46,803 nt of DNA from Sulfurovum sp. (GTDB lineage: Bacteria > Campylobacterota > Campylobacteria > Campylobacterales > Sulfurovaceae): positions 1 to 46,803 of the forward strand of contig JAMORY010000020.1 in assembly GCA_027063305.1 (NCBI GenBank). Reading direction: 5' to 3'. Numbering within the stretch: the first letter of the stretch is position 1; the number at the start of each line of letters is the position of its first letter. Shown piece after piece: positions 1-46,803 of this stretch. The notes under the pieces were generated by a model, which saw only the letters and a list, made by a program, of their open reading frames with translations, had not been told where the DNA came from and did not search any database. Made by a program: the position numbers and the translations under genes.

Positions 1-1
1 T

Positions 2-163
2 TGCCCCAAATGCAAGCACAACACCATAGAACTCATCGATCAACGTTCAGGAGGCTGTAGCGGCCCAAAGATCGTCACTTATGAATGTAGTAGCTGTGGT
101 TACCATAATAGCTTCTCCATTCAAGCTTACGGAAACTGCGGTGGAGGAAGTTGTGGAACATAG
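2..163 (+). CDS. Zinc-ribbon protein, C-terminal part (5' end outside window)
   Basis: The reading frame enters from the left edge and ends at TAG 161-163, leaving 53 residues. They contain two CxxC knuckles (CPKC at the start and CSSC about 28 residues later, followed by GY) and a Gly/Cys-rich tail ending NCGGGSCGT. This spacing is that of a zinc ribbon, so the protein most likely binds zinc; nothing else about its function can be read. It is chromosomal sequence outside the integrated element, and before the insertion it would have lain directly downstream of the tRNA-Ser cluster. A start codon cannot be judged. Confidence 0.6.
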   Translation, partial: CPKCKHNTIELIDQRSGGCSGPKIVTYECSSCGYHNSFSIQAYGNCGGGSCGT

Positions 164-250
164 AGACATTTAGCGAAAATATAATTAAGTTGCATCGGTA
201 TGCATAGAAAGTATGTGTATTTTGAAGTTTTGATTTGAATAGATATCATA

Positions 251-277
251 AAAATAGATGGCCGGGAGAGGGGGATT
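251..277. repeat. attL: direct copy of the tRNA-Ser 3' end
   Basis: Positions 257-277 are identical over 21 bp to 15889-15909, which is the 3' end of the tRNA-Ser(UGA) gene including its encoded CCA. With one mismatch (256 A versus 15888 G) the match extends to 251-277. The copy lacks the rest of the tRNA, so it is a remnant, not a gene. Such a duplication beside an integrase gene is the usual footprint of site-specific insertion into a tRNA gene. Confidence 0.92.
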
Positions 278-376
278 TGTCCAGTACATTATCTGTCACT
301 TTATAGCTTCATATGTTAATCTACTTCAAAGCACGGTTTTACCGACACATTTTAAAAGTTAGACACCAAAAAGAGA

Positions 377-389
377 ATGTCAATTCATA
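377..389. promoter_or_regulatory. 13-bp motif shared with the element's right end
   Basis: ATGTCAATTCATA at 377-389 recurs exactly and in the same orientation at 15144-15156, inside a cluster of TGTCAA repeats near the other end. Short motifs shared by both ends of an integrated element are typical of arm-type recombinase or excisionase sites. That role is inferred. Confidence 0.4.
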
Positions 390-418
390 TCAGTTTTTTT
401 CACTTTATTTAATCTTAT

Positions 419-436
419 GTGGGAAATACGTGGGAA
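419..436. promoter_or_regulatory. Candidate left arm-type integrase site (tandem GTGGG)
   Basis: Positions 419-436 read GTGGGAAATACGTGGGAA, two GTGGG units with an 11-bp period. The stretch matches 15796-15813 (GTGGGGAATATGTGGGGA) at 15 of 18 positions in the same orientation. One copy lies about 140 bp inside attL and the other about 75 bp inside attR. The one-turn period and the presence at both ends suggest arm sites for the recombinase encoded next door; binding is not shown. Confidence 0.45.
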
Positions 437-534
437 TTTTTTGTATACTACTATCACATATTCTTTACTTGTATGAGTATCTAAAAAAAGAAATTCATCT
501 TTTAAAGAGACAAAATCAAGGTGGTTAGCAAACA

Positions 535-1635
535 ATGGCAAAACGTTTTAAGACAAGATACCAAAATGTAATCTATCGTGAAAGCAACACAAACGGTAAA
601 CCTGATAAAACATACTATATTCGGTATAGAGATAAAAATGGCGTTCAAGAAGTCAAGATAGGGAAATATAGCGAAGGAATCAGAGAAAACTATTGTCATC
701 AAAAACTACTACAGGTAGTAAATACCATAAGACTCGGAGAGCAACCACCTACATTTATTTCAGCCCACAAAAGAAAGATCGTTACCTTTGATGAGATCGT
801 CACCAAATATTTTAAAACCAAAGAACTTCACAACAAAACCAATGAACAGACAAAAAACAGATATGAAAGCCAACTGCAACAATATATCGGATCAAAAGAT
901 ATCTACAGCATTACCAAAAATGATATTTTAGCTATCCAGACAGACATGGCAAAATCAAGAGCACCAAAAACAGTCAATCAATATATCCAATTCATCAAAG
1001 CCGTTTACAACTATGCCATTGCAGAAGATCTCTTCTCTGGCGTTAACCCAGTCAAAGGGATCAAAGAGCAAAAGATTGATAACAAAAGAGAGCGTTTCCT
1101 TGCAATAGACGAGATCAAGACACTGCTTGAAGAAGTCAAAGAGAATGAAGATCTCCACCTCTTTACTCTGCTCTCTCTTTCTACAGGTGGACGGCTTGGT
1201 ACCATTATGGCTATTGCAAAGAAAGATCTGGATTTTAATAATAATATGATTACTCTTAACGATATCAAGAATGAGGATACCTATGGAGGATTTTTTGACA
1301 ACACACTAAAAGAGATCCTGATTCAAAGAACTGCCAACCTCAAACCAAACGACAAACTCATTGCCATGAATGAAAGAACGCTTAGACGACAGCTCTCAAA
1401 AGTGCTTACCAAGCTTTTTAATGATGATATCAAAGTCTATGACAGAAAAAACCGTGTAGTAATCCACACACTCAGACATACCTTTGCGAGTCAACTGGCT
1501 ATTAAAGGTACTCCAATCTTCACTATTCAGAAGCTACTCAATCACAAAGACATCAAGCAAACTTTACGCTATGCGAAATTAGCTCCCGATAGTGGGAAAG
1601 AGATGGTACATGAGTTGATGGGTAGTTTTTTATAG
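535..1635 (+). CDS. int: Phage-type tyrosine recombinase (integrase)
   Basis: This 366-residue protein would catalyse insertion and excision of the element at the tRNA-Ser 3' end. It has an N-terminal arm-binding region (about residues 1-70), a SAM-like core-binding domain (about 75-170) and a C-terminal catalytic domain. The active-site residues are visible: Arg in TGGRLGT (about 219), the HTLRHTF box (about 312-318), the His of LLNHKDI and the nucleophile Tyr346 in LRYAKL. NHK replaces the more usual GH, a common variant. Length fits the P4/phage integrase family. The ATG at 535 follows an AAGGTGG-like ribosome site. It lies about 260 bp inside attL, as expected for an integrase. A role in excision would also need a directionality factor, perhaps the small HTH protein at 2299. 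Confidence 0.95.
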   Translation: MAKRFKTRYQNVIYRESNTNGKPDKTYYIRYRDKNGVQEVKIGKYSEGIRENYCHQKLLQVVNTIRLGEQPPTFISAHKRKIVTFDEIVTKYFKTKELHNKTNEQTKNRYESQLQQYIGSKDIYSITKNDILAIQTDMAKSRAPKTVNQYIQFIKAVYNYAIAEDLFSGVNPVKGIKEQKIDNKRERFLAIDEIKTLLEEVKENEDLHLFTLLSLSTGGRLGTIMAIAKKDLDFNNNMITLNDIKNEDTYGGFFDNTLKEILIQRTANLKPNDKLIAMNERTLRRQLSKVLTKLFNDDIKVYDRKNRVVIHTLRHTFASQLAIKGTPIFTIQKLLNHKDIKQTLRYAKLAPDSGKEMVHELMGSFL

Positions 1636-1636
1636 C

Positions 1637-2140
1637 CTACTCCGGTAATATCTCTTCAGGATATTTAATCAAAACATAACAGTCAAGATTTGAAAGATTC
1701 TCTTTAATCAGATTAATAACTAGATCTTTATTCCTCTTATTCCACCCCCCGAGTATAGGCTTATGTGTTTCAAACTTCTCTAGCAGGTACTCTTTGCTTT
1801 TGTATTTTTCTATATCAATTTTGGGACTGTTTCTAATCTCATTAATAACATCTAAAAAGATTTTTCTAGGAAATTTTTTGGAGATATCAACCCATAATGG
1901 CTTTAACAAAATCAAGTCAAGTTTTAACTTCAGATTAAAGCGAGCATATTCAATAAGCATATACTCCATATCTGTATTATCAGATTCTAGGCGACTTATA
2001 CTATTTGTCTGGAGAAATTCCTCTAAATCAGATTCTGTGAAATACTTTTCAAGAAATGCGATAATAGGTCTATTCTCTTTTTTCCATGTGTAATAACTTC
2101 TTTCAGATATATCCAATAACTTACTTATCGATTGCTTCAA
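1637..2140 (-). CDS. Hypothetical protein with possible N-terminal HTH
   Basis: This 167-residue protein is read convergently with the integrase gene; its stop lies one base past the integrase stop. The first 30 residues (ISKLLDISERSYYTWKKE) look like a small helix-turn-helix of the kind seen in element-borne regulators, in which a Tyr/Trp-containing recognition helix follows a tight turn. The rest is rich in Leu, Lys and Glu with no motif I recognise, and no signal peptide or membrane segment is present. It is read divergently from the HTH-mob gene set and shares a promoter region with it, so a role in regulating mobilization is plausible but inferred. Start ATG at 2140 is preceded by GGAAATTATTTTG, only a modest ribosome site. 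Confidence 0.65.
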   Translation of the reverse strand: MKQSISKLLDISERSYYTWKKENRPIIAFLEKYFTESDLEEFLQTNSISRLESDNTDMEYMLIEYARFNLKLKLDLILLKPLWVDISKKFPRKIFLDVINEIRNSPKIDIEKYKSKEYLLEKFETHKPILGGWNKRNKDLVINLIKENLSNLDCYVLIKYPEEILPE

Positions 2141-2242
2141 AATAATTTCCTTTGCTAAATATTCACAATTATATCATTTTTATCTGTTTTTTACGCAAAT
2201 ACGGCTAAATCATACTTTTTTTTAAGTTTAAGAACTATATAC

Positions 2243-2276
2243 TGCCATTAATTCATATATTTTAGCATATATGGCA
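2243..2276. promoter_or_regulatory. Inverted repeat in divergent promoter region
   Basis: TGCCAT (2243-2248) and ATGGCA (2271-2276) form an inverted repeat around an AT-only core that also holds CATATAT twice (2254-2260 and 2266-2272). It lies 23 bp ahead of the HTH gene at 2299 and between two divergent transcription units, where an operator or promoter would be expected. Which protein binds is unknown. Confidence 0.35.
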
Positions 2277-2298
2277 ATTTTACGAAGGAAAGTATAAA

Positions 2299-2520
2299 AT
2301 GACATACATAGAAGCCCTTGAAGAAGTCAAAAGTATTCACCCTAAAAAGATGATGCTCTCAAAAAAAGAAGTGGCAGAATTAACCAACCGCAGTCTTAGT
2401 GCCTTGGATAGAGATATTCGAGAAGGTACAGGTATTTCCTACAAGAAGATAAGAGGCAGAGTGCTCTACCCTATCGTAGAAGTAGCAAAATGGATGAGTG
2501 ATCTTATTCAAACAGCATGA
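2299..2520 (+). CDS. Small HTH DNA-binding protein (AlpA/excisionase-like)
   Basis: This 73-residue protein has a predicted helix-turn-helix in residues 20-60: a KKEVAELTNRS helix pair, a DIREGTGI turn, then a wing-like RGRVLYPIVEVAKWM segment. That order (helix, turn, short wing, then an aliphatic helix) matches the MerR-like HTH of AlpA and Xis proteins. It could activate the integrase or serve as the recombination directionality factor, or regulate the mob genes. Its stop overlaps the start of the next gene by four bases (2517-2520, ATGA), implying translational coupling. A strong GAAGGAAAG ribosome site lies just upstream of ATG 2299. Confidence 0.75.
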   Translation: MTYIEALEEVKSIHPKKMMLSKKEVAELTNRSLSALDRDIREGTGISYKKIRGRVLYPIVEVAKWMSDLIQTA

Positions 2521-2870
2521 AAAAATCCAGACAGACGCACCATATAGATACTCGACTCACAGAGGAGGAGTATCAGATTATCTCTCTTAAAGCAGAGAAC
2601 TATGGTATTAAAAAATCCCAATTTATGAGAAATTTGGCACTTGGCTATCCACTGCCTCCATGCAGAGCCGATCAAAGGGTGATGATGGAACTCATTACCA
2701 TGCACAAAAATATCAATCGTTTAGGTGGATTATTTAAACTCTGGCTCATGATACACCAAGATACAAAAGTAAATCTTGGCAACAGAAGCTATACCAGCAT
2801 AGAACAGTTGATAGATGATATTGAAACAACCTCCCAAAAGATCCTTACTATCTCTCAAAAACTTCTATGA
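2517..2870 (+). CDS. mobC: MobC-like relaxosome accessory protein
   Basis: This 117-residue protein begins with a ribbon-helix-helix-like segment (HHIDTRLTEEEYQIISLKA, then an SQFMRNLALG helix), the fold used by MobC and TraJ proteins to bind oriT and help the relaxase open the strands. The C-terminal half is helical (NINRLGGLFKLW, then IDDIETTSQKILT), as in the MobC family (the Asn-Arg-Leu-Gly core is typical). It overlaps the HTH gene before it and the relaxase gene after it by four bases each, so the three are one translationally coupled unit. No long oriT is obvious; it is probably near 2140-2300 or upstream of the relaxase. Confidence 0.8.
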   Translation: MKKSRQTHHIDTRLTEEEYQIISLKAENYGIKKSQFMRNLALGYPLPPCRADQRVMMELITMHKNINRLGGLFKLWLMIHQDTKVNLGNRSYTSIEQLIDDIETTSQKILTISQKLL

Positions 2871-4474
2871 TCGTTAAAAAAATAGCTGCCAAAAAAGGCA
2901 CGGGATCCTTTAGTGGACTGGCAAATTATATATTGGACAAATCTAACGGTGGAGCAAAAGCAGAAGAGATTGTATGTTCAAACTGCCCCTATGATGATGT
3001 GGAGGAAAATATAGCTTTTATCAAGTCTATGCAAGATCTCAACCAAAGAACAACGCGGGATAAAACACTGCATCTGGTTGTATCATTTCCAGAGGGGGAA
3101 AAGCCTACCAAAGAACAACTTCAAGATATTGAGCAAGAGCTACTTAAAAGTATAGGCATGTCAGAACACCCCAGGCTAAGTGTTACACATACTAATACTG
3201 CAAACTATCATCTACACATTGCCGTGAGCCACATAGATCCTGTTACACTCAACCGCATTGATCCTCATAGAGATATCCCAAAGCTTCACAAAAAGGCGGA
3301 AGAACTTGAAGAGAAGCACGGACTCATACGAGACAATCATACACCAAATGATCTACTGGCAAAAGCAGGGCTCATATTTGACCCAAAACAACATACAAAA
3401 TCAAAAGATATAGAAATCCACTCTGGCGTATCCTCCCTACTCTCATGGATCAAAGAGGAAGCCTTAAACGACATCAAAGAGATACTCAAAGATCCTAAAT
3501 CATCCCTGCACGATTTACACCAGGTATTAGCAGATTACAATCTGGAGCTAAAACCTAGAGGTAACGGCATTGTTATTGCAGATAAGACAAGGAAGCTATT
3601 TGTAAAAGCTAGTGATGTTCACAGAGACTTATCCAAAGGTAAGCTTACTAAGAGGTTTGGAGAGTTCAAAACCTCTAAAATTACTACCACACCAAAAAAG
3701 AAATTTGGCAGACCAGTAAATGAGTATTGGAAACGATACCAGGAACTATCTACACAGAAGAGATCCACCAAAATAGAAGAGTTACGACTTGAAAAGTTAG
3801 CAAGAGAGACACTTAGAAAACAGATCAAAGAGAAATATACAGCACAGATCCAAAAGATTAAAGTAGATCCTCTTATCAATAAACGACACAAAGCCCAAGC
3901 ACAGAAAAAAGTTCGCGAACAGCGTAAGGCAGAATTGGCAGCACTTACCAAGACATTTAGTGAAAAGCGTAACGAGATCTACTCCAGTACAAAACAGACA
4001 TCTTACAAAGAGTACCTTATGGAATTGGCACTCTCTGGAGATGAGGGAGCCTTAAAAGAACTCCGAAAACAAAAACAAGAGATCAAGCCAGATGATAAGG
4101 TACTTATGCACCCTAAGAAAAAAGTATCACACTCCATCTTTAAGAGCTTCATATCCAAGATTACCAAACAGGGTAATGCAGTTTATGAAGTAGGTAAAAA
4201 TTCAACTGTAACGGATAAGGGAGATCATCTTAAACTCTCTTTGGAATCCAAGAGTGATGAGGCAATGCTACAAGCCCTTAAAATGGCAGTAGCCAAGTAT
4301 GGTAATACTTTGGATATTCAAGGCAATATTGAATTTAAAAAGCGTGTACTCATGGTAACGCAAAAATACGATCTAAAAGTGAACTTTGCAGATCCACAGA
4401 TGCAGAAGATTAAGAGTGAGATGACAGCAAGTACCTCACATCAAATTACAAATAAACAAACTATCAATAAATAA
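2867..4474 (+). CDS. MOBP-family relaxase with C-terminal LPD7-like domain
   Basis: This 535-residue relaxase would nick the element's oriT and pilot the single strand into a recipient using another element's type IV secretion system. The N-terminal 160 residues hold the family motifs: Tyr21 in ANYILDK, a likely nucleophile, and the metal-binding HLHIAVSHID (residues 115-124), plus LHLVVSF before it. Residues 220-360 are highly charged and probably helical. Residues 425-515 (VTDKGDHLKL, then MAVAKYG, KRVLMVT and VNFADP) resemble the LPD7 domain found at the end of many relaxases. It starts inside the mobC stop by four bases. The absence of a coupling protein or secretion genes nearby marks this as a mobilizable element, not a self-transmissible one. 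Confidence 0.9.
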   Translation: MIVKKIAAKKGTGSFSGLANYILDKSNGGAKAEEIVCSNCPYDDVEENIAFIKSMQDLNQRTTRDKTLHLVVSFPEGEKPTKEQLQDIEQELLKSIGMSEHPRLSVTHTNTANYHLHIAVSHIDPVTLNRIDPHRDIPKLHKKAEELEEKHGLIRDNHTPNDLLAKAGLIFDPKQHTKSKDIEIHSGVSSLLSWIKEEALNDIKEILKDPKSSLHDLHQVLADYNLELKPRGNGIVIADKTRKLFVKASDVHRDLSKGKLTKRFGEFKTSKITTTPKKKFGRPVNEYWKRYQELSTQKRSTKIEELRLEKLARETLRKQIKEKYTAQIQKIKVDPLINKRHKAQAQKKVREQRKAELAALTKTFSEKRNEIYSSTKQTSYKEYLMELALSGDEGALKELRKQKQEIKPDDKVLMHPKKKVSHSIFKSFISKITKQGNAVYEVGKNSTVTDKGDHLKLSLESKSDEAMLQALKMAVAKYGNTLDIQGNIEFKKRVLMVTQKYDLKVNFADPQMQKIKSEMTASTSHQITNKQTINK

Positions 4475-4488
4475 GTTTGTAACTATCT

Positions 4489-4728
4489 CTAATGTGCATA
4501 CTTTTTTAAATTTTGAATGTAAGTATCATTGAATGTAAGTATATTATGCTCACCTGCAACTTGTATTCTTGTTTCCAAGTAAGTGTCTGCTAACTGACTT
4601 ACTGCTGTTAAGTCATTAAATTCTGGCATCTGTGCACAATATTGTAATGTTTTCCGTCGCTTCTCGCGAACTCCATTTATTGATGATTTACGTTTTCGCT
4701 GCGTTGCTCTTCTTGCTAGTCTTGCCAT
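4489..4728 (-). CDS. Small basic hypothetical protein
   Basis: This 79-residue protein has a strongly basic N-terminus (Arg/Lys in about half of the first 25 residues) and a neutral helical C-terminus. No family is recognised. The gene is convergent with the relaxase gene and has a good ribosome site (AAAAGGA, nine bases before ATG), which supports real translation. The basic head could bind nucleic acid, but this is only a guess. It is AT-rich like the rest of the element. Confidence 0.5.
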   Translation of the reverse strand: MARLARRATQRKRKSSINGVREKRRKTLQYCAQMPEFNDLTAVSQLADTYLETRIQVAGEHNILTFNDTYIQNLKKYAH

Positions 4729-4840
4729 TTTTAATCCTTTTAATCGACTAATACAAAAGAAATTTTATTCCCTTTGGCTATGACTTTAAACAGATATTAA
4801 TAAATATCTATATCTAATAATGGATGAATTATACTTTAAC

Positions 4841-5878
4841 TTACTTTAATTTCTTTGTTTTTTCAAGATTTTCTATTAATTCTTGAGGTGTTTTGCCCTT
4901 ATTGATACTTTCTATAAGGAATTCTATAAATTGATATTCTTTATTACTTTTAGAAATAAAATCTTTTAAAAGAAATAGGGAAACAAGATCGGCTATCTTA
5001 TAGCAAAAATTTATATCCTTATCGGAATTAAAATAGTCAACTTCAATATGATCAAAACAAAGAAAGCCTAACGTATTAATATCCTTGCTATTTTGATACA
5101 TTTTTATTTCTGAAATAAACTCTGGCGATAAACTATTATTTTTGAAAGTCATAGGAATTATAAGCGTTGACTTGTAGCAATCATCGTGATTTGGTGGATT
5201 TTTACCATATCCTTTCCAACATTCAATCCATTCTGCTTCAATTCTTTTTTGGTTTTCATCATAAATAGCTTTTTTTAATTTTGTAAAAATTTTATTTTTA
5301 GGCTTCAATGATTTATAATATTTTTTCATACACTCTGGCTTTATTCTTGTATTTTTATAATTATTATTTGCCACAGCCTCCGGTATATTATTGCAAAGGT
5401 AATGATTTTTACTTTTATTGTAATCAATAAGGCGTTGAAAGCCTGTATTTTTATTGTATTTATACTTTTTGTCATTTTCTCTAAAAGGGTCAATAACATT
5501 TAAATCTTTATCTAAAATCTTTATACAACTTCTTGCTTGAGTATTTCTACGATTTAAAAAATACTTATCTGAAAATTCTAAATTATTTTGAACAATTTGA
5601 TTTAATTCACTAGAGACAATTGCATTGTATTTATCATAAGTATTTTTTAATTCGTCAATTAAAGAGAAATCTTTACTTGTATAAATCCTGTTCATAATAG
5701 CTATTAATTCTTTTTGATATTTATCATGCAAAAAGTAATATTCTGCAATTTTACCTTGGTTGTAACATACAACATCTCTAGTAAGATCAAAAATATTATG
5801 CTCTTCTTTGCAAGAGCATTCTTTATTTCCTCCTCCAAACAAACCTGCTAAATTAATATTTACTTTCGGCATTTGCAT
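4841..5878 (-). CDS. Unknown protein with possible GAF-like C-terminal domain
   Basis: This 345-residue protein has no signal peptide or membrane segment. Near the N-terminus is a Cys pair (KECSCKE) after a Gly-rich LFGGGN stretch, and residues 30-110 look helical. In the C-terminal third, the order TLIIPM, LGFLCFDH, DINFCYKIADLVSLFLL resembles the last strands and helix of a GAF sensor domain (the xGxLxxD followed by a long helix is typical). No enzymatic motif is seen. ATG 5878 is preferred over a TTG three bases upstream because AGGA sits eight bases before it. An XRE regulator gene lies just upstream on the same strand, so the two may form a regulated pair; an anti-phage sensing role is conceivable but unproven. 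Confidence 0.6.
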   Translation of the reverse strand: MQMPKVNINLAGLFGGGNKECSCKEEHNIFDLTRDVVCYNQGKIAEYYFLHDKYQKELIAIMNRIYTSKDFSLIDELKNTYDKYNAIVSSELNQIVQNNLEFSDKYFLNRRNTQARSCIKILDKDLNVIDPFRENDKKYKYNKNTGFQRLIDYNKSKNHYLCNNIPEAVANNNYKNTRIKPECMKKYYKSLKPKNKIFTKLKKAIYDENQKRIEAEWIECWKGYGKNPPNHDDCYKSTLIIPMTFKNNSLSPEFISEIKMYQNSKDINTLGFLCFDHIEVDYFNSDKDINFCYKIADLVSLFLLKDFISKSNKEYQFIEFLIESINKGKTPQELIENLEKTKKLK

Positions 5879-5944
5879 CAATTCTTCCTATATCGTTTGA
5901 TGATATTTTACAGTAATTCTTTTAAATACTTTTTCTTATCATAT

Positions 5945-6193
5945 TTAATTACTAAAAAACTCACAAATGCCCACATCTAAAGCCTTGGCAATTTTATAAA
6001 GATGCTCTATATTATAATGCTTATCTTCAAGCCCTGCCTCGATCTTCCCTATGGTACTCATGGACTTATGTCCTATGGTTAGAGCCAGGTCTAATTGGGT
6101 AATGCCTTTTTCTTTTCTGATCTTTCGTATGTTGGCAGCTATCTTTTGATGAAACTTTTGGATCTCTTCATCGGTGTATTCTATGTGATCCAT
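5945..6193 (-). CDS. XRE-family transcriptional regulator
   Basis: This 82-residue protein is nearly all one Cro/C1-type helix-turn-helix domain: IRKIRKEKGITQLDLAL, then the SMSTIGKIEAG recognition helix and a HLYKIAKALDV helix. It lies upstream of and collinear with the GAF-like gene (66-bp gap) and is read divergently from the lipoprotein gene at 6252. The 58-bp intergenic region between them must hold both promoters, so this protein probably represses one or both. The conserved Gln, Ser and Glu positions of the family are present. Confidence 0.85.
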   Translation of the reverse strand: MDHIEYTDEEIQKFHQKIAANIRKIRKEKGITQLDLALTIGHKSMSTIGKIEAGLEDKHYNIEHLYKIAKALDVGICEFFSN

Positions 6194-6251
6194 ATTTATT
6201 CCCTATAGTGAATACAAATAAAGGGATTACAAATTATTGGAGACTATTACA

Positions 6252-6419
6252 ATGAAAAAACTACTTTTATTTGCAATACTTACTGGACTAATAGCAGGGC
6301 TTACAGGGTGTAGTGATGAAGATGCTAAAAAAGAAGCAGAGAAAAAAGCCAAAAGAGAACACATGAAACAGCATGTAGATACTAGTGGCGAGAAGAAAAT
6401 TACTAAGCTACCTTTTTAG
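6252..6419 (+). CDS. Small lipoprotein
   Basis: This 55-residue precursor has a classic lipoprotein signal: MKK, a hydrophobic run LLLFAILTGLIAGL and the lipobox LTGC, giving a mature peptide of about 33 residues that is almost entirely charged (DEDAKKEAEKKAKRE). It would be anchored to a membrane through its lipidated Cys. ATG 6252 is chosen because GGAG lies nine bases upstream; a TTG start at 6237 would put extra residues before the signal peptide. Eight bases separate it from the next gene, so the two are probably cotranscribed. Element-borne lipoproteins are often entry-exclusion or lysis factors, but this one matches none I know. Confidence 0.65.
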   Translation: MKKLLLFAILTGLIAGLTGCSDEDAKKEAEKKAKREHMKQHVDTSGEKKITKLPF

Positions 6420-6427
6420 AGAGATCC

Positions 6428-6661
6428 ATGAAACAATTATTACAATTTACAGACAATAAAACTTACTTTGGCGTAGATATCCATCGTTACGGTGTCAGAG
6501 TGGATGATCTGAAAGAACTACCGTTTTTTGATACATTTGTTACATACCATGAAGATCGAATATTTCTAACCAATGGGGAAGAGCAGTATGTACCTGTAAT
6601 CGACTGGGAAAGTTTTTGTTATGTCTATGTGATGCATGGTAATTACCGAAATAATGATTAA
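6428..6661 (+). CDS. Hypothetical protein, 77 residues
   Basis: This is a soluble, acidic, aromatic-rich protein (VDIHRYGVRVDDLKELPFF, then a WESFCYVYVMHG stretch). It has no signal peptide, membrane helix or motif I recognise. It is preceded by GAGAGATCC at a usable spacing and follows the lipoprotein gene by eight bases, consistent with a small operon that may include 6704. The beta-rich pattern suggests a small folded domain. Confidence 0.55.
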   Translation: MKQLLQFTDNKTYFGVDIHRYGVRVDDLKELPFFDTFVTYHEDRIFLTNGEEQYVPVIDWESFCYVYVMHGNYRNND

Positions 6662-6703
6662 CCTTGAGGGGTTATAATAAATTATGAATCAAGGAGTTTG
6701 AAG

Positions 6704-6997
6704 ATGGTTTATCAAGAATTTACAAAAGAAGAAGCCAGAGAGCTTGGAGCCTTTACCGAAGATGCACTTAGTGAAAAAGATGCTGTCAGTGCAGCATGGC
6801 ATCCATATGGAGATCCTTATGGTCAAAACTATCCTACAAAATGGGATAACTTTTATAACAAATGGTTGGCTTTAGACCTTACAAGAACAGGAGGGTTCCC
6901 ATCGGTATTACTTGGCACCCTTTTAGTGCTTACAGCCCCGTTTACGCTCAGTAAAATATGGATTATAGATCCTATCCTCCAAAAGATCAGAGGATAA
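6704..6997 (+). CDS. Hypothetical protein with one membrane segment
   Basis: This 97-residue protein has a hydrophilic N-terminal two-thirds with many Trp and Tyr (AAWHPYGDPYGQNYPTKW) and a hydrophobic stretch near residues 68-88 (SVLLGTLLVLTAPFTLSKIW) that could span the inner membrane. ATG 6704 is preferred because AAGGAG lies eight bases upstream; a TTG at 6698 overlaps that site. No homologue is recognised. An ATAAGA/TCTTAT hairpin sits about 40 bp after the stop. It is the last gene before the defence operon. Confidence 0.55.
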   Translation: MVYQEFTKEEARELGAFTEDALSEKDAVSAAWHPYGDPYGQNYPTKWDNFYNKWLALDLTRTGGFPSVLLGTLLVLTAPFTLSKIWIIDPILQKIRG

Positions 6998-7013
6998 ACT
7001 CCTCTATCTCCAC

Positions 7014-7034
7014 GATAAGATTCCGTCTTATTGT
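7014..7034 (+). terminator. Weak hairpin ahead of vsr
   Basis: ATAAGA (7016-7021) and TCTTAT (7027-7032) form a six-pair stem with a TTCCG loop between the small-gene cluster and vsr. There is no clear T-tract, so termination is only a possibility. Confidence 0.25.
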
Positions 7035-7065
7035 CCTCTTCTAAATAATTTGATAATATAAACAT

Positions 7066-7506
7066 ATGGAAGAAACAAAAACATATATTAGAGATGCTCG
7101 ATCACCAACTCCAAAAAATGAGCAAACATCTAAAACAATGAGTGCCATAAAAGCAAAAAACACAAAACCCGAACTTATATTGCGTAAAACCCTATGGAAT
7201 AAAGGAATAAAAGGTTATCGGCTTCATTGGAAAAAAGTTCCAGGTAGACCAGATATTGCATTTCCTGGAAAAAAAATAGCAATATTTATAAATGGTTGTT
7301 TCTGGCACAGGTGTCCATCATGTAATCCTTCTACTCCTAAAACCAATATTGAATTTTGGCAAAATAAATTTTCAAAAAATATAGAAAGAGATAAAAGAAA
7401 AATAGAAGAACTTCAAAGTTTAGGTTGGCAAGTCCTAACAATCTGGGAATGTGAGATAAAGAAAGATTTAGATACCCAAATAACCAAAATAAAAGAGTTT
7501 TTATAA
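7066..7506 (+). CDS. vsr: Very short patch repair endonuclease (Vsr)
   Basis: This 146-residue Vsr endonuclease nicks beside T:G mismatches that arise when 5-methylcytosine deaminates, protecting the sites made by a partner methyltransferase. The family pattern is complete: KNTKPEL near residue 36, the GRPDIAFPGKKIAIFINGCFWH core with its catalytic Asp and zinc-binding His/Cys (CFWHRCPSC), then NIERD and GWQVLTIWECEI. It starts the operon, 81 bp before the C5-methyltransferase gene, exactly the context expected. ATG 7066 has a poor ribosome site; an internal ATG at 7138 would remove the N-terminal residues that precede the conserved MSAIKAKNTKPE box. Confidence 0.95.
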   Translation: MEETKTYIRDARSPTPKNEQTSKTMSAIKAKNTKPELILRKTLWNKGIKGYRLHWKKVPGRPDIAFPGKKIAIFINGCFWHRCPSCNPSTPKTNIEFWQNKFSKNIERDKRKIEELQSLGWQVLTIWECEIKKDLDTQITKIKEFL

Positions 7507-7587
7507 TTCTTTTTCATCCATGGATCCTTTTAAGATCAGCAAAGCTATAATATCTTTTTGATCATTATAGGCTGAGGGGAATACCAA

Positions 7588-9216
7588 TTGTATAAAGTAG
7601 CGGATTTTTTTTGTGGTGGAGGTGGGTTCTCTGAAGGATTTAAATTAGCAGGTTTTAAAATAGTTTTTGCAATAGATAAATGGCAACCTGCCGTAACAAC
7701 CCATGAAGCCAATCATCCAAAAGCCCATACATACCTTGGTGATGTCATTACAATATCAAACCTACCTGATGATGAGTTTCATAAACTTGTACCGGATACC
7801 GAAGTAATCATCGGATCACCTCCCTGCACTTCTTTTTCAAATTCTAATAGATCAGGGAAAGCAGATAAATCACTGGGTATCCAGCTAATTGAAGCATACT
7901 TGAAAATCGTTGCAAGAAAACTTCTTAAAGAAAACTCAATTTTAAAATATTGGGTATTAGAAAATGTCCCAAATGTAGTTTCTTATATTCAAGATTCCTA
8001 TAGCTATAGAGAGCTAGGTATAGAACATGATGGAACCCTACAAGTCAAATATCCATCCTCTAAGGTCTATAATGCAAAATACTTTGGTGTTGCTTCAAAT
8101 CGTAAAAGATATTTTTGTGGTAATTTTCCAGAACCAGAACCATTGATCACTGAAGATAAAGATACTATTTCAGTTAATGAAATATTGAGAAACCTCAAAG
8201 AACCTAATCATAATTTAAATACAAGGATCATAGATCCGAATTATACTGATTTCAGTATGCTATCCAAGGATATAACCGATCATCATTATATTGTAGAAGT
8301 GGCACAGTTTGAATGGGAAAAAGCAAAAAGACATAAACAAGATAAAGGTTACATGGGGAAAATGGCTTTTCCTGAAGATCTGAGTAAACCATCTAGAACC
8401 ATTATGGCAACCATGTCAGCATGTTCTCGTGAATCAATTATCTACCCATATATTCCGGAAGAAAAGAGATATCGATTGCCTACAGTTAGAGAAATAGCAT
8501 GTATCATGAGCTATCCTTTGGATTATAGATTTTATGGACAAAGCAAAGGCATTAAATATAAACTTGTAGGAAACTCTGTACCACCAAAAATGTCTTTTGC
8601 CATAGCAAGAGCAATAGCTATGAATGATGGCTTATCCACACCAAAGACATATACCCCTATAACATTTATTGACGATAAGCCAAACAAGTTCATAAATTTA
8701 AATTTCAGAGATTTTCCATTAAATAAAGAAAAACCAAAAAGAGAAAATGCTAAATTTAAATATCATATTCCGTATTTGAAAATTAATACATATAGGGTAG
8801 AACTAAGCAATAAATATTTAGACGATACAAATTTAAAAATTGAATGGGTAGTTGAGATACATAAGAGTCAAGGTCCAAAAGCAACAAAAACCATACCAGA
8901 TATAAATATGAAAGACATAGCAAAGGAAGATCAACTTAATATTGATAAATTTGTGAAAACAATGAAGTCTAAATTACCACATGCAAATAAATTTCAAAAA
9001 TATTATTGTATGACGGGTGAAGAACGAAAACAAAAAAATTTGATCGGTCCATATGAATTATTATCAGAGATACGAACCTTTATTGATGATAAGCTTGATT
9101 TAAATGATCAAAGAACTATTTTGTATAATACAGAGAGGTTCCCTTATCCAATCTATATTGGCTATATTATTTTGAAAAAGTTAACTATGCATATCAACAA
9201 AAAGGTCTTACCGTGA
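7588..9216 (+). CDS. DNA (cytosine-5) methyltransferase with C-terminal extension
   Basis: This 542-residue enzyme would transfer a methyl group from SAM to C5 of cytosine in a defined site. The canonical motifs appear in order: I (FFCGGGGFSEGF, residues 7-18), IV with nucleophile Cys80 (GSPPC), VI (ENV, 125-127), VIII (NRKRYF, 171-176) and X (GNSVPP, about 328-333). The target-recognition region lies about 180-290. Residues 345-542 are an extra C-terminal domain not found in Dcm-like enzymes and carry no motif I know. The start is TTG 7588, supported by GAGGGGA seven bases upstream. The stop overlaps the next gene by four bases. The sequence specificity cannot be read. Confidence 0.95.
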   Translation: MYKVADFFCGGGGFSEGFKLAGFKIVFAIDKWQPAVTTHEANHPKAHTYLGDVITISNLPDDEFHKLVPDTEVIIGSPPCTSFSNSNRSGKADKSLGIQLIEAYLKIVARKLLKENSILKYWVLENVPNVVSYIQDSYSYRELGIEHDGTLQVKYPSSKVYNAKYFGVASNRKRYFCGNFPEPEPLITEDKDTISVNEILRNLKEPNHNLNTRIIDPNYTDFSMLSKDITDHHYIVEVAQFEWEKAKRHKQDKGYMGKMAFPEDLSKPSRTIMATMSACSRESIIYPYIPEEKRYRLPTVREIACIMSYPLDYRFYGQSKGIKYKLVGNSVPPKMSFAIARAIAMNDGLSTPKTYTPITFIDDKPNKFINLNFRDFPLNKEKPKRENAKFKYHIPYLKINTYRVELSNKYLDDTNLKIEWVVEIHKSQGPKATKTIPDINMKDIAKEDQLNIDKFVKTMKSKLPHANKFQKYYCMTGEERKQKNLIGPYELLSEIRTFIDDKLDLNDQRTILYNTERFPYPIYIGYIILKKLTMHINKKVLP

Positions 9217-10565
9217 ACAAGGAAACAAGAATACAAAAAATATCTGAAATACTAAAGCAAGAACCATATGCTCAAAAAGAGATAATGTGGCAAGATAATT
9301 TAGAAGTAATGCCCGTATATAAAATTCCTTTAAAATATTTATTATACAACAAATACAATGGTCGTATTTTAAGCCGAACACAATCTCTTGAAGCCCAAGG
9401 TAAAGATCTTGACCCCGAAAATGAGAATGATAAAAAAATCATTGAAAAGCTTTTATGGGACTCGAAACCGGATAGAAATAAAAACACACTCTCAGATCTT
9501 GAAGCACATGGACAAAAAGAAATAGGAATAATTACAAGAGATGGAATTATCATTGATGGTAACCGTCGTGCAATGCTTCTTAATAAAATCGATAAGTATG
9601 ATTATTTTAAAGCAGTTATCTTACCAGTTACCTTAGAGCAAAATCCAATAGAAATAGAAAAACTTGAAACCTCATATCAAATGGGGGCAGACGAAAAGCT
9701 TGGATATAATCCAATAGAGAAATATATAAAGGCAAAAAATCTTGCAAAAAAAGGTATAACTACAAAAGAGATATCTGATTGGATGGGAGAGACTGAATCA
9801 ACTATTAAAGATTACCTTTCAGTAATGAAAACCATGGATGATTACTTAGATTATCTTCAATACAATGGAATATATACACAACTTGATGGAAGAGAAGATC
9901 AATTTATCAATCTTACAAAATGGTTAAATACATTCTATAATGGCAGTGCAAAAGGTTTTGATGGATATAAAGAAGATGATGTCGCTGATTTGCAAGCAAT
10001 AGGGTATGACTATATCCGTATCAAGTATGAAGGAAAAAAATTCCGACAACTTGCATACGGGCTAAAAGAGAGACATATTTTTGGGAATAAAGAAGTTTGG
10101 CAAAGTTTTAGCGATAAACACTTTGAATTCATCAGTCCAATAATTGATGAAGAGGGCAAGCCTAATCTTGATACCAATAATATTGAAGCAACACTTAATG
10201 CTCGAGATGAAGCCTTTAAAACAAAAACTGAAAAGTTTCTTGATGATAATTTAGATGAACACTATACTCAAATTAGATATAAACAATCTCAAAATGAACC
10301 CAAAAAATTAGTAAGAAATGCTACTCGTGCTATTCAATCAATCAATACAAAAAATCTTTCAAAACCAGAAGTTATAGAAGAACTATCCGAATTACGAGAT
10401 GAGATAAGCAGTATCATTCAAGACAGATCCCAAGAAAAAGCACTAGAACACGTTTTAGAGCAATTATCCAAGATTGAAATCACTGATATTAAAGACACTG
10501 ATTTTGCTGATGAGTATCTAAAACAAATCAATAAATTATCATTTGAACTCAGAAAAAGTTTGTAA
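9213..10565 (+). CDS. ParB-like nuclease/CTPase-fold protein of the defence operon
   Basis: This 450-residue protein carries a ParB/sulfiredoxin-fold signature: IPLKYLLYN, then a region leading to GIIIDGNRRAMLL (DGNRR at about 114-118), the nucleotide-binding box of the superfamily. A helix-turn-helix-like stretch follows (TTKEISDWMGETESTIKDYL, about 190-210), as in ParB. The C-terminal 150 residues are charged and helical (EVIEELSELRDEISSI). ParB proteins use CTP or act as nucleases; which applies here is unknown. It overlaps the methyltransferase gene by four bases and precedes the helicase gene by six bases, so it is a component of the same system. A chromosome-segregation role is unlikely given the context. 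Confidence 0.8.
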   Translation: MNKETRIQKISEILKQEPYAQKEIMWQDNLEVMPVYKIPLKYLLYNKYNGRILSRTQSLEAQGKDLDPENENDKKIIEKLLWDSKPDRNKNTLSDLEAHGQKEIGIITRDGIIIDGNRRAMLLNKIDKYDYFKAVILPVTLEQNPIEIEKLETSYQMGADEKLGYNPIEKYIKAKNLAKKGITTKEISDWMGETESTIKDYLSVMKTMDDYLDYLQYNGIYTQLDGREDQFINLTKWLNTFYNGSAKGFDGYKEDDVADLQAIGYDYIRIKYEGKKFRQLAYGLKERHIFGNKEVWQSFSDKHFEFISPIIDEEGKPNLDTNNIEATLNARDEAFKTKTEKFLDDNLDEHYTQIRYKQSQNEPKKLVRNATRAIQSINTKNLSKPEVIEELSELRDEISSIIQDRSQEKALEHVLEQLSKIEITDIKDTDFADEYLKQINKLSFELRKSL

Positions 10566-10571
10566 CTCAAG

Positions 10572-12548
10572 ATGAAGATAAATATTGATATTGTAGAAAA
10601 TACATTTGTCCTAACAGGGGATATTGATACTATTTTGAGTAAAAGGAGAGCCCTACTTTCTTTTAAAAGACTTTCGTATAAACATACAGATAGTAGATTA
10701 GTTATACCCTACAATGAAAATACAAAAATACATACTCTCCAAACCATAGAACGCATTTTAAATAAATTCCATATCGACATAAATTTAGGTGAAGCAACAA
10801 AGCAAGAGCTTATTTCATATGATAGAGAGCAAGTGAATTTTACTATTTTTTCAGAAAAAGCAAAAAAAATACGGAATAATGAATTCAGTAGCGAACTAGA
10901 TATTGTTGAAGATTTTAAAGACTTCAAAAAGACAATACATCAAAAGATATCAAGAACACTTTACCCTTTACAACTTTTGTCATCCTTCCATATGGCATTT
11001 GCACAAAATAGTTGCAATTTTGCAGTGCCAGGAGCAGGGAAAACAACAATAGTATATGGAGCATACACTTATCTCAAAAATCTTCCCAAAAATAATCCAA
11101 AACATGTAGACAAAATATTGGTTATTGGTCCCTTATCTTCATTTGCCCCCTGGGAAAATGAATACGAAGCATGTTTTGGTACAAAAGTCTCTTCTCAAAG
11201 AATGTCAGGAGATATTTCTATTACTAGAATTCAAAAAGAACAACATTTATATTCTGATAAACCCAAAGAGCTAACATTGATCTCTCATGCAGGAGTTCCA
11301 TTACTGGAAAAAGAGATTATCGATTTTTTAAAAAAGAATAAGGTCATGGTCGTTGTTGATGAGGCACATAGAATAAAAAATGCTGAAGGAATCTGGGGGC
11401 AAAGTGTAGTAGAGATAGCAAAAGAAGCTACTGCAAGAGTAATTCTAACAGGTACTCCTCTACCCAATGGCTATGAAGATATCTATAATCTATATAGATT
11501 CATCTATCCATTTAAATATCAGGATATCTTACAAATAAACTATGATCAATTAAAAGAAATGACCAAAAACATGGTGTCTCCAGATAGCGAAAGGATAAAA
11601 AGTTTCACTAAAAATATCAGTCCTTATTTCATTAGAATCAAAAAAAATGATCTTGGGCTTCCTAATCCCATCGAACACTTAATCAAAGTTGATATGGATG
11701 AACATCAACGATCAGTTTATGACTTTATTGAAGAAAAATATATAAATTCATTTAAACATAACTCAGGGGGCACCATAAAAGATGTTCTCAATAAAGCAAA
11801 ATTGATAAGACTTCGACAAGCTTCAACAAATCCCTCTTTGCTTCTAAAGCCCCTACAAGACTCTTTGGAGCACTCTAGTGAGATAGGAGACTATGATCCA
11901 AATTATAGATTTGCAGAAATTGACAATGAAAGTATTGATGATGTAGAAATTTTTCAAAAAATAATTAATTATGAAAAATTATATATTCCTCAAAAGTTCA
12001 TTAAAATAGAGGAATTATTATCAAATAAAATATTTTTAGAAGGTGGAAAAGCTATTATTTGGACGATCTTCATACAAAATGCTGAGCAATTACAAAATTA
12101 TTTAAAACAAAAAGATATTAATTCAAAATTATTGATAGGGCGTATTCCTCAAGATGAAAGGGAGGAGATAATTGAAAAATTTAATGACCCAAGCAATAAT
12201 GAATTTCAAGTAGTTATCGCAAATCCTTTTTCTGTTTCAGAGTCTATCTCTCTTCATAAAGGCTGCCACAATGCAATATATCTTGAAAGAGATTACAATG
12301 CCGCCAGTTTTATACAGTCGAGGGATCGGATACATCGTGTAGGTTTACCTGAACATACAGATACACACTACTATTATTTTGTTTCAACAAAAAGTATTGA
12401 TACGGTAATAGACCGAAAATTGAATGAAAAAGTTAAAAGAATGGAAAAGATTATAGATGAAGAAATTCCTCTCTTTAGACGAATCAATGATTCTGATGAA
12501 ACAGACATTATTAAAACACTGTTAGAAGATTATGCTCAAAGAACTTAA
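10572..12548 (+). CDS. SNF2-type superfamily 2 helicase/translocase
   Basis: This 658-residue ATPase has both RecA-like lobes. Lobe 1 shows a Walker A box PGAGKTT (residues 153-159), DEAH at about 264 (VVVDEAHRIKN) and LTGTPLPN. Lobe 2 shows KAIIWTIF, the NPFSVSESISLHKG region and the motif VI QSRDRIHRVG (about 580-590), characteristic of the SNF2/Rad54 group. The Walker A reads VPGAGKTT instead of the usual GLGKT of classic SNF2 proteins. The N-terminal 120 residues are a separate domain that may recognise DNA. It probably translocates on DNA to drive cleavage by the nuclease next to it. It follows the ParB-like gene by six bases and overlaps the nuclease gene by 17. Confidence 0.9.
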   Translation: MKINIDIVENTFVLTGDIDTILSKRRALLSFKRLSYKHTDSRLVIPYNENTKIHTLQTIERILNKFHIDINLGEATKQELISYDREQVNFTIFSEKAKKIRNNEFSSELDIVEDFKDFKKTIHQKISRTLYPLQLLSSFHMAFAQNSCNFAVPGAGKTTIVYGAYTYLKNLPKNNPKHVDKILVIGPLSSFAPWENEYEACFGTKVSSQRMSGDISITRIQKEQHLYSDKPKELTLISHAGVPLLEKEIIDFLKKNKVMVVVDEAHRIKNAEGIWGQSVVEIAKEATARVILTGTPLPNGYEDIYNLYRFIYPFKYQDILQINYDQLKEMTKNMVSPDSERIKSFTKNISPYFIRIKKNDLGLPNPIEHLIKVDMDEHQRSVYDFIEEKYINSFKHNSGGTIKDVLNKAKLIRLRQASTNPSLLLKPLQDSLEHSSEIGDYDPNYRFAEIDNESIDDVEIFQKIINYEKLYIPQKFIKIEELLSNKIFLEGGKAIIWTIFIQNAEQLQNYLKQKDINSKLLIGRIPQDEREEIIEKFNDPSNNEFQVVIANPFSVSESISLHKGCHNAIYLERDYNAASFIQSRDRIHRVGLPEHTDTHYYYFVSTKSIDTVIDRKLNEKVKRMEKIIDEEIPLFRRINDSDETDIIKTLLEDYAQRT

Positions 12549-13488
12549 ACAATATGAGAATCTAGGTACACCAAAATATTTTTGGGAGTTCTTTCGACTT
12601 TTTAAAGATGGTAGTTCATGGACAGGGGAAACTGTAAGTGAACACTTTTTTAATAAGATTATTGATGATAAAATGATATTTGATGGATGTATCCCATTAT
12701 TGCTGCATACTGGTATTATTTCATTTGATACAGATCAACAAATACTTATTAGTACGGAATACCGTAATATCACTCGTTCAGAAGGATTTTGTCAACAAAA
12801 ACTTTTAGAAGGATTTTTAAATGCATTTCAAAAAGATGAAGAATTCATAACAATTTTTAAAGATACCCACTATGACTACTTATCATCTAAATCAATAGTC
12901 ATAAATAGATCTGCTTTTGGACTGCCATATTCAAATTTACGTAAACTTTTACAAGCATTTGATTTTTTACGCCCTCACCCTACCATCAATAATACTTATA
13001 TTATAAATCCTAGAAAGAAAAAATATTTTGAAGAAAAAATAGTTCCAAAAATAAGAAAAATAATGGGGATCGAAGAACTAAAAAAACAATTAAAACAACA
13101 AGAACTCAATGGAGAAGAAGCAGAAAAATATGTATTATCCTATGAGAAGTCTCGCTTAAATGGGAAAGACGGGATAGAGTGGATAGCTCCCTATGATTCA
13201 GCTGCAGGATTTGATATCCTATCATATCATGATCAGGATGACGATGAAAATAATCGTTTTATCGAAGTTAAGTCATATACAGGAATCAAACCATATTTTT
13301 ATTGGACAAAAAATGAAATGAAAAAAGCAAAAGATAGAGGGTATGATTATGCTATATATCTTGTATGCAGAGAAAGAATGAATGATGATACATATCATCC
13401 AATTATCATTCATGATCCATTTTCAAATATTTTAGAAAGTGAAGAATGGGCTAAAGAAATTGATAAATATTATATTACGTCCCTTTAA
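12532..13488 (+). CDS. DUF3883 (PD-(D/E)XK-like) restriction nuclease candidate
   Basis: This 318-residue protein ends in a DUF3883-type nuclease-like domain (about residues 195-318): LNGEEAEKYVLSYEKSRL, then GFDILSYH and RFIEVKSYTG. The Asp of FDILS and the Glu-x-Lys of EVKS (about 244-246) match the PD-(D/E)XK active site, as does the upstream Glu. The first 190 residues form a winged-helix-rich region of unknown role (SNLRKLLQAFDFLR). It is the last gene of the operon and its start overlaps the helicase gene by 17 bases. It is the best candidate for the cutting subunit. Its TAA and the TAA of the convergent amidoligase gene overlap at TTAA 13485-13488. Confidence 0.8.
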   Translation: MLKELKQYENLGTPKYFWEFFRLFKDGSSWTGETVSEHFFNKIIDDKMIFDGCIPLLLHTGIISFDTDQQILISTEYRNITRSEGFCQQKLLEGFLNAFQKDEEFITIFKDTHYDYLSSKSIVINRSAFGLPYSNLRKLLQAFDFLRPHPTINNTYIINPRKKKYFEEKIVPKIRKIMGIEELKKQLKQQELNGEEAEKYVLSYEKSRLNGKDGIEWIAPYDSAAGFDILSYHDQDDDENNRFIEVKSYTGIKPYFYWTKNEMKKAKDRGYDYAIYLVCRERMNDDTYHPIIIHDPFSNILESEEWAKEIDKYYITSL

Positions 13489-14321
13489 CTATCTAATATA
13501 CCAGCTTCAATAAGAGCCGAAGCAAATCTGCCTTTGGCTTCTTTATCCATGCTATCTAGCATCTGCTTATGATTCTCCAGTAATCTTTTATGCTCTGGAG
13601 TCACCACTCCTAAAACCTGAATAAAATAATCAGCATATATTTCAAACTCTCTCTTAAGTCGTTCTGTTTCTTTGTGGTAATCAGCTCCACCGATAGATTT
13701 GATCTCAATATGATGAGGATCAATTCTCTCCAGGTTCCAGATGGTACCTTTTTTGGTTTTAATGATCCTTGCTTCCTGTTTTGTATGAGAAGATAGGATA
13801 TCCATTACATTTTGAGAATATCCAATCCTTGGCTTCCATGCAGAGAGCAAACCTGCATCATCACACAGGAGCATAAAACGGTAAAAATCTATATGACTGC
13901 TGCCAAGAGTACTTATATGGATATGGAAACCTGTCTCTTCATTGGTATAGCCATATTGTTCTATTAGAGGCAGGATCATTTGAATATAATGCAAGATCCC
14001 TTCTTTGGTAGAGATAGGGACAGATATCTCCACTCCGTGATCTTCCAGTGAGATGTCTGGCTTGATCTGCATGCAGTGGTTTTTATCTGCTGCATGAGGG
14101 ATGGATATCTCATCTACCAGGATATCTGCCGAAGTAAGTTCATAAAGAGCTTTTGTCAGAGTACCAATCACATCTGCGTAGAGGTACTGTTCTGTGTCTA
14201 TATAAAACTCAAATTCACATCCATAACGACAAAGATCATTCTCTTTGGGCTTAAAACTTGGATATTTGCAACTACTATTCCCTTGGTAGCGTTTTGTTGT
14301 TCCCTCTAAAATGTACTGCAT
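13485..14321 (-). CDS. Amidoligase (glutamine-synthetase-like fold)
   Basis: This 278-residue protein matches the amidoligase (COOH-NH2 ligase) family, which joins a carboxylate to an amine with ATP, often tagging proteins or making peptides. The key residues are seen: E36 and E38 in GCEFEFYID, VEIS (97-100), the HIH pair in GFHIHIS (132-137), and IEIKSIGG (205-212) for the Glu-Lys-Ser metal/ATP site. The product and substrate are unknown. It is the downstream gene of a two-gene unit, its start sharing one base with the stop of the cyclotransferase gene (TAATG). This pairing of amidoligase and cyclotransferase was described as a recurrent neighbourhood by Iyer, Aravind and colleagues. Confidence 0.85.
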   Translation of the reverse strand: MQYILEGTTKRYQGNSSCKYPSFKPKENDLCRYGCEFEFYIDTEQYLYADVIGTLTKALYELTSADILVDEISIPHAADKNHCMQIKPDISLEDHGVEISVPISTKEGILHYIQMILPLIEQYGYTNEETGFHIHISTLGSSHIDFYRFMLLCDDAGLLSAWKPRIGYSQNVMDILSSHTKQEARIIKTKKGTIWNLERIDPHHIEIKSIGGADYHKETERLKREFEIYADYFIQVLGVVTPEHKRLLENHKQMLDSMDKEAKGRFASALIEAGILDS

Positions 14322-14932
14322 TATGCCCCTATTGCAGTCTCAAGATAATCCTCAAGCTGCTTCACCTTATGATTGGTATCTGATTTCCACTCTCTAAGAG
14401 GTTTTTGCCCTTTGGGTATAGCAGTATGAGGCTGAATATATACAAATGCTCTTACTGTGCCTCTATGCGTCTTTACAAGGATCTTTTTTCTCTCGTAGTA
14501 ATCTGGATACCCCTCAAACCTGTCAAGCTTCTCTAAAAGCTCTTTTCGGTGTATTTCATAGAGTTCTCCATGTATCCTCATCTGTGGTACAGGGATCAAA
14601 TAAGGATAGTTCCCAAAGCTATCTTCAAACATCCCAAATTTACTTAGAGTAATAGCCTTACCAACCCTTTTGGCATGTTTACCTAACAGGTGATGGTTGT
14701 CAAATCCTTTTTTGAGGGATCCGTAAACAAAAAGCATCTCTCTAAAAGGCTCAATCCGTTTGAACTCTCCTCTTCCGGTAATCGTAATGATTCCTTTGTC
14801 ATGGAGACGATGCAGTATCTTTCTAAGCGTATCCGTTGAAATATCTTTTGTCTTTACCCTGGAAAAAGGCACTATAGTATTTATAGAAAGTCTGTTTATT
14901 TTTCGTTCGATCTTCTCTATGTACTTATTCAT
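14321..14932 (-). CDS. Winged-helix/gamma-glutamylcyclotransferase (AIG2-like) fusion
   Basis: This 203-residue protein joins an N-terminal winged helix (about residues 1-62, TDTLRKILHRLHDKGIIT, then the GRGEFKRI wing) to a gamma-glutamylcyclotransferase domain: FVYGSLKKGF (68-77), then GELYEI and LDRFEGYP (136-143), with the catalytic Glu probably in that region. Such enzymes remove gamma-glutamyl groups as 5-oxoproline, so it may reverse or trim the amidoligase product, while the winged helix suggests DNA-binding self-regulation. The winged-helix module resembles antitoxin domains of the AbiEi/DUF6088 type. ATG 14932 is chosen because AAAGGAG lies eight bases upstream; a longer frame would extend into the promoter. 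Confidence 0.8.
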   Translation of the reverse strand: MNKYIEKIERKINRLSINTIVPFSRVKTKDISTDTLRKILHRLHDKGIITITGRGEFKRIEPFREMLFVYGSLKKGFDNHHLLGKHAKRVGKAITLSKFGMFEDSFGNYPYLIPVPQMRIHGELYEIHRKELLEKLDRFEGYPDYYERKKILVKTHRGTVRAFVYIQPHTAIPKGQKPLREWKSDTNHKVKQLEDYLETAIGA

Positions 14933-14950
14933 AGTGCTTTCTCCTTTATA

Positions 14951-14997
14951 ATATCGTGACAATATTATAGCATTTTTTTATATTTTTGTCACGATAT
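14951..14997 (-). promoter_or_regulatory. Promoter and palindromic operator of the amidoligase module
   Basis: On the minus strand GTGACA (complement of 14987-14992) and TATAAT (complement of 14964-14969) are 17 bp apart, a near-consensus sigma-70 promoter. ATATCGTGAC (14951-14960) and GTCACGATAT (14988-14997) are perfect inverted repeats: one overlaps the -35, the other lies just after the -10. A repressor bridging them would block the promoter. The winged helix of the first gene product is the natural candidate; binding is not shown. Confidence 0.75.
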
Positions 14998-15124
14998 ATT
15001 TTAGAATGGAATTGTAAAGCTGCAAAAGCCTGTTTTTTTCATGATACATCAAAGAAGTGTTACTTTTCGTAAAAAAGCTAAAAAAGAGCCTCTTCTTTTT
15101 TTCATAGCAGTGCATATTTTTCTC

Positions 15125-15172
15125 TGTCAACTGTTGTCAAACTATGTCAATTCATACTTTTTGACTTTTGAC
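15125..15172. repeat. TGTCAA repeat cluster
   Basis: TGTCAA occurs at 15125, 15135 and 15145 with an exact 10-bp period, followed by inverted TTGAC at 15161 and 15168. The third unit is part of the 13-bp motif also found at 377-389. Helical phasing suggests protein binding, for example an integrase or excisionase arm array, or iterons of a replication or partition protein. Confidence 0.45.
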
Positions 15173-15295
15173 AAATAACGATCTTTGGAGAATAATCTTA
15201 GTAATGATTTTTCGTGTGATTTTCAATAATACGGAAGAAGTAGCAAGCCAAAGATGCCCTGAATTGATACCTCAATCATCTTTGACTTACGTTGA

Positions 15296-15322
15296 AAGAA
15301 GTATAGCAAAAAAATACTTCTT
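15296..15322. repeat. Nine-pair hairpin in the right-end non-coding stretch
   Basis: AAGAAGTAT (15296-15304) and ATACTTCTT (15314-15322) can form a perfect hairpin. It lies about 60 bp before the structured stretch and may end or begin transcription; no T-tract follows. Nothing else is recognisable in 15000-15124 or 15173-15378. Confidence 0.3.
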
Positions 15323-15384
15323 AATCAACACCTTGTCACTGTTAAGCTCTACTTCATCAAATTCCAAAAAAATTACATAACACC

Positions 15385-15720
15385 CTCCGGGGGTTCAGCC
15401 TTATCCGGATCTAAGTCAAAGATATGATCCGGGCTGGCATTGTGAGCGTGAAAGCGTTCTAGAGTTGATAGCACATATGCCGTGTTTTCAGCCGAGTCTA
15501 TCAGGGGACTCTTTTGGGTTACCAGAATGTAATAGCTTAACACAGATTGAAATGCATCCCATCAAAAAGCCGACTCAAGACCTCTCAAGAGGCGAAAGCC
15601 CTCTCTAATCAATCCGGAACACCTGAACTAAGAGACCTGCAAAGGATAAGGAGTTGTATATCAGCTATCAATCGATATGCATCTGATGATAACCGACATG
15701 TGACGGATCGTTAATCAGTG
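15385..15720 (+). ncRNA. Candidate structured RNA, unknown class
   Basis: This 336-bp stretch has no credible reading frame and is visibly richer in G and C than the surrounding AT-rich element. It folds readily on paper. GGCTG (15432) pairs with CAGCC (15489), enclosing GGCAT/ATGCC, TGTG/CACA and a GAGCG/CGTTC hairpin. GAGTC/GACTC (near 15494 and 15506) follows, then a GGCGAAAGCC tetraloop hairpin near 15591. TCCGGAT (15404) can pair with ATCCGGA (15612) across the domain. A strong 12-bp hairpin at 15723 would end it. It resembles neither tmRNA, RNase P, SRP RNA nor a group II intron. Orientation and ends are guesses. Confidence 0.45.
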
Positions 15721-15722
15721 TT

Positions 15723-15752
15723 TTGAGCCCTATGATTTTTCATAGGGCTCAA
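15723..15752. terminator. 12-bp perfect hairpin after the structured stretch
   Basis: TTGAGCCCTATG (15723-15734) and its exact complement (15741-15752) flank an ATTTTT loop. The stem is strong, but T residues precede it and none follow, so it may be a terminator of unusual type or part of the RNA fold. Confidence 0.5.
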
Positions 15753-15795
15753 GTGCTCTTCAAATTTCGCTCGATGCTCTGGATTGTACTTTGGT

Positions 15796-15813
15796 GTGGG
15801 GAATATGTGGGGA
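15796..15813. promoter_or_regulatory. Candidate right arm-type integrase site
   Basis: GTGGGGAATATGTGGGGA repeats GTGGGG with an 11-bp period and matches 419-436 at 15 of 18 positions, about 75 bp inside attR. See the left copy; function is inferred from position. Confidence 0.45.
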
Positions 15814-15882
15814 GAACGAGAATAGTAAAATAGCTTAAATGCTCTCAAGTTACGCTGTGTTGGGACTTAGTTTGGATTGTTT

Positions 15883-15909
15883 AAAATGGATGGCCGGGAG
15901 AGGGGGATT
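15883..15909. repeat. attR within the tRNA-Ser 3' end
   Basis: Positions 15889-15909 are identical to 257-277 and cover the CCA end, acceptor strand and part of the T-stem of tRNA-Ser. The crossover must lie inside this block. The tRNA is complete here because the element supplies the same 3' bases it displaces. Confidence 0.92.
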
Positions 15910-15978
15910 CGAACCCCCGGAGGTGTTACCCTCACCGGTTTTCAAGACCGGCACATTCGACCACTCTGACATCTCCCG
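15891..15978 (-). tRNA. tRNA-Ser(UGA)
   Basis: Read on the minus strand, this 88-nt cloverleaf has a CGGGAGA/TCTCCCG acceptor stem, a long variable arm as in all tRNA-Ser, a TGA anticodon in loop CTTGAAA, a GGTTCGAATCC T-loop region and an encoded CCA. It is the insertion site of the integrated element and the last of a four-tRNA unit. Confidence 0.96.
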
Positions 15979-16030
15979 ACAATAATAAGTAGAACGCAAT
16001 TTTACCGTAAAAAGATAAAATTAACATTTA

Positions 16031-16106
16031 TGGAGGAACCAGCCGGACTCGAACCGGCGAATAGCAGCTTTGCAGGCTGCGGCCTTACCAACTTGGCGAT
16101 GGTTCC
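16031..16106 (-). tRNA. tRNA-Cys(GCA)
   Basis: This 76-nt minus-strand cloverleaf has acceptor GGAACCA/TGGTTCC, anticodon GCA in loop CTGCAAA, T-loop GTTCGAGTC and encoded CCA. It is 13 nt upstream of tRNA-Leu in the sense of transcription order Gly-Leu-Cys-Ser. Confidence 0.96.
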
Positions 16107-16119
16107 AACAATACAAAGG

Positions 16120-16206
16120 TGGTACCCGGAGCCGGACTTGAACCGGCACGGTCGCAATGACCGGGGGATTTTAAGTCCCCTGTGTCTACCATTCCACCAC
16201 CCGGGC
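16120..16206 (-). tRNA. tRNA-Leu(UAA)
   Basis: This 87-nt minus-strand tRNA has a long variable arm, anticodon TAA in loop CTTAAAA, T-loop GTTCAAGTC and encoded CCA. Acceptor GCCCGGG pairs with TCCGGGT with G-U at both ends. It is second in the four-tRNA unit. Confidence 0.96.
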
Positions 16207-16297
16207 TTCATAGGTACCAAATATTTGTTAAATTCTAAAGAGCATCAAACATTTAAACGTCTGAGATTTTTTCTTAGGTAGTGTCTATTTTAAATAA

Positions 16298-16372
16298 TGG
16301 AGCGGGCGAACGGGATCGAACCGTCGACCCTCACCTTGGCAAGGTGATGCTCTACCGCTGAGCTACGCCCGC
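16298..16372 (-). tRNA. tRNA-Gly(GCC)
   Basis: This 75-nt minus-strand tRNA has acceptor GCGGGCG/CGCCCGC, anticodon GCC in loop TTGCCAA, T-loop GTTCGATCC and encoded CCA. It is the first gene of the Gly-Leu-Cys-Ser unit. Confidence 0.96.
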
Positions 16373-16416
16373 ATATCCATAACCAAATTCAAGCCAATGC
16401 TTAAAATTGGAGTGCG

Positions 16417-16422
16417 ATTATA
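16417..16422 (-). promoter_or_regulatory. -10 box of the four-tRNA unit
   Basis: The complement of 16417-16422 reads TATAAT, about 45 nt before the 5' end of tRNA-Gly and divergent from ilvD. No good -35 is visible, as is usual in this phylum. Confidence 0.55.
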
Positions 16423-16454
16423 ACCAATTTTTTTTTAAATGTAAATAGTATTTG

Positions 16455-16463
16455 TGATATAAT
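16455..16463 (+). promoter_or_regulatory. Extended -10 promoter of ilvD
   Basis: TGATATAAT (TG at 16455, TATAAT at 16458-16463) is an extended -10 box 28 bp before the ilvD start, preceded by a T-rich tract instead of a -35 box. Confidence 0.6.
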
Positions 16464-16491
16464 CTAAAAAATTACATAAAAAAGGCTCAAA

Positions 16492-18183
16492 ATGATGAGA
16501 AGTGATGAAATTAAACAAGGTTTTAACCGTGCACCTCACAGAAGTTTGCTTCGTGCTACCGGTGTCAAAGATGAAGATTTCAATAAACCCTTTATTGGTG
16601 TCGCCAACTCCTACATAGAGATCATTCCGGGGCATTTCTTCCTCAACAAAGTATCTGAGATCATTAAAGAGGAGATCAGAGCGAACGGATGTGTTCCTTT
16701 CGAGTTCAATACAATCGGTGTCGATGACGGGATTGCCATGGGACATGACGGGATGCTCTACTCTCTTCCCAGCCGTGAGATCATCGCAAACTCCATCGAA
16801 ACGGTCATGAATGCACATAAACTGGATGCAATGATCGCTATTCCTAACTGTGACAAGATCGTTCCAGGAATGATCATGGGAGCATTGCGTGTAGATGTGC
16901 CAACCGTATTTGTCTCGGGTGGACCAATGGCGGCAGGGCACCTCAAAGACGGTACGCCTATCGATCTTGCAACGGCATTTGAAGCGGTCGGACAGTATGA
17001 AGCGGGAGAGATCAACGAAGAGCAGTTGACAGAGATCGAGTGTAATGCCTGCCCAAGCGGCGGTTCATGTTCGGGAATGTTCACGGCAAACTCCATGAAC
17101 ACCCTTATGGAAGCGATGGGTATTGCCCTTCCGGGTAACGGGACGATCCTTGCATTGACACCAGAAAGAGAAGCACTCTACCGTAAAGCGGCCAGACGCA
17201 TTTGTGAGGTCGCCAAGGCCGATGCTGCCGAGCGTGAGAAGTTCAGACTAAGAAATATCTTGAATGAAAATGCCGTACGCAATGCTTTTGCAGTCGATAT
17301 GGCGATGGGAGGAAGTTCTAACACGGTACTTCATATGCTCGCCATCGCAAAAGAGGCAGATGTGGACTTCAACCTTAAAGATATCAATGCGATCAGCAAA
17401 CGCGTCTCTCACATTGCCAAGATCTCTCCGTCGCTAACCACTGTACATATGGAAGATATCAACAAAGCCGGTGGTGTCAGTGCGGTCATGCACGAGATGA
17501 GCAAACGTGGAGACGATATTCTCATCGATAATCCGACCATTACCGGAGAGAGCCTCTATGAGCGCATTAAAGATGCCAAAATCCTCGATACGGAGATCAT
17601 CCATACCATAGACAACCCTTACTCCGAAGTAGGCGGATTGGCAATTCTATACGGTAACCTTGCCCAGCAGGGTGCGGTGATCAAGACTGCAGGGATCACG
17701 GGAGATCGTGTCTTTACCGGTACGGCTGTCTGCTTTGATTCACAAGATGAAGCGATCGAAGGGATCATTAACGGTAAAGTTAAAGCTGGGAACGTTGTTG
17801 TGATCCGTTACGAAGGTCCAAAAGGCGGACCGGGTATGCAAGAGATGCTCTCTCCTACTTCACTCATTATGGGAATGGGTCTTGGCGATAAAGTAGCCCT
17901 TATTACTGACGGACGTTTCTCAGGGGCAACTAGAGGTGCAAGTATCGGTCATGTCAGTCCTGAAGCGGCAGAAGGTGGAATGATCGGACTGCTTAAAGAC
18001 GGGGATGAGATCCACATCGATGTAGACAATTACATTTTGGAGGTAAACCTTTCAGAAGAGGAGATCGCTCAACGTAAAGCGAACTTCACGCCACTTGTAA
18101 AACCACTGAAGAGCAGATGGCTCAGACAATACCGTGCACTTGTTACAAACGCCAGTAACGGTGCGGTACTTGAGGCTGAGTAA
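16492..18183 (+). CDS. ilvD: Dihydroxy-acid dehydratase
   Basis: This 563-residue cytosolic Fe-S enzyme dehydrates 2,3-dihydroxy acids to the 2-keto acids of valine, leucine and isoleucine. The family boxes are clear: [18 protein letters not shown] with a cluster Cys (about residue 122), [12 protein letters not shown] with further cluster cysteines, and near the end [12 protein letters not shown]. Length agrees with the family. The first two codons are both ATG (16492 and 16495), either of which could serve; the ribosome site is weak (AAAGGCTC). It stands alone with its own extended -10 promoter, divergent from the tRNA unit. Confidence 0.97.
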
Positions 18184-18202
18184 GCCTCTTTATCCTTTGA
18201 CA

Positions 18203-18270
18203 GGAAACCATAAAGGATTGTCCCTACACCATGCCTGTTTTAAATCGTAGGGGCAACCTTTATGGTTACC
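18203..18270. repeat. Imperfect 25-bp inverted repeat
   Basis: The arms 18203-18227 and 18247-18270 are near-complementary: GGAAACCATAAAGG and TTGTCCCTAC against GTAGGGGCAACC and TTTATGGTTACC, with a 19-bp loop. It follows ilvD and resembles small mobile palindromic units ending GTAGGGG. It could also terminate ilvD. The rest of the 211-bp gap to the next gene shows nothing clear. Confidence 0.5.
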
Positions 18271-18394
18271 CTCTTTCCGATTAAGCCTATTCACACAAAA
18301 TTGTCTTCTATAGAAAATGACTTGTTAGGGAAGAGTAAAGAGGAAATTTCTAAACGCTAAGTACTAAGCACCCAACGCTCTTTCGAAGGAACCT

Positions 18395-19363
18395 TTAAAG
18401 GGATGCGACCCGTCTTCCACCTTTAAAGCGCTGACTGTAGAAAGGTTTGTTCAGACTGGTAATCACCACTTTTTTCTTTGCAGAACTTGCATGAATGAAC
18501 TTTCCATTCCCGATATAGATACCTACATGGTTTACATAACCCCTACGTCGCTTAGATGTATCAAAAAATACAAGATCTCCCGGTTTTAATTCACTACGGC
18601 TTACATATTTTCCATATTTGGACTGTTCTATTGCACGTCTTGGAATATGAATACCGTTTGCTTTACAGACATATGAGGTCAAACCCGAGCAATCAAAGGT
18701 ATTTTTTTGCCCTACTGCACCCCAGACATAGCGCTTCCCTAGCTTTTTCTTTGCCAACTCAATGATCTTTTGGGATTTTGCAGAGAGTGTATGCTCTTTT
18801 TTGTGGTTCGAACCAAAAACGATATCGCTTAGCGAATAACGATGCGCTTGCTGTCGTTTCTTCTCTTTTTTAGGTGCGATATGACGCTGAGAGATCAATG
18901 TTCTAGCCAATTTTTTCTCTTGATCCCTCACTCTCTTTTTTGCCAAATGCATAGAGCGAGGTGTATTTTTCACTACAGGAAGCGTTAATCTTTGTCCATA
19001 CTTCAGCATATCTTTCTTTGAAAGGCCATTTGCTTCTCTGATCGCTGATACCGTAGTATGATAACATTTGGCGATGCCTATAAGCGTATCACCTTTCTTA
19101 ACGGTATATGTGCTTTTTTTAATATGTTTCCGCACACTTTTCGTCCCTTTTACGGGTATCTTGATCGCTTGTCCTATTTTTAGAACCTTATCTCGCTTGA
19201 TATGATTGACCTGACATAGTGTATCGATCGTTGTATGGTTCTTCTTTGCGATCGTATAGAGAGATTCCCCGCTCTTTACAGTATGTTTTATTGTCTTTGT
19301 TGTTGCGTGTGCCGTAATGGTCGCAACTGAGAGAGGAAGCAGTAATTTGTATAACCGTTTCAT
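18395..19363 (-). CDS. LysM-NlpC/P60 peptidoglycan endopeptidase
   Basis: This 322-residue exported enzyme probably cuts peptide bridges in peptidoglycan. A signal peptide (MKRLYKLLLPLSVATITAHA) is followed by two LysM wall-binding repeats (HTVKSGESLYTIAKK, about 28-72, and YTVKKGDTLIGIAKC, about 86-130), a basic linker, and the NlpC/P60 domain (about 205-322). Its catalytic Cys is in FDCSGLTSYV, the first His in VNHVGIYIG and the second polar residue in FIHASS. ATG 19363 is preceded by AAGGAGG. It is read in the same direction as infC and thrS but 180 bp downstream, so is probably separate. It takes the place usually held by rpmI-rplT after infC. Confidence 0.93.
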   Translation of the reverse strand: MKRLYKLLLPLSVATITAHATTKTIKHTVKSGESLYTIAKKNHTTIDTLCQVNHIKRDKVLKIGQAIKIPVKGTKSVRKHIKKSTYTVKKGDTLIGIAKCYHTTVSAIREANGLSKKDMLKYGQRLTLPVVKNTPRSMHLAKKRVRDQEKKLARTLISQRHIAPKKEKKRQQAHRYSLSDIVFGSNHKKEHTLSAKSQKIIELAKKKLGKRYVWGAVGQKNTFDCSGLTSYVCKANGIHIPRRAIEQSKYGKYVSRSELKPGDLVFFDTSKRRRGYVNHVGIYIGNGKFIHASSAKKKVVITSLNKPFYSQRFKGGRRVASL

Positions 19364-19543
19364 GATGACCCTCCTTGAAAATCCTCAGAAACACTCCATA
19401 GTGAGTGTCTATACTAAATAATATAGTAACCTATATAAGCATTATAACTTCATAGCATTAATAAAGAATTAACTCTAACTTAGCGGGCAATAAGATATAG
19501 GGGAAGAGATAGATATTCCCTCCTCTCAAAAGAGAGGGAGAAG

Positions 19544-20095
19544 TTATTTTTTTAGCGGTGTAACGTACATATTGATGTAGCGTCCCTCTTGCTTTGGAGG
19601 AGACTCCAATTGTGCGATATCTTCAAGCATCGGCCATACACGGTTCAGTACTTCCACTCCCCATTCAGGATTGGCCATTTCACGTCCTCTTAGGAAGACC
19701 CTTAGCTTCACATGCTTCCCTTTCTCAAGGAATTCACGTGCATGTTTGACTTTGTAGGCAATGTCGTTCTCAGCGATCTTACAAGAGAATTTCACCTCTT
19801 TGACCTCGATCTTCTTCTGATTCTTTCTCGCCTCTTTTTTCTTCTTCTCTAACTGGTATTTGTGTTTACCGTAGTCCATTACTTTCGCAACAGGGGGCTT
19901 GGCATCCGGTGATACAAGCACAAGATCCAATCCTCTCTCTTCAGCGATCTTCAGCGCTTCCTCGCGAGAGATGATACCAAACTGCTCTCCGTCGTCACTT
20001 AGGACTCTAAGCTCGCTTGCTCTGATAGCCTCATTCATAATGGTGCTGTCAGGTTTCTTTCTACCCCTGTTGTTTCTATCGTTTTGTCTACTCAA
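19544..20095 (-). CDS. infC: Translation initiation factor IF-3 (TTG start)
   Basis: This 183-residue IF-3 binds the 30S subunit and proofreads start-codon choice. Both domains are present: N-terminal (residues 16-85, ending [15 protein letters not shown], the family signature) and C-terminal (95-183, [21 protein letters not shown], then [13 protein letters not shown]). The start is TTG 20095, four bases into the end of thrS (overlap TTGA), with AAGGA six bases upstream. IF-3 rejects poor start codons, and E. coli infC likewise uses a rare start for feedback, so autoregulation is likely. rpmI and rplT, usual partners, do not follow. Confidence 0.96.
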
Positions 20096-21906
20096 ATTTT
20101 TCCTTCTTGAAGTTGTTTAGTTAATTCTACCATAAATTCGTCTTGTGTAAGATTATATTGTTCTCTTGTACGTCTATTTCTAATTGCGACCGTATTATTG
20201 GCCACCTCTTCGTCCCCAATGATCACAACATACGGTACACGTTGCTTTTCTGCCGTTCTAATACGCTTGTTAAGAGAATCGTTCTTATCGTACACTTCCG
20301 CATCTATCCCCTCCAGGCGCAGTTTTTTCTTAAGCGCATAGGCATAATCGGCATGCGAATCGCTGATCGGTACGAAAATTACCTGTGTCGGCGCAAGGAA
20401 GAACGGAAACTCCCCTGCATAGTGTTCGGTCAAGATACCGATGAAACGTTCAAAACTTCCTAAAATCGCACGGTGAATCATCACTGGACGTTTACGGCTG
20501 TTATCTTCAGCCACATACTCCACTTCAAAACGCTCAGGGAGGTTAAAGTCTACTTGGATCGTTCCGCACTGCCACTTACGACCGATCGCATCAGTGATCT
20601 TAATGTCGATCTTTGGTCCATAGAAGGCTCCTCCACCCTCATCGATGGTGTAAGGGAGATTGTTTCCTTCAAGTGCATCTTTAAGCCCTTGTGTCGCCAT
20701 TTCCCATACGGCATCCTCTCCAATCGCTTTTTCCGGTTTGGTTGCAATCTCCATGGTATATTCGAACCCAAAGAGCTTCATGACGCTATCTACAAACTCA
20801 ACCACTTCCAGTACTTCTGATGCAATCTGCTCAGGCGTACAGAAGATATGCGCATCATCCTGAGTGAACTCTCTTACACGAAGCAGTCCATGCAATACCC
20901 CTGACTTTTCATGTCTATGCACCACACCATACTCATAATAACGTAACGGAAGATCTCGATAAGACTTCTGTGTCTGCTTGAAGATCTGGATGTGACCGAT
21001 ACAGTTCATCGGCTTGATCCCATACTCCTGCTCATCAATCGTGGTCAGATACATATTCTCCCCGTAGCAGGCATAATGTCCGGATATACGCCACATATCG
21101 GCTTTCAGGATCTCCGGCCCTCTGACAGGCTCATAGTCTCTGACAAGGTGTGCTTTATGAAGGATCTGCTCCAGCTTATAGCGTAACCTTGCTCCTTTAG
21201 GCATCCAGAACGGCAATCCTGCACCGGACTCTTCATTGAACATAAAGAGCTCCATCTCCGCACCGATCTTCCTATGATCACGTTTCTTCGCCTCTTCAAG
21301 CATGGTCACATACGATTTAAGCGCCTCTTTGGTCGCAAATGCCACACCGTAGATACGTGTGAGCATCTCCGCTTTCTCATCTCCGCCAAGGTAGGCACCT
21401 GCCACACGTGTAAGCTTGAAGTTGTTCAAAAAGCGTAGTGCCGGAACGTGAGGCCCGCGACAAAGGTCTTCGAACTCCCCTTGCTTATAGATAGAGACCG
21501 TCTCATCCGGAATACGTGAAAGTACCGCCTGTTTAAGGTCGTCATTTTTGAACTTTTCAAGCGCCTCCTCTTTAGATATCTCATATTTTTCGATCTTGTA
21601 CTTCTTCTTGATGAGCTCTTTCATCTTCTTTTCGATCTTTTTAAGATCCTCTTCTCCGATCTTTTCATCGACACGGAAGTCATAATAGAAGCCTTCATCT
21701 ACCACAGGACCGACAAAGAACTTGGCATTAGGGTAAAGCTCTGCAATCGCCTGCGCCATCAAGTGTGCCGTAGAGTGGCGGATGATCTCCAGCGCTTTTT
21801 CACTGTTGTCATACTCAATAGGGGTTGCGCTACAGTTCTCCCCCGCACTTTGGGTATCAATAATATTGCCTTGGTCATCTAGGTAACCGATAAGATTCTC
21901 ACTCAA
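20092..21906 (-). CDS. thrS: Threonyl-tRNA synthetase (TTG start)
   Basis: This 604-residue enzyme charges tRNA-Thr. It has the editing domain (about residues 40-220, [11 protein letters not shown] and DLCRGPHVP), the class II catalytic core with zinc ligands in [11 protein letters not shown] and motif 2 [14 protein letters not shown], and a C-terminal anticodon-binding domain (about 500-604, [11 protein letters not shown]). The N-terminal TGS domain found in most bacteria is short or missing, as in Campylobacter and Helicobacter. The start is TTG at 21906 with AAAGG nine bases upstream. Translation is coupled to infC by a four-base overlap. Confidence 0.96.
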
Positions 21907-22039
21907 AATAAGCCTTTGTATGTGGTATATGGCACATGCGAAACTAGGCTATGTGCACTAAAATGGGGTTATTATAGCTAAAATCTACTTTATTTTTTGG
22001 GGAAGAAGGTAAAGCGAGGGAGAAAGAGAGAAGCGCCTC

Positions 22040-23116
22040 TTAACGCTTAAGGTTCTCCTCTTTCTGCTCTTCTGTGATCTCATGATAGAAATAGTGGTAA
22101 CGATCCGGATCTTTTTTTGCCGTATACATCGCTTCATCGGCATATTTTGCCAACATCATCGCCGTACGGTTATCATCAGGGAAATAGCTGATACCGATAC
22201 TCAGCTCGATCGGTACGATAATACTACCAACTTTATGCCGACCGATCACATTATGTTCTAGTTTAGCAAGGAACTTATCCATATAGACACGCTTACGCTT
22301 TGTAATGATCACGAACTCATCCCCACCCAGTCTAGCAAGGAAATCATCCTCTTCGATATTCTCAGATAGTCTACGTGCCACCTCTTTGAGTACTTCATCC
22401 CCTACATGATGTCCATGTGTGTCATTGATCGCTTTAAACTTGTTCAGATCGATGAACAGAAGTGCGAACGGTTCTTTCTCCGTGATCAGACGTTTCATCA
22501 TCTCTTTATATTGCTTACGGTTCGCTATTCCCGTTAACTCATCATAGTTCGCATCATAAGTAACATCGTTCAACGTTTTTGCCAACTCATGATTCTCCTC
22601 ATGCACACGGGTAATGAACTTCAAATAGAACAACGGGATCAAGAACGTCGTAATAGCAAAAGTCGCGATGATATTACTATGCTCTTTCCAGTAAGGAGAA
22701 TAGAGTAACAGTGCGATCCACGAGACCCCCGCGAACATCAAACTGGTATAGAAGTAAGATATCCCAAAGCTCAATCCACTACGCATTACGATCAAGATAT
22801 AGAGAGGAAAGAAGAATAGCCCATTCTCTCCAAACGTCATGATAAGGAACGTAAGAACCCCTAGATCCGCCAAGATCAAAAGGTTCTTACGTACTGCGAT
22901 CAGTGTTCCCGGAAAAGACGAAATGAAGTAGTAGTGTGCCATTGAAAAGAGCAACAATACCAATAGCGTAAATCCTGAAAGGACAACATTTTCTGCAAAC
23001 GTACCACTTGTCTGTCCTGCAATAACAAAAGATAAGAGCGTCAATACGACAAGAGCGATAAACCTATCGCTTGCATACTTTCGCTCTTCTTGATAATAGA
23101 TATTATCTGTGAGCAT
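22040..23116 (-). CDS. Membrane-bound diguanylate cyclase
   Basis: This 358-residue protein makes cyclic di-GMP from GTP. The N-terminal 190 residues hold about six hydrophobic segments, the first near residues 19-38 (IALVVLTLLSFVIAG), so it sits in the inner membrane and may sense a signal there. A GGDEF domain fills residues 195-350: NYDELTGIANRK, FIDLNKFKAINDTHGHHVGD, then the intact active site LARLGGDEFVII. The inhibitory RxxD site normally just before the active loop is replaced by EEDD, so product inhibition may be absent. It stands alone between thrS and ppnP. Confidence 0.92.
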   Translation of the reverse strand: MLTDNIYYQEERKYASDRFIALVVLTLLSFVIAGQTSGTFAENVVLSGFTLLVLLLFSMAHYYFISSFPGTLIAVRKNLLILADLGVLTFLIMTFGENGLFFFPLYILIVMRSGLSFGISYFYTSLMFAGVSWIALLLYSPYWKEHSNIIATFAITTFLIPLFYLKFITRVHEENHELAKTLNDVTYDANYDELTGIANRKQYKEMMKRLITEKEPFALLFIDLNKFKAINDTHGHHVGDEVLKEVARRLSENIEEDDFLARLGGDEFVIITKRKRVYMDKFLAKLEHNVIGRHKVGSIIVPIELSIGISYFPDDNRTAMMLAKYADEAMYTAKKDPDRYHYFYHEITEEQKEENLKR

Positions 23117-23263
23117 AAACCAATCCTTATTCCTAAAAGTTTATATTTTCCTGTGACCTTCATAAGAAGGGTATACCGCTTTCTATGCTACCACCCTGAT
23201 GATAGCAGTATCCGCTCTATTTTAACATAGGAACATAACCTCTCTATTACCTGTACCTGATAA

Positions 23264-23578
23264 TTAGAGGTATGAGCAGCAGTAATCTGTAATAGATTCC
23301 ACCTTTATATTAAAACTGCTTTTTGCCGGGACACTGAATGAACCTCCCCCTTCAATATGTTCCCACTCATCTGAACCGGGAAGCTGTACATGAACGTCTC
23401 CTGAGGTGATCTCCATTAATTCTGCAGCATCCGTTGAAAATGTATATTCACCAGGAAGCATGAAACCCAATGTCTTTTTAGTTCCGTCTGCAAAAATAAC
23501 TGTACGGCTTGTTACCGCACCGTCAAAATAACTGTTACCCTCTACTTCAACAGTAACGTTCTCAAATACTTTTTTCAT
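23264..23578 (-). CDS. ppnP: Pyrimidine/purine nucleoside phosphorylase
   Basis: This 104-residue cupin-fold protein matches the PpnP (formerly DUF1255, YaiE) family, which phosphorolyses several nucleosides. The family patterns are clear: YFDGAVTSRTVIFADGTKKTLG, MLPGEYTF, ELMEITSGDV, LPGSDEW, FSVPAKSSF and the C-terminal DYCCSYL. The length equals the family norm. ATG 23578 is preceded by AAAGGAA. It lies alone; the 216-bp gap to nrdA holds nothing I can name. Confidence 0.93.
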   Translation of the reverse strand: MKKVFENVTVEVEGNSYFDGAVTSRTVIFADGTKKTLGFMLPGEYTFSTDAAELMEITSGDVHVQLPGSDEWEHIEGGGSFSVPAKSSFNIKVESITDYCCSYL

Positions 23579-23794
23579 AACGCTAAATTCCTTTTTTGGA
23601 AAATTATAACTAAAGAATATAAAATCGTATATTTAGAGCTTCAAAATAAGCCTCTTTTTTATTTTTTGAATACCAAGGCTTAAAAAAGGTACAAAAATTG
23701 ATTATTCGGCGTTTTAGATAGGTTTTTATGGATTTTTAGTTTTTTGGGGAGAAAATGGAGGGAGAACATATCTCCGCTCCCAAAAAAGGAAGGA

Positions 23795-26164
23795 TCACTG
23801 ACACCCAATACACTCTTGGCTTCTATCCTCGACATCATTCGTTGTTTCCGGAGACTGACTTCTTAGATAGTAGGTCGATTTCAAACCAAACTTCCATGCA
23901 TTCATGTAGATCTCATTGAGATATCGCCCGCTTGCTTTATCCAGTGTGATGAAAATATTGAGTGACTGTCCCTGATCGATCCACTTCTGTCGTATCGCAC
24001 CTGCTTTGACCAGAACGTTCTGATCGAGGTCGTATGCAGGGGTATAGTACTGCCACGTATCAGGAGAGAGCTTCGGTGCCGTTACAGGAATGAGCCCAGA
24101 GAGGTTCTCTTCAAACCATTTACGCTTGTAGACCGGTTCAATCGCCTGTGTCGTCCCTGTCAAGATAGAGATGGAGCTTGTCGGTGCGATCGCCATCAGA
24201 TAACCGTTTCTCATACCGTCCTTCTGTACTTTCTCTCTTAATCTTTGCCAGTCGTGACTATAGCCAAAAAGCCCTCCCCTATCAACCAATTTACATGCAT
24301 GCTCGTTCGCTTTATCGATCGGTAAAATACCTTTTGCCCAATCCGAACCGTTAAAGGTCGGATAGCACCCCTTCTCCAAAGCAAGGTTACTTGATGCTTC
24401 AATGGTATAGTAGGAGAATGACTCCATCACTTCATCGATCATATGAAGGTGCTCATCACTCCCCCAAACGATCTGCTTCTCTGCGAGCATCTGCGCTTCG
24501 CCCATTACACCAAGTCCGATCGCACGCGACTTCTCGTTCGTACGTTTTACTTTTGCAAGTGGATAGAAGTTTAGATCAATCACATTGTCAAGCATACGAA
24601 CTGCAACCGGAACAACACGTTCAAGATCCTCTTTGGTATGGATCTTAGAGAGGTTGACTGAAGCAAGATTACATACTGCCGTATCACCATCTATCTCCTC
24701 TTTGTCAACCATCCAGATCTGTTTACCCTCGATACTATCAAGTGCTGTCACTTTCTTTGCCGGTTTTGTCACACCACTGTCAACGGTGATCATCTCATTC
24801 TCATCATATGAGAGTTGCGTACCATCTTCAAATGTAAAGCGCGTCTTGTAGTAGTTCGGTTTTGTATTTTGGAATATCTCTGTACAAAGGTTCGTACTTC
24901 TGATCACACCGGCATGCTTATTCGGGTTGGCACGGTTGGCAGTATCTTTGAATGTCAAGAAAGGGTTACCCGTTTCAAAGTAGGAACGTAATATCTCTTT
25001 CCACAACCCTTTTGCTGAGATACGTTCACGGGTAATGTTGTCATCACTGTTTTCAAGTTCGATGTAACGCTTCTCGAAGTCCTCACCGTAAAGTTCTGTC
25101 AACTCACTCACTTCATACGGGTCGAAGAGTGTCCACATCTCATCATTGGCAACACGTTCCATAAAGAGATCGTTCAACCAGAGTGCGGGGAAGAGGTCAT
25201 GCGCACGTCTACGCTCTTCACCCGAGTTCTTCTTGAGGTCAAGGAAATCTTTAACATCGACATGCCACGGCTCGATATAAACAGCAATCGCTCCTTTACG
25301 GGTACCCAGCTGGTCAACGGCAATGGCAACATCATTGGCGATCTTAAGGAAAGGAACAATCCCTCCTGCGGCATGTTTATGTCCATCAATAAATGACCCC
25401 ATTCCACGTACCAAAGACCAATCCCAACCGATACCGCCACCAAACTTTGAAAGTAGTGCCATCTCCTTGTATCCGTCAAAGATCCCTTCAATATTGTCAG
25501 GAGTTGACCCGATGTAGCATGAACTAAGCTGGTGTCTTGGCGTACGCGCATTCGAAAGTGTCGGTGTTGCTGCCATCACCTCAAACTTACTAAGAATATC
25601 ATAGAACTTCTTCGCCCATGTTTGACAATCAAACTCATTCTGTGCCAAGAACATGGCAACACCCATAAAGAGCTGCTGCGGTAACTCGATAGGAACACCT
25701 TGACGATCCTTGATCAAGTAGCGGTCGTAAAGTGTACGAATACCAAGATATGTAAACTGAAGGTCTCGCTCAGGCTTGATATAGTCATTGAGGTCGTCAA
25801 GGTCATATTTGTCTTTTAACCCAAGAACGATACGTCCTTCTTTCTCTCCTCTTTCAAAATAATCACGCAGATGGTTATAGCCTGTAAAGCCTGTCACCTT
25901 ATGGTAAAGATCGTAAAGGAAAAGGCGTGCTGCGACAAATGTCCAGTTGGGTCTGTCAATATCGATCTTGTCAACGGCAGTCTTGATAAGAGTTGTCTGG
26001 ATCTCCTCGGAAGAGATCATATCTCGAAACTGTAACTTCGCGTCAACTTCCAGTTCGCTCTGGCTTACACCTTCGAGACCTTCAACTGCTGCTGAAGTGT
26101 ATTTTTGTATTTTTGAAACGTCTAAAGTCTCCACTCTTCCGTTTCTTTTCACAACTCTGATCAT
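23795..26164 (-). CDS. nrdA: Ribonucleoside-diphosphate reductase, alpha subunit (class Ia)
   Basis: This 789-residue subunit reduces ribonucleotides to deoxyribonucleotides with an NrdB partner not present in the window. It has an N-terminal ATP-cone (residues 1-90, VVKRNGRVETLDVSKIQ) for allosteric control, the active-site box with Cys in HQLSSCYIGS, RSTNLCTEIFQ with the glutamate and cysteine, the VCNLASVNL box, and the C-terminal QECIGCQ redox pair used in electron transfer. ATG 26164 is preferred over an in-frame ATG 30 bp upstream because AGGAG sits just before it and family proteins begin MIRVVKRNG. Upstream 255 bp hold only AT-rich promoter sequence. Confidence 0.96.
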   Translation of the reverse strand: MIRVVKRNGRVETLDVSKIQKYTSAAVEGLEGVSQSELEVDAKLQFRDMISSEEIQTTLIKTAVDKIDIDRPNWTFVAARLFLYDLYHKVTGFTGYNHLRDYFERGEKEGRIVLGLKDKYDLDDLNDYIKPERDLQFTYLGIRTLYDRYLIKDRQGVPIELPQQLFMGVAMFLAQNEFDCQTWAKKFYDILSKFEVMAATPTLSNARTPRHQLSSCYIGSTPDNIEGIFDGYKEMALLSKFGGGIGWDWSLVRGMGSFIDGHKHAAGGIVPFLKIANDVAIAVDQLGTRKGAIAVYIEPWHVDVKDFLDLKKNSGEERRRAHDLFPALWLNDLFMERVANDEMWTLFDPYEVSELTELYGEDFEKRYIELENSDDNITRERISAKGLWKEILRSYFETGNPFLTFKDTANRANPNKHAGVIRSTNLCTEIFQNTKPNYYKTRFTFEDGTQLSYDENEMITVDSGVTKPAKKVTALDSIEGKQIWMVDKEEIDGDTAVCNLASVNLSKIHTKEDLERVVPVAVRMLDNVIDLNFYPLAKVKRTNEKSRAIGLGVMGEAQMLAEKQIVWGSDEHLHMIDEVMESFSYYTIEASSNLALEKGCYPTFNGSDWAKGILPIDKANEHACKLVDRGGLFGYSHDWQRLREKVQKDGMRNGYLMAIAPTSSISILTGTTQAIEPVYKRKWFEENLSGLIPVTAPKLSPDTWQYYTPAYDLDQNVLVKAGAIRQKWIDQGQSLNIFITLDKASGRYLNEIYMNAWKFGLKSTYYLRSQSPETTNDVEDRSQECIGCQ

Positions 26165-26449
26165 CTTCTCTCCTGAATATAATGGTACGGGCATGCTGCT
26201 TTTTAAAATGCAGTCCCCTAGGTGGTATTTATTGTTTTGTACTTACTAAATGGCAAGTCAAGGATTTCGTAGTATAGTCTAAAATTCTCTGTAAAGTATG
26301 TAAAGAATCCCTCTAAAAATATTATTGATTTTACTCAAATTTTGCTTGGATATTTTTGAATTTTACAGCTGTTCGAGAGGAATTATTTGAAAGTAGAAAA
26401 AGGATAAATGAAGCGCACCCAAACCGTACGCTTCTTTCAAAAATGTTGA

Positions 26450-27781
26450 TTATTTACCAAAGACCCGTTCAAAGATCCTGTCAACATTTTTTGTATAGTA
26501 GTCATAGTTAAAACACTCTCTGATCTGCTCTTCGGAAAGCTTCTCTCTAAGCTCTTTGTCTTCAAGCAAGTACTGTAGATAGAGTGACTCCCCTTTCTCA
26601 TTGGTAGTCGGCTTTCCTTGCTGGATCTCCTCCCACACTTTCATCGCATTACGCTGAACAATCTTGTAAGCATCTTCACGGCTTACCCCTGCTTTTGGCA
26701 ACTCAAGCAATACACGTTGAGAAAATACAAGCCCACCTGTAAGGTTCAAGTTCTTCATCATGTTCTCAGGCATCACTGTCATGTTGGCAATAACCCCGTT
26801 CATTCTGTGAAGCATGAAGTCTGTCGTTACGAATGCATCGGGAAGCCAGAAACGTTCGGTCGAAGAGTGCGAGATATCACGTTCATGCCAAAGTGCCACA
26901 TTCTCCATAGCCGGTGTCGCATAGGCTCTAATGATACGTGCAAGACCTGTAATGTTCTCTGTTAAGATAGGGTTACGCTTATGAGGCATGGCAGATGAAC
27001 CTTTCTGCCCTTTGGCAAAGTACTCCTCTACCTCATAGACTTCCGTACGCTGCCAGTGTCTTACCTGTACCGCAAACTTCTCTACAGAAGATGCAAGCAG
27101 TGCCAATGCAGAAGCCAAACGTGCATAACGATCTCTCTGGATCACCTGATTGGATACAGGTGCAGGTTTGAGACCAAGCTCTTCCATCGCATACTCTTCA
27201 AGCTCAAGCGGTGCATGAGCGAAGTTACCCATAGCGCCTGAGATCTGCCCTACTCTGATCACCTCCATTGTCTCTTCAAGGTTTTTGAGGTGGCGTGCCA
27301 TTTCATCATACCAGACAGCCAATACCAGACCGAAAGTAATAGGCTCACCATGAATACCGTGACTACGTCCGACCATAAGAGTCATCTTGTGTTCCATCGC
27401 TCTTTTCTTGATAGACTCCATCATCATCTTGACATCTTCAATAATGATCTTAAGAGAGCGTACCATTTGTAATGCTACGGCTGTATCAACAGTATCTGAG
27501 CTTGTCATTCCATAGTGGAACCAACGACTCTCTTCACCCAATGTTTCTGAAACCGATGTTGTAAATGCAATAAGGTCGTGTCTTGTAACCGCTTCGATCT
27601 CATCGATACGCTCTACGGAGAATCCTGCATTCTTAACGATCTTTTCTGCATCTTCATCTGGGATGAGCCCTAGCTTGTTCCATGCTTTGACAACAGCCAA
27701 CTCGACATCAAGCCACGCTTGATATTTTGCCTGCATTGTCCAGTTGTCAGCCATCTCTTTACGTGAATAACGTTCTACCAT
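26450..27781 (-). CDS. purB: Adenylosuccinate lyase
   Basis: This 443-residue enzyme acts twice in purine synthesis, removing fumarate from SAICAR and from adenylosuccinate. The fumarase-superfamily signature GSSAMPHKRNPILTE (about residue 265) is complete. Other conserved parts are MTSSDTVDTA and the GRSHGIHGEP box with a catalytic His. The protein is homotetrameric in relatives. ATG 27781 follows AAGGGT at a suitable distance. It is divergent from the pseudouridine synthase gene. Confidence 0.96.
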   Translation of the reverse strand: MVERYSRKEMADNWTMQAKYQAWLDVELAVVKAWNKLGLIPDEDAEKIVKNAGFSVERIDEIEAVTRHDLIAFTTSVSETLGEESRWFHYGMTSSDTVDTAVALQMVRSLKIIIEDVKMMMESIKKRAMEHKMTLMVGRSHGIHGEPITFGLVLAVWYDEMARHLKNLEETMEVIRVGQISGAMGNFAHAPLELEEYAMEELGLKPAPVSNQVIQRDRYARLASALALLASSVEKFAVQVRHWQRTEVYEVEEYFAKGQKGSSAMPHKRNPILTENITGLARIIRAYATPAMENVALWHERDISHSSTERFWLPDAFVTTDFMLHRMNGVIANMTVMPENMMKNLNLTGGLVFSQRVLLELPKAGVSREDAYKIVQRNAMKVWEEIQQGKPTTNEKGESLYLQYLLEDKELREKLSEEQIRECFNYDYYTKNVDRIFERVFGK

Positions 27782-27847
27782 GATTACCCTTATGTGTGTT
27801 AAATTTTGCTATTATTCTACCCAAATAGCAGTTATATAGGAATTAAA

Positions 27848-28783
27848 ATGCCCTTTGTCAAAGAGAAGTTTCACGTGAAACAAACCATGCCAGCCTTTCT
27901 TTTTATTATGCGTACTTTCAACTATACACAAGGAGAGGCCCAACGTCTGATCTGTAAAGGTCGGTTACTTGTCAATGGTGAATCCATTTACAACCCAGGA
28001 ACAAAACTTGCACCACAAGAGGTGGAAGTGGTCTACTTTGTTCCCTCATCTCAAGGTCGTTCTCCTCTTTTTGAAAATAAGGATTTTATGGTTTACGAAA
28101 AACCCTCCGGTGTACTGGTTCACCCCAATACCATGTCAACCCCCTACTCTATGCTTGATGAAATACGATATCACAGTGGGGACAAAGCAAATGCAACACA
28201 TCGTATCGATATGGAGACATCCGGTCTTCTTTTAGCAAGCAAACATAAAAAGGCGGAACACTACCTCAAAAATACATTTGAGACTAAAAAGATCAAAAAG
28301 AGCTACTTGGCATGGATCGATGGAAAGTTAGAAGAGCCTTTTTCCGTATCTGAACCGATCAAGATCAACCAAGACTACTCACAGACCAAGCATAAGGTAA
28401 TGATATCTCCGGAAGGGAAAAGTGCTCATACAGACTTTAAACCTCTCCACTATGATCAAACACTTGATGCTACTTTGATCGCATGCTATCCTCTTACCGG
28501 ACGTACCCACCAGATCCGAATACATCTCTTTCATATACAACACCCTATTTTAGGTGATCCGATATATGGTACGACATTCGCCACGGCAAATGCCTATCTA
28601 GATGATACATTAACACCTCAAGAGAGACTGGAACAAACAGGAGCAACACGTCTTATGCTTCATGCACAGACACTTCATTTTCCATATGGTGCAGAGTATT
28701 TTATTGAAAGTAAAGTAGATTTTAAAAAGATGAAAGATTTGATATGTAGTAAAAATATAAGAAAATTCAACCGATCATTATAG
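27848..28783 (+). CDS. RluA-family 23S rRNA pseudouridine synthase
   Basis: This 311-residue protein isomerizes uridine to pseudouridine in rRNA. An S4 RNA-binding domain (about residues 20-70, TQGEAQRLICKGRLLVNGESI) precedes the RluA catalytic domain with the signature ATHRIDMETSGLLLA, whose Asp is catalytic, and GRTHQIRIHLFH later. The precise rRNA position is not readable. ATG 27848 is favoured by AGGA seven bases upstream; a TTG at 27806 would add residues lacking family similarity. A parS-like palindrome lies within codons 7-12. Confidence 0.92.
   Translation: MPFVKEKFHVKQTMPAFLFIMRTFNYTQGEAQRLICKGRLLVNGESIYNPGTKLAPQEVEVVYFVPSSQGRSPLFENKDFMVYEKPSGVLVHPNTMSTPYSMLDEIRYHSGDKANATHRIDMETSGLLLASKHKKAEHYLKNTFETKKIKKSYLAWIDGKLEEPFSVSEPIKINQDYSQTKHKVMISPEGKSAHTDFKPLHYDQTLDATLIACYPLTGRTHQIRIHLFHIQHPILGDPIYGTTFATANAYLDDTLTPQERLEQTGATRLMLHAQTLHFPYGAEYFIESKVDFKKMKDLICSKNIRKFNRSL
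27867..27882. promoter_or_regulatory. parS: parS-like site 1 (ParB binding)
   Basis: AGTTTCACGTGAAACA differs from the conserved bacterial parS 16-mer only at its first base. It contains the perfect 14-bp palindrome GTTTCACGTGAAAC, inside a coding sequence as is usual. ParB spreading from such sites organises the origin region; the parAB genes are not in the window. Confidence 0.8.
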
Positions 28784-28842
28784 GGATCGATCCATCACAT
28801 TTAAAATATAAAAACAAATTTTCATGGACACTCAAACATAAC

Positions 28843-28868
28843 AAGGGCAGACATACAGATCTGCCCTT
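28843..28868. terminator. Hairpin between convergent genes
   Basis: AAGGGCAGA (28843-28851) and TCTGCCCTT (28860-28868) form a perfect nine-pair stem with an eight-base loop, in the 130-bp gap between two convergent transcription units. No T-run follows. It resembles the GTAGGGGC-type palindromes elsewhere in the window. Confidence 0.5.
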
Positions 28869-28913
28869 ACGGTATAGCCACATATCCATTCTATACAGGA
28901 GAGTGACTGTTGG

Positions 28914-29015
28914 CTATTCGTCCTCGTCGACACGGTTGGCATCATAGATAAACCAACCACCACCGACACCCACAACCAAAATAATGAACCCCAATAAAAA
29001 ATCTTGTACTTCCAC
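28914..29015 (-). CDS. Small membrane protein (33 residues) downstream of rlmN
   Basis: A GTG codon begins directly after the rlmN stop (TAA then GTG), with AAGGGA eight bases upstream inside rlmN. The frame gives MEVQDFLLGFIILVVGVGGG, then WFIYDANRVDEDE: one hydrophobic helix of about 17 residues and an acidic, soluble C-terminal tail, the layout of single-pass inner-membrane microproteins. The tail Asp/Glu-rich end argues against chance, as does tight coupling to rlmN. It was too short for length-based gene calling. No function is known to me; it could bind an enzyme or respiratory complex. Confidence 0.6.
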   Translation of the reverse strand: MEVQDFLLGFIILVVGVGGGWFIYDANRVDEDE

Positions 29016-30089
29016 TTAACTATTCCCTTCTTTCTCTTGTTCTCTAAGCTGTCCGCATGCTGCGGAGATATCTAAACCTTTAGACTCACGGATGGTACAA
29101 TGTAGTCCTCTTTTGGTTAAGTACTCCTGAAACTTCTTCATATCCGATTCACTCGGACGTTTGAACTCCGTACCACCATACGGATTGAAATAGATCAGGT
29201 TCACTTTCGCTTTAATACCGTCAAGAAGTTTCAAAAGCTTTTTCGCCGCATCAATATCATCATTGACATCTTTAATGACAAGGTATTCAAACATCACACG
29301 TTTACGGTCATTGACGGGAAAGTTCTTCACTGCCTTAATGATGGACTCGATATTATACGCCTTGTTAATCGGCATCAACTGTTCTCTTAACTCATCATCA
29401 ACCGCATGTAAAGAGATGGCAAGGTTCACCCCAAGCTCCATCTTTCCAAGCTTCTCTATTTTACTACTGAGTCCGGAAGTGGAGATTGTCTGACGGTGTG
29501 GTGCGATTGCCATTCCCTCTTCATCTGCAAAGATTTTGACAGACTTGGCAACTGCATCCAGATTGTCCAAAGGTTCACCCATTCCCATAAAGACAATATT
29601 GACACGGCGGTTGGCAGCGATGTCATTGTCCTTCTTGATCATACGTAGCTGCTCTACGATCTCACCGGCAGTCAGGTTCCGCATAAAACCGCCCTTTGCG
29701 GTCAAACAAAAGGCACACCCTACCTTACACCCTACCTGAGAGGAGATACACACTGTATAGCGTTCCTGATGCTTAATAGAGCCATCTTCATGATACTCTT
29801 TATCACGCATCAAAAGCAGTACTGCTTCAACTGTATGTCCATCATGAAGTTCAAACAGGTATTTACGACTCCCATCCTTACTGTCTTGCACAGTTAGCGT
29901 TTTAAGCGGTGTTAGGGTGTACTTCTTCTCCAACTCCTCTCTCATCGCTTTGGGAAGGTTCTTCATCTCCTCAAAATCCATAGCGTATTTATGGTAGATC
30001 CACTGATATATCTGCTTGGCACGGAATGCCGGTTTGATCTCTTGGGCTAACTCTTCTTTGGTCAGGTCTTGTATGATTTGTTTATTCAT
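29016..30089 (-). CDS. rlmN: 23S rRNA/tRNA adenine-C2 methyltransferase (radical SAM)
   Basis: This 357-residue radical-SAM enzyme methylates C2 of A2503 in 23S rRNA and A37 in some tRNAs. The 4Fe-4S motif CxxxCxxC is in [16 protein letters not shown] (about residues 118-128). [16 protein letters not shown], and near the end [14 protein letters not shown] and [15 protein letters not shown] follow, the last Cys being the methyl-carrying one. The length fits. It is followed by the 33-residue gene. ATG 30089 lies just before a nested palindromic element. Confidence 0.96.
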
Positions 30090-30105
30090 AGGTTTTCTTT
30101 CTTCT

Positions 30106-30204
30106 TGTAGATCGGAGGTCTTTACCCCGAGATTTTACATCAATTTCTTCATGTATGATATTCTTTGCTCATTTGGTGTCGGGATGAGAACACCCCGACC
30201 TACA
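30106..30204. repeat. Nested palindromic element (MITE-like)
   Basis: The arm 30106-30130 (TGTAGATCGGAGGTC, then TTTACCCCGA) and the arm 30179-30204 (TCGGGATGAGAA, then CACCCCGACCTACA) are imperfect inverted complements around a 48-bp AT-rich core. Each arm also folds on itself (TCGGG/CCCGA). The GTAGGTCGGGGT terminus is of a kind seen in small non-autonomous repeats in many bacteria. It fills the gap between rlmN and the phosphorylase-like gene. Confidence 0.55.
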
Positions 30205-30208
30205 CAAA

Positions 30209-30742
30209 TCATTTTGTTTCAGCACGTGCTTTGACATATGCACTCAGACGATTCATTGCTTCAGCATGGTTCTTTTTAAAATCTTCATGGGCATTCTCAT
30301 CACAGTAATTTGTAACAATAAAAATACCCGCAACAGGAATACCGAACATTTGAGCTACTTTCATCACAGCAAAGAACTCCATATTTTCAATATGAATATT
30401 CTGTGCCCTATAGTGCTCCCATATCTCTTTATTGGTTGTAATATAGTTTGAAGAGTTCACAATAGTTTCACGTGAAACTTCTTCAACAGATGAAATGACA
30501 TTATCGATAGGAGAGTAAGACTTTCCTTCAAAAAAACTCTGTTCCACATTGGCGGCAACTCTGGATTCTACAATATCGAAGATCTCTTTCTCTCCGTAAG
30601 ACCCTGCTGTTCCGACAAAAACAATATGATCAGGCTTTCCCAGCTCACATATACGTGTCAAATTGACTGCCGATTCTATCAGTCCTATTCCGATAGGATA
30701 GGCAAAGTCGAACTGTTCACTCTTTCCTGCACAAACGATCAT
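30209..30742 (-). CDS. Nucleoside phosphorylase-I family protein
   Basis: This 177-residue protein has the PNP/MTAN fold patterns: GIGLIESAVN, FVGTAGSYGEKEIFDI, and the late ENMEFFAVMKVAQMFGIP, with VTNYCDENAHEDF taking the place of the catalytic SD(N)AD loop. It is shorter than typical MTA/SAH nucleosidases (about 230 residues), so its substrate is uncertain; purine nucleosides or futalosine of menaquinone synthesis are options. Its ATG shares one base with the hisF stop (TGATG), so the two are coupled. A second parS-like site lies within its coding sequence. Confidence 0.8.
   Translation of the reverse strand: MIVCAGKSEQFDFAYPIGIGLIESAVNLTRICELGKPDHIVFVGTAGSYGEKEIFDIVESRVAANVEQSFFEGKSYSPIDNVISSVEEVSRETIVNSSNYITTNKEIWEHYRAQNIHIENMEFFAVMKVAQMFGIPVAGIFIVTNYCDENAHEDFKKNHAEAMNRLSAYVKARAETK
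30464..30479. promoter_or_regulatory. parS: parS-like site 2 (ParB binding)
   Basis: AGTTTCACGTGAAACT is a fully symmetric 16-mer containing the same 14-bp core as 27868-27881. It lies in the coding sequence of the phosphorylase-like gene, 2.6 kb from site 1. Two such sites by chance in this length is very unlikely. Confidence 0.8.
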
Positions 30743-31506
30743 CAGAGTCTCACCGGAATACTTTCAGACTTGAGATAGTGTTTGAGATCCATAATGTCTA
30801 TTTCTCTAAAGTGGAAGATCGAAGCAGCAAGCGCGGCATCTGCATTGCCTTTGGTAAATGCCTCTTTCATATGCTCCATTGTTCCAGCTCCTCCGCTGGC
30901 AATGACAGGAATATTCACCAGCTCACCGATCTTTCGGTTAAGTTCATTATCGAACCCTGCTTTGGTACCGTCCGCATCCATAGAGGTAACAAGCAACTCA
31001 CCCGCACCCCTCTCATACGCCTCTTTCGCCCATGCAAGCGCATCGATACCCGTATCGTTACGTCCGCCGTGGGTGAAGATATGCCACTTGCCCTCACCCA
31101 CTCTTTTGGCATCGATCGCAACAACGATACACTGGGAACCGAAACGCTTCGCACCCTCTTCAATAAACTCCGGACGCTTGATCGCTGCCGAGTTGATACT
31201 GACCTTATCGCATCCGACATTTAAGAGTGCATAGATATCTTCCAATTTACGGATACCTCCCCCTACGGTCAAGGGGATAAACACCTCTTGTGCGACCTTT
31301 TTGACAACATCAACTATCGTATCTCGACCTTCATGGCTTGCACCGATATCAAGAAAAGTAAGCTCATCCGCACCCTCTTCATTGTAACGTCGTGCCACTT
31401 CAACAGGATCACCCGCATCACGTAAACCGACAAAGTTCACACCTTTGACCACCCGTCCTCCATCTACATCGAGACACGGGATAATACGTTTTGCAAAATA
31501 GTCCAT
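30742..31506 (-). CDS. hisF: Imidazole glycerol phosphate synthase, cyclase subunit
   Basis: This 254-residue (beta/alpha)8-barrel closes the imidazole ring of histidine with ammonia supplied by HisH. The two catalytic Asp residues are in [12 protein letters not shown] (about residue 11) and [14 protein letters not shown] (about 130); [14 protein letters not shown] and [13 protein letters not shown] give the phosphate-binding loops. HisH is not in the window. ATG 31506 follows AAAGGTGA; a TTG immediately upstream is less likely. It is coupled to the phosphorylase-like gene downstream by a one-base overlap. Confidence 0.96.
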
Positions 31507-31661
31507 CAATATTCACCTTTCTTGCCGTTCCAATCCATAATAAATAAAGCGTATCGTTGAAAAAGCATAGTAGCAGTCTGCTCTGCTTAAAATTATGGTA
31601 AGATTATACAAAAATTATCCCAATGGCTGGATTAGCATAAGCCTTAAAGGAACTTTATAGT

Positions 31662-32522
31662 ATGATTATTGAAAATTTAGCGGAATTTGCTTCTAAGAAA
31701 TTCGGCCAGAACTTTTTAAAAAGTGATAGATATCTACACCAAATCATCCAAGCGATGCCCGATGATGACCTTAAGGTCGCAGAGATCGGACCTGGCTTAG
31801 GTGATTTAACCAAAGAGCTTGTAAAAGTTCGAAATGTCACAGCATTTGAGGTTGATAAAAGATTATGTGAGCATCTTACAGCGGAATTTGAAGCACCCAT
31901 CTCACAGGGACGTTTCGAACTACGTTGCGGGGATGTGCTTGAGCGTTGGGGGGAAGGCGCTCTACTGGATGAACCTTATCATCTTGTAGCGAACCTACCC
32001 TACTATATTGCAACCAATATCATTTTAAAAGCATTTAAAGATCCAATGTGCCGCTCCGTGTTGGTCATGGTTCAAAAAGAAGTAGCCGTTAAGTTTGCTG
32101 CAAACAGCGGTGAGAAGGCGTTTTCCGCCCTTTCCGTTCTTGCACAAAGCGTTGGCCGTGCAACACTCTGTTTCGAAGTTGAGCCCGAAGCGTTCGTGCC
32201 ACCACCGAAAGTTACTTCTGCTGTGCTTTTAATAGAAATAGACCGGAGTTTGGGTGATGAGAAGTTCGAAGCGTTCCTCAAGATCGCTTTTGCGCAACCG
32301 CGTAAAAAACTCTCAAAGAACCTCTCTGCCGCTTTTTCTAAAGAGATTGTGGAGCAAACCTTCGCGAAGTTGGAGCTTGACCCCAACATGCGACCTCATG
32401 AAGCTGAGACATCTATTTATCATCTGATATATAATGAATTAAAGGATAAGTTAGATGGAAAACAACAATCAAAACAACGCAAACAATCAAAATCAAGGCT
32501 CAAAAACGCCAGAAAACAGTAA
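31662..32522 (+). CDS. rsmA: 16S rRNA dimethyladenosine transferase
   Basis: This 286-residue SAM-dependent enzyme (KsgA) dimethylates two adjacent adenosines near the 3' end of 16S rRNA. It starts FGQNFLKSD, with motif I EIGPGLGDLTKEL, then the catalytic NLPYYIA motif (about 107-113) and a C-terminal helical domain. The last 22 residues (KQQSKQRKQSKSRLKNARKQ region) are a Lys/Arg/Gln-rich tail encoded out of frame over the first 68 bp of the RNase J gene, so the two proteins share DNA. Promoter sequence lies in the 152-bp gap after hisF. Confidence 0.95.
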   Translation: MIIENLAEFASKKFGQNFLKSDRYLHQIIQAMPDDDLKVAEIGPGLGDLTKELVKVRNVTAFEVDKRLCEHLTAEFEAPISQGRFELRCGDVLERWGEGALLDEPYHLVANLPYYIATNIILKAFKDPMCRSVLVMVQKEVAVKFAANSGEKAFSALSVLAQSVGRATLCFEVEPEAFVPPPKVTSAVLLIEIDRSLGDEKFEAFLKIAFAQPRKKLSKNLSAAFSKEIVEQTFAKLELDPNMRPHEAETSIYHLIYNELKDKLDGKQQSKQRKQSKSRLKNARKQ

Positions 32523-34545
32523 TCATAAGCCACAGAGACAAAGACGTCCGAACCCACATCGTCAAAACCAGCAACAAAACCGTTCTCAAGAGGGAGAAAA
32601 GAGGGAGAATACCCAGCGTAAACCACACCCGAACCGTAAGCCTAACCCAAATAGACAGAACAATAATCAAAATACTCAGAAACAAGAGACGAACGGTAAT
32701 AAAAAACCCAATAATCAGAACCGCAATAGAAAACCCAATAACCAGAACAGGAACAGTAACAACAAAAATCGTAACAAACGGAAAAATGTCACTACGGTGA
32801 ATGATACGATGCGTGCTTCCATTGAAGAGAACAGACGTGTACAAGAGGCACGTATGAAGCCATGGAAACAGATCGATATCTCCAGCAAAGGAAAGGTAAG
32901 GTTCACCCCACTTGGAGGGCTTGGTGAGATCGGTGGGAACATGGCCGTACTCGAGACGGAAACAACCGCTATCATCATCGATGTTGGAATGAGCTTCCCT
33001 GATGAGACGATGCACGGCGTCGATATTCTCGTACCGGATTTCAGCTACCTACATGCGATCAAAGATAAGATCAAAGCGATCGTCATCACCCATGGGCATG
33101 AAGACCACATCGGTGCAATGCCATACCTCTTTAAAGAGCTAAAGTTCCCTGTATACGGTACACCGTTGGCACTAGCGATGATCGAGAACAAGTTCAACGA
33201 ACATGGGCTTAAAGCCGATGCAAAGTATTTCCGTTTCATTACCAAACGCCAACAGTACGAGATCGGGGATATGAAGGTAGAATGGATACATAATACCCAC
33301 TCCATTATCGATGCCTGCTCTCTTGCTATCGAGACACCGGCAGGGATCTTGATGCATACGGCGGACTTTAAGATCGACCATACACCTGTAGACGGCTATA
33401 CAATGGACCTTAGACGCTATGCTTACTATGGAGAAAAAGGGGTTCTATGCCTCTTCTCCGACTCCACGAACTCTCACAATCCGGGCTTTACCAAAAGTGA
33501 GACCGTAGTAGGCAAGACCTTCGACACTCTCTTTGAGATGGCAAAAGGACGTGTGATCATGTCTACGTTCTCCTCTAACGTTCACCGTATCTTCCAAGCG
33601 ATGGAACGTGGTGTCAAACATGGCAGAAAGATCTGTGTTATCGGGCGTTCCATGGAGAGAAATGTCGAAACGAACCGTGCATTGGGGTATGTCGATATTG
33701 ATGACAGACACTTCATTGAGGTACATGAAGTACCTAAATATGCCGATAATGAGATATTGATCGTAACGACCGGTTCACAAGGGGAGACAATGGCAGCACT
33801 CAACCGTATGGCAACCGATGAGCATAGACATATCAAGCTTAAACCAAGCGATACGGTCATCATCTCTGCGTCGGCCATTCCGGGGAATGAGGCATCGGTC
33901 AGTAAACTGATGAACCTTCTTATGAAAGCCGGTGTAACCGTAAGATATAAGGAGTTCAGCGACATTCACGTCTCAGGACATGCTGCCCAAGAGGAGCAAA
34001 AGCTTATTCTCAGACTCGTGCAGCCTAAATTTTTCCTTCCTGTCCACGGTGAATACAACCATATCGCACAACATGCAAAAACGGCTGTCAGCTGTGGTGT
34101 TGACGAAAGAAACATCCTGCTTATGAGCGACGGGGATCAAGTTGAGATCACACCGAAATACCTCAAAAAGGTTAAAACGGTCAAAACGGGAAAGACCTAT
34201 ATCGATAACCAGAACAATATGACCATTGAGAACGATGTCGTACTTGATAGACAAAAGCTGGCTGAAGACGGTATTGTGACCATTGTTGCACAGATATCGC
34301 AAGCAACAGGGAAAATGGTCGGTAAACCAGTTGTTCATACACATGGTCTTGTACCGGATAAAGAGGATAAGAAGTTCGCCAAAGAGATAGAACATCTTCT
34401 TGAGACCATGCTCTTAAATATGAAAGAGGGTGGCATGAAAGATCATACGATCATTGAAAATGAGATCCGTAATGCAGTTAGAAAACATGTTATCCGTACC
34501 AAAAAACGTTATCCACTCATTATCCCGACCGTCTTTATCGTATAA
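32455..34545 (+). CDS. rnj: Ribonuclease J with long disordered N-terminus
   Basis: This 696-residue ribonuclease is the main RNA-decay enzyme in Campylobacterota. The first ~130 residues are a low-complexity extension of Asn, Gln, Arg and Pro, as in Helicobacter pylori RNase J, which binds RNA and helicase partners. The catalytic metallo-beta-lactamase domain follows: LGGLGEIGGNMAVLE, VITHGHEDHIGAMPY (zinc ligands), FSDSTN and a beta-CASP domain with TTGSQGE and VSGHAAQEE. A C-terminal domain ends at residue 696. ATG 32455 is preceded by AAGGATA. It starts inside rsmA by 68 bp; the gene is followed by a clear terminator at 34556. Confidence 0.95.
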   Translation: MENNNQNNANNQNQGSKTPENSNHKPQRQRRPNPHRQNQQQNRSQEGEKRENTQRKPHPNRKPNPNRQNNNQNTQKQETNGNKKPNNQNRNRKPNNQNRNSNNKNRNKRKNVTTVNDTMRASIEENRRVQEARMKPWKQIDISSKGKVRFTPLGGLGEIGGNMAVLETETTAIIIDVGMSFPDETMHGVDILVPDFSYLHAIKDKIKAIVITHGHEDHIGAMPYLFKELKFPVYGTPLALAMIENKFNEHGLKADAKYFRFITKRQQYEIGDMKVEWIHNTHSIIDACSLAIETPAGILMHTADFKIDHTPVDGYTMDLRRYAYYGEKGVLCLFSDSTNSHNPGFTKSETVVGKTFDTLFEMAKGRVIMSTFSSNVHRIFQAMERGVKHGRKICVIGRSMERNVETNRALGYVDIDDRHFIEVHEVPKYADNEILIVTTGSQGETMAALNRMATDEHRHIKLKPSDTVIISASAIPGNEASVSKLMNLLMKAGVTVRYKEFSDIHVSGHAAQEEQKLILRLVQPKFFLPVHGEYNHIAQHAKTAVSCGVDERNILLMSDGDQVEITPKYLKKVKTVKTGKTYIDNQNNMTIENDVVLDRQKLAEDGIVTIVAQISQATGKMVGKPVVHTHGLVPDKEDKKFAKEIEHLLETMLLNMKEGGMKDHTIIENEIRNAVRKHVIRTKKRYPLIIPTVFIV

Positions 34546-34555
34546 TCCTCCTACC

Positions 34556-34582
34556 GAAACGGCACAAGCTACGTGCCGTTTC
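34556..34582 (+). terminator. Hairpin terminator after rnj
   Basis: GAAACGGCAC (34556-34565) and GTGCCGTTTC (34573-34582) form a perfect 10-pair stem with a seven-base loop, 11 bp after the stop. Only two or three T residues follow. Confidence 0.7.
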
Positions 34583-34584
34583 TA

Positions 34585-34593
34585 TGCTATAAT
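34585..34593 (+). promoter_or_regulatory. Extended -10 promoter of the kdsD gene set
   Basis: TGCTATAAT (extended -10, TATAAT 34588-34593) lies 41 bp before kdsD, immediately after the rnj terminator. Confidence 0.6.
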
Positions 34594-34633
34594 ACCCTAT
34601 TCTATTTTCCAAAATCCAACAGAAAGATGAACC

Positions 34634-35602
34634 ATGAACCTGATCGAGATCGCAAAAGAGACCTTAGAGATAGAGATTGAAGCTTTAAGACAGATGCAAA
34701 CACGCTTAGATGAGAACTTTCTCAAAGCAGTCGATCTTATTTTGAATACAAAAGGGAAATTGATCATTACCGGTGTAGGAAAATCAGGGCTTGTCGGGGC
34801 GAAAATGGCAGCAACATTCGCTTCAACCGGAACATCCAGCTTCTTTTTACATCCGACCGAAGCACTGCATGGAGACCTTGGAATGATCGGTAAAGAGGAT
34901 ACCCTCCTTGCCATCAGTAATAGCGGAGAAAGCGAAGAACTGACCAAGATACTTCCACATATCAAACGCTTTGATATTCCGCTTATCGGGATGACGGGAA
35001 ATCCAAACTCCTCTTTAGGGAGATATGCGGATGTATGGCTCGATATCGCTGTTTTACGTGAAGCATGTCCGCTCAATACCGCACCGACCGCGTCAACGAC
35101 CGTTACCATGGCACTAGGGGACGCTTTGGCTGTTGCATTAATGAAGAAACGCGGATTTGAAAAAGAGGACTTTGCATCTTTCCATCCCGGAGGTAGTTTG
35201 GGGAAAAAGCTCTTTGTAAAGGTCAAAGACCTGATGCGTACGGAAGATCTACCTGTTATCAATGAAAAAACACCACTCAAAGAGGCCATTATGGTCATGA
35301 GTGAAGGGAAACTGGGAAATGTCCTCATTGTCAATGACAAAGAGGAGTTCACTGCCCTACTCAGTGACGGTGACCTGCGCCGTGCTCTGATGAAAGAGGA
35401 TTTCAGCATGGATGAACCTGCCTATACCTATGCGACCAAAGCCCCAAAAAGCTATAGCAATACGGAACTACTTGCCAGTGAAGCACTTGAAATCATTGAA
35501 AAAGCACGGATACAACTACTTCCTATTACCGATACGTCCGGCCGTATCGTAGGGGTCTTACATATACATGACCTTGTGAATGCCGGAATAAAAAGTACCT
35601 AA
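34634..35602 (+). CDS. kdsD: Arabinose-5-phosphate isomerase (KpsF/GutQ)
   Basis: This 322-residue enzyme converts ribulose 5-phosphate to arabinose 5-phosphate, the first step to Kdo for lipopolysaccharide. A SIS sugar isomerase domain (about 25-175: GKSGLVGAKMAATFASTGT, HGDLGMI and TSNSGESEEL-like ISNSGESEEL) is followed by two CBS repeats (about 205-320). ACPLNTAPTASTT is diagnostic of the family. ATG 34634 is chosen; AGAAAGATG precedes it. The next gene starts 10 bp after it, so cotranscription with the pseudouridine synthase and rarA is likely. Confidence 0.94.
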   Translation: MNLIEIAKETLEIEIEALRQMQTRLDENFLKAVDLILNTKGKLIITGVGKSGLVGAKMAATFASTGTSSFFLHPTEALHGDLGMIGKEDTLLAISNSGESEELTKILPHIKRFDIPLIGMTGNPNSSLGRYADVWLDIAVLREACPLNTAPTASTTVTMALGDALAVALMKKRGFEKEDFASFHPGGSLGKKLFVKVKDLMRTEDLPVINEKTPLKEAIMVMSEGKLGNVLIVNDKEEFTALLSDGDLRRALMKEDFSMDEPAYTYATKAPKSYSNTELLASEALEIIEKARIQLLPITDTSGRIVGVLHIHDLVNAGIKST

Positions 35603-35611
35603 GAGAGAACT

Positions 35612-36418
35612 ATGAGACTGAACAAATATATCGCACACAACACCAAATACTCACGAAGAGAGGCTGATAAGCTTATTGAAGAGGGAGAGGTCACACTGAA
35701 CAAACGCCCTATCAAAGAATTCGGATATGAGGTTCAACCCGGTGACCGCATCTTCGTCAAAGGACGTATAGTCAAAGAAAAAGGCAATGAGGTCACAGTT
35801 ATTGTCTATAACAAACCCAAAGGGGTACTGGTCACCAAAAAAGATGACAGAGGTCGTACGACCATCTATCATAAGCTACCGGGCAAATTCAGGCACTTTA
35901 TCCCTGTAGGAAGGCTCGACTTCGCCTCAGAAGGACTTTTGCTCTTAACGGACAATGTAGAGGTCGCTACAGCGCTTATGGAGAGTAAACTTGACCGTAC
36001 CTATAATATCAAAATAGACAAACCGCTTACCCAAGAGATGGTCACTGCGATGAAAGAAGGGTTGGTACTTGACGATGCCCGTGCAGGAGGACATGAAAAA
36101 AGTAAGATACACAGCATGGAGTTCGCACCGTTCATTCACTTCGAGATACGTTCGGAGGGAAAAAACTATACTAAACTGCGTGTTACCATCAATGAAGGGA
36201 AAAATAGAGAACTTCGCCGATTCTTCGGTTATTTCGATGCTAAGGTACTTGACCTTAAACGTGTGGCGTTCGGAGGTATTGAGCTAAACAACCTTCCTAC
36301 CAATAAAACACGATTCTTCACCAAACGTGAATACGATGATCTGCATGCATTCCTCAAACAGCGCAAAAAAGAGTTGAAGAAAGCGCAACATAAAGCAAAA
36401 GAGGAGACAGAAGCCTGA
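35612..36418 (+). CDS. rluB: RsuA-family pseudouridine synthase
   Basis: This 268-residue enzyme makes pseudouridine in rRNA. An S4 domain (residues 1-60, RLNKYIAHNTKYSRREAD) precedes the catalytic domain with the RsuA signature PVGRLDFASEGLLLLTDN, whose Asp is catalytic, and the NEGKNRELRRFFG loop. The tail is very Lys-rich. RluB and RluE/F share this layout; the exact site is inferred. It starts 10 bp after kdsD and ends two bases before rarA, so this is a compact operon. Confidence 0.9.
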   Translation: MRLNKYIAHNTKYSRREADKLIEEGEVTLNKRPIKEFGYEVQPGDRIFVKGRIVKEKGNEVTVIVYNKPKGVLVTKKDDRGRTTIYHKLPGKFRHFIPVGRLDFASEGLLLLTDNVEVATALMESKLDRTYNIKIDKPLTQEMVTAMKEGLVLDDARAGGHEKSKIHSMEFAPFIHFEIRSEGKNYTKLRVTINEGKNRELRRFFGYFDAKVLDLKRVAFGGIELNNLPTNKTRFFTKREYDDLHAFLKQRKKELKKAQHKAKEETEA

Positions 36419-36420
36419 TC

Positions 36421-37614
36421 ATGTCCAATCTGGCACTCAAATACCGCCCCAAAACCCTCAATGAGATCGTTGGGCAGGAGAGACTGCTCGGCAAAGAAGG
36501 GATCTTACGCAAACTCATAGAGAGCAATAGATTGGGTCATACATTCCTACATGGCCCTCCCGGATGTGGAAAAACCACCCTCGCCCGTGTCATCGCTACC
36601 ACACTGGATCGTCCTTTTTACGAGATGAACGCCACCTCTTTGAAGATCGAAGAGGTACGTAAAATATTTAAAACCTACCAGAATGCCCTACAAAAACCCC
36701 TCATTTTCATTGATGAAGTACATCGTTTGAGCAAAAACCAGCAGGAAGTTCTACTCCCCTTTATGGAGAATAACGCTGCACTTATCATCGGAGCATCAAC
36801 CGAGAACCCCTACTATAGCATGACAGCCGCCATGCGTTCACGTTCACACCTTTTTGCACTTGAACCTATCGATAAGGCTGTTATGGAGAGCTTCTTAGAG
36901 AAAGTTCTCTCAAAAGAGCATATCAAGATAGAAGATGAAGCAAAAGCATACCTCATACACTCCAGCAGTGGTGATATGCGTGCCATGCTGAATTTGCTGG
37001 AGAGTGCACAAGCTGTCTCTTCACCTATCTCACTTCATGCACTAAAACAGATACGTCCATATGCCATGCAGGCAGGATCGGCAGAGAGTGACAGCCACTA
37101 TGAGCTGACCTCCGCCATGATCAAAAGCATACGCGGTTCTGACATCGATGCGGCACTCTACTGGCTGGCACGCCTTATTGAGGGTGGAGAACCTGCCGAC
37201 TTCATCGCCAGACGCCTTGCCATTCTTGCCAGTGAAGATGTAGGCAACGCCAACCCCAATGCACTCAACCTTGCCGCCTCAACACTAAGTATTGTCAAGC
37301 ATATAGGCTATCCCGAGGCGCGTATCAGCCTTTCACAACTTGTCATCTACCTTGCTTCATCACCTAAGTCAAACAGTGCCTATATGGCAATAAATCAAGC
37401 ACAAAAGGCTATTAGAGACGGAGAGATACAAGCAGTTCCAGATCATATCAAAACCCATGCCAAGCATTACCGTTACCCGCATGATCACGGCGGATGGGTA
37501 GCACAGTCCTATCTGCAAAATTCCCTGCACTTCTACCGTACCCAGCAGATCGGTTTTGAAAAGACGCTATGGGATTGGCATGAGAAGATCACTCATAATA
37601 AAAGTGATAAATAA
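36421..37614 (+). CDS. rarA: Replication-associated recombination ATPase
   Basis: This 397-residue AAA+ protein (RarA/MgsA) acts at stalled replication forks. The Walker A box is GPPGCGKTTLA (about residue 45), the Walker B FIDEVHRL, sensor 1 STENPYYSM, with sensor 2 arginine in GDMRAMLN, then a C-terminal tetramerisation domain. NLALKYRPKTLNEIVGQ is characteristic. ATG 36421 lies two bases after the preceding stop (TGATCATG). It is the last gene of the kdsD operon. Confidence 0.95.
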   Translation: MSNLALKYRPKTLNEIVGQERLLGKEGILRKLIESNRLGHTFLHGPPGCGKTTLARVIATTLDRPFYEMNATSLKIEEVRKIFKTYQNALQKPLIFIDEVHRLSKNQQEVLLPFMENNAALIIGASTENPYYSMTAAMRSRSHLFALEPIDKAVMESFLEKVLSKEHIKIEDEAKAYLIHSSSGDMRAMLNLLESAQAVSSPISLHALKQIRPYAMQAGSAESDSHYELTSAMIKSIRGSDIDAALYWLARLIEGGEPADFIARRLAILASEDVGNANPNALNLAASTLSIVKHIGYPEARISLSQLVIYLASSPKSNSAYMAINQAQKAIRDGEIQAVPDHIKTHAKHYRYPHDHGGWVAQSYLQNSLHFYRTQQIGFEKTLWDWHEKITHNKSDK

Positions 37615-37688
37615 CATTTGGTTAACACATTTTTGCCACAATAGTGTGGTATAATCACCCTGATTTTCATAAAATAAAAGGAGTAGAG

Positions 37689-37964
37689 ATGCTCTCTATC
37701 AAACAAACTGCTATGACTTTTATATTACTACTTATCATAGTTGGATGTACAGGTAATGAAATAGCACCTAATAATGCAACACAGACAGGTGCAGCAGTAG
37801 GTGCGCTTACTGGTGCTGTAGTAGGATATAATACAACTGGTCATTATAAAGGTCAAAGAGCTGCAATTGGTGCCGTTGCAGGTGCCACAACAGGTGCTTT
37901 GATCGGAAATACCATTGATGAAAGTCAACCTCAGGTAATAGAAACCGGTGGTTGGCAAGAATAG
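37689..37964 (+). CDS. Glycine-zipper lipoprotein
   Basis: This 91-residue precursor starts with a lipoprotein signal (MLSIKQTAMTFILLLIIVGC), lipid-modified at the Cys of IIVGC. Two alanine/glycine-zipper hairpins follow (TGAAVGALTGAVVGYNTTGH and AIGAVAGATTGALIGNTID), a membrane-associated motif. ATG 37689 is chosen for AAAGGAG upstream. The zipper closely resembles that of the next gene, so these are tandem paralogues; this one lacks the OmpA domain. Confidence 0.8.
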   Translation: MLSIKQTAMTFILLLIIVGCTGNEIAPNNATQTGAAVGALTGAVVGYNTTGHYKGQRAAIGAVAGATTGALIGNTIDESQPQVIETGGWQE

Positions 37965-37986
37965 TATGATAAAAAAAGGAGAATCT

Positions 37987-38694
37987 ATGTTTTTAAAAAA
38001 ATCAATACTACTTTCTGCTGTTGCAGCACTCTTCTTAAGCGGGTGTTACAATCAGCCGGGTCTGGTAGAAGATACTAGCTACGATCGTACGAAAACAGGT
38101 GCTGCCACGGGTGCCGTAGCAGGTGCCGTTATCGGGTACAATACAGGTAAGCACAATGCCACAAGTGCCATTGTCGGCGGGCTTTTAGGTGCAGCACTTG
38201 GCGGTGCAGTAGGATACAGCCTCGATCAACAAGCAAATGAAGTGGCTCGTGCATTAGGTACGGGGGTCAATAACGATCCTCTCGCCGCACTTGATCCTAA
38301 CCACGATATTATCGTCTCTAAGCACCCTACCCACGTCAAGATCATGTTCAGAGACAAGATGATGTTCGCGACCAACTCGTCAACACTGCAACCAAGTGCC
38401 CGTGCAAAAGTGGAAAAGGTCGCAAGATTGCTACAGAACTATCCTCAAACCGTTGTAGGTGTAGCAGGATTTACGGATGATACGGGAAGCTATGAGTACA
38501 ACTTGAAACTATCGGAAAAACGTGCAAGAAGCGTAGCAAATCTACTTGCAGTAAACGGCAGACCACTGGTAAAAGGATGTGCATGGAACAAACCGATCGC
38601 ACCGAACAACAGCGCAAGAAACCGCGCACTTAACCGTCGTGTCGAAGTTTATCTCTATGCAGATAGAAATCAGATGACCGACCCTTGTAGATAA
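37987..38694 (+). CDS. OmpA-family lipoprotein with glycine zipper
   Basis: This 235-residue outer-membrane lipoprotein has signal and lipobox LFLSGC (Cys about 19), a glycine-zipper segment (TGAATGAVAGAVIGYNTG, then GAALGGAVGYSLD), and an OmpA/MotB peptidoglycan-binding domain (about residues 110-235) with FATNSSTLQPSARA, VAGFTDDTGSYEYN and SARNRALNRRVEVYL. It tethers the outer membrane to the wall. ATG 37987 is preceded by AAAGGAG. It begins 22 bp after the paralogue. Confidence 0.93.
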   Translation: MFLKKSILLSAVAALFLSGCYNQPGLVEDTSYDRTKTGAATGAVAGAVIGYNTGKHNATSAIVGGLLGAALGGAVGYSLDQQANEVARALGTGVNNDPLAALDPNHDIIVSKHPTHVKIMFRDKMMFATNSSTLQPSARAKVEKVARLLQNYPQTVVGVAGFTDDTGSYEYNLKLSEKRARSVANLLAVNGRPLVKGCAWNKPIAPNNSARNRALNRRVEVYLYADRNQMTDPCR

Positions 38695-38703
38695 AAAGCG
38701 TAC

Positions 38704-38733
38704 GGCTAAAGCGTTTCTAACGAACGCTTAGCC
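38704..38733. terminator. Bidirectional hairpin between convergent genes
   Basis: GGCTAA-A-GCGTT (38704-38715) pairs with AACGCTTAGCC (38723-38733) leaving one bulged A and a seven-base loop. It overlaps the end of the convergent gene and may stop both. Upstream AAAAA serves as a T-tract in the reverse direction only distantly. Confidence 0.5.
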
Positions 38734-39116
38734 TGCTCTGCACTCATTGTTCCAGAGAAGAATTTATCTTCGACTTCATCAATTCGCTTAAGTAGTTTTT
38801 GAACCAATTCATCTCCTCTCACTCTATTTTTAACAAAACCTCTCATTGTATCAAAGTCAGGAAAGATATCTAAAAACTCTTGCCGTATAGGACTTGCATT
38901 CCATGCCTCTATTTGTGTTGAAGGGTCAGCTAGTGTTACATCAAGAATATTCTGTCCAATACTATCTACTGTATAGTACTGATCGAACTTATGCTCTTTT
39001 TCATAATCGCTATTTTGGTATAGAGTATCCTCTCTTTGTATCTCGCCTACATAGTTTGTCACAACATAGTAAAAACCGATACCAACGGCGATAAATACCA
39101 TAAATGATTTATCCAT
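38706..39116 (-). CDS. Membrane-anchored hypothetical protein
   Basis: This 136-residue protein has an N-terminal uncleaved hydrophobic segment (FMVFIAVGIGFYYVVTNYVG, residues 5-24) and a soluble helical domain of acidic character with LVQKLLKRIDEVEDKFFSG and SAEQAKRSLETL near the end. It would sit in the inner membrane with the domain outside. I do not recognise the family. It is convergent with the OmpA lipoprotein gene and upstream of nothing on its strand but the tRNA cluster. Confidence 0.7.
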   Translation of the reverse strand: MDKSFMVFIAVGIGFYYVVTNYVGEIQREDTLYQNSDYEKEHKFDQYYTVDSIGQNILDVTLADPSTQIEAWNASPIRQEFLDIFPDFDTMRGFVKNRVRGDELVQKLLKRIDEVEDKFFSGTMSAEQAKRSLETL

Positions 39117-39203
39117 TATTATACCTTATTGAAATGTATTATTTTAAAAGGTTATTATACTATGATTTTAGAAAAGAAAGATAAATAGAAGAAAAAATAT
39201 AAG

Positions 39204-39288
39204 TGGTGCGGATGAGAGGACTCGAACCTCCACACCGTTAGGCACCAGATCCTAAGTCTGGCGTGTCTACCAATTCCACCACATCCGC
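39204..39288 (-). tRNA. tRNA-Leu(UAG)
   Basis: This 85-nt minus-strand tRNA has acceptor GCGGATG/CATCCGC, anticodon TAG in loop CTTAGGA, long variable arm, T-loop GTTCGAGTC and encoded CCA. It is last in the five-tRNA unit. Confidence 0.96.
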
Positions 39289-39311
39289 ATGATCTTGCTT
39301 AAAAGCAAAGG

Positions 39312-39388
39312 TGGTACACCCGTCAGGATTCGAACCTGAGACCGCCCGCTTAGAAGGCGGGTGCTCTATCCAGCTGAGCTACGAGTGC
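39312..39388 (-). tRNA. tRNA-Arg(UCU)
   Basis: This 77-nt minus-strand tRNA has anticodon TCT in loop TTCTAAG, T-loop GTTCGAATC and encoded CCA; the acceptor uses G-U at its end. Confidence 0.96.
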
Positions 39389-39409
39389 ATCGTCATTCAA
39401 TCATTCAAG

Positions 39410-39486
39410 TGGTACGCCAGAGAGGAGTCGAACCCCTAACCCTCAGATCCGAAGTCTGATGCTCTATCCAATTGAGCTACTGGCGC
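39410..39486 (-). tRNA. tRNA-Arg(UCG)
   Basis: This 77-nt minus-strand tRNA has acceptor GCGCCAG/CTGGCGT, anticodon TCG in loop CTTCGGA, T-loop GTTCGACTC and encoded CCA. Confidence 0.95.
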
Positions 39487-39518
39487 AGCTTCGGAATAGG
39501 TTAGATACCTCAAATTAA

Positions 39519-39595
39519 TGGGGTAGGCGACGGGACTCGAACCCGCGACAACCAGTGCCACAAACTGGCGCTCTACCAACTGAACTACGCCTACC
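39519..39595 (-). tRNA. tRNA-His(GUG)
   Basis: This minus-strand tRNA has anticodon GTG in loop TTGTGGC, acceptor GTAGGCG with the extra 5' G (complement of 39595) characteristic of tRNA-His, and encoded CCA after the opposing C. Confidence 0.95.
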
Positions 39596-39663
39596 ATATC
39601 CAGACGCTTTAAAAATCTCTTAAATTGTCTTGTTTTTGAATGATATAAATTTTAAATAACAAA

Positions 39664-39740
39664 TGGTCGGAGTGAAAGGACTCGAACCTTCGACCCCCTG
39701 GTCCCAAACCAGGTGCGCTACCAGACTGCGCTACACTCCG
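39664..39740 (-). tRNA. tRNA-Pro(UGG)
   Basis: This 77-nt minus-strand tRNA has acceptor CGGAGTG/CACTCCG, anticodon TGG in loop TTTGGGA, T-loop GTTCGAGTC and encoded CCA. It is first in the Pro-His-Arg-Arg-Leu unit. Confidence 0.96.
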
Positions 39741-39756
39741 CTGTAAAAGGAGTGCA

Positions 39757-39785
39757 ATTATAGACAAAAGTGCCTTGCTTGTCAA
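39757..39785 (-). promoter_or_regulatory. Consensus sigma-70 promoter of the five-tRNA unit
   Basis: On the minus strand TTGACA (complement of 39780-39785) and TATAAT (complement of 39757-39762) are exactly 17 bp apart, 16 bp before tRNA-Pro. A full consensus is unusual in this phylum and fits strong tRNA expression. Confidence 0.85.
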
Positions 39786-39846
39786 GGGTTTTTTGCAAAA
39801 AAATAAAAAAAATTGCTTTTTTCTGCTTTTTTTTGCTGAATATGAG

Positions 39847-39852
39847 TATAAT
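39847..39852 (+). promoter_or_regulatory. -10 box of the symporter gene
   Basis: TATAAT at 39847-39852, 41 bp before the chosen start, preceded by several T-rich tracts instead of a -35 box. Confidence 0.5.
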
Positions 39853-39892
39853 GCTTTCTTTAATTTATAGTTTTCAAGGAGTCCAAATTACC

Positions 39893-41344
39893 ATGGATAG
39901 TATTTTCGAACATATTAACCATTTTCTCGCCTCTATTTTCTTTTTTGATATCTTTTTTGGCAAAGTGGAAGGAGCCAGTATGCCGTTTATCGTTGCATGG
40001 CTTGTTATCGGCGGGGTGTTCCTGACGTTCCGTTTCGGGTTTATCAACGTACGAATGTTCTCGCATGCCTATAAGATTCTTACAGGAAAGTACCATACAG
40101 CCGAGGATGAAGGAGAGATCACCCCTTTCCAATCATTGACCACAGCACTCTCTGCAACGGTAGGATTGGGAAACATTGCCGGTGTTGCCATCGCTATTGC
40201 TGTAGGGGGTCCGGGAGCGACATTCTGGATGATACTTGCCGGTTTCTTCGGTATGACATTGAAATTTACAGAGGTGACATTGGCCCAACTTTATAGAGAG
40301 AAGCGGCCAGATGGTCGTATTATGGGTGGCGCGATGCAGTACCTCTCTAAAGGCTTGGCAAGCAAGGGACATCCAAAAATTGGGAAAATCCTTGCTGCGA
40401 CCTTCGCACTTCTTGCCATTGGGGGAAGTCTGGGAGCGGGAAATGCCTTTCAAACATCACAAGCACTTGGAGTCTTGACCGACCGTGTGCCATTCTTTGC
40501 AGAGTATCCGATCGTCTTTGGTATTATCATGGCAACGATCGTCGGTTTCGTCATTATCGGGGGGATCAAACGTATCGCCTCTACTGCCGAGAAGATCGTA
40601 CCTCTTATGGTCGTCATGTATCTGAGCGCCTCTTTGTTCATTCTCATCGCACATGCATCACAAGTACCAAGTGCCATTATGACGATCATTCATGAAGCGT
40701 TCTCACCAAGTGCCGCGGTAGGAGGGATGATAGGGGTATTGGTACAGGGCTTCAAGCGTGCTGCATTCTCTTCGGAAGCAGGTATCGGTTCTGCCGCTAT
40801 CGTACACTCGACCGCAGCAGTGAAATACCCTGTACGTCAGGGGATGGTCGCACTCTATGAACCGTTCATCGATACGATCGTCATCTGTACTATGACCGCA
40901 CTTGTCATTGTCACAACGGGGGTATATGATCCTCACGGTGCATTTGGAGACCTTGTTGCAGCAAAACAGGGTGCGGCACTGACCGCAGCGGCATACGGTA
41001 CGGTGATCTCATGGTTTCCCGTGATCCTCTCTGCTTCGATCATTCTCTTTGCATTCTCTACGATGATCTCATGGTCTTACTATGGTGAGCGTTCATGGAC
41101 CTACCTTTTCGGAGAGAAGTACACACTTGTCTATAAACTCATCTTCATCTCTTTTACCGTTATGGCTTCGGTTACAAGTGCCTCTGCGATGTTGGAGTTC
41201 TCGGATCTTCTTATATTGACCATGGCACTGCCCAATATCATCGGGCTTTATATACTGCAAGGCGATGTGAAACACAACCTTGATCTCTATTTACAGAAAT
41301 GGCGCAGCGGTGAACTCGATGCGGAGGCGATCAGAAAACAGTAG
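39893..41344 (+). CDS. Sodium:alanine symporter (AGCS family)
   Basis: This 483-residue inner-membrane protein imports alanine or glycine with sodium. About ten to eleven hydrophobic helices are visible. Family boxes include LTTALSATVGLGNIAGVAIAI, GGPGATFWM, FTEVTLAQLYRE and AAFSSEAGIGSAAIVHSTA. ATG 39893 is chosen because an AAGGAG lies 11 bp upstream and the hydrophobic residues encoded further up are not family-like; the promoter would fall inside the longer frame. Length agrees with relatives. It stands alone, divergent from the tRNA unit. Confidence 0.93.
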   Translation: MDSIFEHINHFLASIFFFDIFFGKVEGASMPFIVAWLVIGGVFLTFRFGFINVRMFSHAYKILTGKYHTAEDEGEITPFQSLTTALSATVGLGNIAGVAIAIAVGGPGATFWMILAGFFGMTLKFTEVTLAQLYREKRPDGRIMGGAMQYLSKGLASKGHPKIGKILAATFALLAIGGSLGAGNAFQTSQALGVLTDRVPFFAEYPIVFGIIMATIVGFVIIGGIKRIASTAEKIVPLMVVMYLSASLFILIAHASQVPSAIMTIIHEAFSPSAAVGGMIGVLVQGFKRAAFSSEAGIGSAAIVHSTAAVKYPVRQGMVALYEPFIDTIVICTMTALVIVTTGVYDPHGAFGDLVAAKQGAALTAAAYGTVISWFPVILSASIILFAFSTMISWSYYGERSWTYLFGEKYTLVYKLIFISFTVMASVTSASAMLEFSDLLILTMALPNIIGLYILQGDVKHNLDLYLQKWRSGELDAEAIRKQ

Positions 41345-41419
41345 TGCGATTTAGATTGAATTCATATCGGTTTGATAGAATGTGAACAATATCAATATTC
41401 ATACAAGGGCAGAGCAGAT

Positions 41420-41611
41420 ATGCAAAGAAAAATCCTACTTCTTGAAGATGACCTACAACTGAGCGATACGATCAAACAGTTCTTAGAACATCATCACTAT
41501 CATGTTCTGCCTGCCTATGACGGATTTCATGCCAAAGAGATCATCTATGAGACCTCTATCGATCTTATGCTTTTAGATATGGGCACATCTAATAACCCTG
41601 CATACCCATAA
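41420..41611 (+). pseudogene. Truncated response regulator receiver domain
   Basis: From ATG 41420 the frame encodes a receiver-domain start: ILLLEDDLQLSDTIKQFLE with the acidic pocket, then LMLLDMG with the phospho-acceptor Asp at about residue 53. After that the sequence no longer matches a receiver domain and ends at TAA about nine codons on. The rest of the receiver and the output domain are missing. An IS21-type remnant follows, so insertion probably removed them. It could still be translated as a fragment; no partner kinase is seen. Confidence 0.8.
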
Positions 41612-42750
41612 CATTACAAGCTTTCGTTCAGGCAAGGCACTCACTTGCAGGACTAGCCGTAGCTAATTCAAAAGTGAGTAACGCCGTATGGGCGGAAGCT
41701 TGTATTGCCCGCAGGGTGGGCTTTGCAAACGCGATCTTGCACAAGATGCTTCCTTCATCGTAGCTACTGTCACGCACGGTGCTAAAATAGGCAGTGTAAA
41801 AAGCTGCTAAAAGAGTAGTTTTTACGACCATTATCAAGCTAAAAAACAGAGGAATCTGTTAGAGTCTTTTTCCATCATTTTTGGAAGGAGACAGATGCTT
41901 ATACCCCAAGGGCAGGCTTCGCGCAAAAAGGTGAAGTAAAAATGATCCACAAGATGATAAAACAGGGACTCAGCAAGAGTGCCATTGCACGCAAACTGGG
42001 AATCAATCGTAATACAGTGGCTAAATACGCCAAATTGCCTGAAGGACATGTACCGGTGATCAAACGTGAATCTGCCGGTACTACGGTAGATGTTGGAAGT
42101 CATGCAAAAACATTCTCTGCGAGACCGTGTCAAAGAAGAAGAATTGCAAATACGCTTCAAAACAGAACCCGGACAGCAGGCGGTACAGAAGCGTATCAAG
42201 GCACGGTTTGTCACTGCTTCTGATATGATTATGCAGATGGGCCAGGCAAAGAAGGAGAAACGCTATGACAGCTTTATTAAACAGACCGTGATGGCACCTT
42301 TACTGCTGGTGATCGACGAGATAGGCTACTTCCCTATGAGTAAAGAGGATGCCCATCACTTCTTTCAAGTTATCTCCCGAAGATATGAGAGAGGATCAAC
42401 CATCGTGACATCCAATCTTGTCTTCTCTCAATGGAGCGGTATCTTTGCCAATGACAAGGTAGTTACTACGGCTATTCTTGACAGATTATTACATCACTCT
42501 CATGTGATCAATATCCTTGGAGATTCATATCGGTTAAAAGAGAAAAAGGAGGACAAAACCAACGGGTTGGATCTGTATGAATTCAACCCTCAAAAAACCA
42601 AAAAATAGGACTTAAAAAAAGAGTGTTGCTTGAGGTTACATTTCGTGGAAATTTCTCACGAAAAACTGCCTAATTTAACGCCGCGGTTGACAGGTAACAG
42701 CAATGGCAGGGGAAGTGGTCAGGGGCATGGTCACCCATAACGTACTTTAT
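41589..42750 (+). mobile_element. IS21-family element remnant
   Basis: The region starts where the response regulator loses similarity and includes a non-coding leader (41612-41940), a fused istA/istB remnant and about 140 bp of non-coding right end. Element ends are not clearly visible and no intact inverted repeats were found, so both boundaries are approximate. The transposition genes are internally deleted, so the element cannot move by itself. Confidence 0.7.
41942..42608 (+). pseudogene. Decayed istA-istB fusion (transposase and helper ATPase)
   Basis: The first part (41942 to about 42110) encodes the IstA N-terminus with its HTH: MIKQGLSKSAIARKLGINRN, then TVAKYAK. A frame change then leads into the IstA segment ELQIRFKTEPGQQA. 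Directly afterwards the frame continues as the C-terminal half of IstB: VQKRIKARF, VIDEIGYFPMSKEDAHHFFQ with the Walker B Asp, SRRYERGSTIVTSNL and LLHHSHVINILGDSYRLKEKK. The IstA catalytic core and the IstB Walker A are missing, so a deletion joined the genes. A strong ribosome site (GGAAGGAG) with ATG 41895 marks the original start, now out of frame. Confidence 0.85.
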
Positions 42751-42754
42751 TTCT

Positions 42755-42784
42755 ACAGCTATTTTCTCTTCAGGAAATAGCTGT
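42755..42784. terminator. Hairpin before feoB region
   Basis: ACAGCTATTT (42755-42764) and AAATAGCTGT (42775-42784) form a perfect 10-pair stem with a 10-base loop. It likely marks the end of transcription entering from the left. Confidence 0.5.
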
Positions 42785-42833
42785 CACCACTTTTCTCCCT
42801 CTCTTTACTTCCTTTGACATCAAAATATACAAA

Positions 42834-42851
42834 AAATGATAATTACTATCA
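42834..42851. promoter_or_regulatory. Fur box 1 upstream of feoB
   Basis: AAATGATAATTACTATCA at 42834-42851 fits the Fur consensus of GATAAT-type hexamers and is repeated exactly at 42900-42917. Fur with iron would repress feoB here. Confidence 0.8.
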
Positions 42852-42899
42852 ACATAATTTCTATTTAAGAATAAAAAGAATAGAATAGCGTCTGTTATT

Positions 42900-42917
42900 A
42901 AATGATAATTACTATCA
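42900..42917. promoter_or_regulatory. Fur box 2 upstream of feoB
   Basis: This is the second identical 18-bp copy, 66 bp from the first and 39 bp before feoB. Two exact boxes bracket the likely promoter, suggesting tight iron repression. Confidence 0.8.
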
Positions 42918-42955
42918 TAACTAACTTATAAAGTCGAATAAGGAAACTTAATATT

Positions 42956-45079
42956 ATGGAACAGATCACCGTGGCACTTGCCGGACAGCCCAATGTCGGC
43001 AAGTCCTCACTCATCAATGCGATCTCCAATGCCAGGCTCAAAGTCGGGAACTTCTCCGGAGTAACCGTTGACAAAACCGAAGTTATTTTCAATATATGCG
43101 ACGATATCTCCTGCCAGGATTACGAGGTACACATTATCGACCTTCCGGGTGCCTACTCCCTGACAGAATATACCATCGAAGAGAAGGTTACCAAAAGCTT
43201 TCTGCAAAGCAGCGAATATGACATCATTGTCAATGTGGTCGATGCGACCAACCTTCAGCGGAACCTGCTGTTTACCACGCAACTGCTTGAAACGGGAAGA
43301 AAGGTCATTGTTGTTCTCAATATGATCGATGAGGCAAAAAAAGAGGGTATAGAGATCGATGAGAAACAACTCTCGGTCATTCTTGGCGTACCTGTCATTA
43401 AAACCTCTGCAACGACCAAAGAGGGGATAGAGGAGCTTAAACATACCATTGTAGAGGTATATAAAAAACCTGAAACTACCGCAAAGGTGATCTACTCAGA
43501 TCCCATCGAAGAGGAGATCGACCATATTGTTACTTTTCTCAAAGAGAAACACTATAAAAGTGATATGCCTTACCGTCACCTTGCCGTCAAACTCCTTCAG
43601 GAGGATGCCGATGTTTACAAAAAGATGCATGACGAACCCATCTGGATCGAACTGCTTCCTATCTTGAGAGAGGCATTGGAGCACATCTACCTTCATAAGG
43701 GTACCAAGGATCTTGAAGAGATCTTTGCCGATGAGCATTTTGCCTTTGCCAAAGGGGCAAAGATGGAAGTAATGTCGGTCAAGTCGATGCGTGCAAAAAA
43801 CCTGACACAGAAGATCGACAACCTGCTGATCAACAAGATTCTGGGTATTCCGCTCTTTCTCTTCTTTATGTGGGCGCTTTTCCAGCTGACCTTTGAACTG
43901 GGATCAGTACCGATGGACTACATCGATGCCGCATTCGGATGGCTGGGTGATCAGGCTAAAGCGGTACTGGGCGACGGGGAACTTGGCTCTCTGATCGCTG
44001 ACGGGATCATCGGAGGTGTAGGTGCAGTTGTGATGTTCCTGCCTAATATTGTCATTCTCTTTTTGGGAATTGCCCTGCTTGAGACAACCGGCTATATGAG
44101 CCGTGTGGCATTCCTGCTGGATGGTTTCTTTCACAAGTTCGGTCTGCACGGCAAAAGCTTCATCCCGCTGGTCACGGGATTTGGCTGTTCCGTCCCTGCC
44201 TACATGGCGGCACGCACACTCAAAAACGAGAAAGACAGACTCATCACACTTTTCATCATCGGGTTTATGAGCTGTGGTGCGAGACTGCCCATCTATGTCC
44301 TTTTTGCAGGCGCTTTTTTTGCTGAAGAGGAAGCTGGGAACATTCTTTTTATCATCTACATCTCCGGTGCTTTGCTGGGGCTGTTGATGGCGAAGGCACT
44401 CAAAATGTTCGTCTTCAAAGGGGAAGATGAACCGTTTGTCATGGAGATGCCCAAATACCGCATGCCGTCACTCAAGCTGATCTGGCATACTGTTTACGGA
44501 CAGGCAAAAAGCTACCTGAAAAAAGCGGGGACTTTCATTCTTGCAGCCTCCGTGCTTATCTGGTTTGCGAGCAACTACCCTAAAGACCCTGAGCTGGAAG
44601 CACAGTATGCAACCAAGATCGCGCAGGTTCAGGATGAGACGGCAAAACAGGCACTAAACAACGAAATGACCCTCAAACTCCTTGAAGAGAGCTATCTTGG
44701 AAAGATCGGGCATGCTTCAGAACCATTCTTCGCACCGCTTGGTTTTGACTGGCGTATGGCAGTTGCTCTGGAGACAGGACTTGCCGCCAAAGAGGTGGTT
44801 GTCTCGACACTGGGTGTGCTCTATGCACTTGGCGACGAGGTGGATGAAGAGAGTCAGGGACTCATCGCACAGATCAAGGCAAATATTCCGTTCGCTTCGG
44901 CCATTGCCTTCATTGTCTTTGTGATGATCTACCTGCCGTGTCTGGCTGCCTCCATGGTTTTTGCCAAAGAAGCAGGGGGCTGGAAATATCTGGTCTACCT
45001 TTTCATCATGACCACTGCAAGCGCCTGGATACTGAGCTTTATTGCTTACAGAGTCACACTTATGATCACAGGAGGATAA
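42956..45079 (+). CDS. feoB: Ferrous iron transporter B
   Basis: This 707-residue inner-membrane GTPase imports Fe2+. The N-terminal G-protein domain (residues 1-165) has G1 GQPNVGKS, G3 DLPGAYSL and G4 NMID. A helical switch region follows and then about eight to ten membrane helices, with gate motifs such as GFGCSVPAYMAARTL and FMSCGARLPIYV. Length is within the family range. ATG 42956 lies after AAGGAAAC. It precedes feoA by one base, the reverse of the commoner feoA-feoB order. Codons are richer in C- and G-ending forms than in most of the window. Confidence 0.97.
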   Translation: MEQITVALAGQPNVGKSSLINAISNARLKVGNFSGVTVDKTEVIFNICDDISCQDYEVHIIDLPGAYSLTEYTIEEKVTKSFLQSSEYDIIVNVVDATNLQRNLLFTTQLLETGRKVIVVLNMIDEAKKEGIEIDEKQLSVILGVPVIKTSATTKEGIEELKHTIVEVYKKPETTAKVIYSDPIEEEIDHIVTFLKEKHYKSDMPYRHLAVKLLQEDADVYKKMHDEPIWIELLPILREALEHIYLHKGTKDLEEIFADEHFAFAKGAKMEVMSVKSMRAKNLTQKIDNLLINKILGIPLFLFFMWALFQLTFELGSVPMDYIDAAFGWLGDQAKAVLGDGELGSLIADGIIGGVGAVVMFLPNIVILFLGIALLETTGYMSRVAFLLDGFFHKFGLHGKSFIPLVTGFGCSVPAYMAARTLKNEKDRLITLFIIGFMSCGARLPIYVLFAGAFFAEEEAGNILFIIYISGALLGLLMAKALKMFVFKGEDEPFVMEMPKYRMPSLKLIWHTVYGQAKSYLKKAGTFILAASVLIWFASNYPKDPELEAQYATKIAQVQDETAKQALNNEMTLKLLEESYLGKIGHASEPFFAPLGFDWRMAVALETGLAAKEVVVSTLGVLYALGDEVDEESQGLIAQIKANIPFASAIAFIVFVMIYLPCLAASMVFAKEAGGWKYLVYLFIMTTASAWILSFIAYRVTLMITGG

Positions 45080-45080
45080 T

Positions 45081-45305
45081 ATGAGACTGCATGAACTGCA
45101 CAAAGATGACAAAGCACTGATCGTCAAGATCCATGCCGACAAGGCACTCAAAGACCGCCTGCACTCCTTTGGTGTCATGCGCGGTGAGGAGCTGACCGTC
45201 AAGGGGTGTTCCCTTGCCAAGCAGACCATGGAGATCGAGGTAGGGGGAACCCTTATCGCACTGCGTGCCGAAGAGGCGGAGAAGATCGAAGTAGAACAGC
45301 TGTAA
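45081..45305 (+). CDS. feoA: Ferrous iron transport protein A
   Basis: This 74-residue SH3-fold protein is the small cytosolic partner of FeoB. It shows the family pattern LHELHKDDKALIVKI, LKDRLHSFGVMRGEEL and IALRAEEAEKI. It starts one base after the feoB stop with AGGAGG upstream, so it is in the same mRNA. Iron control is through the Fur boxes in front of feoB. Confidence 0.94.
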   Translation: MRLHELHKDDKALIVKIHADKALKDRLHSFGVMRGEELTVKGCSLAKQTMEIEVGGTLIALRAEEAEKIEVEQL

Positions 45306-45349
45306 GTACCGGCTATGCCGGACTTGCCTAATTTAAAAGAGGAGAAAAA

Positions 45350-46558
45350 GTGAAAAGAACAGTATTAAGCACAGTTAGTTTAATGATAATGAGTATTGGT
45401 ATTTATGCAGAGGACTCTGTTTCGGATGCATTTAAAAACGGTAAGATCAGCGGACAGCTCAGGGCAGGGTACATTTATGTCGACCCGGACCACTCCATGC
45501 TGCCAAATCACTACACAACAGCTGTTGGCGGACAGCTCAAGTATGAAACAGCTGCATACTACGGATTCTCCGCAGGTGCGGCATTTTACACCTCCCATGC
45601 GCTTTTGGGGCTCAGTGGTGACAGAAAAGAGGGGAAGTTCAATGAAGAGATGGCTGATAACACCCATTATGACATCCTTGCCGAAGCCTACATCAACTAC
45701 CGTTACGAGAACTTCAACTTACGTGTAGGTAGACAGCTGATCGATACCCCGTATGCAGACAGTGACGACATCCGTATGACCCCCAATACCTTTGAGGGTG
45801 TTGTGGCAAGCTACGGCATGGGAAGCGTAACGCTTCTGGGTGCATATTTGACAAAATGGCAGGGACCTGATGCCACTTACGAATTTGAAGATCTCATCGA
45901 AGGCGAAGAGGGGGTTGCCATGCTTGCGGCAACCTACAGCAAAGACAGCCTGGAGGGTGGACTCTGGTACTACCATGCAGACGGTACGGCAGACATTATC
46001 TACGGTGACATTGCCGACACTTACGCATTTAGCGAAGACCTCTCCCTTAAAGGCGCCTTGCAGGCGGCACACCAGCATGAAGTAGACCATTCCGGCATCG
46101 AGGGTACCCTACTGGGTGCCATGGCAGAACTGAATTACAAAGGGCTGACACTTGGCATTGCCTATAACAAGGTACTGGTAGATGAGGACAAAGCCTACTT
46201 CGGCGGTTTCGGCGGCGGCGTCGGGTTTGTCAATATGTTCGAGATGACCGCCGGTGTACTTGCATCATTCGAAGATATCGATGCATGGAAACTCTCTTTA
46301 GGATATGACTTTTCATCACTTGGTGTCAACGGACTGAGCACGACATTCGATTATGGTGATTTCAAAGGGGAGAATGACCGTGAAGCCAAAGAGTACAACT
46401 TCACACTTGCCTATGCACCATCGGATAGTTGGAATATCGAAGCGGTCTATGACAAGATCGATGATGTCTACCATAACCTCTTGGAGGATGATCAGACCCA
46501 CGCCAGACTTGACTACTCGCTTGACCGTCTTCTTGTAAGGGCTAACTTTAACTTTTAA
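45350..46558 (+). CDS. Outer-membrane porin-like protein (GTG start)
   Basis: This 402-residue protein has a signal peptide (KRTVLSTVSLMIMSIGIYA, then EDS), regularly alternating aromatic/hydrophobic strands (about 16) and a C-terminal Phe (ANFNF) as in beta-barrels recognised by BamA. ISGQLRAGYIYVD and the AYINYRYENFNLRVGRQLI run resemble OprD-like porins of Campylobacterota. The cargo is unknown; its place 44 bp after feoA, in a Fur-controlled block, suggests metal or metal-chelate uptake. GTG 45350 is preceded by GAGGAG. A hairpin follows. Confidence 0.85.
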   Translation: MKRTVLSTVSLMIMSIGIYAEDSVSDAFKNGKISGQLRAGYIYVDPDHSMLPNHYTTAVGGQLKYETAAYYGFSAGAAFYTSHALLGLSGDRKEGKFNEEMADNTHYDILAEAYINYRYENFNLRVGRQLIDTPYADSDDIRMTPNTFEGVVASYGMGSVTLLGAYLTKWQGPDATYEFEDLIEGEEGVAMLAATYSKDSLEGGLWYYHADGTADIIYGDIADTYAFSEDLSLKGALQAAHQHEVDHSGIEGTLLGAMAELNYKGLTLGIAYNKVLVDEDKAYFGGFGGGVGFVNMFEMTAGVLASFEDIDAWKLSLGYDFSSLGVNGLSTTFDYGDFKGENDREAKEYNFTLAYAPSDSWNIEAVYDKIDDVYHNLLEDDQTHARLDYSLDRLLVRANFNF

Positions 46559-46572
46559 GCCCTCTAACAGGC

Positions 46573-46600
46573 CCGTGACGCCCCTTTAGGCATCATGGGT
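46573..46600 (+). terminator. Hairpin after the porin gene
   Basis: CCCGTGACGCC (46573-46583) pairs imperfectly with GGCATCATGGG (46590-46600), loop CCTTTA, 15 bp after the porin stop, followed by ACCTTTT. Confidence 0.55.
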
Positions 46601-46639
46601 ACCTTTTGGTATATCCAACGCTCCAAAAACGCTTTTTCC

Positions 46640-46803
46640 CTATATATTCATCTTTCTGATACGATCTTCACGTACCGTCCAAATGAACACGATCGGAATG
46701 AACACCAAGGTCATGAACGTACCTACGATCAATCCTCCAATCGCAACAGCACCCAGCGGTGCAAGTCTTTCAAGACCGATAGCAGCTCCCTGTGCAACAG
46801 GCA
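46640..46803 (-). CDS. RND efflux transporter, C-terminal fragment
   Basis: The minus strand encodes the last 53 residues of an RND-type pump, ending at TAG (complement 46640-46642). It has ERLAPLGAVAIGGLIVG and TFMTLVFIPIVFIWTV, the two last parts of transmembrane helices 11-12 of the AcrB/CusA family. The remainder lies beyond the window edge. It is convergent with the porin gene. Confidence 0.85.
   Translation of the reverse strand, partial: PVAQGAAIGLERLAPLGAVAIGGLIVGTFMTLVFIPIVFIWTVREDRIRKMNI

Follow-up and report, generated by a model that had tools for sequence, protein, structure and literature searches.

The closest described counterpart of the locus analysed here is abiE of Streptococcus agalactiae, a type IV toxin-antitoxin system whose operator, as given in the available parts of two reports (PMC3985639; PMC7319586), reads TGTTGCTTTTA-N27-TAAAAGCAACA, extends to a 23-3-23 arrangement and covers the -35, -10 and +1 positions of a promoter with a 17-bp spacer. 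According to these excerpts, the antitoxin AbiEi binds each half-site and represses its own operon. Binding is described there as non-cooperative and the C-terminal domain of AbiEi as needed for repression (PMC3985639), and later work cited in PMC7319586 describes two monomers, positive cooperativity and DNA bending. In Mycobacterium tuberculosis, the AbiEi-like winged-helix antitoxin of the Rv2827c-Rv2826c pair likewise acts on 23-bp inverted repeats overlapping the promoter, differing in that the accessible text reports four repeats with 13-bp gaps within pairs, negative cooperativity and a nucleotidyltransferase partner (PMC7319586). With respect to the enzymes encoded, phage gene sets in which an amidoligase and a gamma-glutamyl cyclotransferase are adjacent bring together the same two enzyme classes as the present locus and are proposed, in the portions available, to alter peptidoglycan (PMC5498523; PMC11945000). 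These sets additionally include genes for ATP-grasp enzymes and for amidotransferases or aminohydrolases, and the same portions mention no fused winged helix (PMC5498523; PMC11945000), while the accessible part of another paper proposes a role in nitrogen metabolism for such phage genes.

The locus is located on the minus strand of a 46,803-nt stretch of Sulfurovum sp. DNA (GenBank assembly GCA_027063305.1, contig JAMORY010000020.1, positions 1-46,803; hereafter the window). From the sequence and a repeat search, two perfect inverted 12-nt copies are evident, ATATCGTGACAA at 14951-14962 and TTGTCACGATAT at 14986-14997, which exceeds the 10 nt quoted in the original prediction of a perfect inverted repeat at this site; at an arm length of 19 nt, 89% of the positions are complementary. 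Reading along the minus strand, the resulting 47-bp putative operator (14951-14997) consists of the upstream arm (14986-14997), 23 bp and the downstream arm (14951-14962), followed by a probable ribosome-binding site recognised by eye (AAAGGAG, 14941-14947) and the ATG at 14932. A promoter search places a -35 hexamer GTGACA (14987-14992) within the upstream arm and a -10 hexamer TATAAT (14964-14969), preceded by the TG of an extended -10, immediately before the other arm, with a spacer of 17 nt and 11 of 12 matches to the consensus. The 12-nt downstream arm begins 1 bp past the -10, its 10-nt core TGTCACGATA 2 bp past it. Hence, the predicted arrangement, with one arm over the -35, the other past the -10 and 17-bp promoter spacing, is borne out in all three respects. 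Since transcription is expected to start about 7 bp after the -10, the downstream arm covers the expected start site as well. An Rfam scan of 14900-16500 gave only tRNAs above the cut-offs, with no RNA element at the operator.

The first gene downstream (14321-14932, minus strand) encodes a 203-aa protein, the proposed autorepressor, in which open reading frame, Pfam, AbiEi profiles and a structural model concur on an N-terminal winged helix (residues 1-62; 14747-14932) and a C-terminal gamma-glutamylamine cyclotransferase-like (GGACT) domain (residues 67-182; 14387-14734; PF06094, E 8.8e-25) bearing YGSLK at residues 70-74 and a conserved E140. The model, with a mean pLDDT of 86.5, combines a winged helix at residues 1-62 with a GGACT fold, so that the domain originally proposed for these residues is found by both prediction of structure and AbiEi profiles. 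Residues 3-58 match AbiEi with an E of 1.2e-4, a moderate value, and the match ends at residue 58. At E up to 1 and with moderate scores, 19 of 21 homologues are matched by the PADLOC AbiEi profile PDLC02226 (best 5e-6) and 16 of 21 by PDLC02235. The structural matches listed for the winged helix are winged helices of other families at Z of about 7-9. AbiEi chains are absent both from the PDB matches listed for the model and from a sequence comparison of residues 1-62 with the PDB, neither of which excludes kinship. In the putative recognition helix, R37 and LHRLH (residues 40-44) are invariant in all 21 homologues.

The assignment of the C-terminal domain is supported by superposition of model residues 62-189 on mouse GGACT (1vkb; Z 16.8, rmsd 2.0, 125 residues) and of residues 64-193 on human GGACT (3jub; Z 16.5). 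Fold, YGSLK motif and aligned glutamate are common to these enzymes and the window protein, whereas the matched GGACT chains, with 144-161 residues, leave no room for the winged helix present here. E140 falls where the alignment pairs the window protein with LDDFE of 1vkb, and the PDB matches include the E82Q entry of human GGACT (3jud), which suggests that E82 is catalytic in the human enzyme; partly from the alignment with 1vkb and partly from general knowledge of the family, we take E140 to be the counterpart of this residue. As YGSLK and E140 are conserved in 21 of 21 aligned homologues, the GGACT enzyme is likely active. In every one of these homologues, DNA-binding and enzyme domains reside on one chain.

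The second gene (13485-14321, minus strand) starts within the stop codon of the first (TAATG), with a one-base overlap, and encodes a 278-aa protein classified by model and alignment as a glutamine-synthetase-fold amidoligase. The match of the window protein to Amidoligase_2 (PF12224) is weak, at 12.2 bits (E 0.16) against a curated cut-off of 22 bits; of the homologues, 6 of 15 give a hit with E no higher than 1, the best being 0.0027, and a divergent relative at locus L138 reaches 19.4 bits. The model (pLDDT 83.1, poor at residues 179-194) superimposes on glutamine synthetase 4bax with Z 11.2 and rmsd 3.5 over 172 residues. Foldseek ranks the YbdK ligase and glutamine synthetases first, albeit with low TM values (0.31-0.42 of query) and large whole-chain rmsd. 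All 15 amidoligase homologues aligned share the motifs GCEFEF, HxHxS, NxE and ExK without change; L002, L017, L018, L020, L021, L024 and L025 were left out of this alignment as interrupted, cut or not resolved. AbiEii profiles gave no match to the second gene product with an E of 1 or below.

After dinucleotide shuffling of the 200 bp preceding the gene, a perfect 12-nt inverted repeat with a gap of 3-40 bp was present in only 10 of 5000 sequences. When the whole window was shuffled (n = 60), a mean of 0.2 such repeats was obtained, and 9 of the 60 shuffles had at least one with at least four G/C per arm; one repeat somewhere in the window would hence be unremarkable, while one placed in the promoter at 14951-14997 is remarkable. 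The only other perfect 12-nt repeat of this type in the real window is a hairpin at 15723-15752 (TTGAGCCCTATG-ATTTTT-CATAGGGCTCAA), which lies in non-coding DNA between the cassette and a cluster of four tRNA genes. The exact pattern TCGTGACA-N18-26-TGTCACGA (8-nt arms) has a single site, 14951-14997, in the 2.03-Mb, 34-contig host genome. A regulon beyond the operon was rejected, as the exact operator pattern occurs only once in the host genome and single arms with up to two mismatches are found in the window at chance level (16 versus 14.34 expected).

Comparison of relatives is the stronger test. It comprised 21 promoters, those of the window and of 20 loci with upstream DNA, and did not include L013, where the contig starts inside the gene, or L003, which shows 23% identity and is devoid of the winged-helix gene. 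L001, L004, L027, L095 and L130 represent the window itself, while L005 and L093 duplicate L007, L006 and L094 duplicate L015, L124 duplicates L008 and L128 duplicates L018; L143, L123 and later genus loci are places already included, except for pieces from genomes G499 and G527, and L138 and L142 entered neither the protein nor the amidoligase alignment. Of the 21 promoters, 20 have CGTGACA in the upstream arm (which is degenerate in L012), 19 have GTCACG in the downstream arm (one-base change in L021 and L026) and 20 have TATAAT, L026 having TACAAT. The distance from the -10 to the downstream 10-nt core amounts to 2 bp throughout (21/21), and the span of the 10-nt cores shifts together with the promoter spacer, being 45 bp in the 13 loci with a 17-bp spacer and 46 bp in the 8 loci where the spacer is 18 bp. 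Pairwise identity averages 0.30 over the 60 bp upstream, as opposed to 0.84 and 0.87 in the arms and 0.98 in the -10, indicating that the operator moves with the gene. Between the upstream arm and the -10, TTTATA-like bases that belong to neither hexamer are also conserved and mirror the downstream half, with one column being T in 21 of 21 sequences; each half-site is therefore probably at least 17-19 bp, longer than the 12-nt arm. Outside the 21, both arms are present in L096 and L142. Judged by this sequence evidence, the operator's inverted repeat is not due to chance.

One relative departs from the pattern. In L138, whose gene pair is about 41% identical, TATCGTGACA is found at the -35, no downstream arm is seen and ATG follows 8 nt after the -10, so two half-sites would not always be needed. 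This divergent pair (L138:1843-3272) is suggestive of a leaderless transcript with a one-site operator. At L140:2011-2667, a GGACT domain is carried on a different N-terminal region near a gene for a MobA/VirD2-type relaxase; no operator was seen by eye in the stretch examined and no amidoligase match was obtained in the 5-kb stretch. In L007, a close relative (about 4200-4330, by eye), the operator directly adjoins DNA matching window positions of about 15770-15850, which in the window lie some 800 bp farther upstream near the tRNA cluster; the intervening segment consequently differs by insertion or deletion. Scanning IMG/VR with ATCGTGAC-N26-30-GTCACGAT returned 35 contigs, which look like chance hits as the DNA examined gave no HMM match to winged helix, GGACT domain or amidoligase. 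Alignment-based viral scans yielded no new locus, only the contig of L002 again.

In its layout, the cassette closely parallels abiE, as far as the excerpts cited above describe the latter. Both are two-gene units with the winged-helix gene first, both have arms over the -35, the -10 and the +1 position (in the cassette, the expected one) and both have a 17-bp spacer; the perfect arms are 11-N27-11 over 49 bp in abiE and 12-N23-12 over 47 bp here. The N-terminal winged helices of AbiEi and the cassette protein belong to the same profile family, with moderate scores. In contrast, the operator sequences differ, the AbiEi C-terminal domain (COG5340) is absent, with GGACT in its place at residues 67-182, and the AbiEii (DUF1814) nucleotidyltransferase toxin is missing, the second gene being the amidoligase. 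A plain AbiE system was therefore rejected, C-terminal domain and second gene belonging to other families. At the level of sequence, the cassette combines AbiE-like control with a different pair of enzymes.

AbiE operons from the same order (L063-L071) also have, by eye, inverted repeats around the -10, with sequences of their own; that of L065, AAATCTAGAAAA/TTTTCTAGATTT, goes with a different recognition helix. An automatic repeat test (pairs of at least 11/12, span of at least 29 bp) flagged 5 of 27 loci (L065, L070, L072, L075 and L081), with spans shorter than that of the window operator. A shared architecture with differing letters would be expected of separate repressor-operator pairs. 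AbiEi-like winged helices are also found on 153-166-aa proteins of other make-up (L079, L080, L083-L085, L087 and L091), and in L080, L083, L084 and L091 a second open frame overlaps the 3' end of the AbiEi-like gene; further fusions of the AbiEi domain may exist.

Taken together, the inverted repeat is very probably an operator through which the winged helix-GGACT protein encoded downstream represses its own operon, a reading well supported by the comparison. One protein would bind each half-site, taken as roughly 19-23 bp, and the bound protein would cover the -35, the -10 and the start site. By occlusion of the promoter, perhaps with bending, transcription of both genes, which are expected to share one transcript, would be turned off. 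Of the repression scheme proposed originally, by looping or as a dimer through the downstream winged helix, the repressor part gains support from an operator that travels with the winged-helix gene and resembles the AbiEi autorepression operator in layout. The looping part finds no support: both sites lie within one 47-bp, promoter-sized segment, each overlapping promoter or expected start-site DNA, so that occlusion, possibly with bending, suffices and looping is unlikely. As for a dimer, AbiEi, the closest model, is reported to bind as two monomers, and by analogy with the S. agalactiae system two monomers may be seated side by side here. The fusion of the winged helix to an enzyme domain and its pairing with an amidoligase gene go beyond the original prediction. 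Counting against autorepression are the degenerate upstream arm of L012, the one-base changes in the downstream cores of L021 and L026, the single half-site of L138, the moderate AbiEi profile match, the lack of AbiEi chains among the PDB sequence matches of the winged helix and the replacement by GGACT of the C-terminal domain that, in the available account, AbiEi needs for repression.

Alternatively, a true operator could be bound by another, host-encoded regulator, which would accommodate the moderate likeness of the cassette protein to AbiEi and the putative status of its binding; this is nevertheless very unlikely, because the site moves with the cassette across genera, plasmid and viral contig with differing flanks and is unique, in its exact form, within the host genome. 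It is hardly conceivable that the symmetry arises merely from the promoter sequence or as a palindrome by chance: GTGACA and TATAAT are promoter elements conserved anyway, in an A+T-rich region, but conserved bases extend outside the hexamers, the geometry is fixed in 21 of 21 promoters, one arm is downstream of the -10 and a repeat of this kind turned up in only 10 of the 5000 shuffles.

Homologues were found on a viral IMG/VR contig (L002), on two Aliarcobacter butzleri plasmids (L026 stemming from one of them) and at 19 genome-contig loci, which by title are assigned to genera or families of Campylobacterota except for one Flavobacteriaceae bin. A match to the winged helix-GGACT protein is present in all of 26 loci but the distant L003. 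Gene order is constant in the loci that have both genes, and the genes overlap or nearly abut in loci with both ends read. In the class, the amidoligase occurs in 3 of 397 genomes (E up to 1e-5), i.e., the cassette is rare; the first protein is matched in 28 of these 397 (E up to 1e-10), with only 5 below 1e-50 and the others being GGACT-level matches. Within the genus, the first protein or part of it is found in 8 of 78 genomes (E up to 1e-25) and the amidoligase or part of it in 7 of 78 (E up to 1e-10). By these comparisons, the gene pair forms a cassette of patchy distribution that is found mainly in Campylobacterota. One annotated homologue record names only a 'gamma-glutamylcyclotransferase family protein' and a 'hypothetical protein'. 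Scanning 30 of 60 flanking proteins revealed a mixture of housekeeping, integrase, transposase and defence functions, several proteins without match and no common neighbour partner. Among the defence-type neighbours are a Tmn-like protein near L019 and AbiEii upstream of L024.

Regarding the purpose of the operon, we tentatively favour a defence pair or one resembling a toxin-antitoxin system, with the amidoligase forming a gamma-glutamyl amide bond that GGACT would reverse. It is more doubtful whether this would amount to an undescribed toxin-antitoxin-like class with attack and antidote as opposite chemical steps and operon expression set by the antidote. In such a scheme, the amidoligase would attach an amine or peptide to the gamma-glutamyl group of a cell target and the cyclotransferase would remove the adduct as 5-oxoproline; with a DNA-binding domain on the antidote enzyme, amount or state of the substrate could set expression via the AbiE-like operator.

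The order in which the genes are lost is weakly in line with this, as a ligase that burdens the cell in the absence of its partner would be expected to be broken or lost before the first gene. The amidoligase is split in L018 and L024 by inserts that bear transposases, read as IS3-like and IS21-like, while the frame of the first gene is whole; in L017, the amidoligase frame ends after 190 residues, near the contig end, and in L096 the amidoligase is gone, the first gene's frame being open to residue 198 with ATA as start codon. A complete amidoligase gene without the first gene was not seen among the loci examined. Against the pattern count a second, intact pair in the L018 genome; genome G499, which has only the C-terminal half of the ligase and no first gene, and G527, with an 88-residue ligase piece at a contig edge; and G560, where a GGACT fragment is broken, and G219, where GGACT sits on another N-terminus, both of which are without ligase. 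Moreover, it is biased by most loci having been found via the ligase itself and by the ligase being the longer target.

Instead of an antidote, the GGACT domain could be an enzyme-fused sensor, i.e., a substrate-responsive switch in a regulated metabolic or stress pathway, where binding to GGACT of gamma-glutamyl products of the amidoligase, or of some other amine conjugate, would release the operator. BirA and PutA are enzyme and repressor at once, and both domains on one chain in 21 of 21 homologues, conservation of YGSLK and E140, constant gene order and overlapping or nearly abutting genes would fit this role, which is likewise compatible with the operator reading. However, the role of a ligand is conjecture, and rarity (3 of 397 class genomes) and varying neighbours are unlike a core pathway, leaving this alternative to the toxin-antitoxin pair rather unlikely. 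Less likely still is a cell-wall modification or superinfection-exclusion cassette resembling the phage sets under its own repressor. For this speak a match of the GGACT domain to the phage family phrog_2520 (E 8.6e-26), a homologous pair on the IMG/VR contig (L002) and the pairing of amidoligases with gamma-glutamyl cyclotransferase in phage sets with a proposed peptidoglycan role, as far as the available portions tell. Conversely, the amidoligase has no match in PHROG families (E up to 0.01) or phage records (E up to 1e-5), the scan of 30 of the 60 flanking proteins gave no ATP-grasp or amidotransferase family, and the accessible part of the other paper favours nitrogen metabolism for such phage genes.

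AbiEi-style control is known, while the GGACT fusion and the pairing with an amidoligase are new. The combination of winged helix-GGACT protein and amidoligase was not found in the literature searched, as far as its accessible parts go; an earlier survey of amidoligase neighbourhoods might describe it. An AbiEi-like control unit, consisting of winged helix and paired inverted-repeat operator, would be used outside AbiE and be coupled to kinds of enzymes that make and break amide bonds, and the tight, conserved geometry of the operator offers a ready assay for a poorly annotated family. Should the ligase turn out to be toxic and the cyclotransferase to protect against it, this would be a toxin-antitoxin principle not found in the literature searched.

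Upstream of the cassette in L024, an AbiEii-type nucleotidyltransferase gene (L024:423-1136) adjoins an integrase-like fragment recognised by eye, and no AbiEi-type gene was recognised among the frames listed beside it. In the window, a likely defence island at 7588-13488 adjoins the cassette. It encodes a C5-cytosine methylase, a protein of 450 aa that weakly matches ParB/HTH, an SNF2 helicase that is hit by ZorD/DrmD profiles and a NO VEIN C-terminal (NOV_C) protein matching TmtA/PD-T4-1.

What the first reader, a model, noticed from the sequence alone, without database searches (positions are those of the whole stretch)
15385..15720. Possible unknown structured RNA next to attR
In an AT-rich element this non-coding stretch is markedly richer in G and C and contains several nested complementary segments (GGCTG/CAGCC enclosing GGCAT/ATGCC and TGTG/CACA and a GAGCG/CGTTC hairpin; GAGTC/GACTC; GGCGAAAGCC), with a strong hairpin after it. 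I could not match it to tmRNA, RNase P, SRP RNA, 6S or a group I/II intron.
Basis: partly seen in the sequence, partly recalled or inferred. Interest (0 to 1): 0.7.

Follow-up and report, generated by a model that had tools for sequence, protein, structure and literature searches.

The report
New structured RNA on mobile islands
A mobile DNA island in sulfur-oxidising bacteria related to Sulfurovum carries, at its far end, a gene for a folded RNA of about 530 letters that belongs to no catalogued family, keeps its shape through matching mutations in relatives, and probably helps the island move.

Summary
Window 15200-15785 is a conserved noncoding block at the attR end of a ~15.6 kb integrative and mobilizable element (IME) in tRNA-Ser(UGA). 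Nine alignable copies were found, eight in Sulfurovum-type genomes and one in Sulfurimonas. The inferred + strand RNA (~15233-15762) matches no Rfam family. Covariation supports its fold: 25 base pairs change on both sides (9.4±2.0 in shuffles), 93% of cells pair against 31-46% when partners are slid, and core helices hold 55 G·U pairs against 3 A·C mismatches. No convincing ORF is conserved. All four elements with an intact close integrase and both ends assembled carry it; several attachment-site remnants have lost it. Its core is more conserved than the integrase gene (80% vs 61% DNA identity). It holds a 12-15 nt exact copy of the target tRNA's T-arm (0/200 shuffles). The mechanism is inferred: an element-encoded ncRNA serving excision, integration or mobilization, comparable in role to SGI1 sgm-sRNA. 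The main rival is a leader RNA driving int in the excised circle. It is a new RNA family of a known broad kind. Transcription is unproven.

The parts
15200..15785 (+). Conserved noncoding block: RNA gene with its upstream promoter-like region
   Evidence: Alignment A5 of nine loci; homologues; no Rfam family
15202..15230 (+). Promoter-like region (ATTTTTCGTGTGATTTTCAATAAT), outward facing; inferred
   Evidence: TTTTCAATA invariant in nine copies; function inferred
15233..15762 (+). Inferred RNA, ~530 nt; both ends are estimates
   Evidence: z = -4.9 for 15233-15765; covariation of 102 pairs
15245..15288 (+). Hairpin H1 (long inverted repeat with inner hairpin 15263-15276)
   Evidence: 6 pairs with changes on both sides; no G-U bias, so either strand could form it
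15291..15329 (+). Hairpin H2
   Evidence: 4 pairs with changes on both sides
15300..15328 (-). Conserved minus-strand promoter-like pair TTGATT-N17-TATACT; would give an antisense RNA over the RNA's 5' end
   Evidence: Hexamers and 17-nt spacing kept in all lineages while the spacer changes
15384..15396 (+). Exact same-sense copy of the T-arm 5' half of the target tRNA-Ser (CCTCCGGGGGTTC)
   Evidence: 12-15 nt in eight copies; 0 of 200 shuffles for the window and for L009
15398..15438 (+). Helices P1 (15398-15400 with 15436-15438) and P2 (15405-15411 with 15426-15432)
   Evidence: 5 pairs with changes on both sides
15444..15459 (+). Hairpin P3 with GNRA-type loop (GAAA or GGAA)
   Evidence: 100% paired, 3 pairs with changes on both sides
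15464..15492 (+). Hairpin P4 with near-invariant loop and many G-U pairs
   Evidence: 100% paired, changes on one side only
15494..15511 (+). Hairpin P5
   Evidence: 2 pairs with changes on both sides; 82% paired
15512..15566 (+). Helix P6 (15512-15518 with 15558-15566) closing a multibranch region
   Evidence: 92% paired, no double change on the alignment as made
15592..15599 (+). GC-GAAA-GC tetraloop hairpin P8
   Evidence: Both pairs invariant
15602..15635 (+). Helix P9 with inner P9b (15609-15626), the most conserved stretch
   Evidence: One double change, otherwise invariant
15645..15669 (+). Hairpin P10
   Evidence: Nearly all cells paired, one double change
15721..15752 (+). Strong 3' hairpin without a T-run
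   Evidence: 3 pairs with changes on both sides
15795..15813 (+). attR-side direct repeat, probably an integrase arm-type site (DNA level, not part of the RNA)
   Evidence: Counterpart at 418-436 by attL
15892..15909 (+). attR core in tRNA-Ser(UGA) (15891-15978, minus strand)
260..277 (+). attL core
535..1635 (+). Tyrosine integrase of the element, same strand as the RNA
   Evidence: Pfam PF00589
2867..4474 (+). MOBP TraI-like relaxase, marks the element as mobilizable
   Evidence: NCBIfam NF041893, above its cutoff

Best explanation
The stretch is a gene for a ~530 nt structured noncoding RNA that is a backbone part of a family of integrative mobilizable elements inserted in tRNA-Ser(UGA). 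Shown by sequence comparison: it is conserved, folded on the + strand, noncoding, placed at the attR end with its 3' hairpin 135-140 bp from the core, independent of cargo, carried between bacterial genera, and present in every element with an intact close integrase whose two ends could be read. Inferred: it is transcribed outward from about 15233 and acts as an RNA in the element's own excision, integration or mobilization cycle, in role like the sgm-sRNA of SGI1. Its 5' hairpin may be controlled by an antisense RNA from the conserved minus-strand promoter. The near-invariant tRNA-Ser T-arm copy may contact the target tRNA or its gene.
For: Covariation above controls: 25 pairs changed on both sides vs 9.4 in shuffles, 93% of cells paired vs 31-46% slid (core alone). 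55 G-U vs 3 A-C in core helices, so the + strand folds. No Rfam match, no useful conserved ORF. Four of four resolved elements with a close integrase carry it; several attR remnants without such an integrase have lost it. Core 80% identical where int DNA is 61-62%. Copy in Sulfurimonas. Cargo next to it varies. Precedent: SGI1 needs a self-encoded RNA for mobilization (PMC9299015).
Against: No transcript data. It is far from the relaxase, whereas sgm-sRNA lies beside oriT. Only six or so independent lineages, all closely related. The sample of resolved elements is four, and two further close-integrase elements (G008, G110) could not be read to the right end. No protein partner or base-pairing target was identified.
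Confidence: 0.45

Rival explanations
1. Leader RNA of the integrase gene in the excised circle. The RNA's promoter points out of the element; after excision it faces int across attP, so int would be made mainly from the circle, with the structured RNA acting as attenuator or antiterminator.
For: RNA and int lie on the same strand, and joining the ends puts int 360-470 nt after the RNA hairpin in four elements, with no intrinsic terminator seen in three of four by a simple scan. The 3' hairpin has no T-run. The RNA goes with the integrase. ICEKp1, ICEclc and ICEEc1 drive int in the circle from a 3'-end promoter (PMC13023037).
Against: A long, deeply conserved fold 360-470 nt ahead of the start codon is more than a promoter needs. 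A promoter-like TATACT lies close to int itself in the window. The tRNA T-arm copy is not explained.
Confidence: 0.25
2. Antisense-controlled RNA for replication, copy number or immunity of the excised circle: the + RNA acts as a primer, replication-control or immunity RNA and the minus-strand transcript sets its level.
For: A conserved minus-strand promoter-like pair would give an antisense RNA over the 5' hairpin H1, the layout of antisense-controlled plasmid RNAs. Two of the RNA-carrying elements encode ParA, a sign of a plasmid-like phase. No replication protein was recognised in the window element or the compact G114 element.
Against: No origin was identified, several element proteins are unannotated, and ParA is absent from the window, G024, G009 and G114 segments searched. 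The minus promoter is a consensus match, partly constrained by hairpin H2.
Confidence: 0.17
3. The block works as DNA: operators, recombination sites or a single-strand origin, and the fold is a by-product.
For: Arm-type repeats and the core lie next to it. H1 has no strand bias and could be an operator or inverted repeat. The T-arm copy resembles one half of attB.
Against: G-U pairs exceed A-C mismatches 55 to 3 in the core, GNRA-type loops are kept, and many helices change on both sides. A folded single + DNA strand is not strictly excluded.
Confidence: 0.08
4. mRNA of a type I toxin-antitoxin system, with a small peptide and an antisense RNA.
For: Structured RNA with a candidate antisense promoter near its 5' end.
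Against: The only ORF of 12 codons or more that keeps start and stop in eight of nine copies is a 12-codon run inside helices P2 and P3, with no clear ribosome-binding site and no hydrophobic character; the others shift frame or length between lineages.
Confidence: 0.03

Closest known systems
sgm-sRNA of Salmonella Genomic Island 1 (PMC9299015)
   Same: Noncoding RNA encoded by an integrative mobilizable element, several hundred nt as primary transcript, conserved with the element, shown there to be needed for mobilization
   Different: Lies between mpsA and oriT and is processed from an mRNA; here the RNA is at attR, far from the relaxase; no sequence relation was tested and no function is shown here
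GOLLD, ROOL and OLE RNAs (PMC12286853)
   Same: Large ornate bacterial RNAs; GOLLD and ROOL sit on prophages or phages, often near tRNA genes, with unknown function
   Different: Those are Rfam-type families that do not match here; this RNA is shorter, on a mobilizable island, and narrow in range
3'-end promoters that drive int in circular ICEKp1, ICEclc, ICEEc1 (PMC13023037)
   Same: Outward promoter at the end distal to int, facing int after excision
   Different: Reported there as a promoter plus stem-loops in the int 5'UTR; here a long conserved RNA at the distal end
Abundant noncoding transcripts of PLE phage satellites (PMC7567579)
   Same: Noncoding RNA as a standard part of a chromosomal satellite element
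   Different: PLEs parasitise a phage; this element carries a conjugative-type relaxase

Membership tests
Any Rfam 15 family (tmRNA, RNase P, SRP, 6S, introns, GOLLD, ROOL, OLE and others) | covariance-model score at or above the family's gathering threshold | tested here: not met
Structured noncoding RNA (general) | compensatory base-pair changes above controls | tested here: met
   strand by G-U/A-C imbalance
Structured noncoding RNA (general) | a transcript of matching strand and length | not testable with these tools
   no RNA-seq for the organism on hand
SGI1 sgm-sRNA type | encoded by an integrative mobilizable element | tested here: met
   integrase, MOBP relaxase, att repeats
SGI1 sgm-sRNA type | located between mobilization genes and oriT | tested here: not met
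   RNA at 15.2-15.8 kb, relaxase at 2.9-4.5 kb; oriT not located
SGI1 sgm-sRNA type | required for mobilization | not testable with these tools
   needs a deletion and mating
int leader active in the circle (ICEclc/ICEKp1 type) | outward orientation toward attP with int on the same strand and no terminator between | tested here: inconclusive
   orientation met in four elements; terminator-free by simple scan in three of four; promoter untested
Bridge-type guide RNA (IS110) | separate segments matching target and donor DNA | tested here: not met
   target-like tRNA match found, no consistent donor match; the recombinase is a tyrosine integrase
Type I toxin-antitoxin mRNA | conserved small hydrophobic ORF with a ribosome-binding site | tested here: not met

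The most novel reading that the evidence does not exclude
The RNA takes part directly in site-specific recombination by a tyrosine integrase: its near-invariant T-arm copy, which matches attB sequence directly beyond the crossover core, hybridises to or mimics the target tRNA or tRNA gene and couples target choice, tRNA function or integration direction to an element-encoded RNA.
Probability: 0.08. Interest if true: 0.92.

Novelty: new variant of a known kind. Interest (0 to 1): 0.62.

Why it matters
Few structured RNAs of mobilizable islands are known and almost none has a known role. This one is an uncatalogued family with a supported fold, a fixed position at the attachment site, loss in remnants, and a piece of its own target tRNA inside it. 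The question of whether integrases or mobilization systems use element-encoded RNAs becomes testable with one precise deletion.

Tried and rejected
Protein-coding gene: ORFs do not keep frame and length. Known RNA: no Rfam match. Phage or plasmid origin: no homologue in phage records and only a 28-base chance match in plasmids; none in IMG/VR, where one pattern hit (L049) lay in an unrelated coding region. Distant homologues by covariance model: weak hits lay in a photolyase-like gene (G122), a TonB-dependent-receptor-like gene (G230), an AAA-protease-like gene (G644) or a short intergenic stretch (G107), all judged chance; L068 (G322), the best-scoring weak hit, matched P6 only. Pseudoknots between GGGGGUUC or GUUCAG and the P9 strand: read from A4, broken in L008 or L009, not supported. 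A bridge-RNA-like donor guide: no donor match. Hairpin 15721-15752 as an intrinsic terminator: no T-run on either strand. A 5'-3' closing helix (GAAG-AGC with GCUCUUC) appears in the MFE fold but fails in L009 and has no covariation.

Full report
What is there. The window is a whole 46.8 kb contig of an unnamed 2.03 Mb genome; named records carrying the same RNA are mostly Sulfurovum. Positions ~260-15909 are an integrated element: the 18-bp repeat GGCCGGGAGAGGGGGATT lies at 260 and again at 15892, inside the 3' end of tRNA-Ser(TGA). The element holds a tyrosine integrase next to attL, a NikA-like protein, a MOBP TraI-like relaxase, and cargo: Vsr, C5 methylase, SNF2 helicase, NO VEIN C-terminal protein, a GGACT-domain protein.

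Homologues. DNA search of 200 related genomes found near-identical copies (96-97%) in G024, G046 and G071, 77-79% copies in G051, G009 and G106, a shorter 86% match in G114, and a partial copy at a contig edge in G056. A pattern scan of GTDB species contigs added one copy in a Sulfurimonas record, 90% identical to the window over the aligned block, which shows movement between genera. Wherever the right flank is assembled the neighbour is the same tRNA-Ser(UGA) at the head of a tRNA cluster, and ilvD follows where the contig reaches it. Covariance-model searches over the order (399 genomes), family (175) and phylum (397) returned the same loci and chance hits only. No homologue was found in the phage, plasmid or viral collections. 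The family is real but narrow.

Boundaries and structure. Alignment of nine copies (A5) shows conservation from ~15200 to ~15785. A hand-drawn structure of 102 pairs, counted on a MAFFT alignment made without structure, has 93.3% of cells paired (31-46% when partners are slid), 25 pairs with changes on both sides (shuffled 9.4±2.0) and a covariation score of 0.190 (shuffled 0.112±0.007); none of 500 shuffles reached any of these. The core alone gives 12 such pairs against 4.7±1.5. Caveats: the sequences are related, the structure was drawn partly from them, and cells are not independent events. In the core helices G·U pairs number 55 and A·C mismatches 3, so the + strand is the folded strand. 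H1 is an exception without that bias. Hairpins P3 and P8 carry GNRA-type loops. The folding energy of 15233-15765 is 4.9 sd below shuffles. The only ORF of 12 codons or more keeping start and stop in eight of nine copies is a 12-codon run inside P2 and P3.

Ends. Upstream lies an invariant TTTTCAATA motif that could be part of a -10 region, suggesting a start near 15233-15238; this is inference. The hairpin at 15721-15752 has no T-run on either strand, so the 3' end is uncertain. On the minus strand a TTGATT-N17-TATACT pair is kept in all lineages, with small changes in the first hexamer, while the spacer changes together with hairpin H2. It would produce an antisense RNA over the first ~60 nt. 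The gene to its left differs between elements, so it does not serve one conserved gene.

Link to the element. Among elements whose integrase is at least 58% identical and whose two ends could be read (window, G024, G009, G114), four of four carry the RNA. For G008 and G110 the right end was not on the retrieved contig, and no RNA was found in those incomplete genomes. The RNA is missing from attR remnants in G041, G048 (upstream sequence looks like a transposase remnant), G015 and G052 (clean junction from the GGACT gene's upstream region to attR), none of which has such an integrase. The distance from the 3' hairpin to the core is 135-140 nt in four elements. Cargo varies: AbiE-type and PLD proteins by Pfam, and type I restriction, HipA-like and Fic-like proteins judged by eye from the translations. 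The RNA core is 80-81% identical between the window and G114 or G009, where int DNA is 61-62%.

The tRNA piece. The RNA contains CCTCCGGGGGTTC at 15384-15396, an exact same-sense copy of part of tRNA-Ser(UGA), the gene that hosts the element. The match is 12-15 nt long in the eight copies whose host tRNA was compared; for the window and for L009 none of 200 shuffles reached it. It corresponds to the part of the tRNA directly beyond the crossover core. The RNA has no consistent match to the donor side, so a bridge-RNA-like guide is not supported. The piece may be a relic, a mimic, a core-type integrase site, or a contact to the tRNA.

Mechanism. Shown: conserved, structured on the + strand, noncoding, tied to this IME family (I put 0.93 on a real structured RNA). 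Inferred: its role. I put 0.45 on a stand-alone ncRNA serving excision, integration or mobilization, for which SGI1's sgm-sRNA is a precedent (PMC9299015). I put 0.25 on a leader that lets int be transcribed in the excised circle, as reported for ICEKp1, ICEclc and ICEEc1 (PMC13023037), since RNA and int share a strand and a simple scan saw no intrinsic terminator between them in three of four elements. I put 0.17 on antisense-controlled replication or immunity, and the rest on a DNA-only function or a toxin mRNA.

Novelty. The RNA matches no Rfam family, and my literature searches did not show it described, though only open-access text was searched. Large structured RNAs on mobile elements are a known kind (GOLLD, ROOL, the PLE transcript, sgm-sRNA), so this is a new family within that kind.

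Noticed in passing
13485-14321 (-) and 14321-14962 (-): Overlapping gene pair beside the RNA: an AbiEi-like N-terminal region (PADLOC E 5.8e-5) joined to a GGACT/AIG2 domain, with a 278-aa partner of no known family. In G106 the same slot holds a DUF6088 protein plus AbiEii. Candidate new toxin-antitoxin pair.
   Followed up: partly
418-436 and 15795-15813: Paired direct repeats (TGTGGGRAATAYGTGGGRA) near both attachment cores. The unit differs between elements (GTTGGA type in G009) but agrees between the two ends of one element, as expected of co-evolving integrase arm sites.
   Followed up: partly
L107 (G142) 926-10660: An element with a 46-48% identical integrase sits in tRNA-Pro, with its own arm-like repeat GGGTAGCAATAGGGTAGCAA at both ends and a ~600-nt noncoding stretch with repeated AAAATTACGC-type motifs at the same distal position; not homologous to this RNA.
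   Followed up: no
1637-2140 (-): Unknown 167-aa protein whose N-terminal ~50 residues are shared with proteins in the G024, G009 and G114 elements; besides the integrase and the RNA it is among the few recurring backbone parts.
   Followed up: no
7066-13488: Cargo Vsr, C5 methylase, unknown 450-aa protein, SNF2 helicase and NO VEIN C-terminal protein looks like a restriction-type defence cluster; it was not matched to a complete named system.
   Followed up: no
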